A DNA stretch of 64,000 nt. It comes from Mya arenaria (lineage: Eukaryota; Mollusca; Bivalvia; Myida; Myidae). Each line of letters begins with the position of its first letter. The stretch's first letter is position 1. Position numbers and translations under genes: made by a program. A model generated the notes under the pieces. It was not told the DNA's origin and made no database searches. It worked only from the letters and a program-made list of their open reading frames with translations. Of the stretch, positions 1 through 64,000 are shown in pieces. The DNA lies in the NCBI RefSeq assembly GCF_026914265.1, contig NC_069126.1:41823237-41887236 (forward strand), written 5' to 3'.

Positions 1-745
1 GTTGGTTCAATAAATGTCTAAGTTATATAAAACGAGTTCTGTCCATTGTCTATAAGTATGGCTCAATAATACACAAATGCACCATTTCCGACTTAAACTG
101 GCCAACATTTTCTCGGGGGAATGTCTGGTTATATATAAGTATGACCTACACTCATCCAATCTTACATGTTTTGCCAATGAAACGGTATATAGCACAGATC
201 ATTCCCTAATGTGCGGAACAGATTCGTTCCCGATACTTTCTAAACAGTGTGTTCTACTGTCATGAATCAATTGCAACCACGTTGCATTCTGCTCATAATC
301 TAGCAAATTTCCGACCATGAGTTGGTGTCTCGTTCACAATGTGGTCAAGGTAATGCATAAAAGGATCTTAGTCAAAACTTACAAAATCTGAAATATGTGG
401 GGGTACCATAGGCGCAAACAAGTCGATTCTGTCATTTCTTGACCTTATTTTCAATTAAGATACTAGCAAAAATTTAGTTATATATCTATTTACACTCATA
501 TATAGCAAAATAACGAATATACGACTCTTAAGATAATTTTATTTTACGACAACAATCTTTAATGTTACAGGCCCCTGGAACTTTCTGGACATTGTTTCAT
601 GGTATTATTTTGTTGAATATTTGTGAATAAAATAAACCACACAAACACGTTTTTTTTTAATATGTGTCTAAGTTATATAAAAAGCAAGTGCGGTGCTTAT
701 TCTATGATAATGTATTCATAAAATTAGGGTTTTAACTAAAGAGCT
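1..745. other. Intergenic, nothing recognised
   Basis: AT-rich sequence with only short open frames that lack splice-consistent neighbours or recognisable motifs. I see no gene or repeat structure here. Confidence 0.5.
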
Positions 746-1009
746 GGGGCCGTGATTACGAACAGTCTCAAGTCCAAGTCTAGACTCAGACTCAGAAAAG
801 CATTTTCATAAAGGAAGAAAAAAATCATATTTATTTCATTTCTTTTACAAAATGTAGGTATATATTAGTAAAATTATCAAATAGCAATATGTTTCAGCAC
901 GTTTTACCATGAATGCTCTGATAAAAAGAATATTACAATGAAATGAAATTTTGCAATAATGAGTCTTGAATCTGAACTCAGACTTGAGACTACTCGTAAT
1001 CACTGCCCC
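746..1009. mobile_element. Hairpin (MITE-like) element, 264 bp
   Basis: The left end GGGGCCGTGATTACG, followed by a CAAGTC/GACTC-rich stretch, is matched in reverse complement by the right end CTCGTAATCACTGCCCC. The inverted arms are about 45 bp with a few mismatches and flank an AT-rich middle. There is no coding capacity, so this looks like a non-autonomous DNA transposon. The family is not recognised. Confidence 0.6.
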
Positions 1010-1330
1010 TGGACCCTGCCCTTGTTTGGTAGAACCCTTCTGTCTTTATAGAATATATCCTTAAGACTTTCAAATATTGCATTTGTTTTGATTAAAACTT
1101 ACAATAAGATTATAAATACAATACATCTTTACATATTTGACAGTTGTAATCGAATATTACTTCAATTAAACACAATTCTTTACATTTTCTGTCAACTTAA
1201 TTATGCTCATGTGCTTCACAAACCCGATACAATGTATCCTGTTTACCCTTTGTACCCTGTTCCTGTTCTGTAGCACTCTGCCCTTTTTAAAACCTGGCTT
1301 AAACTCTAATACAATAAAAGATATGCTACC
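1010..1330 (+). repeat. Dispersed repeat R1, copy 1
   Basis: This stretch resembles 21,010-21,385 in the same order: a CCCTGCCC / ACCCTTCTG block, an AT-rich block with ACATATTTGACTGTT-like sequence, then GCACYCTGCCC and TTAAAACCTGGCT. A third partial copy lies near 18,380-18,520. The copies are diverged, so the family is old. It has no coding potential. Confidence 0.5.
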
Positions 1331-1734
1331 GATCGATAATACTAGACGGGTACGTGTCCAAGTAAATATACGTATACAATGTATCTCATTCAGTAATATA
1401 ACACCTAGTGCTAATCTAAGTGTGATATTAAGCACGTCGTACCCATTAATATATAAATAATACAAAATCATCGTTTATATATTTATGTTTAGATATTTGA
1501 TACTATATGTATCATGTTAGTAAGTCGTATATTAAAAATATTTTTTTTAACATGCATACGTATACGAAAGACAAATAATATTCTTGTACTAACTTTGATC
1601 AATTGCAATAGAACTATTTTCAGTGCATCCTTTATATGTCAATAATATTAGTTGCTCACTGCATAGTATAGTTGTAATGTTAATATATTTATATGTAAGT
1701 TTAACAAAAAATACTGTAGAGTTTACTTGTAATA

Positions 1735-1765
1735 AAATATGTTCTGTTCTGTTCTGTTCTGCTTA
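1735..1765 (+). repeat. (GTTCT)n tail, possible LINE 3' end
   Basis: AATAAAATAT is followed by four GTTCT units. The LINE fragment ending near 45,981 finishes with the same pentanucleotide tail, so this may be the 3' end of a severely 5'-truncated relative. The upstream sequence is not clearly alike, so the link is weak. Confidence 0.35.
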
Positions 1766-2970
1766 TATTGATCATATTATATAAAGTATTGATTATGTTT
1801 CCTAACCATTCCATATAGTATAAGGTTTAACTCTCTAAGTATGCTTTCAAACGACAAACCACCCTACAATTGTTTTGCGAATCAACACAATCAGTTAACA
1901 TAAACATTATTGTTCATGACATTTAAGTCGCCGATATATGTTCATGTTTTAGCTTCAACTTTTGTGAAATTGGAATTTTGAATGACAACGATTTTGATGT
2001 CCTGAGTGAAGACAACGAATGTCATGCACATTAGTGTTATGTAACCTTCTTAGCCCCACTCCCGAAACTTTCCATCTCCTCTCCCATACAACATTCAAAC
2101 TGTTCTAGAAAATGTTCTAATTGAAATGAATATCCAATTAATCCAAAAATGACGTCCTTTGTAGCTTCTATTGGCCAATTATTCGGTGGCGCCATAAACA
2201 GCAGAAGGAGTGAGTGAGTAATTTATGATGAAGTTGAATTTCATCATGAGTCAACGATTTGTAATAATTTTGCTGAATACAATCGATTTATGGCGTCTGT
2301 ATTCACAGTGGCAGGAAATAAAGAGTGAAACAATGTCGAAAGTGCCCGGAACGTATAAAAGCAATGCTTAGAGAACATTTACTAACGAGACATCGACCCT
2401 TTGCCAAGAAACGTTCACAAAATGAGCAGAAAACAAAGTGGTAGCGACTGATTCTTGACAGTGGCAGTAAAATGCATAGAGTTTAATGGTTTGTTTCAGA
2501 CAAATATTGAAGAGTTTGTACATTGTAGAGCGCTCAAAATATAAATGTTCATTTTATGACCGGTTCTCTTTACCCTAAACGACTTATCAATTTGAGTTGG
2601 ACATACAGACATATTCAAGAACATTTGATTAGGTACAGAATGTTTTGCTCATCAACATTATGAAGGGTTTGATCTTTGTTGCCAAATTGTTATCCTATCT
2701 GTATGTACATTGACGCAGTGGGGTTCAAGACTTGGCAGTGTGTATTGGCACAGAGAAAAAAAAACATCAACAATAATGGTGAATCCTTAAAAAGTACTTT
2801 CGGCTCATTAAGATCACGCATCGTTTCCAAAGACCTCACGTAGACAAATATGGTAAACGCAAACTGTGTTTGGTGTATGTGCGAATGTTCATTTTCGGCA
2901 AATCGCTGCAAGTTGTCCGTTGTCTTGAAAAAAATTAATCTTCAGTGTCGGGTTGAGGATTCGAGGCGCT
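1766..2970. other. Intergenic, one possible TATA box
   Basis: No gene is supported. A TATAAAA at 2,354-2,360 lies about 60 bp before a nine-codon open frame (ATG near 2,420). This could be a promoter and short first exon, but no downstream exon is identifiable, so I do not call a gene. Confidence 0.3.
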
Positions 2971-3327
2971 TAAAGCTGCACTCTCACATATTCACCGTTT
3001 TGACATTTCTTTTTTCATTTTTTTTTTGTCTTGAAATGAGTCAACTCAAGTTTTGCAAATGTGATATAAGTCTGCTGACAATAGATCAGATCGCAGCTTT
3101 TCATATTTACGTTCGAAAATTGATGTTTTATGGCGAAAAAGTTTCTTAAAGCGTTAGTGGTGCTTTTAGTCATAACACATCAATTTGTGAACGTAAATAT
3201 GAAAAACTGCGATCTGATCATTTGTCAGCAGTCTTATGTCACTGGTTGCCACAAAAAGGGCTAATTCCAAGACAAATTCTTTTTTTAAAAAGTTGTCAAA
3301 ACGGTCAGTCTGTGAGAGTATATTTAA
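2971..3327. mobile_element. Palindromic repeat family P, copy 1
   Basis: The element starts TTAAAGCTGCACTCTCACA and ends with the degenerate inverse TGTGAGAGTATATTTAA. Internal arms (GTCTGCTGACA...GATCAGATCGCAG and the inverse CTGCGATCTGATC...GTCAGCAGTC) pair around a centre near 3,150. Other copies lie at 18,792-19,876, 29,018-29,269 and 31,025-31,385. It is a non-coding foldback element. Confidence 0.75.
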
Positions 3328-6128
3328 GGAGCGCTACTAAGGTTGTGCACCCTTCCACACGAACGCCAAAATTCGTGTCGGAACATAAAGGGAGCTTAGA
3401 CGTCCGATGCCGCCAACATTTTGGCTAATTTTACTTTAAGATGGGGGTGGGGGGGTCGTACCCAATGTTGAGTTAGATGGATTTCACTTATTTAAAGATC
3501 GCTAGCAAATTCAAATGGGTAGGGGCGCATCCGGCTCAAACCACCTACCCCTCTGGATTTGTAAGTGATCTTTATATAAGAGTTTTAAAGCTGCTAAATA
3601 TTTGGTATCAGTTACGAACGGCAGTACAGACGTGTTTCAACGTTCAGTTGATTCAAACTCACTAAACCATCAAACAACGATAGCTTGTTCCACCAGAACC
3701 CATTTCTCAAGGCTTTGGACGTAACTTGTTATAACTTCGTCTGAGACAAAATCTATATAAATGTAGTACGCAAAATGACTCGATTATGTTGTGGCTCTTC
3801 CTACTCAACGCAAGTCGCCTCACATAATGTAATTAATATTATTGGTCAAGTTTTAAATCTCTCTCAAATGACTGAATGGAATAAACGGAAATCGATTGTG
3901 ATTTTCACACTCATTACATGTAAATATTCTGTTCATGGACATACTGGAATTCACCGAGTCATAGTCATTGTAAAAAAAAGACACAATGCTCAGATAATCA
4001 AAGTCCTTTATACTCACCTAATTAAATATTTACAATATATTCGAATCCAGCTTGATTGAATATATATCGTGGCTGAAGAAATCGTAGCAAGGGTGAATCA
4101 ATATTTCCCGAAGCCTTATCCGAGTAACAAATCCGAGCTTGTTTCTAAAAAGTTGTTAGTACGAGGTCCATCAGCGTCGGATAAATTCCCATAGTGTCGT
4201 TTATAACTACTCCTTTTCACTCCTTTTCTATCCTCTCGCAAAGAAACTTAAGCCTAAGACAGTGCTATTACTTACACTTAAAACCAACTCAATTGATACC
4301 GTGCTTTATTGACTTCCCCTTTGGATTTCCCATCCGTCAGATAATTGCACCTGAGTGGTCAAAGAATCGTTGAGGCTCTTATGAAGATGGCGTCAGTGCA
4401 CAAAAAGATATCATTATCTGTATAAATCCGCTAGAACAGCATAATCGGAGGCAGTCTCTGTCTTGCCATTGCTGAGCACCAGTTGTTATGAATGAAGAAA
4501 AATCTATACGTTCCTACAAACACCGCTATTGATTCGCAGAACTGAAACAACTAGCTCATGCTCTATAGTATTTTTAGTTTATGCTTTAGTTACCAAACCC
4601 TCTGAGCCGTTTGTCAATTTATATTTGCTGAAAAATGAATTGTTAAATCGATGCGCGAACTAACAAAATCACTCTTAGTTTGCATATCGCGGTAACGAAC
4701 TGTCGGCTCTATGGGCCTTTCTCTGCTCTTGCAATTCCGAGCTGTTTGCACTTGTTTGCCTGTCTAACTTTTAAGGAACGCTCTTTATAAGGTGGTTTAA
4801 GTACGTAGTCAACAACGAACACAGACAGACGTTCAATATGGCTTGTCACATAACAAAGAGTTGTATAAATACACTTGATTTTACTTAACACCATTTGATG
4901 AATCACCTTTTTGTATTTGTATAATGTTATATCATTTTAATTAGTTTATTTGAAGATAAGTTCGATCGAAACCATGGCAGTTGTAACGAATGTTTTTGCA
5001 GTTTTCTTCAGTTTAATTGTACAGTTTAATTCGTATTCTATCCAATGTTGTTTTCTTACGTTATTGCACCTACGTACAAATGTCTATGTCACCTTCTGAT
5101 ATCTGCGTCATTTTATTCACCATCCTCTACTGCTTTTCAGAATGTGCACACTAACAAAGGGTGAATCTTCACTATTCTTCAGTAGTTTTGGCGCTTGCGT
5201 CCTTGATATGGGACATGGTATTTCAGTCATCTATACGAAGTTCATGTGATTTTCCGCATTTCCATTGTCTGCAAAAGGCCCAATCCCATCCAGAGTTGCG
5301 TATATCTACGTCACTGTGCTGTGACCACTATCGAAAATTCCTCCCTCCACGGGAAATCGCTTCAAATTAAAGTCTCGCTTATTTCTGCTGGGACCGTAAA
5401 TTTTAGGAGAAATTATTGATGAAATATTTCAGAGAGAGAGAGGCATTTTCTTCAGGAGTGTAGAATCAATGTTCCTAGCCACCCCCGCAATTGGGTTATT
5501 TTTAGCTACAAATCAAAGGCTTCATGTTTCCAATACTGCCTCTTTGTAATGTTCTGTGTTGTATATCTAGCTGGATTGATCCACATATACTTTTTTCTAG
5601 CGTCGTCTGAAAACTCTCTGAATGGAAAACGTCAATGAATGACCTTAAGCAGACCTTAAATGGAGAACTTCTGAATATTCAATAAGCTTATAACAATAGC
5701 TTACACGTGTGAGCCAGCTTAAACAATGCATTCATAAGTCTTTCTGCATCATTCTATTATCTGTGTAGCGGGGAGTTTTTTCTCTCATTTATCTGTTTAT
5801 CTGTAAATAATTGCTGTTTTATATTCGATGAAGATTCTAACGCTCGAAACATCGTTTCCTCTTGATGTGACTGACGTCACTGCTTAATTTATTCTCGGAT
5901 TGGTGTGTCACGATTTCATTCAGAGAAACACGTTCAGTTGGTATCGGAGTTGTTATTGCCAGAAATGTAAACAAGACTAATTGAGGAACGTTAGAGAAAC
6001 GAGCTTTAAAAAACATTAACTCTATTTATTTAACTGACTAATACAGAATGACAAAGCCAGTTATACAATGAAAACTACAGGGACAAGCCCAGTTGTCAAA
6101 ATGTAAATATAAACCCTGTTTAAACATT
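3328..6128. other. Intergenic, nothing recognised
   Basis: No exon with consistent splice phases or known motif was found. A palindromic CRE-type TGACGTCA occurs near 5,870 but has no gene attached. A poly-G run lies near 3,445. Confidence 0.45.
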
Positions 6129-7040
6129 GCAGCTCGACATTGATTATTACCTATATAATATCGAATTCGTGCTAGAATTCCGTCCAGCTCGACATTGCAG
6201 CTCGACATTGATTATTACCTATATAATATCGAATTCGTGCTAGAATTCCGTCCAGCTCGACATTGCAGCTCGACATTGATTATTACCTATATAATATCGA
6301 ATTCGTGCTAGAATTCCGTCCAGCTCGACATTGCAGCTCGACATTGATTATTACCTATATAATATCGAATTCGTGCTAGAATTCCGTCCAGCTCGACATT
6401 GCAGTGCGACATTGATTATTACCTATATAATATCGAATTCGTGCTAGAATTCCGTCCAGCTCGACATTGCAGCTCGACATTGACTATTATCTATATAATA
6501 TCGAATTTGTGCTAGAATTCCATCCAGGTCGACATTGCAGTGCGACATTGATTATTACCTATATAATATCGAATTCGTGCTAGAATTCCGTCCAGCTCGA
6601 CATTGCAGCTCGACATTGATTATTACCTATATACTATCGAATTCGTGCTAGAATTCCGTCCAGCTCGACATTGCAGTGCGACATTGAAGATTTGCTATAT
6701 AATATCGAATGTCCAGCTAGAATTCCGTCCAGATCGACATTGCAGCTCGACATTGAAGATTTGCTATATCATATCTTATGTCGAGCTAGAATTCCGTCCA
6801 GCTCGACATTGCAGCTCGACATTGAATATTTGCAATATATAATATCGAATGTCGAGCTAGAATTCCGTCCAGATCGACACTGAAGCTCGACATTGAAGAT
6901 TTGCTATATCATATCTTATGTCGACCTAGAGTTTTGTCCAGCTCGACATTGCAGCTCGACACTGAAGATTTGCAATATAATATCGAATGTCGAGCTAGAA
7001 TTCCGTCCAGCTCGACATTGCAGCTCGACATTGAATATTT
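6129..7040. repeat. 68-bp tandem satellite, about 13 units
   Basis: The unit begins GCAGCTCGACATTG and contains TAGAATTCCGTCCAGCTCGA. Units in the first half read ATTATTACCTATATAATATC. Later units carry GAAGATTTGCTATATCATATC and are more diverged, so the array seems to have been homogenised from the left. Each junction has the near-palindrome AGCTCGACATTGCAGCTCGA. There are no unique spacers and no coding role. Confidence 0.9.
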
Positions 7041-7435
7041 AAAGCACATGGTAAGGGCCCAAACGACACTGAACGCGAGCCACAAACGTACAAACAACGC
7101 AAACAGATCACACACGCCTAAAGATAAAGTTCTTTATTAGGAAATAATGTGATTAGCGCCTTTGATCTGTCAGTGAGCCACAAGTTCACTGGAACACGGG
7201 TTGGGTTGAACAATCTTTATTTAAAGAACTTGCACGAGTAAGACAATATACTAACATTATTACATATACGTATTTAAGAAGTATATACAAAAATTAGACG
7301 TAATGAAAATGCATACAACGGTTTGTAGATATTTCAGACAGATTGAGAAGAAATCGTTAAGCTTATACAAGATCTCTTTTCCAACACTGACAGTGATGTG
7401 TCCAATGCATGTGTCTTAATGTGTCTATGTCTAAA
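7041..7435. other. Intergenic, nothing recognised
   Basis: Non-repetitive AT-rich flank of the satellite. No gene evidence was found. Confidence 0.4.
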
Positions 7436-7625
7436 TGTGTCTATTCAACGTTACTATGCTTGATACTAAGTATTACTTCATGCTATGTATACACATTTAA
7501 TCAATTTATTGAGTAGACAAAAGTTGCAGGCAAGATATATCATTGCCGTTTCATCAAGCTAGAAAATGGCTTTGCGAATTGTTCCAATTTTATAGTGAAA
7601 ATGAGTCCCTGGTACTTGCTGTATA
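7436..7625 (+). repeat. Direct repeat D, copy 1
   Basis: This stretch aligns with 9,404-9,582. Shared landmarks are TGTGTCTATT-AACGTTAC, GAGTAGACAAAA, ATATCATTGCC and TAGTACTTGCTGT-like blocks in the same order. It is a dispersed or segmental duplication of non-coding sequence. Confidence 0.6.
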
Positions 7626-9403
7626 ATCCAAACGGAACACCTCGGCCAGTATCCAACATAATTGACTATCTCGAAGCTTGCCGGAAATGGCCGAGTTTTA
7701 AAGATTGGATATATTCGTACTACGACTGACAAAAAGCTTATACAAGATCTCGCTTAGAACTGTGCACGAGTTTACAACATTGACAGCGATATAATGGTTA
7801 CTAGAACATAGTGAGCACTCAGGGTGTAGCCATTCCATTTCGGTAATAGGTATGCAGGGCCTTTTATGGAGTACTCGGGCAGAAGAAGGTTATATTCGGC
7901 TTGCAAAAACTCGAACTCAGACAGTATTGAATAAGAAGACTTGCAAAATAACTTATTATTTGCTAAACAGGATTTTTGGTAGTTAAATTCAGGTATTCAA
8001 TATGCCACGGGATAGTTGGGTCAGAAGGGGATTATACCCTTTTAAATAAAATGACACAGCAGTCGGAAAGGAATGGCACAATAGTCACAAGTCAAACGCC
8101 AAACAACCATCACAGGTCCCTTAAGGTTACTTTATAGTTAACAATTTTAACCGATCAACAATATCGAAGCCGGTGTTCATCAAGGTTAACAATCACAATT
8201 TAAGTGAAGTTTGTAAGCACATCCGTGTACATTTCATGAGCGCCGTATGATATTTTCGAAAGTGAGAAACATTGAGAGTTACATCAAAATACACGTACCC
8301 AGGACCCTGGTATTATGGTTACCCAAACGTTTACCGATGACTATATTGCGATATTGTAAAATGTGTAGTCTTGTAGCACTGTATTTCTTGGTTGTTTAGC
8401 CTTGATCATTTTGTCATTAAAAAGGTTTAGATAAGGCTACTGGGCTTATAAAAAGTAATGCATAGTCTGAACAACTTTTGCGTTTTGACGCCTCCCTTCG
8501 CACACACCCCGCCATTGCCAGAGAAGAATAAGCGCGCTACCTAACTGGTAACGTTTAGAATAAATAATATTAAAAAAATACATCTTTTAAAAGAAGCTTT
8601 TCTATGTCAACATTGAACTCAAATCACGTCAGTAAACAAAGCGGCCAGCCTATTTTCTTGTCATGTACAAATATGCGTTTTCTAAATAAAATCTTGACAA
8701 AAAGTAAAAAAGGATAATAAAGGTATGCAAGAAAATAACTTTCAAGAATTCTGGACTTAAATCGAAAATATCCAACTCATGGGCACACTTCATGGCTGGT
8801 AAACGAGAGAAGCACGAGAGGATTTTTCAATGATAGATACTATAAGTCTGAGCAAGAATTCAGAAATGCACCGGTGGCAATGAAAACGTTTTACGTATGT
8901 ATACAAAGTTAGACTACAGACATGGCACCGTTGTTTTCAAGGATGGGAAAATACTTATACAATTCATTACGGACAATCCAAATATAGTTATTGATCGTAA
9001 CCTCTCCGTGATTTTAGATTGTCACGTCATTTAGCCATAGACATTACAGAGATTTTCAGACACTGTACATACAGATTCGATGATAAGGCGTTTGCTATTG
9101 AAAACAAGTTTCACTTCTTTACACTGAATGTTGATATGATTCTACAATGGTATTACTATTGGTATTACAAAAGTTGTTACCTTCAATTTATTTTGTCGCA
9201 ATTTCGAAAATGTATGGTTGGAGCCGTTTAGTTACAAATATCGTATATTTGTATTTCTTATATTAGCAGAAGAAAACCTGTACACGTGTTTCGTTGTTAT
9301 TGTTTTTACGTTTTCCGGCGTTTTGCACTTTTGTGTTAAAAACAACTATTCCATTAGTTATTAGAAACTGTACGCTTGTGTTTCATACATTGTGTGATAT
9401 GGA
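7626..9403. other. Intergenic between direct repeats
   Basis: No gene is recognised. An open frame at 9,019-9,231 has no homology I recognise and no flanking splice logic. Confidence 0.4.
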
Positions 9404-9582
9404 ATGTGTCTATTTAACGTTACCATGCTTAATACTGAGTATTACTTCATCGTATGTATATAATTCATTTTATTAACATAATGAGTAGACAAAATTAAGC
9501 CAAGACATATCATTGCCAATTCATCAAGTTGGAAAATTTTGTGAATTTATACTGAAAATGGGACTCTAGTACTTGCTGTGTA
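9404..9582 (+). repeat. Direct repeat D, copy 2
   Basis: Second copy of the block at 7,436-7,625, same orientation, with scattered substitutions and small indels. Confidence 0.6.
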
Positions 9583-9636
9583 TATTATATATTCGTTTTG
9601 GAACTGATAAAAATAAAAGTGCTACATGTTTACACA

Positions 9637-9770
9637 TACAGTCGATACTCGTTATGTTAAAAAATATGCTAATGTCGATTTTTCTATCTCGATTTTCGCT
9701 ATATCGAAGTAAATTTCAGACCCAGTTCACACAATTTTTTTATACTTTATGTCGAACTGTAAATCGAGCT
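9637..9770. mobile_element. TIR-like fragment, TACAGTCGAWACTCG family
   Basis: TACAGTCGATACTCGTTATG followed by TCGATTT and CTATATCGAAGT resembles the end at 58,004 (TACAGCCGAAACTCGCTATG...TTCGATATAGTGAG). Such ends are common in pogo/Tc1-type elements. Only a short degenerate piece is present. Confidence 0.4.
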
Positions 9771-10346
9771 AAAGGTGCTAAATTTTCAAAAAAATTTGAA
9801 TTTGTTTTTCATCCTATGAAAATGTGTACATCTTCATTTTCATGATCTTCATATACACACCACATTTTGTCAGAGTATTCATTCCATTATATTATCGAAT
9901 GATACTGGCACATACATGTACATCTTGGACCAATAATATTCATCATACATTTTACATGTCTGTTTTTTTCCTCGTACCTTTATAAACCACCCTTAGCTAT
10001 CTCGACGCTGAACAGACTTCAAGAATACATTTTAGTGATAGATTTACTAGTATTTTGCTCTGCAGTCAAATTTCCTTAAGGAACGTGTGATTTTCTAAAT
10101 GTTTTTTTTTGTTATTTTACTTTCATCCTCCATTTAATATGAAAATCATACCACAAACTAAACACAACTATTTTACATTAAAGAACACCTATTTCGTATA
10201 CATTTGCAATGTAATTTTACTGTACAGAGATAGAGTTACAGGGGAAGCAACCGCTGTGTGTTTTTTGTGTCCTTAGCTGGTTTGCAATGCGGTAGTGTTT
10301 TGTACAAAATTTGACAACTTCCGAAACACGGTGGATTGAGCTATTG
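9771..10346. other. Intergenic upstream of ARCN1
   Basis: No separate gene is visible. Its right part is the presumptive upstream region of ARCN1. Confidence 0.4.
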
Positions 10347-10356
10347 ACTTCCGGTT
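10347..10356 (+). promoter_or_regulatory. ETS-type motif in putative ARCN1 promoter
   Basis: ACTTCCGGTT matches the core bound by ETS-family factors, which are common at housekeeping promoters. It lies about 255 bp before the ARCN1 start codon, and a second CTTCCG lies near 10,318. The transcription start site itself cannot be fixed from sequence alone. Confidence 0.35.
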
Positions 10357-10609
10357 TGTCTCTGTAAATTAGTTCTTTACTTTACATGTTCTTTTTTCGT
10401 ATAATGTATGTGTAAGTTTGGATTTATTTTACATATTAGTTTAGATTGCTTAAATATGAGTTCTATATTTTATATAAGTATTTCTCATGGTCGTTTTCAT
10501 TATTTTTCTTTTGGCGTAGGAATCGCACTTCTTGACGTGGCTGAGAAGTGTCGGCGAATAATCAACGAGTTTTGCAGAATTCAAGAACTATTCGAACAGT
10601 CGTTGCAAA

Positions 10610-11449
10610 ATGGTAAGTGTATACTCTTTAAACACAATAATTTAATTCAACGCATTGTTTTGTGTTTCCTGATGTTTACAGCAAGCAGACCGTTATGATA
10701 AACATGGTAATGATTGTGTCCTGAAAAAGTGACATAGTGGGTGGGGTAAGGTAAACATGATGTTTTGACAGGACCCACATTGGTATGAGGATAGGTCAGC
10801 GATTTAGGGATTTAAATTTGGTCTTGAACAAAACTAAAACAAATAAGATATACCTTGACACATATGTCAGAATTATAAATGCTTAAACTTTATCATAACA
10901 TGAAATTTGATCGATTACGGAATCTCCTGAAAACTACATTATGTATATTGAGATAAGGTTAACCACTTAGGCCGTAGATCGCTCACCTATTCTCAAACCA
11001 CTGACAGGACCCAGAGATAGTTGAAAGTTATTAGAATGTCATTATAGTTTAATATAAAATTAACCTTTTCAATGAGCTGTTACTGTAAGTTTTTCAATAT
11101 TTATTAAAGCAAAAAATCAAATGTAAATTCTGATTATTGTTCTGATCTAAACTGTCAATATTGATGTCAACTTTGTGGCAAAATCTTTCTGAGAAAAGTT
11201 CCTTTATTTTGATTATGAAGAGTCATTAAGAGTTTGTGACTCTGATGAAGAATTGTTTTGTACAGTGCAGTAGTCTATTTTCTTATTTTATAAATGTTGT
11301 GTTTTCGTTTACAGGTACTGCTGTAGTAGTCTATTTTCTTATTTTATAAATGTTAAGTTTTCGCTTACAGGTACTGCTGGCGGCAGCAGTGTGCAACAAA
11401 GGCGGGAAAGGTAAGGTGTCATGCAATATACAGCACTAGAAATAGTTCC

Positions 11450-11486
<37 letters not shown>

Positions 11487-14400
11487 GTTGATTTTTTTAA
11501 TATACAGAGAAAAATTAGTATCACCACTTTTGTGATAGAATTCAGTGTGATGTAAAGATACCTGATAGACATAAACGTATATAAGTTTTTACACAACTTT
11601 TAAGGTGACACTTAAGGAATAATTGCGGGGTTGATGTCATTATCGGGGTATGAACGCAATTGGGCTGGTCAATGTATGTGGAGTCCGAAGGACTCCACGC
11701 GTACTTTGACCAACCCAATTGCGTTCATATCCCCGATATTGACATCAACCCCGCAATTCATTCCTTATATTTACACCAATAGTTCATTATTTCATTCAAG
11801 AATTGTTAAAAAAATACTTCATTTCATTTAAGAAAACCTTTCAGTAATCCGTTCTTACCCATTCTGTAAATAGAATGACCCGACTATAACCAGAAACATT
11901 TTTTTTCAAATGACGTCACAATAATGCGGAAAAAGATCAACCACTTGAAATCACTTTAAAACGTAAAATTAAAACAATTCTGGTACCAATATATTTAAAA
12001 TATAATAAACTTACACTTTTAAAAATGTTGATCTATATTTTATGGGACCTGCAGACACAATACAACCAATAACAAGATCAGTAGCTTTCATGTATATTGT
12101 TATGCAATGAATTACGATCCGAACATATCCGAAGATGTTGCGTTCATCGATTGATGAACGCAATTGCCGAAAGGCAGTTCATTTAAGGAACGGAAGTTGA
12201 GGTGTAAATATTCACTATTGAAATGAATATAATCAGAACTATCTGGACTGAAAATTATAAGGGAAATCGTAATTATGTAACAGGAAATAAAAGGTATGAT
12301 ATTTATTGCTTTCAACAATAAGAAAACCATAGCAGTGGTTCAGATCTGAGAGATATACATCTTATACTTAAAACATTGCCTTCCAGCCATCATATCCCGC
12401 CAGTTTGTTGAAATGAATAGATCCAGAATAGAGGGCCTTCTTGCTGCCTTCCCAAAATTGATGAACACCGGAAAACAGCACACATTTGTTGAGACTGAAA
12501 GTGTGAGATATGTGTATCAACCTCTGGAAAAACTGTACATGCTCCTCATCACAACAAAAGCCAGCAACATACTGGAGGATCTAGAAACACTTCGGCTGTT
12601 TGCTAGAGTGGTAAATTTGTTTAATGCTCATTGACAGTGGTCTGTATGCAATATGTATATCACTAATATACAGACTGAGAGGAACATCAGGCTGCTTTTT
12701 GGGGCATTTACCCAATTCATTTTTGTCAAAGAGGCTATTGTTTTTAGAATCATGTGTAAACAAAAAGCAAAGAATTTCTCAAAACAGGATTCAGCTTTCG
12801 TAAATTATATACAAACTACAGGAAGCCCAATTCACATTTGAAAAAATTCTGATTATAATTTACCAGTACCCAATTCATTGTAGCTCTGTATATCAATTGA
12901 TTTATCACCTATTTCTTTAATTTTTGTAAAATTTAAGGCTGTCTCACAGTCATCAAAATCAGAATTTTGGATGACCAAATCTGAATTGTAACAAGCCCTG
13001 CTATATGAAATTCAGAATTTTAGCAAGCAAGCTAACATTTACCCAGTTTGGGCTTGTGCTAATTTAACCCAAAGGCCACATGAAATCCACATAACTGCAT
13101 TTTCCCATGCTGGTACAAATAATGTTATATTTATGCTATTGAAAATTCATGCCACAGATCAATGATTCTGATATTTCTGTATTAAAATAAGTCTTATTAG
13201 AAAAATATGTTGTTTTTTACTGGAAGATTAGCTGGTGAAACCAGAATGTGTATGTATAATTTTGGGCTTCAACTATTCTAGAAATATTTCGGTAAATAGG
13301 TACAGAAATAAAACTCTGTATAGTCCTTACATTAATGTTTGTTTCACAGATACCAGAATACTGCAGAAATCTAGAAGAGAGTGACATTGTTGATCAAGCG
13401 TTCCAGCTGATTTTTGCCTTTGACGAGATAGTTGCTCTTGGATACCGTGAAAATGTCAACCTAGCCCAGATCAGAACCTTTACAGAGATGGACTCCCACG
13501 AGGAGAAAGTGTTCATGGCTGTCAGACAGGTAGGTTAGGCGTTACAAGCCTTGTCATACCTGAATAAATAAATAGGTGCTGCAGTAACTCCCATTGGGTC
13601 AATTGTTCATTACTTTGTTGAAATTAACAATGTTGTAAATAGCATCATCATCATCTTTTTAAGGTGAAATATTTCATGAAGTGCTGATATAAAGGGATAA
13701 AATAAACACAGTTAAAACAGGCTTCTCAGTACTTGTAAAATCTGTAGATGGCAAGTGCGTCTATGAAGCTTTCTAATATTAATTATTTGGAAGTTAGGTA
13801 TGTTGACGACAATGGCGTTGTTACATTATTAAAAAACAAAGTTCTGAACAATCAGCCCATTGGGACAATTTGTGGCTTTTGAACAGTCAGATTTCGTGTA
13901 GAAAGTTTTGTGTATTTTGCGGACAAATTAAATGGAACTCTCTGTGAAGTTAACATAAATTGATGCAAAATGTTTATAACAGACTCAAGAAAAAGAGGCG
14001 AAGGACCAGATGCGAAAGAAAGCGAAGGAGCTTGCCAGGCAGCGCCAAGACGCAGAGCGTAGTGGACGGGCGGCGGGACTGGGCAGTGGTGGGTTTGGGA
14101 GCTCATCATTCAACCGCGGCAGCGATACCACCAGTATCATTGACACCACCCCAATGGAGCCAGTCAAACCTGCATACAATCCTCCCAGGTATGTGTTTAC
14201 TCCTATTATTCTATAGATTGAAACAATAGTAACATCCTTGCTCTGATTAAAAAACAAATCGAGCAAGGGGCGCCCATTTGGAGTTTTCTTACCGTATACC
14301 AAGACCATGTATAATTGCCAGAGCTCTTTAAATTTTTGAGCATGGTCACAGGATCCCTATCTGAAAATCCTTGGAAAAACCCTGTCAAGCCTTGAAGGTT

Positions 14401-17400
14401 TCTTGAGCTTGTTCAGAAATAATTTACTTGTTTGTTACCTTACAATGTTTGTGAAGTCAGAAATCACTGAATTGTTAAAAAACAACAATCTTCGTAGGCA
14501 AAACTGTGTAAAGGGGTCATTTTTAGAAATCACAGGCTTTTTAGCATAACATGTAGGGTTCTAGAGCTTATTTCTTGCATTGCTCTTTATCCAAGAGTTC
14601 AATTCAAAATATTTGTATGATAGTCACTGTTATGGTGTATTGTGTTTACAGCCGTCCGGCAGGCAAGGGCAAAGCGCTGAACCTGAAGAGTCGGAAGCAG
14701 GATGTCGACTCTTTTGTGGGCCAGCTGCAGTCTGAGGGAGAAAGTATGTTTCTCACGAGATTTAATAAACATTGTCAGAGAAACATGTGATTTTATCTAT
14801 AATGTGTATTTGTGACGTTGTCAGCGAAAAATAAGTCATGTGACTGATTCATTGTTGCTAGGTGTCGTGCCTCATAAGCAGGCAATCATCTATCTTGAAC
14901 ACGATCCTCAAAAAGGTTCTTTAATTTAATTTAACACATCATTATCTGTTTGTTTTGTAATCTAATCTCTTGTTTAACATTGTTGTTGTTAACATGAATA
15001 CCTCAACAGGACTAATTTTTGCAGACGACGTCATATATATATATAGAAGGCCATACCAAATTGATTGTTATATTTTGTGTTATCTGACTGGTAGGGTTTC
15101 AGCCTTCTTAAATGTTTTAAACAAAAAGGACCTAACAAAATCATAAAAAAAAACCCATGCATTTCTTAAGGTTGATAATTAAAACAATGATTCAAGTTGA
15201 GAAATATCTCATATTCGCAAGGAGAACTACCTAGAGCTGTTTAAATGTAAATAATATTTTCTGTATGATTTTCATAGGTTAAATCAGCTTTACATGTATA
15301 GTTTTTATGTCGTTACTGCAAAGATATTCGAATTAACATGTGCTCCTAAAATGCCTCTTTCAGAAGTCACCAGTGTTAACCAGTCAACTAACAAAGCTAT
15401 GGCCAAGGTAGCAACGCCTGCAGCAAACCAAGAAGGGTAGGCAATTTCTAGATACTAACTGACACTGTTATGGCTATGTTCAAAATAAGCACAAACCTCT
15501 GACCCTGTGCTGGTAGAAAGCTGGTAGAGTGCTTTCTAGGCCTGCTCAAATTCTGAATTGAATATGTCAGGGCTTGTTGAATTTTTCTCTCAGACATTGC
15601 TTTAAATATTAAAGGGTCTTCATCCAAATGCTCTTTTCTATATGTGTCTGTTTGACTCAGCGATCTAAAAGCCAGTGCTCCAGCCACGATTTGAAAAGGG
15701 CAGGGTGCTAGGTCAGAAAGGACACTTGATGCCCATTGAAAGAGCCTTAATGTGTACTTGCAAGGACCAATGTTCAATTTTTATGGAATATGCGTGAATA
15801 CTTCCATTAATAATAGTTAATGAATACACATAGCTGCTTTCTTTACTTTAGTGTCAACATTTTGTATAGATTTTTTTTCTTATATAGTAAAAAGTCAGCA
15901 GGGTGCCAAAAAAGGGCATTGGGGAATGCCCCACCCTGCTATTTTAGAGGTCTGAAGTCAATGTGAATTTTAGCTCAGATGTTTTTTTCAAGGATAAAAA
16001 GTACAAATATTATCATAACCTTGTTTTCATGTGTCTTCCTTGTTGTTGTGCAAATATGTTGACCATAGCTATAAAACACATTGTTTGCAGTGTTCTTGAC
16101 TGTTTCTCCTTTATATATAATAGAATTAAGTTACCAGTTTGATCAGCGTTGACCCATTGTTAACAGTGCAAGTTCTTGTCACAAAGAGTTGTCAAATGCT
16201 TCACAATACTCAGGCCTGATGAACTCAGGAGTAATCCTGAATATATTTCCAGATCCTTCATTATCAGATCTCTTACTATATTTGCCCAACATTTGTAATT
16301 AAAATAATATAAATGCCTTGAAATGGGTATTAATGACTTGAAAACAAAGTTCAGCAGGGTTTCATGATACTCAACCTGTATTCTGCCGAAAGCCTTCATA
16401 CTCAAAACTAATTTTCAGGATCTCTTATCATATATTTTGCCTGGGTTTCAGTGTACACATTCGAGTGGAAGAGAGCATCAATGTTACGGCGGGTCGAGAT
16501 GGTGGGCTACAGGCCCTCGAGCTGCACGGTATAATCAAGCTGAAGGTTAATGATGAGAAACTTGCTAGATCTGTCCTACATGTCATCAACAATGATAAAA
16601 AAGGCATAAGCCTGCAGGTTGGTTGGTTATATCTTGTGTGAAACCTTGTTTAAGCTTGTCTGTTTTGCGAAGACATTGTCATAGCTGTGGTGTTTTCGGT
16701 GGTTAAGTGATCCTCTAAGTCCGAGTGCAAAATCGAGAACGTTTGCCATGAATAACAAACTTTTCCAATAAGATATTCCAAAGAAATATGGTACTCATAG
16801 TGTACAGCAAGGCCGAAAACTAAGGCTTTAATAATTGATAAATATGCCCTTTTATAACGAAAAACTTTAACAAGTGAGCATTTGCTTAACAGTGCTTATG
16901 TTCGAATTAAGAGTGTTACTTATGTGCAAATCCATGTTTTATGTTTTATTTGTCATATTTTAGTTAGTTTTTATCATATGGCACGCAGAAGCTGCATTTT
17001 GTTGTTTATCAATGAAAATATTGTATTAACTGAATATGTAGAATGATCTAGAGATGGCATTTTGTGTGTATATATTTTAGTTTAGAATTTTCGCAATAAT
17101 ACTGTTTTCTTGTTATTGTAGACACATCCAAACATAGACAAGAAGATGTTTGCATCCCAGTCTGTGATTGGCTTAAAAAATCCTGAGAAGCCGTTCCCGA
17201 TTGGTCAGGACATTGGTGTGTTGAAATGGCGCTTCACCACTCAGGACGAGTCCTTCATGCCTCTGTCTAGTATGTAATCTACCAGCACATATATATACTG
17301 ATGATTAATTTGTTCTTGGTTAGGCTCAAAACAGGTCCTGAAGAGTTTTGTAGTCCGAGACAACAAAATATAGCTTGGACTAACTACAGATGTTGTGAAA

Positions 17401-20373
17401 AGTTAAAACTTGCCTAGTCTTTATTCGGTTTATTACAAAGTAGATTATAATAATAATTATTAACAGTAAGGTTATCATCTACGGTTATAATAGATTCTTT
17501 AAAAAGGAATAAAAATAATGGTTAAGTGTACTGTCTTTAGACTGGAAATTTTGATTACTGATATATGTTTTGTGCACACACACACACACAAATTGTATTT
17601 TAGATATGTTCACTTATATTCTTGTGTCAGGGGACAGCCAGCTTACAGTTGGCAGCCAGCTGGCAGCCTGTTGCCAGTTAACAGTTGGCAGCCAGCTGGC
17701 AATTGACAGCCGGCTAACAGTTGGCAGCCACTTTATACTTAGCCATGTAGAGCCCAGCTCGCCCTTTGGCAGCCGCCTTGTGTATGGCTATATGACAATA
17801 AACCTTTGTCTTTTCTGGTCTTTTGACCCTCCAGTTGTTAACAAAGGGATGTGTTTTAGTATAACTTCCCGTAAGTGCAAGTTAAGAGGTGAACTCAAAA
17901 TGGCTTTATTTTGATGTAAGTGGCATCTAATGAAGGAGCTTTCCCCCATCAGTGTATTGAATGTGGTTGAACATGATATCTGTGTGTTTTGCAGTCAATT
18001 GCTGGCCGAATGAGAGTGGCAGTGGCTGTGACGTGAACATTGAATATGAGCTCGAACAAGAAGACCTGGAGCTGAATGATGTTCAAATCACCATCCCCAT
18101 ACCGTGAGTAGTAATACAGGGAAACTCCCTGCTTGGATTTGTCTTCTTTCTGAATGCATATAGCTAGAGTGGTCTAGTGGTATAAGTGTCCAACTCTCAC
18201 CCAAGAGGTTGTGGGTTCGAACCACATAAGGGGTCCTTTCTCATGCCCTCTCAAAACCGACACAGTACTGGTTTCTGGCGAAGAAAAGGACCCAAGAGTG
18301 ATTCTATTAGCTATCGGCTTTCGTCACAATCGAGCTAAAATGAATCAGTATATATTCGTGCATATACCTAGCTTAAAAAAAAGAGTTATGAAAGGATACC
18401 CTGTCCTTTTTTGGTAGTCTGCCCTCATGGAGATGAGCATGTGCACCTTCTGCCATCATAGAATTAAATGCTGACTTTCAAATATTTGGGTTTTTTTTGA
18501 TGCCCACTGGGTTTCTAAACTAAACTGTAAGACTTAATAACACGAATATATGTGTGTATCCCTGTAGATCTGGTGTTGGGGCGCCGGTTGTGGGGGACTG
18601 TGATGGTGACTACACGTACGACAGTCGCAAGAACCAGCTCCACTGGACCTTGCCCGTCATCGACGCTTCCAACAAGTCCGGAAGTATGGAATTCTCTGTC
18701 AGCGGCCACCCAGATGACTTCTTCCCTGTTAACGTGTCATTTGTTTCAAAGAAATCTTATTGTGATATACAGGTGAGTTGAGTTTTGATTAAAAGCTGCA
18801 CTCTCACAGATTTACGGTTTTTACAATTTTTTTATTTTTTGTCTTGTAGTAAGCAAATTTTTGCGTAAATATCTGCAAACCAGTGATAAAAGACTGCTGG
18901 CAAAAGATCAGCTCTCAGATTTTCCATATTTCCTTTCGAAAATTAATGTTTAATGGCTAAAAGTGTTACTAACGGTTTAAGAAAGATGCTTAAAACTTCA
19001 ATTTTTAGCTCGACTTTTCGAAGAATAAGGAGAGCTATCCTAGTCACCTGAGCGTCGGTGTCGGCGTAACTACTTATGTTAAAGTTTGCGTACCACCTCA
19101 AATATTTTCAAAGTCCATTGACATATGGCTTTGAAACTTTGCACACTTGTTTAACATCATGCCCCCAACCTGTACACAGAAGACGGTAACTCTATCAAGC
19201 ATTTTGACAAAATTATTCCCCTTTTTCTACGTAGAATTTTCGTAAAAGTTTGCGTCGAACCTCAAATATTTTCAAAGTCCATTGACATCTGGCTTTGAAA
19301 CTTCGCACACTGTTCACCATCATGCCCCCAAGCTGTACACAGGAGGAGGTAACTCTATCAAGCATTTTGACAAAATTATGATGCTTTTTCTACTTAAAAT
19401 TGACGTTAAAGTTTGCGACCACCTCAAATATTTTCAAAGTCCATTGACATCTTTGAAACTTCGCAAGCTTGTTCACCATCATGCCCCCAAGCTGTACACA
19501 TGAGGTGGTCACTGTATCAAGCATTTTGACAGAATAATGCCCCTTTTTCGACTTAGAATTTACGTTAAAGTGTGCGTACCACCTCAAATGTTTTCCAATT
19601 CAATTTATGTAAATATCTCAGCACATCATGTATTGCATTGAAATCTAATAACAGTGATCCATGCTTTTCAATCCATACACTGAAAAGCGTCGGAGTAGTC
19701 GAGCGGGCTGTCTCTGTGACAGCTCTTGTTTAACTTAATAATAAAAAATCTGCGATCTAATTTTTTGTCAGCAGTCTTATATTACTGGTTTCCATGCATT
19801 TTCGCATAAATTTGCTTGTTCAAAGACAAAAAAAAATCAGTTGTCATAACCTTCAGTCCTAGAGAGTGAAGCTTTAAGAAGTACCAAAAGTTCAGCTCAT
19901 TTTATATTTCTTTATTGAAATGATGACAGGAACTTATTAAAAAACACATTTTATTTTAAGTTGAGGCAGACCACTTTGAATTATGGAAATAACTGTAAGA
20001 TATATCAAGAGATGTTTGTAAAACATGTATACCATCCAATTAGACATTTCAAATTAAATGTCTGTGAGGTTATTTAAGGAATCAACATGTCAGATCTAAC
20101 CTCTCCACCAAGTCTAAGGACCATAGGTTCAAGTATACACAATTTGATTGGAAAGGCTTATAAAGTTCAAGGTTTCTACGACCTTTGACCTTCTGAAATC
20201 GAAAATCAATATGTTTTTTGTTTTAAGAGTTCATTATTACAACGTAAAAGAAAGTTTACATTTCCCTTTTACCTTTTCTTCAGATTAGCGACTTGCGACT
20301 CTTAGAAGACGACTCACCAGCCAAGTACTCCTCAGAAGTGTGTTTTTATGTTGACAAATACGAAATTGTGTAA
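10610..20373 (+). CDS. ARCN1: Coatomer subunit delta (archain 1), complete, 12 coding exons
   Basis: Delta subunit of the COPI coat, which forms retrograde Golgi-to-ER vesicles. Exons: 10610-10612 (ATG only), 11371-11410, 12387-12610, 13350-13529, 13983-14188, 14652-14743, 15364-15436, 16452-16617, 17122-17269, 17995-18103, 18568-18772, 20284-20373. All introns are GT-AG and the phases join to an uninterrupted 511-residue protein, the human length. Residues 1 to about 135 form the longin domain ([40 protein letters not shown]). Residues 150-270 are a charged, Gly/Ser-rich linker, the least conserved part. From about 273 comes the mu-homology domain ([45 protein letters not shown]), ending VDKYEIV. 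The start is fixed by the conserved M|VLLAAAV junction. The 5' UTR extends into 10,357-10,609. Identification rests on recall of the human sequence. Confidence 0.97.
11271..11379 (+). repeat. Tandem duplication of the ARCN1 intron-1 acceptor
   Basis: Two copies, 53 bp each at a 56-bp offset (11,271-11,323 and 11,327-11,379), contain the pyrimidine tract, the CAG acceptor and the first nine exon bases GTACTGCTG. Only the second copy continues into the conserved reading frame. Use of the first would give ATG GTA CTG CTG TAG. The copies differ at a few bases (TGTGTTTTCGTTT versus TAAGTTTTCGCTT). Confidence 0.9.
11454..11481. repeat. (AT)n microsatellite
   Basis: Uninterrupted AT dinucleotides in ARCN1 intron 2. 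Confidence 0.9.
11612..11768. mobile_element. Near-perfect 157-bp hairpin in ARCN1 intron 2
   Basis: The arms TTAAGGAAT..ATTGCGGGGTTGATGTC and the inverse GACATCAACCCCGCAAT..ATTCCTTA pair along almost their whole length. They close on an inner stem GTGGAGTCC-GAA-GGACTCCAC. The motif GAACGCAATTG of the arms recurs inside a second palindrome at 12,140-12,161, so both may belong to one foldback element. There is no coding capacity. Confidence 0.75.
17632..17730. repeat. Short CAGTTGGCAGCCAGC tandem-like repeat
   Basis: In ARCN1 intron 9, AGCTTACAGTTGGCAGCCAG and close variants (GCCAGCTGGCA, AACAGTTGGCAGCC) recur about three times with a period near 35 bp. Intronic and non-coding. Confidence 0.6.
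18164..18360 (+). mobile_element. tRNA-derived SINE in ARCN1 intron 10
   Basis: The A-box-like TGGTCTAGTGG (18,170-18,180) and B box GGTTCGAACC (18,214-18,223) stand at tRNA-like spacing. Between them is an anticodon-arm-like hairpin (CAACTCT/AGAGGTTG). About 130 bp of non-tRNA sequence follows. There is no matching acceptor stem or discriminator, so it is a SINE head rather than a working tRNA gene. Confidence 0.7.
18378..18520 (+). repeat. Dispersed repeat R1, partial copy
   Basis: GATACCCTGTCC...CTGCCCTCAT...CTTCTGCCATCAT resembles the left part of the copies near 1,010 and 21,010. Confidence 0.4.
18792..19876. mobile_element. Palindromic repeat family P, copy 2, split by an insertion
   Basis: The left half (AAAGCTGCACTCTCACAGATT to about 19,001) and right half (from about 19,732, CTGCGATCTAA...GTCAGCAGTC, ending GAGAGTGAAGCTTTAA) together match the uninterrupted copy at 31,025-31,385. 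The gap is a separate element at 19,002-19,731. Lies in ARCN1 intron 11. Confidence 0.75.
19002..19731 (+). mobile_element. Tandem-core element nested in family P
   Basis: It starts TTTTTAGCTCGACTTTTCGA and ends GCGGGCTGTCTCTGTGACAG with CTCTTGTT. The core has four diverged units of roughly 160 bp (starts near 19,078, 19,243, 19,404, 19,563), each with ACCACCTCAAATATTTTCAA and GCCCCCAAGCTGTACACA or close variants. The architecture (short ends, ~160-bp core repeats, no ORF) resembles bivalve 'pearl'-type non-autonomous elements. The family assignment is inference. Confidence 0.65.
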
Positions 20374-20681
20374 CAGGGACAAGCTAGATGTATTTATTTT
20401 TGTCAAATAGAAAACTATACTAAAACATGAAACAAAATGTTGAGAAAGAGTGTTCAGTTGTGAAGGTACAATGTAGCGCCATGTCAGAGGGCCTGGTTTA
20501 TGACGCTTTATCGAACATGCAGTAGGCTGTACTGGATCGATATATACCTGCTTTCTTTACAATGGCGCTCTGACATTCAGAAAACTTAGGTACACTTTTG
20601 ATGTGCAGGTCTTGTGCATAATGGTTGATGATAGAAACTATATTGTCATTGTTATTACATTATTATTGTTGAAATTTTTAC

Positions 20682-20687
20682 ATTAAA
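20682..20687 (+). terminator. Possible ARCN1 polyadenylation signal
   Basis: ATTAAA, the commonest variant signal, lies about 310 bp after the ARCN1 stop. Another ATTAAA lies near 20,803. No canonical AATAAA lies closer, and which site is used is unknown. Confidence 0.3.
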
Positions 20688-21009
20688 TTACCTTTGAACT
20701 GAGAACAGTGGTGCAGCAGTTTGAGTAACTATCATTTAGCACAACCCTGTGAGACCGACTGGTCAAATATTGATCAGACTTGGGGATTAAACTTGTTTCC
20801 ATAATTAAAGCCAATAGGAAAGAGTAATGTAGGATAATTTGCATCTGTACATCCAAAAGTCGGATTATTATGAATGGCTGTACATTTTGTTGTTCAAGTA
20901 TTTTTGCAGGATTTCATAAAAAGCGTGTCTGATGGTGTTTAACTGTGTTGAGTGATTGTCTAGTGTTATTTGAAATGACAGATGCTAGAATATTATGTTG
21001 GTAATGTTG

Positions 21010-21385
21010 GGTTTTTAGCCAAAGAGTTATAGAAGGGTGCTTCACCCTTCCCGTTTTATGATAGCATCCTTCTGCCCTCATCAAGGCCCTGCCCTTTTAT
21101 GATGGCATCCTTCTGCCCTCGTCAAGGCCAACATGTGTAACTTTCTGCCTTCATATTATTGAATGCTTATTTATTTTTTATTAAGACTTAAAATGGGATT
21201 GCAAATACATACAGATTTAACATATTTGACTGTTAAAACCTAAAATTGCTTCAATTAAAACTAACATTTTCTATCTAATTTTTAATGTTCAAATTTTTAC
21301 AGCCTGCTTTTTCCTTAGCACCCTGTCCCTCTTAGGCAGCACCCTTCACTTTAAAACCTGGCTAAAACCCTATAATGTTAGAATT
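21010..21385 (+). repeat. Dispersed repeat R1, copy 3
   Basis: Contains CTTCACCCTTC, a doubled GCATCCTTCTGCCCTCATCA block, the ACATATTTGACTGTT segment, AGCACCCTGTCCC and TTAAAACCTGGCT, collinear with 1,010-1,330. Confidence 0.5.
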
Positions 21386-21783
21386 GTAAACTTGATTAGT
21401 GCTCTCATTTTACATGTTCTCTATTGCTCATTATGAGACATTTAACTTGATTGAATGTATTCACAAAATGAATGAAAGAGCCATCCATGTTCTCCTGTTC
21501 ATAAGCTGATCTGTTGATGTTTTTGAGGCCTGCAAAGCATGGGAAGCATACAGTGACAAAGTTATCCCATTTCAACCATGCACTCACACTTCATTTCCAT
21601 ACTTTTACTTTCGCATTTTTATCCATTCTTTACCAAACTTGGCCTTAGTGTTAATGGGCATGTATATGATCAATATTTAGAACATATTATTATTTGCTCT
21701 GAGAGTTATTGCCCTTTATTTGTCAAAATGTTACCAATTTCTCTTCAGCCATCTTCTAATTTAATCATTTCTTATCTTTACCA
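21386..21783. other. Intergenic, nothing recognised
   Basis: No gene evidence. Likely beyond the ARCN1 3' end. Confidence 0.4.
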
Positions 21784-21945
21784 ACCTTGGTTACAGTATT
21801 AAGGGGCATATTGACCAAACATGGTTACAATATTAAGGGCATATTGACCAAACTTGGTTACAATATTAAGGGGCATATTGACCAAACTTGGTTACAATAT
21901 TAATCGGCATATTGACCAAACTTGGTTACAATATTAATGGGCATA
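21784..21945. repeat. 34-bp minisatellite, about 5 units
   Basis: The unit is TTGGTTACAATATTAAGGGG plus CATATTGACCAAAC. Later units have AATCGG or AATGGG substitutions. Confidence 0.9.
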
Positions 21946-22466
21946 ATCAACAGCCAGATTGTGATATAACTCCATATCCAGAGTAATAGCCCTTTAATTG
22001 TCAAAATTGGACAAGATTCACTTTGACCACTCCTTGAGCAAGGGTTACAATTTTGACTACTGTGACATGTGTGCAATTCTAGGTTTTAAGAAAAGGGAGG
22101 AGATATTTAAACAAAACTGTCAAACTAAGGAGTGTATAGATTAAGTTTTGCAATACAATTGTCAGAAATAACATATTTTTGGGGATTATTTTGAGTGAAT
22201 TTTCACCTCATAATATTTCATTATTCTCAGTGCTTAAACACACATATTATGTTAGGTCTATTTCGGACATCATCAACCTGTGCTAAATGTGTCATTCCAT
22301 TGAGCAGTGTTTGGTCCTTTGTTTAATTAAGGTGGGTTTACATGAAAAATAATATGAAAAATGTGCATTATTTATAATTATGTGTCACTATAAATGACAA
22401 ATTATGTACATAATAAAGTGTACATATCCGCATTTTGAGTGTTCTGTTTATTTTGTTGTATTCGTT
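21946..22466. other. Intergenic, nothing recognised
   Basis: AT-rich, no gene or clear repeat structure. Confidence 0.4.
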
Positions 22467-23650
22467 TTTTTAGCTCTTTTTTGGCCAGAAGAGCTTATGC
22501 GATGGTAATGGCGCCTGTGGGCCAGTGCGTCTGTAAACAATTGCTTGTGAACACACACAGTTTTTTGTATCTCGATGAAACTTGTACGGTATTTAGCTAT
22601 CCATCAGAGCTCGGTTCCTTTCGAAAACCAGCCAGATCCGCCCATGCATGCCTAGACTATGCCCCTTGAAAGTATAATTTTTTAGCCAAGTCTACATGTA
22701 AAGCCAATCTTGGATTAAAGGGAGACAACTTTATTGGTTGTGCAGTTGGTTTTATGTTGTACACTCCCTTGCCCTTGTCGAGAGATCATTTTTAGCTCTA
22801 TTGGCCAAAGACCAGAATTATCTGTCGTTCGCGCATCCATCTTAACACAATTGCTTGTGAATGTTTGTTCAAATTATGCCCCTGGGGTCTTTACTGGCCA
22901 CGCCCCTGGGTTCACAGGCTTGGTATACTTAAATTGGAAAATGTTTGAAAATCGTTTTGTCTGAAACTGCAAAGCATACCCTTGCTTTTTTGAATAAGGC
23001 ATAATTTATTGGTCCACTACCATGGTTGTTCAAAGTATTTCACTGTGGTCAAAACTTGCCCCACCCCGGGGGTCACAAGTTTCCTAGAGACTTTTTTAAG
23101 AAAAGCTTTCAAAACCTTCTTGTTTCAAACCATAAGGCCCATTCCTTTGATATTTGTTGTGGAGCACCATATGATGACTGTCTAGCAAAACAGTTGAAAT
23201 TATAACCCTGGGGCCAAAGCTGGCCCCACCCCTTTTGACCTACTTTTTATTTTTAAAGCTACAGCAATGAAATTTGGACCATGTGTACAGTTTTGCAAAC
23301 GAGCATCACATCAATGTTGTCCTCGGATGACCTTGACTTTGACCTTTTGATGTACTTTTTATTTTTAAAGCTACAGCATTGAAATTTGGACCATGTGTAC
23401 AGTTTTGCAAACCAGCATCAATGTTCTCCTTGGATGACCATGACTGTGACCTTTTGACCTACTTTCTTATTTTTGAAGCTACAGCGATAAACTTTGTATC
23501 ATGTGTAAGTTTTACAAACAAATATCAATGTTGTCCTCGGATGATATTGACTGTGACCTTTTGACCTACTTTCTTAATTTTGAAGCTACAGCAGTGCAAT
23601 TTTGACCATGAGTACAGTTTTGAAAACAAATATTCCCTCAGATGACATTT
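22467..23650 (+). mobile_element. TTTTTAGCTC element(s) with 107-bp tandem core
   Basis: Two similar 5' ends (TTTTTTTAGCTCTTTTTTGG at 22,467 and TTTTTAGCTCTATTGGCCAA at 22,792) are each followed by ACAATTGCTTGTGAA, so a second element appears nested in or joined to the first. From about 23,236, roughly four units of ~107 bp carry TTTTGACCTACTTT and AAGCTACAGCAATGAAATTT. No ORF of note. Confidence 0.55.
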
Positions 23651-24224
23651 ACTTGGCACGTATTAAAATAGTTTATGCAACTTATCTGCTTACAACACTC
23701 TGTCCTCAAGATGTTGAACGCACAACGTTTTCAGCTAACCCAAAGACAAAACGTGAACTATATGTTTTGTTACCTATTACCCATATATAGATACTCTAGA
23801 TTGAAAATGACCACAAGAGCCATGCCAGTAGCTAACCATAGTATCGAGTTAATATAAATATCAAGTTTTCTTTCGCATTTTTTTCATTGAAATTAATTAA
23901 GTGTTTTATTACACAATTATAGATTAGAGAATGAAGTGTGCTTGGTTAAATTCGTTTATTTTACACTCCACGACGGTAGTAAGGCTATTTAGTGTTTGCC
24001 CTTCATTCTCAGCTTATCAGGGGCGCTAGATTTTTAAAATGTTTCGTTTCTTATTTGTGAAGAATCGATACCTATTTCTGAAGACGACTCTTCAGGATTA
24101 AGTAAAATGCTACAACTGCGCATGCGGAAATAACCACGCCTACTTTTTGCACATGCACAGGCGCAATTTTAGTGTCAACGCTGATTTAAATGACCATCCT
24201 TTCGTCACACTTCGTTTCCGCTGA
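23651..24224. other. Intergenic, nothing recognised
   Basis: No gene or ordered repeat seen. Confidence 0.35.
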
Positions 24225-24690
24225 AACACTATAGAACGCTTGGACACACAGGAACATTGATATGCCAGTTGGTCATGACAGGTTGATGACCCCTATCGAT
24301 TTTGAGATCAGTAGGTCAAAGGTCAAGGTCGCGGTGACCTTGATGTGAAAAAAGGTTTCCCCCACAATAACTCAAGGACGCTTGCATCCAGGAACTTCAA
24401 ACTTGGTATGTCAGTTGGTCATGACCAGTTGATGAGCCTTTTTGGTTTAGGGATCAGAAGGTTAAAAGTCAAGGTGCGGTTATCTTGAGGCGAGAAAAAC
24501 AAACGGTTTTCGCTCAATAACTAAGAACGCTTGGGCCCAGGAACTTCGTATTTGATGTGATAGTTGGTCATGATAAGTAGATGACCCTTATTGATTGTGT
24601 GGGCATTATGTCAAGGTCACAATGACCTCCAGGTGAAAAATGATTCGTTGGTCATTTGTCCGTACGTCAGGTTGCTTATGACAAGAAGAT
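24225..24690 (+). repeat. About 145-bp tandem repeat, three units
   Basis: Units share CAGGAACTTCAAACTTGGTA-like, AGTTGGTCATGACCAGTTGA and GGTCAAGGTC segments at 24,252, 24,391 and 24,539, with a degraded fourth. This is the core-repeat style of the neighbouring elements. Confidence 0.65.
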
Positions 24691-24887
24691 GACCTCGTAT
24701 GTTGGTTTGTCTGCAGTCAAAAAGTATGAATTTTATGTTCATCATTGATTATTCCTCATCTACGACCTCCCAATGGGGGAGACAAGCGCTTTTTCAAAAA
24801 AGTAAACACAAGTTTTTCCTGTCTAGTCTCAGTTTGACTGACGTTACAGTTTCCATGTTTAGTCATGGATGTTGGTTACGGTTTTAT

Positions 24888-26980
24888 TAGCTCACCTGTT
24901 ACTTTGTGACATGGTGAGCTTTTGTGATCGCCTTTTGTCCGGCGTGCGTCGTGCGGCGTGCGTCGTGCGGCGTGCATCGTGCGTCAACAATTTACTTAAA
25001 AGACATCTCCTCCTTAACCGCTGGGCCAATATTAATAAAACTTCATAGGGATGTTCCTTGGGTGGTCTTCTATCAAAGTTGTTCAAAGAATTAAATTCCA
25101 TGCAGAACTCTGGTTGCCATGGCAAACAAAAGGAAAAACTATAAAAATCTTCTTCTCCCAAACCACAAGGCTTAGGCCGTTGATATATGGTAGGTAGGAT
25201 CACCAAATGGTCCTCTACCAAGATTGTTCAAATTATGGCCCTGGGGTCAAAATTGGCTCCGCCCCGGGGGGTCATGGGTTTTCTCTATATGTTTATAGTG
25301 AAAACTTAAAAAATCTTCTCCTCTGAACTTACTTGGCCTAGAGCTTAGATATTTGGCATGATTCATCGTCTAGTGGACCTCTACAAAGTTTGTTCCAATT
25401 ATGGCCCTGGGGTCAAAATTGGCCCCGACCCGGGGGGTCATGGGTTTTCTCTATATGTTTATAGTGAAAACTTTAAAAATTCTTCTCCTCTGAACTTACT
25501 TGGCCTAGAGCTTAGATATATGGCATGATTCATCGTCTAGTGGACCTCTACAAAGTTTGTTCAAATTATGGTCTTGGGGTCAAAATTGGCCCCGCCCCGG
25601 GGGTCATGGGTTTTCTCTATATGTTTATAGTGAAAACTTAAAAAATCTTCTCCTCTGAACTTACTTGGCCTAGAGCTTAGATATTTGGCATGTTCATCGT
25701 CTAGTGGACCTCTACAAAGTTTGTTCAAATTATGGCCCTGGGGTCAAAATTGGCCCCGCCCCGGGGGGTCATGGGTTTTCTCTATATGTTTATAGTGAAA
25801 ACTTAAAAAATCTTCTCCTCTGAACTTACTTGGACAAGAGCTTAGATATTTGGCATGATTCATCGTCTAGTGGACCTTTACAAAGATTGTTCAAATTATG
25901 GCCTTGGGGTCAAAATTGGCCCCGCCCTCTTGGGGGGTCATGGGTTTTCTCTATATCTTTATAGTAAAAAAAATCAAAAATCTCCTCTGAACTTACGTTG
26001 CTTAGAGCTTAGATATTGGCATGATTCATCGTCTAGTGGACCTCTACAAAGATTGTTCAAATTATGGCCCTGGGGTCAAAATTGGCCCCGCCCCTGGGTG
26101 GTCATGGGTTTTCTCTATATGTTTATAGTGAAAACTTTAAAAAATCTTCTCCTCTGAACTTACTTGGACTAGAGCTTAGATATTTGGCATGATTCATCGT
26201 CTAGTGGACCTCTACAAAGATTGTTCAAATTATGGCCTTGGGGTCAAAATTGGCCCCGCCCCCTTGGGGGGTCATGGGTTTTCTCTATATGTTTATAGTG
26301 AAAACTTCAAAAATCATATCCTCTGAACTTACGTTGCTTAGAGCTTAGATATTTGGCATGATTTATCGTCTAGTGGACCTCTACAAAGTTTGTTCAAATT
26401 ATGGCCCTGGGGTCAAAATTAGCCACACCCCGGGGCTGATGGGTTTTCTCTATATGTGTTATAGTGAAAACTTAAAAAATCTTCTCCGAACTCACAAAGA
26501 CAAGTAACGTCTTAATTTAAACTGGATAACATATTTAGTACACATACCAATTTTCAATATGGGCCACATACAACAATTAATAACAATATACATATATAGA
26601 TACACACGTAAAATCAAGTAGTGACAAGAGCTTTGATATTTGGCATGATATATCATCTAGTTGACTTGTACCAATATTGTTCAATCTTTGGCCCTGGGGT
26701 CAAAAAATGGCCCCACCCGGGCGGTCATGGGTTTCCTTATATATGTATATGATGAAAACTTAAAAAATCTTCTTCTCCGAAACCAAAAGGCGAAGGCCTT
26801 AGATATTTGGTATGAAGCATCGTTTATCGGACCACTATTAAGATTGTTCAAACTTTAGCCCTGGGGTCAAAATTGGCCACGCCCAGTGTTCATAGGCTTA
26901 GGTTTCCAATATTTGTATATAATGGAAGAATGTGCATTATATGACAGGTGAGCGATTCAGGGCCATTTGGCCCTCTTGTT
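24888..26980 (+). mobile_element. 2.1-kb element with about ten ~165-bp core repeats
   Basis: The left end TTAGCTCACCTG is inverse to the right-end CAGGTGAGCGATTCAGGGCC, which is followed by ATTTGGCCCTCTTGTT. After a GCGTGCGTCGTGCGG stretch come about ten units of ~165 bp containing GTTCAAATTATGGCCCTGGG, GGTCATGGGTTTTCTCTATA and CTAGTGGACCTCTACAAAG. A non-homologous 140-bp stretch near 26,510-26,640 splits the array. No transposase is encoded, so it is non-autonomous. Open frames across it are by-products of the repeat. Confidence 0.75.
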
Positions 26981-26994
26981 GTTTTAGAGGAGAG

Positions 26995-27014
26995 GTTACA
27001 ATTGACTGGTGCAT
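26995..27014 (-). repeat. Isolated terminus of the GC-rich hairpin family
   Basis: GTTACAATTGACTGGTGCAT is the exact inverse of the left end of the element at 27,795. The rest of an element is not visible beside it. Confidence 0.55.
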
Positions 27015-27794
27015 TAATTAATTTCAATGATACTGACATTTAACCCTCTAGTCGACACTGGAATATTGAGCAAAGACTGAAGTATCCAAATGAGTTGAAT
27101 ACTCATATCCATAGAAGCATACATTAAGCACAAACAAGCTGAACTATTTATTTTAAGAATTAGTTATATTTTATATTTGAAACCTCAAATCTTAACGTAT
27201 TACCAATTATAATCATGCTATAAAAGAACTCGGCTTTGTCGATGATTCATCTATTATACGAATATATTTATGCACTAAAAATGAATGTGCTTTATTTCGA
27301 ATAAACTTGGCGAATGGATTGAGCGACCGGACACAAGATGTCACCACAACAACAACCATAACCGTTGGATCGTTTTTCGGTTGGCGAAGGGAAATAACTC
27401 TTTCTGGCTAAATTAGCAAAATTTTTGTGTCAATAAATTCAATATTTCTAAATATTTTTGTGACATTTTTGGTTACAAAGCGTACTATTAAGATATGAAT
27501 AAGATAGTTAACGTATTTCGGTAATTTTCTTGCGTCATTCGGTAATTATCTTTGTATTTCGGTAATTTATCATATTTCGGTAAGTCCAGTCTCCTTGTAA
27601 TTACCATAAAGCGGCACAAATGAAACGGCCATTTGAATGGATAGATTAAATCGTGGCCTCGATTATTTTTATAAGATAAGTTGAGACCACAAGTTACTCA
27701 GTTGTAGCCACGATTTAATAAGATGTGGCCGTGATTTAATAAGCTTTGGACTTGAGGAAGAACAATGCAAACGGAATTCAACAAGTATTTCATA
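27015..27794. other. Intergenic, nothing recognised
   Basis: AT-rich. ATTTCGGTAATT is repeated three to four times near 27,515-27,585. GTGGCCTCGATTATTT / GTAGCCACGATTTAATAAGA / GTGGCCGTGATTTAATAAG-like repeats lie at 27,650-27,745. No gene. Confidence 0.4.
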
Positions 27795-28102
27795 ATGCAC
27801 CAGTCAATTGTAACCACGGCTCCCAGGTCCGGCGTCATACCGGGGATAGGCGGGGAAATGGGCCGTGTTTTTACCTTTCAGGTGGCCCCGCAGTGCCGGG
27901 TGAATGCGGTGGTTCCTCGCTTTAAATATAGCGGGGAATGGACCTTACCTAGGGTCCCTGGGGTGCGGGGGCATTTGGCGAGGATTTTTATATGTTTGTC
28001 CCCGCAGGCCGGGGATTTTAGCCGGGGTTGGCTGGACCGAAAGTCAAAGTCCCCGCTATTCCCCGGACCTGGGGGGCCGTTGTTACAATTGACTGATTCA
28101 TA
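27795..28102. mobile_element. GC-rich foldback element, 308 bp
   Basis: The ends ATGCACCAGTCAATTGTAAC and GTTACAATTGACTGATTCAT are inverse. The arms continue inward (CACGGCTCCCAGGTCCGG versus CCGGACCTGGGGGGCCG) and the middle holds many CCCCGC/GCGGGG blocks that can pair. It is strikingly GC-rich against an AT-rich background, and its two open frames (27,765-28,103, 27,904-28,092) follow from that composition. Confidence 0.75.
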
Positions 28103-29017
28103 AAGAGGTTCTTTTTTAAACTTGCTTAACTCATTATTTCAGCCAAAACATGTTCATTAGGGTGTACGTCTCACCCTTGCAAAATAGTATTCCTCCAAAT
28201 TTAAGAAAAACAAATTATTGATAATTCTCCGCCCACGTTGTATTGCGGGAGGCCTTTGAGTTGAATGTTCATGTATGCTTAATAATTCTTACATGACTAA
28301 CACATCGAAACACTTAACAGACCGATTGTCTAGTACGGTAAACACTTGTTTGTGCACTTTCACCTTTAGATTCATTTTCAGAGTGTTGCTTTCGGTTTCA
28401 GCTCAATTCTCAATTGAAATTTTATCATGTTCTGATCGAGGAAATTATGTGTTTGCGAAGGAGTTCATCAACTACATTTTGTTCACCAGTTGGTTTCGTA
28501 TTGCATGTATCATTATTTCTCGGCAAAAGAGTCATTCGACATCGCGTTTCAATATTAGTATTTCAAAACATACAATTTCTTTTAAATTTTTGAAAATATT
28601 AACTCTTACCTAGGTGAAATAATATCAACTAATCACTTACAACTGACAGCAACAAAAGCATATTTGATATTTGATATGTTTTGAATATAACGTCAAAAAT
28701 TACATTATTTTCGTATCAAAACAGCAGAGCCCCATTTACAAAAATACCATGGTTGTAAGTCAATAAGATTACATACACTTTATTTGACATAGATTTGATC
28801 ATGTTAATCGGAAACCGAATTGCCAAATTTGAAATACGACGTTAGTCATTTGCGTTCTGTACGTACTGGTTATGCAGTGCCAATGAAAGGTGTTTTAAGC
28901 AAATTAATGGAACTACTCAATGGAGCGTTACATGATCGATTCAAAAATGAATAAATGGGGAGATTTGTTCAAAATGGGCTGATGCATTGTTAAAGATTCA
29001 CGTCAATGCAACATCAT
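28103..29017. other. Intergenic, nothing recognised
   Basis: A 112-codon open frame at 28,275-28,613 has no recognisable domain and no splice context. I do not call it a gene. Confidence 0.4.
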
Positions 29018-29269
29018 GTATAAGACTGCTGACAAAAATTCAGACCGCAGATTTTCATTTTTCCGTTTGAAAATTAATGTTTTATGGCTTAAAGCGTTAC
29101 TAACGGAATACATCTTCAACTTTTTATTTAAATATGAAAATCAGCGGTCTGATTTTTTTTCAGCAGTCTTTTATCACTGGTTTGCAGATATTTAACCAAA
29201 AATGGCTCATTCCAAGACAAAAATAAAAAAGTCGTCAAAACGGTTAATCTGTGAGAGTGCAGGTTTAAG
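29018..29269. mobile_element. Palindromic repeat family P, copy 3, left end missing
   Basis: It begins inside the element at AAGACTGCTGACAAAAATTC and runs through the inverse arm to CTGTGAGAGTGCAGGTTTAA. Confidence 0.7.
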
Positions 29270-29653
29270 AATTTACCTTCGTACTTTATTACAACGAATA
29301 ACGGGACATGACACTAGTGTCGTTTCATCCATCACTCGAACGATTGACTTAGCGATTGACTATTGACCTAGCGTAAAAACTATTAATTATACCAATCACA
29401 AGTTTTTTGTTTGAACGTGGCTATACATGAACAGACAGAGTGTATCAACTAACCGTAAACATATTCAAAGTATCGAATGTACGATTTAGGAATTTTGGAT
29501 GCCTGCGTTCCCATATCATTTTGATATCGTTAACAAGAGTACTGACAGAGTATGTTACAAGCAAGCTTTTTAGGCCTTGAAATATTTTCGTTAATTCTTT
29601 TTACGTATATTAATTATCGGCAAACAATGCCCTTACACATGTATTTTAAGTCA

Positions 29654-29756
29654 GTTAGATGACTTGAACTGAATTCTTAATACTTAAGAAGGACTCGTTC
29701 ACTACGCTCACTCCGCCCATTCTTAATAATTAAGAATTCACTTCATGTCATCTAAC
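29654..29756. repeat. 103-bp hairpin
   Basis: GTTAGATGACTTGAA..GAATTCTTAATACTTAAGAA pairs with TTCTTAATAATTAAGAATTC..TTCATGTCATCTAAC around a GC-richer loop. Near-perfect foldback, abutting the next element. Confidence 0.7.
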
Positions 29757-29769
29757 TATTATAAAAAGA

Positions 29770-30513
<744 letters not shown>

Positions 30514-30744
30514 TTTCATATTCATAACGAACAATTCAATTCACTTTCAAATCCAAAGAAAAACTTAAGCGTTTCCGTTACTTAAGGTAAACAATGGCGG
30601 GGAGAACGAATGACCAACACATATCTTCCCTGGGAAGGTCTGCTCTATTTTCTGAAAATAAAGAGTAACGAGTGCGACACAATTGGCAATAAAAACGACC
30701 GAACACTAACAATCGCATTCATGAATGAATTGTTTTGCGGAGAT

Positions 30745-33700
30745 ATGCCACGACAATGGATGCTTATATGCGCTCAACTTGCCGTACTCGAGTCTGGTAT
30801 GTTGGGTAAGAAAAATGCTCTGTTTCATATTAAACAACTTCAACTTCTTCTGCTACTTATACTTCTACAACAACTGCTACTAGGAATTTTTGTTATAATT
30901 CTTTTTTATGTGTATATGTGTTACTTTTAATGCTAAAAGAAATATAAAAAGCAATGTAATGAATATTTGTTTCTCCGGTTATGTTTCACGAATTGTTCTT
31001 AAAATTTCAAACATTTCTTTGCTTTAAAGCTGCACTCTCACAGGTTTACCGTTTTTACAACTTTATATGTTTTGTCTTTGAATGATCAAATTTTTGCGTA
31101 AATATCTGCAAACCAGTGATAGAAACCTGCTGACAAAAGATCAGATCTCAGATTTACATATATCCGTTCGAAAATTGAAGTTTTATGGCTAAAAAGCGTT
31201 ATTAGCGGTTACAGCAAAATGCACAAAACACCAAGTTTTAAACTTAAATATAAACATCTGCGATGTAATTTATTGTCAGCAGTATTATTTGACTGGTGTA
31301 CATGCATTTCCACATAAATTGGCTAGTTCCAAGACAAGAAAAAAATAATTGTCAAAACGTTCAATCTGTGAGAGTGCAGCTTTAACCTGTTTTTCCCCGC
31401 GTTTGTTAGCCATCGGATTGTCAACATTAATACTTAGATAAAGTCTAACTTGTAATATGTCGTTAATGAGGGTGAGATAAGTTTGCATCATGCATTTCAG
31501 CTCTTTTGGGCAACGTATGTGTAGCCAGGAACCCTTATGGAACATTATCAGTGGTAGGACCAGCTTTTGTGAACAGGGAGGTTATACTGAAGGCGACACC
31601 ATATTTTCCTTGGGGATGTGACGTAGAATGGAGATACATCATGAATGGTACAACAATATTCCAAACAATAAATGGGACAGATAAAACATATTCGGAGGAT
31701 GGTTCATTCTTTTTAAAATGGAACGCTTCTATTGAATACAACAGAACTGAAATCTACGCCGTGTGTTTAACAAACGCAACGATCGGAACACCCCTGATAA
31801 CTCTAAATATGAAAGGTATGTATCGTTGACTGTTTCAAGGCGGCTATGTCAACTTGAATTGATTTTGTCTTTTGTTTATTGTTTTTTGTTATTTGGGTTC
31901 ATGAAAGTATCCATACACAATGATGGGTTTTGTCACTGGGTTAGTCCATGTAATTTTCTTCGTATTGTGTTTGTTTCAGGTATTTATCTAACACATATTT
32001 CGGCTTTTTAGCGGTTCACATCAATTGACCCCTGACCTGAGGAATAATTCCAAATATAAATGACAACTGTTACTTCCCATTTTACTAAGTTGCTTTGTTA
32101 ATATGGTGTTTAAACAACTAAAAATAGAATATGATTTTGTTATGACGTTTTTTATTACTCAGATATAATTTATAGCTATTGATGGACATTGTGGAGCCCT
32201 CATGATTCTAAGTCCGGTTGCTCGAGGCACGGAAGTCAAAGTTGGATATTTTCCTTCTGACCAATCCATAAGGGGTCAAACGTTTACTAAACGAACATGG
32301 AAGAAAGACATGCATGAGTTCCAGCTACAAAAGGGTTCTTACGAAGAGAAACTATTTTCTGAGTATTTGTACATATTGACCATATTAAATTTCACACAAA
32401 ATGATGAAGGAACGTATTCTTTATATTGCAATTCGAGTGGCAACACGGGTTCTGTGCAGCTTCATATTTCAGGTACCATGCTTTTACTTCACCGGGTATT
32501 CTGGATTTTTAATATTTGTTTTGTATTGATACGTACTAACTCAGCTAAGAAAATGGAGGAGTCATATTAGCAAAAGAAGAAACTTGTTTGTAAAGTGATA
32601 AACGTTGTATTTTGACACGTTATATGGTATTTCATGTAATCAAAGGTTAAACGGTATTCAACGTTATTTTGTATTTGCGTTTTTTTTCAGAGCGACCGAG
32701 TTACCCAGTTCTCGGTCCAAAGTTTTCTGACTTTAATACAACAGAATGTATTTATGTTTATGTTGGCTCCGACTTGTATTGCAAAACTGAAAATGGAACA
32801 GAGCCTGTACAAGTATCACTTTTAATTGGCAATGATTCATTTGTTCTTGCTGAAAGCGAACAGAACAAAGGGTTTTACCTATTCAGTAACGTTCAACAAA
32901 AAATGGCTGGACTGTCGAGACTGAATGTGACATGTCAGGTTTCAAATGCAGCCCTTGAAACACCTTACGAAGTACACGGCGTTCTATGTAACGTAGGTAA
33001 GCAAGTTAGCGACACCTGATTCATTTTTGTGTGCTGGAAAAAGTATAAATTGTTTATAAAAAAATAATGCTGTAAACATTATTGTGTTTTAATTATAGAA
33101 AAAGGTAGCCTGCCTGTTCTAACAGTTCCTGAACAACTTCATGGAGAAAGATCTTCATCAATTTGTGAAGTGCGAAATGCTTTACCAGCGCCGGCAATAG
33201 AAATACGAGTTGACAAAGTTTTGCAAGCAAATGTTCAACAAATTGATTTATTCGATGGATCTTCTCATACGTTTACCAGCACAGCAACGATGACAAAGAC
33301 GAACACAACATGGAATGGACAACAAATGTGCTGTACGTTAAAAAGGAAGTTTGGTCTTGAAAATGTGTCAGAATGCAAAAACATCAGTATGAAATGTAAG
33401 TTTAACTCGGAGCGTATCGATTGTATAATCACGCGTACTAGTAAAAGTTGAAGCGGGACATTGATAATAGACATAACAAATTTAATTTATCTTTATTTTA
33501 TGTTTCAATTGTTGGAATATAAATATTATTTTAAGCAATTTGTATTTTCTGAACTAAAAATGGTAAAAATTATATTTATGAGTTTGTCTTATTCTGTGTT
33601 GCGATCCGCCGTTGGATCTTTCAATGTCCTTAAACACAATACATGTTTATAACAACATTTTCTCGATTTTCGTACAACTCGCAGTAAAGCCGCGACTGGT

Positions 33701-36700
33701 CATCTACTTTTTCTTTAAAAGGCACCCGTCTTCCGGAATATACTTTTATATTATGATGTCATATCTTCCATTCAAGCTGTTTTATCAACTAGTAACAGGC
33801 ATTAGATAAACAAATCTGTAAAAGTATAAAAACTAATCCATTCTCTTTACTGTGCGTTCCTTTTACTTTGTTACCTACTTAAATATGTATGCACTTCTTT
33901 GTGTATTAAGGCTGTATATTATTCTTTAAACGGATCCGTCATCCAGAATGTATTTTTATATTACGATATTCTTATACAGAGTATTTTACTCATTTACAAC
34001 AGTAATTAACAGTAGATGTCTTAAAAATATTGTTACTGTCTACGCTTACATTCAGGTGATCCGACTTTAAATCTGAACAAGACATCACCTGTCGATTTAC
34101 CTCCGAATAAAACATTGGTCGTTAAATGTACTGTGAATGATTGCAATGCTGAAGGGTTATGGACGCTTAAGTGGGAAGATAAACATAACTCTATTATAAA
34201 GACTTGCAACAAAACAGAGGAATGCCTATTAACACTGAATTATACGGGAGATGGTAAAAAGACGTACACATGCAGAGCATGGAAATCACTGTTTACTCTG
34301 AATATTTCGTTGACAGTTTCAAGTTCAATGAGTGATGGTTTGTAATTAACAGTTCAGATTTTAGATAAATGTAAGGGACTCATTTACGTTTTATAGGGGC
34401 AGGCATCGATTGTTTTTAATTTCATGTGAAATATGAACAAAATGATTGTTATAGTAATAACATATCATCAAAATAAGTGGCGCAATAGAAAATGGAATGG
34501 TTCTAGGCTTTAATTTACACAAAAAGTTCAAATGAGTTTCTGCCTGTTATAACAGTACGTGATTCATAAAATTTAAACAAATTGAATTCAAAATCTAACC
34601 CACATTAAACGGGTCCCTTTCAAATATTTCAATCTTACTAAAACAATCGTTTTCAGTTAGTCAACCCCATGAAAAGGACAATCAGACATTTTCTTCAACA
34701 TCCCGATTTCCTCTCAACAATATACTTATCGGAACAGGCGTTTTATGTGGACTCTGCATCTTGTTTATAATCGGAAGTAAGGATTTCGTTCCCTGGATGC
34801 TTTAATCAATTTAAACACTTAATGTAGTTCAGTTTTCTGCAAACAGTCACAACGTGCAGTTTTGAAAGGGTGGTGTTGTGTAATTATTTTTTCCAATGCA
34901 TTGACTAATGGTATCCGTATAGTCAGGAAAAAATAACAGAAACAGTTCTTTTGTTATTTTCTTATTTTCTCTTTTGCTTAGTTGAACATAACTAGTGTAA
35001 GGTATGATTAAAGTCTTGAAAAGGGCAAAATATAGGTTTCTGCCTTTTACTTTATTGCATGATTATGCTTAATTCACTTGATTTTAATCATAAAAAATAA
35101 AGCCATATAGTGCCTGTACAGATAAAATATATAAGCCGTTATAATTGATTTGTTTAATTAATAGATACGTGGCCAAGTATTTCTCAGTTACAACGCGCCA
35201 AAATATCGCTAACATTGGTTATTTTGTACAAAAATCATATGCTTTTTCTTCCTTAAATTCAAATGAGTTAAACATAATAATGCATTAAATATAAAACAAT
35301 AATTTGCCTTCAACATATATTGCGCCCCTTTAAAGACTAACTTACAGAAAACACAGGGCCAACATGGAAATATGAATGTTTCGTTCGAAAACGAATTAAG
35401 TGTGTCTTCATTTTATCTATCGTTTCAAATGTTATAACTTTCTTTGTTGTTCAAAGGCACTTCAAACAAAAGTATTCTATTAAAACTTATGTTGATTATA
35501 CTTTTCATATGAATAAATATCTTTTTAAGGATGTGTATATCTTAAACGGCGAAAGGTCAACGAAATCAACACAATAGAAATGTATGTATCAATTGTAATT
35601 TCGAATTAGTGATTTAGAATTCAAGATTTTTGTTAGATGTGACACCTTTGGATTTATTGAAATAATCATTGTTGATAAATCATGTTCTTCATTCTTTTTT
35701 ACGATAAAGCAGTGTAAACGATATTCGAGATTATTAAATACGACATACTCGTCTAAGTTCTTATTCCAGTAAAACAAATGAAATAGTTGTTGTTATTTTT
35801 CAGTGTTGAAAATCATAGGGGTAAGTTTCTATTGTTTAGTATTTTATACATAAATGCATGAATCCTTTCGATGCCCCTTTGAAACCGCGTTCTGCAGTCT
35901 TGCGGATACGTATGCTGCTTAATTTTGATTTTTTGCTAAAGGAGGGTTTATGACACAACATATCGAAATAAATTACATTTAAATATTTGAATCTAAACAA
36001 CGGTTTATGACATAACATATCGACATGAATTACATACATATCCAAATAATAATGATAATAATAATACAAATATGTATCCATTAGACAACTTACAGTAACC
36101 ATATACATGTAAATATTAAAAAATAAAAAAATAGCATTCTTTAAAGATGCAACTACTGGTAATTCATTTGATACAATATGCATGAGTTCAGTTTTGATTT
36201 GTACCCCCAAAACATTAAAATAAAGACAATTAATATATACTTTGATATTTATGATAAAAGCGTTCGATTACAATTGCATGCTGGCGAAATAAAGGTTTCA
36301 AGTTAAAAAAACAAACTGATTGATTGGCCATTGTTCACAGAATAGTTATCAAAAACCGCATACAATTTGCAAAGACAGAGATTTGGTATTTTATCTACAT
36401 GTAGTTCCATACGATTGGTTTTGTATCACTATATTCTAGTATGACAAACGATTTCCCTCCCAATTATTGACATCTTTAAATGATAGAAATTTATGATTCC
36501 TGAAAAAACAGACACCTCGTTGGACAATGGCGTGCTACACATAGAAACGGGAGGAGTCCAGTACGCAGTCATGCAGAGACAGGCGGCTACACAGAGGACT
36601 GGAACGCAGGTATCTCACTTCACTTTGAGAATTTTTCTAAGAGATTACTGCGATGCAATGCAAAATCAAAAGTACAAAGTACCTTCACCACCGACGTTCG

Positions 36701-37142
36701 ACGTGAAGGTTACATTCACCCTTATAGTCAACAATATAATTGCAAACATTAGAGCAGGTGCACAATCTTTTATAAAGACTAAATGTATCCTATATCTTTA
36801 TGTATCCAAGGGTTTTAACGTATCATGATATTTTACCAGATGCCATGCAAGTTAAACATACAAGTATCCTTTCTTCGATGAAATCCTTCATCGGTTATAC
36901 TAATGCTAACTGATCATATCATTTGGTAACTGTTACAATTAAATATATATTATATTTTTCAGCAACCACATGCTGGCGGTGGCCTAACGTACGCCGAGTT
37001 GGACATCAAGTTCCTACAGGAAGCTACCGCCAGAGTTCCGCCAAGAAAAAATAACACGCCGACGGAATATGCTGACATTGCGTTTTCCTCAACACAGAAA
37101 TCTGCTGAAGAAGATCATGTTTACCACAATACATCTGCGTAG
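30745..37142 (+). CDS. Ig-superfamily receptor copy A, ITIM/ITSM tail (complete)
   Basis: Unnamed type I membrane receptor. Exons: 30745-30796 (signal peptide MPRQWMLICAQLAVLESA), 31501-31815, 32176-32472, 32691-32996, 33099-33395, 34056-34337 (five Ig-like domains, one exon each, all phase 1), 34657-34776 (membrane span about 539-556, ILIGTGVLCGLCILFIIG), 35804-35820 (17-nt microexon), 36487-36609, 36963-37142. The phases join to 662 residues. D2 ends DEGTYSLYC and D5 has VVKCTV..W..TYTC, typical Ig signatures. D1 is odd, with only four residues from Cys to Trp (GCDVEW). N-glycosylation sequons are frequent. The tail's four tyrosines are Y588 (YAVM, PI3K-type YxxM), Y613 (LTYAEL, ITIM), Y639 (TEYADI, ITSM-type) and Y657 (YHNT, YxN Grb2-type). 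This suggests phosphotyrosine-based, probably inhibitory, surface signalling. The ligand is unknown. Confidence 0.85.
31025..31385. mobile_element. Palindromic repeat family P, copy 4 (full length)
   Basis: It runs from TAAAGCTGCACTCTCACAGG to CTGTGAGAGTGCAGCTTTAA with internal inverse arms. It sits in intron 1 of receptor copy A and is absent from copy B, so it arrived after the A/B duplication. Confidence 0.85.
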
Positions 37143-37626
37143 ATCTAGAATAAGGACAAAACAATCTAACCGAAATATACTGCCTTATTGCATTGTTTCT
37201 ATATCGTTTTCCCTGTGGTTATGTTTAATGTGTGTACGTTTTGTTTTAAATTTTATATAGATTTTACACCCGTGTCATACTACTCTCTATAACAATGCTT
37301 TATTATTTGATATTTTTAGTTTGCTGTTGTTCCATATGATTTTTTTATATTATCGCAGCTTCGTTTTTATACATGTATGATACTCATGGTTGTTTTACGA
37401 AACCTAGCATAGCCATATTATTGGGATACCAATTGCTTGTTTTAAAATAAGTATTCTCCATCATGCTTTATCTTTTGAATAAATTTGCAGTTTGTTTAAC
37501 TGTCATATTGACCCATGAAGTTTGGTCCTCGATGTTTTTTTGGCAAACAATTATTTTTTTCGCTCTTGTGTTTTCATCGGCTGTTTGTTTTTGAACAACA
37601 AGTAAACCAGATATAAATTATGATAG

Positions 37627-37632
37627 AATAAA
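37627..37632 (+). terminator. Polyadenylation signal candidate for copy A
   Basis: AATAAA, about 485 bp after the stop, lies in a block (GATAGAATAAAACCTCAGTT) conserved in the inverted copy at 48,081-48,086. A nearer AATAAA at 37,478 is not obvious in copy B. Confidence 0.4.
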
Positions 37633-39020
37633 ACCTCAGTTTATATCAAGAGGAGCAAAATGCGCCGACACTGGACGTTAAATAACGTAAAAAGAAAATG
37701 CAAGTTAGTCCGCATCTTCTCCTGCGGGAAACAATAACCATGATCAATCTGTTAAAACGTTATATATTTGGGCTGAAATACATTCATCCGATGTAGTAAG
37801 TAACGTTCAAGCGTAATTTTTCATCAAGTTTAAATAAAAATAGGAACGGCACCCTACGTTCATTTACAGCATGTACGAAACGTAACAGGACGGTAGTCAG
37901 AAAACATACAAATTGAGCTTTTTATTAATAAATTTTGTTTTGTAAGAGACTATTTTCTGCTTCGATGTATGTTAATATGTACGTGTACACGTACGCGTTG
38001 CCACTTGTGTGTTAAAGTTGTAGTTACAAATCGTTGTAGACATTTTAACGTTCTTGTAGGCTCGCTGATATTCTTCGTGCTATTGTACATAAACCTGCAT
38101 AAACCTGCATAAACCTGCATGTCGCAGTGCACAATCTTTGCTAAGGATTAATTTTACGGTGACGTGTGTTGTAGTGTCAATATGTTAGAATCATCGTTAT
38201 AACATGTATTACATTCAATGCTTAAGGGCATATTACAACAAATAGAATGTGACAACTCATTGTACCATTCCTGTTTTCGTTATATTAACACATGACAGTG
38301 AATCAAAGCAAGGTTTTACCACCTCAGATCATTGGCTACTTTCCATGTTTATAGGTTTTGAGTCTAAATGGTTTGTGATTTCAAAAAAAATGGCTGAACA
38401 TGATTGATCTAATTGACCTACTTTTTTCATTTACACCGCATTGGTTGTACTCCTACGACGGATGTGGCCACTTTATATAACTTTCTAACGTTGTTTAATT
38501 TTTAGTACAAATGTGGAACTTTTCCCCTAGATATGGTGTTTGAGGTCGTAAAGCACTGGAAATTAGTGTTATTTCGCGTGCAAATTGGTCTATTGAATAT
38601 AGAATATATAGGAAATTTATTTAGGGATTTCTGATCATAATGCCAATGTCACGTTAGTAACTGTTTACGTTATTACTTACTTACTAACTTGATTGCTTGC
38701 TCACGTACTTACTTGCTTAATAAAATTAAAAAAAATAAACTCAAGGTTTTCTTATTTTTTTTATTGCCCCTATTTTGCTGTACAATGACCATATCATTAT
38801 TAAACAAATAATTGTATAGACTGAAAATGTACCTAGATAAGTGTCCAGTCTAGGTTTTGTACAACACTCATATCATTTTTTTACATATATGAGTGCATAG
38901 ATTAAAACCTAATTAATTAGACGAATGTGTATTTTTTTGTGTTAAGTCTGGGTGTATCGTGGAGGAGTCAGCACTATTTGTCCGTCTGTTTCCATCATCA
39001 CTTAACGATGGGTCGTACAT

Positions 39021-39171
39021 TGTCGTCTTGGAAACGCGCCAGATCTGATACTTACGGCTGTAAATCGTGTATTTTGGTGAATTTTATAAAAAAATAAATA
39101 TTTTTACCTAAAATAACACTGTTTATGTGTTCATAATTAATTTAATTATGAACGTAATGGATGTTTTTTTA
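39021..39171. other. Junction of left arm and spacer
   Basis: AT-rich. It contains the palindrome TTCATAATTAATTTAATTATGAA near 39,131. No gene. Confidence 0.4.
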
Positions 39172-39485
39172 TGTATCATCTGCTAAAACAATATTAGATA
39201 ATAAGAAAAACAAACATTTAAACCGTACACTAAATCACAAGAATGAAATATAACCCCAAAATAGTCTACATTAAGAGCCTTGACACTAAAAGTCAGCTTA
39301 CACGATTTTCTCACGTTTACAATAGAAATGTCCTAGTTGGATACATTTTGTCGATACTTTTGGTCGAATTTTATACCGTTTTCGATGTTGTAATCACCAT
39401 ATCATCGTTTACGCGTGTTAAAGGAAAAGTTCGCTCGGAAGTAAATAATCCATGTAATGGACAATTTGTTTTTAATGTCAAATGC
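39172..39485 (+). repeat. Duplicated block S1, copy 1
   Basis: Collinear with 59,095-59,398 in the same orientation: GTATCATCTGCTAAAACAAT, AATATAACCCCAAAA, TTAAGAGCCTTGACACTAA, TTAATGTCAAATGC. Open in one frame by chance. No domain is seen. Confidence 0.8.
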
Positions 39486-39540
39486 TTTTAAAGACGGTTT
39501 GCGAGTAAAACTATTGATGAATCACTATGACATTTGAATC

Positions 39541-42500
39541 AAAAGAATTGTGATAGAAATGCCTCCCTTATATTTATGCGAAAAACTACAGAAACAAGCT
39601 CGAAATAGAAACACCTAAAAAGCGCAAGCCTTATCGGCGCTCCCAACACCACGACCGCTACCAACAAAGAGATCGCAACGAAACCTACGACAGTAACCAC
39701 GTAAACTTCAAATCGGCCTTTCACAGAGTCGATAATTACAACTTCAACAACGGACGACCACCGCGCGATCACGGCGGGCGGGAGTTACCATGACAACGCT
39801 TACAATGACAAACAACCGTTAACATGAGTCTTACTGGGATAGCACCAGAGAACAGGAAGAGGACGCCGACGACTGGGATCCTCAGCGCGACTCATGGAGA
39901 TGTGAAGATGACAGGGAGCTATAGTGATCAGATTCTTGACAATATCGTCTTAGATACATTGCGTCTATTTAATGTATTGTTTAAGCATGCAAGTTTATCT
40001 TTTTCTTATTGTATCTATGTTTTTAAACGTATTAAGTTGGAACTGCTGGGGTCAAATGTCCTCTGCGTACCCTCTAGCAAATATGTTAGATAAATATAAT
40101 GCTTATAAGTGAACACAAGCTCCTACCTAGATCTGCTGCATTTATGAACTGTATTCGCATGAATTATAACTGTTTCGCTAATGTCGACGAAAGTTTTGGT
40201 CATCTGAAGTGTCGGAAAGCTGGTACTGCCATATTATTTAAAAAATCATTGTCATTTAGTATTAACCAGGTATCATTTAAAGAGAACCATCGTATACTCG
40301 GAATTGAATTTAACTGTACAGATAGAATGCCATTGTATATGTTTGTTAGTATATATGTCCTCGTGTAATCACATTGAGTACTTTAAGTCAGTTTTAAGCG
40401 AGCTGCAATCGATACTCTCCCATTACACCCAGGTGGGGGATGTTGGCCGGGGATTTCAGTGGACATTATATATCAAACAACGATCGATGTGCAAATGCAA
40501 AATCTATCTTACTCACATACTTTATTGTACACAATAATCTATTATCTTTACAATAAGCAATTGGCGACAGCAACGGATGTACTTTTATCGACCATGTTCT
40601 TGTGGAATCTTCATCTATAAAATTGTAGCAGATAGCTCAGATACTTCGGACCACTAACCAATTATCTACAGCATAGCAGCGAAGTCCATTTTTAAGCCAA
40701 AGCCATCGCCTCGCATTGACTTGGCATGGAATAAGTGTACAAATGAACATCTAATGTGCTATCAACAAATCCTAGACAATGAATTGAATTGTATTCTCGT
40801 ATGTGGCAGTTCGAAATGTTGCCCTGATTTTCTTAACAGGATTATAATACACGCAGTACGATCAGCAAGTAGTGTACTCCCTGTAAGTCGCTTCAATAAG
40901 AAGGCTAAACCCTATTGGTGCGATGAAATAAAGGCGGTTCATACCAAGCGCGACACTTACGCCGGAAATGGATAGACGAGGGTCGTCCTAGGGGTATCTT
41001 TCATGACTCCTACCTAAGATATACGGAGGCCAAACGCACATTCCGAAGATTCCAGCGGACTAAACAATGTGAACAAGAAGAAAAGACAATTGACGATCTC
41101 AATAAGGCCGCCGAACTTGATTATAAACTAGTTTCGAAACTCCCTCAAAAACGAAACGACAGGAAGTCAGATGTGTGCAATGAAATCCTTGTTGAAAAGC
41201 GAACATGCATAAACGATCATGTTATTCAAGGCTTCGAGGCATATTTCATAAATGTATTTGCCGATCTCTTTGCACAGAACGAGACATATGTCAATGCAGA
41301 ATTCAGAATTAAAGCAATTAGCGAATAAGAAAGATAATGACATAACAAAAGAAATAACTTATACTATACAGCACAGTGAAGTTGAAAGTGCAATACAACG
41401 TCTTTAACTAAGGAATAATCCCGGAGTCGATGATATTCTTAACGAACATGTAAAACATGGCGGGAAAGTTATTATTAGAGCTCTGACAGTTCTATTTAAC
41501 TCCATATTGTGCAATGAGAGGACACCAAACGAATGGAATACTAGTTTGCTAATATCAATCTACAAAGGAAAGGGGAAAGTGAAGACCGATCCTAGCAGTT
41601 ACAGACCAATATTTCTCAGCCCATGTTTCAGCAAAAACTTAAAAAAATATGTTTGAACAGACCCAATTATTCAATAAAAAATAAACGCATTGCATTTCCA
41701 TGCGATCAGCAGGAAGGATTTTGCAAAAATTTAAGTTGTGTTACGATGGTGTTCAACCTGCCGGAAACTATCTATCAACAAATGAAACATAACAGCAACG
41801 TATTCGTAGGCAAGCTCGACCAAAAGGCTGCTTTTGACTATGTAAGGCACGCACGAAGGCCTTTTTCTTAAGATGGTACGATTTGGTTTAGTTGGAAAGG
41901 CATTACGGACACTAATGTCTTCATATCAAGACTTGAAATGTATAGTGAAAATGAACGGTAACACCTCAAAGAACATTTCTATACGGAAATCAGTCCGCCA
42001 AGGGGGCCTTCTTCCCACTTTTTATTATTTACTATACGTGGACCAACTACTAAAATATCTAGAAAACAGTTACCATGGCTGTACCGTATAATCAACCAAG
42101 GCCAGCAACCCTTCATACACAGACGACATAGCTCTGATAGCATTGTCTCCCCTCAACCTACAGCAAATGATTGGTATTTTACGGTCATATTGTCAGTCAT
42201 GGTGAATCGATATCAACGTGAACAAAATCTGAAATAATTGTTTACAGAAAGAAACGTAAACCTCCTAATGTCGCGATTATGTTTAGAAACAATATTACCA
42301 CACATACTAATTCGGCAAATCACCTGGGTTTAAGCAAACTTCGAACATGAAATGTAAACCTACAATAGAAACGAGATGTCAGAAAGCTAAAAATGCATTT
42401 TACGCAATGACCGCTCAAGGGGTCCATCCATATGGTTTAAATCCGCTAGTGTCTGCTGACCTGCATATCAAAATAATTATGCCAATTGTTCTATATTGTA

Positions 42501-43442
42501 GCGAATTGTGATATAATATTACCGCTAGTGACATTACTACCATCAATCGACCCCAACACTTTATTGTTAAGAAAATCCAAGGATTACACTTTTAAACTAA
42601 ATCTGATATGTGTGAGTCCATGCTGGGACATAACAAGTCATATTCGTCGGTTTTAATCAGAAAATTGTTGTTTTTACATCTACTTTTATGTCTCGACTCT
42701 AAAAGTAAAAGTAAAATATATTTTTAAGACGATAATTTCAATACGTCCAAGATGAGAATGTAACTTAAGGTTTTATACCATCTGTAAACTTTATTAACCG
42801 TGCTTTAATACACCCTGAACAAATACCATCAAGACACCAATGGAAAACTACAGTGAACTGTCTCGTACGTTCTAAACAAACCTTGCTGTGGTCAGATAGA
42901 ACTATGTCGGACGAAGATTTTAGACTTTTCAAAGTGTTACACCCAAATATTTCCAAAGCAATAGTGTATTATATATTTGACAGAAACTATTTCAACAAAA
43001 TACCAACGAACTGTCTTCAACGATGCTCCAACAGTGGTAAAGACGTTAATAACGTAGATATACACAGCGTATATGAATGCAGTGTACATGAACGGGATAG
43101 GTGGTGTTTCATCGATGACGTCACAGAACTTGACGTCAACCTTGCCCAAGAACTAGCATTAATGGACGGAGAACTCACAGTTCCTAACTACCAGCTGACA
43201 CGCAAACAGTTCTTGAGGCGATCGTATATGTTTATATATAAGTGTCTCAATGTCTAAGACATAAAGCTGTGTTTTAAAACACGTAAGAGGCATAATGTCT
43301 TTTGAACTGTAAACTTGTATTTATTGCCAAAGTGAAACGCTAATATGCTTATTTTGTACAGTATTGTCATTATTAGTTACTATTTGTATATAATATGAAT
43401 ATCATCACGTGTGGTAGAAATAAAGATAAGTTGAGTTGAGTT
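39541..43442 (+). mobile_element. Broken non-LTR retrotransposon (LINE 1)
   Basis: Order is as in two-ORF LINEs. A basic ORF1-like stretch (about 39,560-39,800) is followed by endonuclease remnants (39,960-40,700). A linker follows, then reverse transcriptase (about 41,400-42,240) with SYRPI, KLDQKAAFDYV, RQGG and the catalytic SYTDDIALIAL. The C-terminal part is at 42,440-43,257 (SDMCESMLGH, then a 134-codon frame). It ends AATAAAGATAA followed by (GTTGA)n at 43,420-43,442, a normal LINE tail. Many frameshifts and stops split the frames, so it is dead. The CR1/Jockey-like group is a guess. Confidence 0.85.
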
Positions 43443-43702
43443 GACATACTATATATAAAAAAACTAGGTATGTTTATCAAGGACTGTTAGGTAACGCCTT
43501 GGAATGGCCAGTAAAATGTAAATTTACTGGGGGGGGGGGGGGGTTGAACCAGTTTAAGTGCACATACCTCACTATTATCCCAACAATCCTAAATAACGAA
43601 AAAACGATAAAGGTAAATTTTATCAAAGTATGCATTATATTCTCAATAAATTTGAAAACGCATATGCTGCGTATATCGAACAGATTGCTTTAAACACACT
43701 TG
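43443..43702. other. Spacer between LINEs
   Basis: Includes a poly-G run at 43,530-43,545. No gene or repeat identified. Confidence 0.4.
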
Positions 43703-43905
43703 CAGTGAGCTCATGTATATTTATACATACGCAATCAGGTTTACGTTTACTTAGACACTAATTCATGTGTGTATGAGGTATGACCATTTTAGTCGGTATA
43801 ACTATCACTTAATACAACAATATAATACACAACAACAATGTTTCAGGTCATGAGACTTACCTAGTTATCAAATTTAAAAAAAAATGATGTTTACTTATTT
43901 TACCT
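43703..43905 (+). repeat. Duplicated block S2, copy 1 (left of LINE 2)
   Basis: Matches 60,641-60,840: AGTGAGCTCATG, ACATACGCAATCAGGTTT, CAACAATGTTTCAGGTCATG. The match resumes after the LINE at 45,982 (TATTCAGCTACAG), which defines the insertion. Confidence 0.75.
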
Positions 43906-45981
43906 AGTTGTTGCCAAGATTTTCACTAGACAAGGGAAGTAACACGCATCGTAATAGATTATTTGTTATGTGCAAGTCTACTTCCCTTAGAATTGCAAAC
44001 GGTCGCTTAGGCTCTGATTGTGGGGTAGGGAACTTTACTTGTTTTAATACAAACGGAGCGAGCTTAATCGACTATTTATTATTAGAAGAGGCAAATTTTG
44101 CCTTAATTAATAGCTTCAAAATCCATGACTTTAGCGAGTACAGTGACCATGCAATGTTATCGTTTAACGTGAAGTGTAATACGAATGTTATAGACCAAAG
44201 TGTTGAATATAATCATGAGAAAATATTTTGGAACGTAGATGAAAAGGAACATTATAGATCGGGCGTAATAGAGAAACTACCCGAATTAAATAATTTGCTG
44301 CGACATAACCTTAACAATAATGCGGAAAACATTAATCATATCGTTAATTTCTATTTTCTCTATTGTACGAGATGTTGCTGATCCATTGTTTGTTCAGAAA
44401 ATAAGTGCAAACAAGGGGTTTGAGAAATGTAATATAGCAGCACCAAGTGGTTTGATGTAGAATGTAAAAATGCAAAGATGTTGTATAGAAATGTTTTACA
44501 TGGATATAATTCATCCCGTTTAAATGTTGATGGAATCGAATTGTGTAGATTTAAAGCTATATACATGAGTATTGTAAAGAAGAAGAGAAGGCAATTAAAA
44601 TATAAGCGTTGTAAAGATTTTGAAAAGCTAAAAGCAAAGACACCGCGTGACTTTTGGCGGTATTTTAAGAGTAATGGTAGCTCAAGAACAAATAGTATTC
44701 CATAATCTGGTTTTTAATCGCATTTTGAAACGATGTTTTCTGAGATAAATTTACATGCAGAATCAGAAGAATTTAATAGGTCTCATGATTTTGTAATTTT
44801 AATCTTAATATACAGGCTTTGCATGGAAAGGCATTGAAAGCAATGAATACGTTGTTAAGCAATCTTAAGCAATACGAGACTATGCCAAAAGTAGCGTTAC
44901 AGCTATTCAATGTGTTTGTTTCCCTAATTGTTTCACATGAGTGTGAAGTTTGGGGCTTTAGTAAGTCTTAACTTTTGGAAAAAAATCATCTTAAATTTTG
45001 TTAAACATTACTTGATGTTAGACAATCCACTAGTAAAGTTGCTGTATACGGAGAGCTAGGGCGTTTTCAACTGTATGTATATAGATATATTATAATAATT
45101 AAGTTTTCGTTCAAGATGTATCAAACAGACAACATTATTTTGAAGGCTATGTTATTAAATGACCATTTGAGTGTTGAAACTAATAAACCAACCTGGTTTG
45201 CTAACGTAAAGCAAATGTTATCAAGGTATGGGTTTTTAGAAGTCTATGAAAATGTTGTCAATGTTTGAACAAAGAGTAATTGATGAATTTATGCAAAAGT
45301 GGCAGGAAGGGATAAATAACAATGGTGTACTAACCTTATATGTCCATGTCAAATGTTCACTTGATATTGAACCGTATTAAGAAAACATTATTTCAAGACA
45401 CCTTAGATTTGCCCTTACCAAACTATTCGTGTCTGCTCATAGTCTGAGAGTCCAAACAAGAAAGTATGGCTAAAATAAAATTGAAAGACATTTACGTGTA
45501 TGCCAAATTTGTAACGTAAATGTTATCGAAGATGAATTCCATTTTATCCTTATTTGTCCTTTTTACAAACAAATTAGAAAGAAATATATAAAGCGTTATT
45601 ATAGACTACGACCTAGCATGTTTAAACTTGTTATCGCCATCAGGAAATAAATGTTTATGTTAAGTAAATATATATACGAAGCTTCAAAGGCACGTTCAGT
45701 AAATTTATGCAATGAGATTTGTATCTAAGATTTATACCACGATTCTCATTATGTTACTATTCACTATGTTTTGAACTAAACACTATCTGTCAATTATATT
45801 TGTATAGTGAACATGCTTTATATCCTTTATAATGTGAAACTTATATATTCCTTATAAGATCCATCCTATGTACTATTACCTTATGTCTTATAGTTTGATA
45901 TGTTAAAATGTACTTATATGTCACAAGAAACTATGTAGTTTACGTGAATAGAAATCTGTTCTGTTCTGTTCAGTTCTGTTC
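43906..45981 (+). mobile_element. Broken non-LTR retrotransposon (LINE 2)
   Basis: It is 5'-truncated, starting in the endonuclease C-terminus (LRIANGRLG, FTCFNTNGASLIDYLL, EYSDHAMLSF, to about 44,180). An endonuclease-RT linker follows (AKTPRDFWRYFKSN). The RT core is missing and sequence resumes at about 44,810 in the C-terminal domain (GELGRFQLYVYRY, QTDNIILKAMLL, EDEFHFILICPF-like). It ends in a (TTCTG)n tail at 45,950-45,978. Several stops and shifts show it is dead. It is a different family from LINE 1, judged by tail and C-terminus. Confidence 0.8.
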
Positions 45982-46009
45982 CTATTCAGCTACAGAATAA
46001 AACAACACA

Positions 46010-46240
46010 TTACACCCTTCAACAACCCAACCTTTGTTCAGAGCAGGAGGAGACGCCCTACGCCATTCGGGACCGTACCTATAGTCTGGGCTGGAGCTGG
46101 AGGAGACACCCTTTTCTCGACCCTACTTATGTTCTGAGCGGGAGTAAACACCCTTCCACGATCAGGCCCATGGTCTGATCTGGAAAAGACACCTTTCGTC
46201 GACCCTTCAGATGACCTGAGCTGAAAAAGACCCTACCCAT
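46010..46240 (-). repeat. About 53-bp minisatellite, inverted relative to 59,400
   Basis: Degenerate units GGAGGAGACGCCCTACGCCA, GGAGGAGACACCCTTTTCTC and GGGAGTAAACACCCTTCCAC recur at ~53-bp spacing. The reverse complement of the same unit forms the array at 59,400-59,620. Confidence 0.7.
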
Positions 46241-46829
46241 TCGCAATCCAAATGTATTAAACCTTTCTACTTGCCTTAATTACTGTTAAGATTTATTCTT
46301 TTTTTTCTTTCCTATTGGGAAAATCTGGTTGGCATGATGACACGGTTGTTATCTTTATTTATGTTTGATAAATGTCACATATTGTGTTTTTGGCATCGTC
46401 CTGGTAAGTGATTCTGTGTTGCAAATTTGTTTACAGCAATCTGTTCGATCAACTCAGCATACGCCATTTGCAATAAATAATCGCCATTTAACTCGTGGTT
46501 GAATTCTAATGCCATTTTTTTTTAAATTCTGGTCTTTTTGTCATTTACACAATGAACATGCAATGGAAACTTCAAGGAAAGCACAACGACCAAACATAAT
46601 GTTTTGTTTTGTTTCAAGTAACAAGCTTTAAAACCTGATGCTAAGACCCACTGCATACACAAAAGACAACACGCACATACATTTTAGTTTCCATTGTAAT
46701 ACAAATATCAAATCATCGTTTATAATTAGTTTTTGTTTACTGCATCGAAACAAAATCCAGCGAAAACGTTAACTAGGATATGGGTGTAAATTGGATAACG
46801 ATATATCTTCATCAAACTCATTCCAACAT
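46241..46829. other. Spacer, nothing recognised
   Basis: AT-rich, no gene evidence, just left of the right arm of the inverted duplication. Confidence 0.35.
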
Positions 46830-48080
46830 TGCAAAGTTAAACGGACAAACAGTGCTGACTCATCCCCGATATAACCTGACTTAACACAAAAAATACACAT
46901 CGTCTAAGTAAAGGTTTCTATGCACATCAAAATAGGGGCAATTAAATAAAATAAGAAATCCTCGAAGTTATATACGTTTATTAAGCAAATAAGAAAGTGA
47001 GCAAGCAAGCAAGTTGGTCCCTAAATCCCTAAATAAATTTCCTATTTATTCTATATTCAGTAGACCAATCTGCACGCGAAATAACACTGATTTCTAGTTC
47101 TTCACCACAAACACAATATAAAAGGAAAAAGTTCCACATTTGTTCTTGAAATTGAACAACGTTAGAACGTTGTATTCGATAAAGTGGCCACATCCGGTGT
47201 AGGAGTACAGCCAATGCGGTGTAAATGAAAACAAAAAAGAAGATCAATTAGATCAATCATGTTAACAAACCATTCACACTCAAAACCTATAAAATGGAAA
47301 GTAGCCAATGATCTGATGTGGTAAAACCTTGCTTTGATTCACTGACATGTGTTAATAAAACGAAAATAAGAATGTTACATTGAATATTCACATTCGATTC
47401 GGTGTAATTTGCCCTTAAGCGTTGAATTTAAACATATCATAACGAGGATTCTAACTTATTGACAATACCACACACGTCACCGTAAAATAAATCATTGTCC
47501 AGGATGCGAAGCACTAACAGTTAGATACATGAACGTATGGGCATCTTTCTGTGCACTGCGACATGTAGGTTTATGTACATTGTACAATATTCAATATAAC
47601 AAGTATGATAGCACGAGGAAGCAACATCTTGAATATCAGCAAGCCTACAAGAACGTTAAAATGTCTAAAGCGATTTGTAACTTAACTACAACTTTAACAC
47701 ACAAGTGGACACAGGTACATGCATACGTACACGTAAATGTTAACATACATCGAAGCAAAAATATTCTCTTACAAAACAATATTTATTCAGATGAATATCA
47801 ATGTTTTGGTTATCTGACTTCCGTCCTGTTATGTTTAGTACATGCTGTAAATGATCTTAGAGTGCCGTTTCTATTTTGATTTAAATTAGATGAAAAATTA
47901 CACGTTCAAGTAGCTTACTACATCGGATGAATGTATTTCAGTCCAAATATATAACGTTGTAATACATTGATCCTGGTTATTGTATCCTGCTGGAGAAGAC
48001 CCTTATTAGTTGCCTTTTCATTTTGCGTCATTTAACTTCCGGTGTAGACGCATTTTGCTCCTCTTGATATAAACTGAGAT

Positions 48081-48086
48081 TTTATT
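48081..48086 (-). terminator. Polyadenylation signal candidate for copy B
   Basis: TTTATT on + is AATAAA on the coding strand, in the same conserved block as 37,627. The inserted segment places it about 1.4 kb after the stop. Confidence 0.35.
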
Positions 48087-48399
48087 CTCTGATAATTTAT
48101 ATCTGGTAAGCTGGTTGTTTAAAAGCTAGGACCAAACTTCATGGGTGAATTTGACTGTCAAACTTACTGCAAATGCAAATGACGAAACATGATGGAGAAG
48201 GCCTTTTTTAAAACAAGCAATTGGATCCCAATAATACGTCTATGCGTTGTTTTGTAATACAACCATGGACATCATTCTTACATAAAAACGATGCTGCGAT
48301 GATATCAAAAGAAATCATATGGAACGACAGCAAACTAAAAATAACAAATAACAAAGCTTTGTTTTAGAGAGTAATATGATACGGGCGTAAAATCTATCT

Positions 48400-49430
48400 A
48401 ACATCTGTATGAATACAAAAAAACATGACATGGAACAAGTGATTTTCTAGAATATAATGAACTTAGCCTTAGATTTTCTTGCTTACAAAATCGACGATAT
48501 AACATATCACACATCTACTTACTCTGAAAATAAAATCAAAGAAAATGCAAAACTAAGTATAATTGTCTATAATTACTTAATAATACGACTTAAACCAGAA
48601 CTACTAATAGAGAGGAATATTGGGAAACACAATTTTAACTAAGCTTTATCGAATGAAAATATTGACACGAAACTTTGAAAATTTATAATTAACATCTTTA
48701 ACAATTATGGCAAGCTAATCAGCATACATACAATCAAGGTCATACGAATTTATATTGTAAATATAAACTCAAACGTCCATGACATTTAACCCTAACGTTT
48801 AACCCAAACAAATGGTTATCAAAATACACATTCCATTAGTCTAACAAAATTGTTAAATTTTAATTGAATGAAACCGTGAAGGGAAGATAACAACGGATGC
48901 CATGTAATGCCCATACCTTCCCAAACTAAAAAGCGTTATAGAAAACAAAAGTAACAATGAAGAAGAAAAGTATCTATTATATGAAATGGCAACAATTAGA
49001 AAAAAATATCAGTGCTCTCTTATAAAGTGGAATGTGTAAGGGTCATATATCTAAACGAGATATGTAAAACGTAAGTCGAAAATAGTGTTGCTAAGTTAAT
49101 CAATGTTATATAATTTAAAACTGAATTAAAAAAAATATTTGCCAACTAACTCTTTGTTTTGCCAGACATACAATAGTCTATACTTGTTTATATGAATGTA
49201 AATTTTGGGAATAAATGCAGTCATAATGTCATACTTTTCATAAGAGCAAAAGCTACCAGTGACTGAAGGCAGTCAAAAAATGAACAAATAATTGCCAAAT
49301 AAATCAGTTGTTTAGTCAACGTTCACAGTCCCAAAAATAAAATAAATATAAATATTATTATATTTTAATCTTATTTTGGATAAATTGGGATTTTTTAAAT
49401 AATGTTCATTTCTAAACAAAATAAAACATA
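48400..49430. other. Copy B-specific segment in 3' flank
   Basis: Homology with arm A stops near 48,390 (arm A about 37,265) and resumes near 49,440 (arm A about 37,215). The segment is AT-rich with short open frames only and no inverted ends that I can see. Insertion in B or deletion in A cannot be decided here. Confidence 0.55.
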
Positions 49431-49522
49431 CAACCATTAAACATGGGAACAGGGAATACGATATAGAAACAATGCAATAAGGCAATACATTTCAGTTAGA
49501 TTGTTTTGTCTTCAACCTAGAT

Positions 49523-56765
<7,243 letters not shown>

Positions 56766-56972
56766 TGCTCACGCAACAAATAGTATTTACATTTGTGAAT
56801 ATGAAAGCAGTAGTTTGGTTGCACTTACTGTACATTTATTTAAAATGATTTTGTACAATGATCATTTTAAAAAATAGAAACAGACGGTGTATTTTTTCAC
56901 GCGGAAACTAAATATTGTTCGCCCTTTCGGTTAATAATTGCTTCACTGAAGTACCGGAAACAAAACAATCTC

Positions 56973-57949
56973 ATGATTTTGATACAACAATGAATTGAAC
57001 CGATCGTACTTATTTACGATACAAGTTCCAATCCACAAACGGGGGACTACTTAATTAATCCAAGTGGTTACTCTAAGAACTCTTAACAGGATCAATACTT
57101 TTCAAGATGTCATGATTGAATTTTTTCAACACACATTAAAAATATGATTAGATTCTTGTGTTTAAATGGAAGGCAGTACTCATTAAATCCTTCATTTCGA
57201 TCTTAAGTCATGTAGAACTTATAAAGTACATGCTGGACACGTGCTATTATGTGTATGCGTGTGTACTTGCTTGCGCTCGTACGCGTGAATGTTTGCCTGT
57301 GGGCATGGAGGTGTGCATTCCAGCTTGCATGTTAGTGCTTTCCTGCATGTGTGCGTCGGTGTACGTTAATTATATTTGATAGGCAGCCTAAATTTATATA
57401 TCAGAAAAATGGCGGATATGACTGATAATCGAACCACAATCTTTCCGGACAAAATAAAAGTTGTCATTATTAGGCCACATGTAAATATACATTTGTGTTG
57501 GTATGTGAATTGATACTCAGACAAATATATAAACCCAATAAAAGTGACTTAATGCACGATTAGCTCGTCGTTTTCATCGTTAATATATTCATGCGTAAAG
57601 CATGATATAGATCTGGTTAATATTGTCGGACAAAAGTTAGGGTAGATTGTTTGTAATTGCATGACTATCAGTGAACACTTTAAGGAGTCTTCCCTATAAT
57701 TCAGATTTGTATTTGAAAGTTCTGATGTGGGCAACAATGTACACCTTCTTAGTAAATTCGATTGTCGTTTTTCGATTATAGTGTTCACCATAATGAAATC
57801 AAAGTAGCTAGCGATCCTGTCTTACTTTTCTCAATATATTTGGAGACTTGATACAAATCTAGAACCCTAATATTTTATAAATATTTTCACTTTCTTACTT
57901 CCATTTGCTGTGTGATACAACATATTCTAAATTTTAAGATTGATTTAAT
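56973..57949. other. Intergenic, nothing recognised
   Basis: Presumptive upstream region of copy B. No gene, and no clear equivalent of the sequence upstream of copy A. Confidence 0.4.
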
Positions 57950-58758
57950 CCAGTTCCTGTCACAAGTAGGTAAAACCTTTTGAATGGAAGATATGATAAT
58001 ATATACAGCCGAAACTCGCTATGTCGAACTATAGTACCTTGAAATATTTCCAAACCACTTCGATATAGTGAGCTTTGACTGTAAGAATATTCAGGAAGAT
58101 GGATCGCTTAGAAAGAATAAAATAAAGAAGAAAAAAACAACAGGCTCGGTTTGTTTGGGATTGTGAACGAGAAAAGTCGAGAAAATAAATACGAACGAGT
58201 ACGTACGAGAAAACATACGTTGTTTAGCCGGACTTTGCCAACGTGTTTTTCTATCGCCGGTGCAGGGATGGCATCGGGCACTTCACAGATTGTTGTCGAG
58301 CTTTCTCATGGTTCATGAACTGTTAGAACGGGCGGATTTTCATCTTCTATAGTTGAAACAGAATGATTTAACAACATTCAATATTATGCAAGATCCAATG
58401 ATTTTGACTTTCACAAAATAAGGAATAATAGCTGGGCATTTTGATTTTTTGTATTTGCTTACCTACGTTACATAGAATGCTATGCATTATAAAACATGTT
58501 TCAAGGGCTGAATTAGAAACTTGACATGTCAAATTCCGTCTTGACAGTACAGCCATTTGTTGATGGACGTTAGTAAATCGGTGCAACCCTTTGTTTCCTT
58601 TGCGTTCAACAACAACAAATGAATCCTGTCCTAGATAAAGTAGCACTTTCCGGTATCGGTTACATACTCGGTTTTGCAATGAATGTCGTAGTCTCCATAA
58701 ACGTGAATACATTCTGTTGTATGGAGACTTTGGTCCAAGAACTGAGTAATTTGGTCTC
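57950..58758 (-). pseudogene. Decayed Ig-receptor copy (D3, D4 and intron remnants)
   Basis: On the minus strand, 58,758-58,463 matches Ig domain 3 (RPNYSVLGPK, then FTNVHQQMA, LTCQVSNSALET, SILCNVG). An 8-base gap relative to the functional copies (TGACTTTA missing) shifts the frame and the CAG acceptor reads CAT. A D4 fragment lies at 58,346-58,206, truncated and with a stop soon after its start. A piece of the D4-D5 intron lies at about 57,950-58,000. D1, D2, D5, membrane and tail exons are absent. A host-gene relic, interrupted by a mobile fragment at 58,004. Confidence 0.85.
58004..58090. mobile_element. TIR-like fragment in the receptor relic
   Basis: TACAGCCGAAACTCGCTATG with CTTCGATATAGTGAGCTTTG. 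Same end type as 9,637. It breaks the homology of the relic with the copy A intron. Confidence 0.45.
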
Positions 58759-59094
58759 AATGGAAATAACACAAATGATTTAAATCACTTTGAACACAAT
58801 GTAACCATTTGAAGCGCAAATGAAAAGCAAACATTTAACACATTGATGCGCATGCATTTGCTTTCTGAAACTATAAATTATCCTCCTTGTACTTGAAAGT
58901 CATTTTGTGGAACACGATTGACGTATGAGTCTGCCTTGCTTAGAACACCACGAAGGTGATTGCAAAATACAACTGATCAGCATGGCAAACATGACTTCTG
59001 TATAAAACCAAAATCAGACTAGCTTTTCAAACAGAGAAATATGATAATGTGTTAAATCAATATCAATTATTAATTCAAACACCGTTATTTCAAG
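58759..59094. other. Intergenic, nothing recognised
   Basis: No D1 or D2 remnant could be found here, although the relic's orientation predicts them. Confidence 0.4.
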
Positions 59095-59398
59095 TATCAT
59101 CTGCTGAAACAATACAGTAAATAAGATAAAAAAACGTTATTTAAACCGTAGAATAAATCAACAAGAATAAAATATAACCCCCCAAAAATGTACATTAAGA
59201 GCATTGACACTAACAATAAGTGATCACGATTTGCTATCGTTTACACTAGAAAAGACCAATCGTCGATGGTTTTGGTCAAATTGTGTAAAGCTTTCGATAT
59301 TGTTATTTCCATACCATCGATTAAGCTTGTTAAAGAAAGAGGTCGATTTAAAGTAAATTATCCACGTAATGGACAATTCACTTTTAATGTCAAATGCG
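59095..59398 (+). repeat. Duplicated block S1, copy 2
   Basis: Same order and strand as 39,172-39,485, with scattered substitutions. It joins the minisatellite directly at its right end. Confidence 0.8.
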
Positions 59399-59399
59399 A

Positions 59400-59620
59400 A
59401 GGGCGTCTCCTCCTGCTCCGAAGTTAGGTAGGGGTGAGGAAGGCTGTATCCTTTTGCTCAAATAATGGTTAGGGTCGAGGAATGGTGTCTTCTCTCGGCA
59501 AAACCATGTGTAGGGTCGAATAAGGGCGTTTACTCCCGCTGAAAACATACGTACGGTCGAGTAATTGTGTCTCTTCCTGCTTACAACATGGGTAGGGGCA
59601 AGTTAAGGTTTTCCTTCATG
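59400..59620 (+). repeat. About 53-bp minisatellite
   Basis: Units such as AGGGTCGAGGAATGGTGTCT, AGGGTCGAATAAGGGCGTTT and ACGGTCGAGTAATTGTGTCT at ~53-bp spacing. Inverse orientation to 46,010-46,240. Confidence 0.75.
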
Positions 59621-59773
59621 TTAAAACCTTTGCAAGAAAGGCGAACTTTGCATGACCTTTAAGCATCGACGTGTAGGGATGATAACAATACGTTCGTACT
59701 TACGGTAACACATAATTCCAATAGCACTTCCGTGAGTTTTAAAATGTACAAACGAATGATTATCATCTAATCA

Positions 59774-59776
<3 letters not shown>

Positions 59777-59845
<69 letters not shown>
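59777..59845. repeat. (AT)n microsatellite
   Basis: About 34 AT units. Confidence 0.95.
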
Positions 59846-59850
<5 letters not shown>

Positions 59851-60640
59851 AGCGGCGTTAAGTGCGTTTTTCATAAATTTGCCATTTTTAATAAGGCTGG
59901 TTTTGATTTTATTTAACATGGTCGAACTATCCCGTTATGTGTTTACAGGAGTTTTACAACTTGTATAATATTACTTCTATTTTCCTAGCAAATGTGGACA
60001 TACATGCGAAAAAAATTGTGCATTCGCCAGCGTAACATAAAATTAGGACCCCGTCGAAAATTAACCCATTTCAAAATTCATTTTTAATCGAAAAAGTCGT
60101 TGAAAACAGAAAAGTGTTTAAATTTGTGACATTTTTAATGGTTAATACAATTTAAAATAAATGTCGATTGACCGTAGAATAAACACAGCTATATGTCTCT
60201 GGAAAAAAACCGACCTAGAATTAACAAAAAGCATCCCGGTTTCATAGACACCACTGGTTCCGTCGTACGTATAATGCAGGTGTGACCTTGGGTTGAGACC
60301 ATTGAAAAAATCTGATGATGGATTCAGCGAGTTCTAGCACGTTACCAGTGGTCGATGACGGATTTGCTCTAAATTCGAACGATTTGCTTCTTTGTAAAAA
60401 ATGAAGTTTATTTCACGACGTTTGTCTTATAAATAAATGTAGGTATCAAAACATATTCAAAACCACCTTTACTATATTGACTTTTAATTGCGTTTGTGTT
60501 CCGAAAATATCCACCTAAGAATCGTAATAAATGGGACATCAAGGCTAAATTGCCTCGTTTTGTAGATAGTAAAATCTTCCCGCTTCATGTTTAATTATAT
60601 GTCTTTGTTTTAGTATATGTTGATATTGAGCCATCGATTT
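59846..60640. other. Intergenic, nothing recognised
   Basis: AT-rich, no gene or repeat seen. Confidence 0.4.
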
Positions 60641-60860
60641 AGTGAGCTCATGAATTCTGATACATACGCAATCAGGTTTTCGTTTAGTTAGACACGAATC
60701 ATATGTGTATGAGTTATTTTTTCTGTATCTCATTCACTTAATAAAAACAAACTATTACACAGCAACAATGTTTCAGGTCATGATACTAACCTGAATATCC
60801 AATTTCACAAAAGGTAATGTTTATCTTTTTTATCTATTCAACTACAGCACAAACAACAAG
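60641..60860 (+). repeat. Duplicated block S2, copy 2 (without LINE 2)
   Basis: Matches 43,703-43,905 and then continues directly with CTATTCAACTACAG, which in the other copy lies beyond LINE 2 at 45,982. It therefore represents the state before that LINE inserted. Confidence 0.75.
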
Positions 60861-61403
60861 AACAAAAGCGTTTCTAATGTATTTGAATCTACTCGAAAAA
60901 TGTGCCTACAGGCTACCGTTAAGAAACATGTCTAACTAGAATCAGTTGGCATTAGAAGAAATACGGCACTTAACAAATTAAAAAAGCTTTTCAGTTTGCG
61001 GCATACATTTTTCATGGTTTTACATGGTATATACCTACAAAAAAAGTGAATCGACTGAATTTACCGCGTGGAAATAAGTACCTTGTATGCGGATATTGGA
61101 GCCTAAATTAAAACATGCCAATCGGATGCGCGGAATGAATAAACAATGTATACAATGCCAATTCCGTGAGAGTTTAGTAATCATTTATAAATGAGTATAC
61201 AAATCGTTCACACAAGTAAGCGGACATTTAATGTTACTGCATTTTGTGGTTTCATGCAACATTGTTGATTATTTTGAAAGAATAGCAGACTTCGGACTAT
61301 TAGTGTTTACTGAAAGAGTGTGAGCACGATTTATGATATTGTCCACATGTCTAACTAGCGCTCCACATCAATGCTCTTTTGTATATATTACCGCGCCAGT
61401 ATA
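60861..61403. other. Upstream region of receptor copy C
   Basis: No repeat structure or separate gene recognised. The promoter of copy C should lie here, but I can name no element. Confidence 0.35.
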
Positions 61404-63881
61404 ATGGATAGGTGCTACCTGTTTTCTCTTACATTTTATCTAAGTAAGCGTATTCTTTTACAAATCTTGTTTAAATATATATATTTATATCATTTTAGCT
61501 GTTGTGTACTTAAAAAATTGGAAGTAGATCTGTTCATTAAAAAGAGGATTGGTAAGTTGTACGGTAAAAGTAATAGTTAAAGTGGGAAATAAATAATTTC
61601 TTTTCTTGATAATGAATTTGAAATAGTATTAGAATAAATTTATTAGCAATTAGAAAATGATGCATGTAAAAGAACCCCAGTTTAATGTTTAGTATTACGT
61701 AAACATTTTCAAAATTGCTCTTATTATTTCAGTATGTTTCTATTTTAACACATTGTTTATAAATTTGACTTGTGTGACATTGTATACATATATAAAAAGG
61801 TGACTGTCCATAATTGCACTTGATAACTTCTCATTATTGAGGGTGAAATGTGTTTTTGTTATTGGTTTGCAACCGCTATTTCAGTTATGTTTGGGTGCAT
61901 CTGTGCAGATAGGAACCAATATGGAATGATATCAGTGGTAGAACCAGCTTTTGTGAACAGGGAGGTAACACTGAAAGCAACACCGTTCTCTCCTTGGGGA
62001 TGTGACGTAGCATGGAGATTCATAATGGATGGTAACACAAGATTACAAACAATGAATGGGACAAATGCTAAAATATATTCAAAAGATGGGTCATTCTTTT
62101 TAAAATGGAAGGTTTCATCTGAATACAACGGATCTAACTTCTACGCTAGCTGTTCAACAAATGAAACAATTAAAACAAGCATGACATCTTTAAATATTAC
62201 AGGTAAATATCACTGATCGTTTCAAGGCGGTGATTGAGTTTGTTGTATTTTCTTTTCTCTTTCTTAGGGTTAGGGTTCGTTTGGATTTTTGTTCATTGTT
62301 TTCTCCTGAGAAAATTATGGTAGATTTTTTGCTACTAATTTCTTTTGTGCAATCATTTGTTTCTTTGCATATATTTATGAACGCATATTTTCGTTTCTTT
62401 TGGTAGTTGAATGAATACAAATATTAAATGGGTAAAAGTTCGAAAAGTAATTATTGTTTGGTCAAATCAATTAGTTTACATTTCAATTGTTTTATGAATA
62501 TTTCAAAATATTAATTGATTCATAGATGCCAATTGTTACTTTTCAATTTACTTAGTTGCTTTACGGATAAGTGTTCTATACAGTAAAAAATTACAAATTT
62601 GATCTGATTGTAACGTTTGCAGTTATTTTTAGTTATAAATTACAGATATTGTTGGACAATGTGGAGCTCTTATAATTCTAAGTCCGGTTGTTCGCGGCGC
62701 GGAAGTCAAACTTGGATATTTTCCGTCTGACCAATCTTTAGAGCGCCAAATAAACACTGCACGAACATGGAAGAAAGACACTAAGGAGCTACAGCTACGA
62801 AATGGTTCTTACGAAGAAGAAATGGTTTCTGAGTATTTGTACATATTGACTATATTCAATTTCAATGAAACATTTGAAGGCTGCTATACTTTAAATTGCA
62901 ATTTAGTTGACTACACGAATTTTGTACAGCTTCATATTCCAGGTACCTTGGTTTTACTTCATCGAATATTCTCATTTTTTAAAGATTGGTTTTGTTTGAT
63001 ATATCATCTTGGAATAAAAGGACATTTAAGTTAAAGGATGACAGTTTTTTTTTCCAGTAATAAATGCTCGAGCAGCAATGTGATAAACCTTTAGTTTTTA
63101 TTTGCATTTTAAATGCTTATATTGTATTCGAAGCGTTTTAAATCTTTGTGTTGTTTACAGAAAAACCAAGTTATCCAGTTCTCGGTCCAAAGTCCCCTGA
63201 CTTTATAACAACAGAATGTATCTATGTTTATGGAGGCTCCGACATTTATTGCAAAACTGAAAATGGAACCGAACCCGTACAAGTGTTACTTTCAATTGAA
63301 CAGAAGTCTTTTGTTCTTTCTGAAAGCCACGAAAACAAAGGGTCGTATCGATTCCATAACGTCCATCAACAAATGGCTGGACTGTTGAGACAGAACGTGA
63401 CATGTCAGGTTTCTAATTCAGCCCTCGAATCACCCTACGAAGTGCACGGCACTTTATGTAACGTAGGTAAGCAAATAGTAGACACATAATGACAAGCTAT
63501 GATTCGGTATTTTGTGGAGTTTACATTTAAAATCTTGTATAATGTTGAATGTTGTTAAGCGTTGTGTTTCAACTTCAGAAAAAGGTAGCCCGCCTATCCT
63601 AACAGTTCCTGAATTCCTTGATGGAGAAAGCTCGACAGCAATATGTGAAGTGCACAATGCTATCCCGGCTCCGAAAATAGAACTTTACGTTGATTCAGTC
63701 TTGCTAGCGGATGTTCAACAGACTGATTCATTTAATATATCTTCGTATACCTTTACAAGTCGAGTAAAGGCGACAAAGACTTATACAATGTCAAATGGAA
63801 AAGAAATGTGTTGCACCAGGCATAGTAAACATGACTTTGGTTTTAAAAGTGTGTCAATATGCCTAAATATCAGTATGAAAT
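61404..63881 (+). CDS. Ig-superfamily receptor copy C, 5' part (runs off window)
   Basis: Third apparently intact family member, 5' exons only: 61404-61443 (putative signal exon, MDRCYLFSLTFYL, with IMFGCICA from the next exon), 61885-62202 (D1), 62646-62942 (D2), 63161-63466 (D3), 63579-63881 (D4). The Ig exons have the same lengths and phase 1 junctions as copies A or B and no stops. D1 keeps AFVNREVTLKATPF and PWGCDV. D2 has EGCYTLNC in place of EGTYSLYC, adding a cysteine. D3 keeps NVTCQVSN, and D4 keeps EMCC and NISMK. The D5, membrane and tail exons lie beyond 64,000, so whether it has the ITIM/ITSM tail is unknown. The signal exon is less certain than the Ig exons because its sequence is unlike A and B. 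Confidence 0.8.
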
Positions 63882-64000
63882 GTAAGTTTTACTCAAAAAG
63901 ATCTTTGAAAATACGCGTATTAAAGTTTTATAAAACTTTATTTCCCATAATACATGTTTGTACAATTGAAATATAAATGAAACATTTTACTATTTTTGGT

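Follow-up and report, generated by a model that had tools for sequence, protein, structure and literature searches.

A large clam immunoglobulin receptor family with two alternative tyrosine tails, one of them carrying a conserved ITIM and ITSM-type motif

The window, which is the whole 64,000-base stretch of clam DNA analyzed here, contains an intact immunoglobulin (Ig)-type receptor gene, copy A. Reading of open reading frames and splice sites resolves it into 11 exons on the plus strand that encode 671 amino acids, one exon more than the ten of the original prediction. The domain plan consists of a signal peptide, five Ig-type exons, a membrane span, and a tyrosine tail. Every ectodomain exon is phase 1-1, with a single such exon for each Ig-type domain; all internal exon boundaries follow the GT-AG rule, and the reading frame is open throughout. 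The exons of copy A are:

30745–30796, plus strand: exon 1, signal peptide MPRQWMLICAQLAVLES (52 bases, open reading frame with GT donor, phase 1)
31501–31815, plus strand: exon 2, domain Ig1, C1-set-like by eye (GT-AG, phase 1-1)
32176–32472, plus strand: exon 3, domain Ig2 (GT-AG, phase 1-1; I-set/V-set sub-threshold)
32691–32996, plus strand: exon 4, domain Ig3 (GT-AG, phase 1-1; Ig-like sandwich model)
33099–33395, plus strand: exon 5, domain Ig4 (GT-AG, phase 1-1; C1-set/C2-set_2 sub-threshold)
34056–34337, plus strand: exon 6, domain Ig5 (GT-AG, phase 1-1; Pfam V-set_CD47)
34657–34776, plus strand: exon 7, stalk and membrane span NILIGTGVLCGLCILFIIG (mean Kyte-Doolittle 2.31), followed by RCVYLKRR
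35530–35581, plus strand: exon 8, juxtamembrane tail with Y560
35804–35820, plus strand: exon 9, a 17-base micro-exon of equal size in copy B
36512–36609, plus strand: exon 10, VQYAVM (Y597)
36963–37142, plus strand: exon 11, LTYAEL (Y622), TEYADI (Y648), VYHNT (Y666), and stop

The tail exons at 36512–36609 and 36963–37142 join the ectodomain exons in frame, through GT-AG junctions and with no stop before 37142. Sequence reading and hydropathy agree on the signal peptide and the single membrane span, and the type I Ig receptor originally proposed is supported. The five Ig-like domains of that proposal stand on different footings. Ig5 scores 24.6 bits against Pfam V-set_CD47 (cut-off 21) and lies above the Pfam cut-off in copies B and E as well. 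A Pfam search with Ig3 returned a single chance-level non-Ig match; its predicted fold is an Ig-like sandwich, with a best pLDDT of 74.5 and values of 69.8 to 49.6 for the other four of five models built from a three-row alignment. Ig2 and Ig4 have Ig matches below the Pfam cut-off, and for Ig4 a sub-threshold DUF1036 match ranks first. For Ig1, where a Siglec would have an N-terminal V-set domain with a sialic-acid-binding arginine, the Pfam search gave no match and the AF2 model is of low confidence (pLDDT 32.6), with no confirmed fold. Taken with the predicted Ig3 fold, the sequence places copy A in the Ig superfamily as a predicted type I receptor, with Ig1 a putative domain.

Copy A is accompanied in the window by a second intact gene, a partial one, and several remnants:

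49523–56765, minus strand: copy B, an intact inverted paralogue of 670 amino acids, 12 kb from A, with the same 11-exon structure
56714–56765, 55459–55776, 54709–55005, 54223–54528, 53821–54123, 52617–52889, minus strand: copy B exons 1–6
52169–52288, 51354–51405, 51128–51144, 50026–50123, 49523–49699, minus strand: copy B exons 7–11
33603–33668, plus strand: relic of an alternative membrane-proximal Ig exon (Ig5') in intron 5 of A, identified against gene D
53474–53575, minus strand: Ig5' relic in intron 5 of copy B, with one stop
58216–58757, minus strand: pseudogene fragment whose Ig3 and Ig4 pieces are 48% and 59% identical, the Ig4 one interrupted by a stop
61885–63881, plus strand: copy C, exons Ig1–Ig4, boundaries read by eye

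Copy C runs beyond the window end, where its span and a tail with LAYADL and TEYADI lie at C5:41888567-41890885. The local genes fall into two groups by their tails, with A, B, C, F, and H in class 1 and D, E, and G in class 2. The 52-base first exon of B encodes a peptide like that of A, and similar peptides lie upstream of E, F, and H; a signal-peptide exon was sought for C, D, and G and none was found. The Ig5' exon is open in C, D, F, and G, and the relic in A is 59% identical to that of D over 22 amino acids (E 7e-4). Gene F carries a truncated Ig4. Exon-by-exon comparison indicates that adjacent genes are mosaics. The last exons of G, from Ig5b to the tail, are 92–97% identical to those of E, while its Ig1 is nearest to C (86%) and 80% identical to E; in E itself, Ig1 is nearest to F (85%), Ig4 to A and B (88%), and Ig5 to B (94%).

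The tail of copy A contains VQYAVM (Y597), LTYAEL (Y622, an ITIM), TEYADI (Y648, ITSM-type), and VYHNT (Y666). All four predicted motifs are present, but the residue numbers first assigned to them (Y588, Y613, Y639, and Y657) were each nine too low, and the count of four cytoplasmic tyrosines overlooked a fifth, Y560 (RCVYLKRR), at the membrane face. Copy B has C here, copies C and F have L, and copy H has F. Copy B has YAVV, LTYAEL, TEYADI, and YHNT. The exon-10 tyrosine (Y597 in A) is kept in all five local class-1 genes, three of which fit VxYxxV; YxxM occurs in A only, with YAVV in B, F, and H and YVVP in C. When the tails of A and B were each shuffled 20000 times, at least one ITIM plus one ITSM appeared in 0.8% (A) and 0.6% (B) of the shuffles, and four tyrosines in SH2-type motifs in 1.0% and 0.3%. 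The motifs thus exceed chance expectation, for which conservation over 65 paralogous tails is the stronger evidence, in a sample that favors conserved tails.

The sample of 65 comprises the five local class-1 tails (A, B, C, F, H) and 60 of the other 83 places that match the class-1 tail exon at E<1e-5, chosen in order of E-value; of the 23 omitted, one (C5:68101149) ranks high and the other 22 stand at rank 63 or below. Because they were found by similarity to the tail of A and are mostly top-ranked, the sample is biased toward conserved tails. Sixty-two of the 65 are distinct, and two with early stops (rows L048 and L065) were read through with an X at each stop. An in-phase AG lies within 30 bases upstream in 65/65 tails by a loose test, and 64/65 have no stop between the motifs. 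The LxYxxL-type ITIM ([IVLS]xYxx[ILV]) is found in 62/65 and its tyrosine, Y622, in 63/65; TxYxx[VI] is likewise found in 62/65, and Y648 in all 65. By these motif patterns, class 1 can be described as ITIM-bearing and ITSM-bearing, with no claim to membership of the SLAM family itself. YxN occurs in 20/65 tails and is missing from 45. The ITIM and the ITSM-type motif of the original motif set are thus the true constants of the class-1 tail, but its YxxM and YxN are not supported as such.

YAEL, YADI, and YAVV also match the YxxPhi pattern, so the tail tyrosines could be read as endocytosis or trafficking signals rather than SH2 docking sites. We regard this as very improbable: L620, T646, E647, and D650, which are not required for a YxxPhi signal, are conserved almost as strongly as the tyrosines (frequencies of 0.98, 0.98, 0.94, and 0.91 over the 65 tails). 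Substitution rates point the same way as the motif counts, with dN/dS over the 65 tails of 0.29 in ITIM codons, 0.25 in ITSM codons, and 0.44 in the linker, which supports selection to keep the two motifs. Recent duplication or gene conversion also accounts for part of the conservation, because the tyrosine codons themselves vary little (TAC in 62/65, TAT in 63/65). Constraint on the class-1 tail is also uneven. Between A and B, exon 11 differs at 8/177 bases and introns 9 and 10 at 147/978, and dN/dS is 0.30 in exon 11 and 1.30 in exons 8–10; across the five local class-1 genes, exon 11 has a dN/dS of 0.62.

Another reading is that the tail belongs to an adhesion or recognition molecule that activates cells by recruiting adaptors or kinases (Grb2, PI3K, SAP-like), which would make the ITIM label misleading; an ITSM-type motif can serve activation as well as inhibition. 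The YxxM of A and the YxN of 20/65 tails would suit such a role, as would the oyster receptor CgIgIT2, with five Ig domains, described in the accessible text of a review as activating through ERK (PMC11999971). We consider this reading unlikely, given that the two most conserved elements are the ITIM and TxYxx[VI], while YxxM is confined to one of five local copies and YxN is absent from most tails.

A search of the clam's own assembly (1,216,080,610 bases in 18 contigs) placed the window in a very large family. The class-1 tail exon occurs at 88 places on six contigs at E<1e-5, A and B included; the class-2 tail (YDYVD...YIHAI) at 118 places when E<=1 is allowed and at 90 when the limit is E<1e-3; and Ig3 at 310 candidate places, of which 150 were scored, all at E<1e-41. 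The family forms clusters on C5, C9, and C16, with local genes A to H lying within C5:41853900-42012000. Uncollapsed haplotypes or segmental duplicates may have raised these counts. Some Ig3 matches have identical scores (e.g., C5:22950824, 22970916, and 41981170), and one gene may yield two tail matches (e.g., C7:68360952 and 68361242). The tail next after the 150 scored Ig3 copies is class 1 for 56, class 2 for 60, and neither for 34, under a 12-kb same-strand rule that is aware of those 150 copies only and draws on 91 of 146 class-1 matches (the 88 at E<1e-5 and three weaker) and all 118 class-2 matches. The same ectodomain type therefore pairs with either of two tails unrelated to each other, an architecture that, by sequence, fits paired receptors, with similar ectodomains on different tails. 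The original reading of copy A as an Ig surface receptor holds for the receptor type but overlooked its membership in this two-tail family.

Stops in 18/88 class-1 tail places, together with the pseudogene at 58216–58757 and the truncated Ig4 of F, would also be expected of a mostly decaying multigene family with many pseudogenes and an unexpressed A. Against this stand the intact 11-exon copies A and B, as well as A–B exons 2, 4–8, 10, and 11, each of which is less diverged than the introns or flanks on both sides; this does not hold for exons 1, 3, and 9. Pooled dN/dS is also below 1 in the ectodomain exons, exon 10, and exon 11 of the local genes, yet the A–B value of 1.30 in exons 8–10 runs the other way. 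On balance, general decay seems quite improbable.

Class-2 tails were read in 23 copies, 20 of the 118 places plus D, E, and G, which are also among the 118. A YDYV-type motif is present in 22/23, the end is YIHA-type, and 9/23 match the ITIM pattern broadly. No canonical ITAM was seen by eye in these 23 tails, and the span sequences read hold no charged residue; class 2 is thus at best a putative activating partner of class 1.

We propose that copy A is probably a type I receptor of this family whose class-1 tail docks an SHP-type phosphatase and dampens activation. Members combine common outer domains, Ig1–Ig4, with one of two unrelated membrane/tail cassettes. In the class-1 cassette, a VxYxx[V/M/P] tyrosine is followed by the ITIM (LxYxxL) and, some 26 residues on, by the ITSM-type TEYADI; certain copies also end in YxN. 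On a blood cell, ligand binding would bring the tail to a Src-family kinase, which would phosphorylate the ITIM and ITSM tyrosines; together, these would dock the tandem SH2 domains of the phosphatase. The phosphatase would then damp the output of activating receptors, among them probably class-2 siblings with related ligands; some copies may also gain a Grb2-type adaptor through YxN. We infer inhibition through an SH2 phosphatase, and likewise the kinase, phosphatase, cell type, and ligand of class-1 receptors, whereas the gene structure, the motifs and the selection on them, the two tail classes, and the mosaics are observed.

Vertebrate paired receptors (LILR, KIR, SIRP, FCRL, CD300) have common ectodomains with alternative tails, lie in clusters, and exchange exons. 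The clam family resembles them in all these respects and in the spacing of ITIM and ITSM. Vertebrate activating partners rely on a charged span residue and ITAM adaptors, whereas clam class 2 has an uncharged span and tyrosines in its own tail.

Precedents among invertebrates come from the oyster (IgIT and Siglec-like proteins), Hydractinia (Alr), and Botryllus (FcoR). According to the accessible text of PMC11999971, IgIT signaling is reported as inhibitory in oyster (Crassostrea gigas) hemocytes, and a study cited there states that IgIT "inhibits the antimicrobial immune response". Like copy A, CgIgIT2 is a bivalve type I receptor, and its description combines five Ig domains and a single span with a tyrosine motif; the comparison of CgIgIT and CgIgIT2 with the clam family is by description only, and the review terms the CgIgIT2 motif an ITAM, so that inhibition need not be the role of every bivalve tyrosine tail (PMC11999971, accessible text). 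The same portion of that review describes no large paired family with exchanged tails for oyster IgIT. CgSiglec-1 is likewise a bivalve Ig receptor, reported to inhibit apoptosis, phagocytosis, and cytokine release (cited in the accessible part of PMC5877582); it is described with two I-set domains, while copy A of the clam contains five Ig-type exons, the first without a Pfam match. Alr and FcoR are allorecognition-locus receptors with ITIM and other tyrosine motifs, and FcoR members differ by ITIM or hemITAM tails (PMC12065747, accessible text). They belong to other phyla, whereas the clam family has two tail classes and well above 100 genes, spread over several chromosomes. The literature searched yielded no bivalve paired-receptor family, most subscription papers lying outside its reach; PMC10663159 does not mention immunoglobulin, and PMC11978232 and PMC8905726 mention neither immunoglobulin nor ITIM.

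Control of innate lymphocytes in vertebrates characteristically relies on pairs of inhibitory and non-inhibitory receptors built on a single ectodomain scaffold. A protostome family this large, in which a conserved ITIM–ITSM tail alternates with an exchanged second one, would imply that such a system originated, or was greatly expanded, independently. It is conceivable, though we think it doubtful, that the clam possesses an invertebrate equivalent of the leukocyte receptor and NK complexes of vertebrates, with ~150 to 300 paired receptors clustered on several chromosomes, which exchange exons between inhibitory-type and second-type tails and serve self or missing-self recognition by hemocytes. 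The likely host, the soft-shell clam, carries a transmissible cancer; through this family, acceptance or rejection of foreign clam cells by bivalve hemocytes becomes directly testable. If the reading as an equivalent of the vertebrate complexes is true, the family would be a candidate for the barrier that contagious hemocyte cancer meets in this species, or for the point at which that barrier fails.

Copy A is a real, well-made receptor gene, and it has close relatives within the window:

30745-37142, plus strand: copy A, an 11-exon gene with GT-AG at its internal boundaries and a spliced frame open for 671 codons up to the stop
56765-49523, minus strand: copy B, inverted, with 11 exons as in A and an open frame
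61885 (start): copy C, the third copy, extending beyond the window end
58757-58216: a fragment containing a stop

The copy A protein begins with a short signal peptide, followed by five domains, each ~93-105 residues long (Ig1 to Ig5, all on phase 1-1 exons), a single span (NILIGTGVLCGLCILFIIG) and a tail of 115 residues. Tyrosines in this tail are Y597 (VQYAVM), Y622 (LTYAEL), Y648 (TEYADI) and Y666 (VYHNT), and a fifth, Y560, touches the membrane. The Ig character of the ectodomain varies in clarity from domain to domain. Ig5 matches the Pfam family V-set_CD47 at 24.6 bits (cut-off 21) and exceeds the cut-off in A, B and E; the matches in the window lie at 34056-34337 (A) and 52617-52889 (B). 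Vertebrate CD47 is the ligand of SIRP-alpha, and the match of the clam domain probably reflects only a common Ig subtype. Ig2 and Ig4 have Pfam Ig support below the cut-off only. The Pfam search gave no Ig match for Ig3, which is modeled as an Ig-like sandwich (pLDDT 74.5 in the best of five models, 49.6 in the worst), and no match for Ig1, which was modeled poorly (pLDDT 32.6) and looks C1-set-like by eye.

We extended the view of this cluster to 250 kb adjoining the window (100 kb left, 150 kb right). No relative was found at E<=0.01 in the left flank, and the right flank contains the remainder of C and five further genes, D to H. The tail type of copy A (class 1), with an ITIM (LxYxxL) followed by an ITSM-type motif (TxYxx[VI]), is shared by B, C, F and H. 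D, E and G have Ig1-Ig4 in common with the class-1 genes but a different span (VLYALSGTILLLLVTTLTVLLF in E) and an unrelated tail (class 2), reading DTAYE..YDAV.. and ..HYDYVD....YIHAI. Ig4 of F is truncated, and a signal-peptide exon was looked for in C, D and G and not found. Left of the cluster, an adaptor medium-subunit domain (PF00928, E 4.3e-12) at 18524-18778 on the plus strand belongs to an ordinary neighboring gene; upstream of it, plus-strand ORFs at 12350 and 13296 have no Pfam match and read like coatomer subunit delta. A tandem array at 25200-26500 has a unit of ~165 bases by eye and includes GGGGTCAAAATTGGCCCCGCCC. Between A and B, ORF pieces at 40600-44700 (plus strand) resemble a non-LTR retrotransposon reverse transcriptase, and two ORFs at 42769 and 43908 have no Pfam match. 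A long stretch of trinucleotide repeats, TAC/TGC as read on the minus strand, lies within intron 1 of copy B at 56050-56460.

We searched the whole genome (1,216,080,610 bases, 18 contigs, denoted C2, C5 and so on), in which the window occupies C5:41823237-41887236, for both tails and for Ig3. The search with the class-1 tail exon scored every one of its 146 candidates; all of them match at E<=10, 96 still do at E<1e-3 and 88 at E<1e-5. These 88 places, A and B included, lie on C5 (40), C9 (23), C16 (17), C6 (4), C7 (3) and C11 (1), and 18 of them have a stop within. For the class-2 tail, 118 of 122 candidates match at E<=1 and 90 at E<1e-3. For Ig3, 150 of 310 candidates were scored, every one at E<1e-41 (C5 80, C9 46, C16 14, C11 5, C7 3, C8 1, C17 1); under a 12-kb rule, a class-1 tail follows 56 of the 150, a class-2 tail follows 60, and 34 have neither. 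Places with neither tail detected within 12 kb, such as C9:75274796, may be broken copies, encode secreted forms or belong to a third tail class. Tails at C5:23081005 and C5:23095533 are 95 and 92% identical to that of A, the former reading like B's throughout, and therefore either the cluster itself is duplicated or a haplotype is uncollapsed. Weaker tail-exon relatives (29-41% identity) form tight groups at C2:28.3-29.4 Mb (best E 0.0018) and C5:72.9-74.3 Mb (best E 2.5e-4), perhaps a related tyrosine-tailed family. Among 150 scored of 1919 candidates for Ig_3 (PF13927), 65 lie on C5, which accounts for 80.8 Mb of the 1.216-Gb genome. Counted by hand, they spread from 0.1 to 73 Mb, some distant pairs having equal scores, and in this scored set they represent a broader Ig expansion than the paired-tail family.

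The original prediction described an inhibitory Ig receptor with four tail tyrosines, each in an SH2-type motif; its core idea holds, and two of the four motifs prove not to be general. In 65 class-1 tails, whose choice by similarity to A's tail cautions against over-reading their conservation, Y648 is present in 65 and Y622 in 63, and the ITIM consensus and TxYxx[VI] in 62 each. Variation is lowest at columns Y648, L630, L625, T646, L620 and Y622, and an in-phase AG lies <=30 bases upstream in 65/65. The terminal site is a tyrosine in 35/65 and fits YxN in 20/65. Over these tails, the ITIM and ITSM codons have dN/dS values of 0.29 and 0.25, respectively, and the linker has 0.44; the same caution follows from the little synonymous change at the tyrosine codons and from a dN/dS of 0.62 for the whole of exon 11 over the five local class-1 genes. 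Shuffled tails yield one ITIM plus one ITSM in <1% of cases, so the combination exceeds chance. The 23 class-2 tails read contain a YDYV-type motif in 22, a broad ITIM match in 9 (read as SHYDYV) and no ITSM.

Comparison of A and B pointed to selection, with 8 differences in 177 bases of exon 11 versus 147 in 978 of introns 9 and 10. Divergence falls below that of the surroundings in exons 2, 4-8, 10 and 11, but not in exons 1, 3 and 9. Because dN/dS is 1.30 in pooled exons 8-10 versus 0.30 in exon 11, the proximal tail is loosely held. Synonymous divergence declines unevenly (Ig1 0.36, Ig4 0.14, Ig5 0.21, stalk and span 0.25, tail 0.09), a drop from Ig1 to tail that could be explained by conversion between tails; intron divergence follows only a mild trend along the gene.

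The local genes are also mosaics, whose nearest relative shifts along the gene in exon-by-exon identity. For E, the best match is F in Ig1 (85%), A and B in Ig4 (88%), B in Ig5 (94%) and G in the tail (97%); G and E share 80% identity in Ig1 and 92-97% from Ig5b through the tail. C pairs best with D in Ig1 (86%, tied with G), Ig2 (84%) and Ig4 (80%), with D and F equally in Ig3 (88%), and with F in the span (90%) and in Ig5' (88%), an alternative membrane-proximal Ig exon. C, D, F and G have an open Ig5', which persists as a relic upstream of Ig5 in A, B and E, with only a weak match in H (E 0.007, stops). Site patterns agree with these shifts, grouping E with F in Ig1 (11 sites; alternatives 3 and 4) and E with A in Ig4 (12 sites; alternatives 2 and 4). 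Exons have thus very likely been swapped between the tail classes by exchange or conversion.

Inhibitory-type Ig receptors have precedents in bivalves, namely oyster IgIT and CgIgIT2 (PMC11999971) and CgSiglec-1 (PMC5877582), to which the clam receptor is likened by description only. Invertebrate ITIM receptors are likewise known from Hydractinia (Alr) and Botryllus (FcoR) (PMC12065747). In the literature searched, we found no protostome family this large in which two exchangeable tails are joined to a single ectodomain. Beyond the observed gene structure, conserved motifs, two tail classes and mosaics, a working scheme can be proposed by analogy with the familiar biology of ITIM/ITSM receptors. 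Receptor engagement would lead to tail phosphorylation by a Src-type kinase, the phosphorylated ITIM-ITSM pair would dock a tandem-SH2 phosphatase, and the docked phosphatase would damp adjacent activating receptors. The class-2 span has no charged residue, and no canonical ITAM was seen by eye in the 23 class-2 tails read. The class-2 siblings are predicted to be the natural candidate partner of class 1, with a signal that may be of either sign, and the larger story is that of a paired multigene family.
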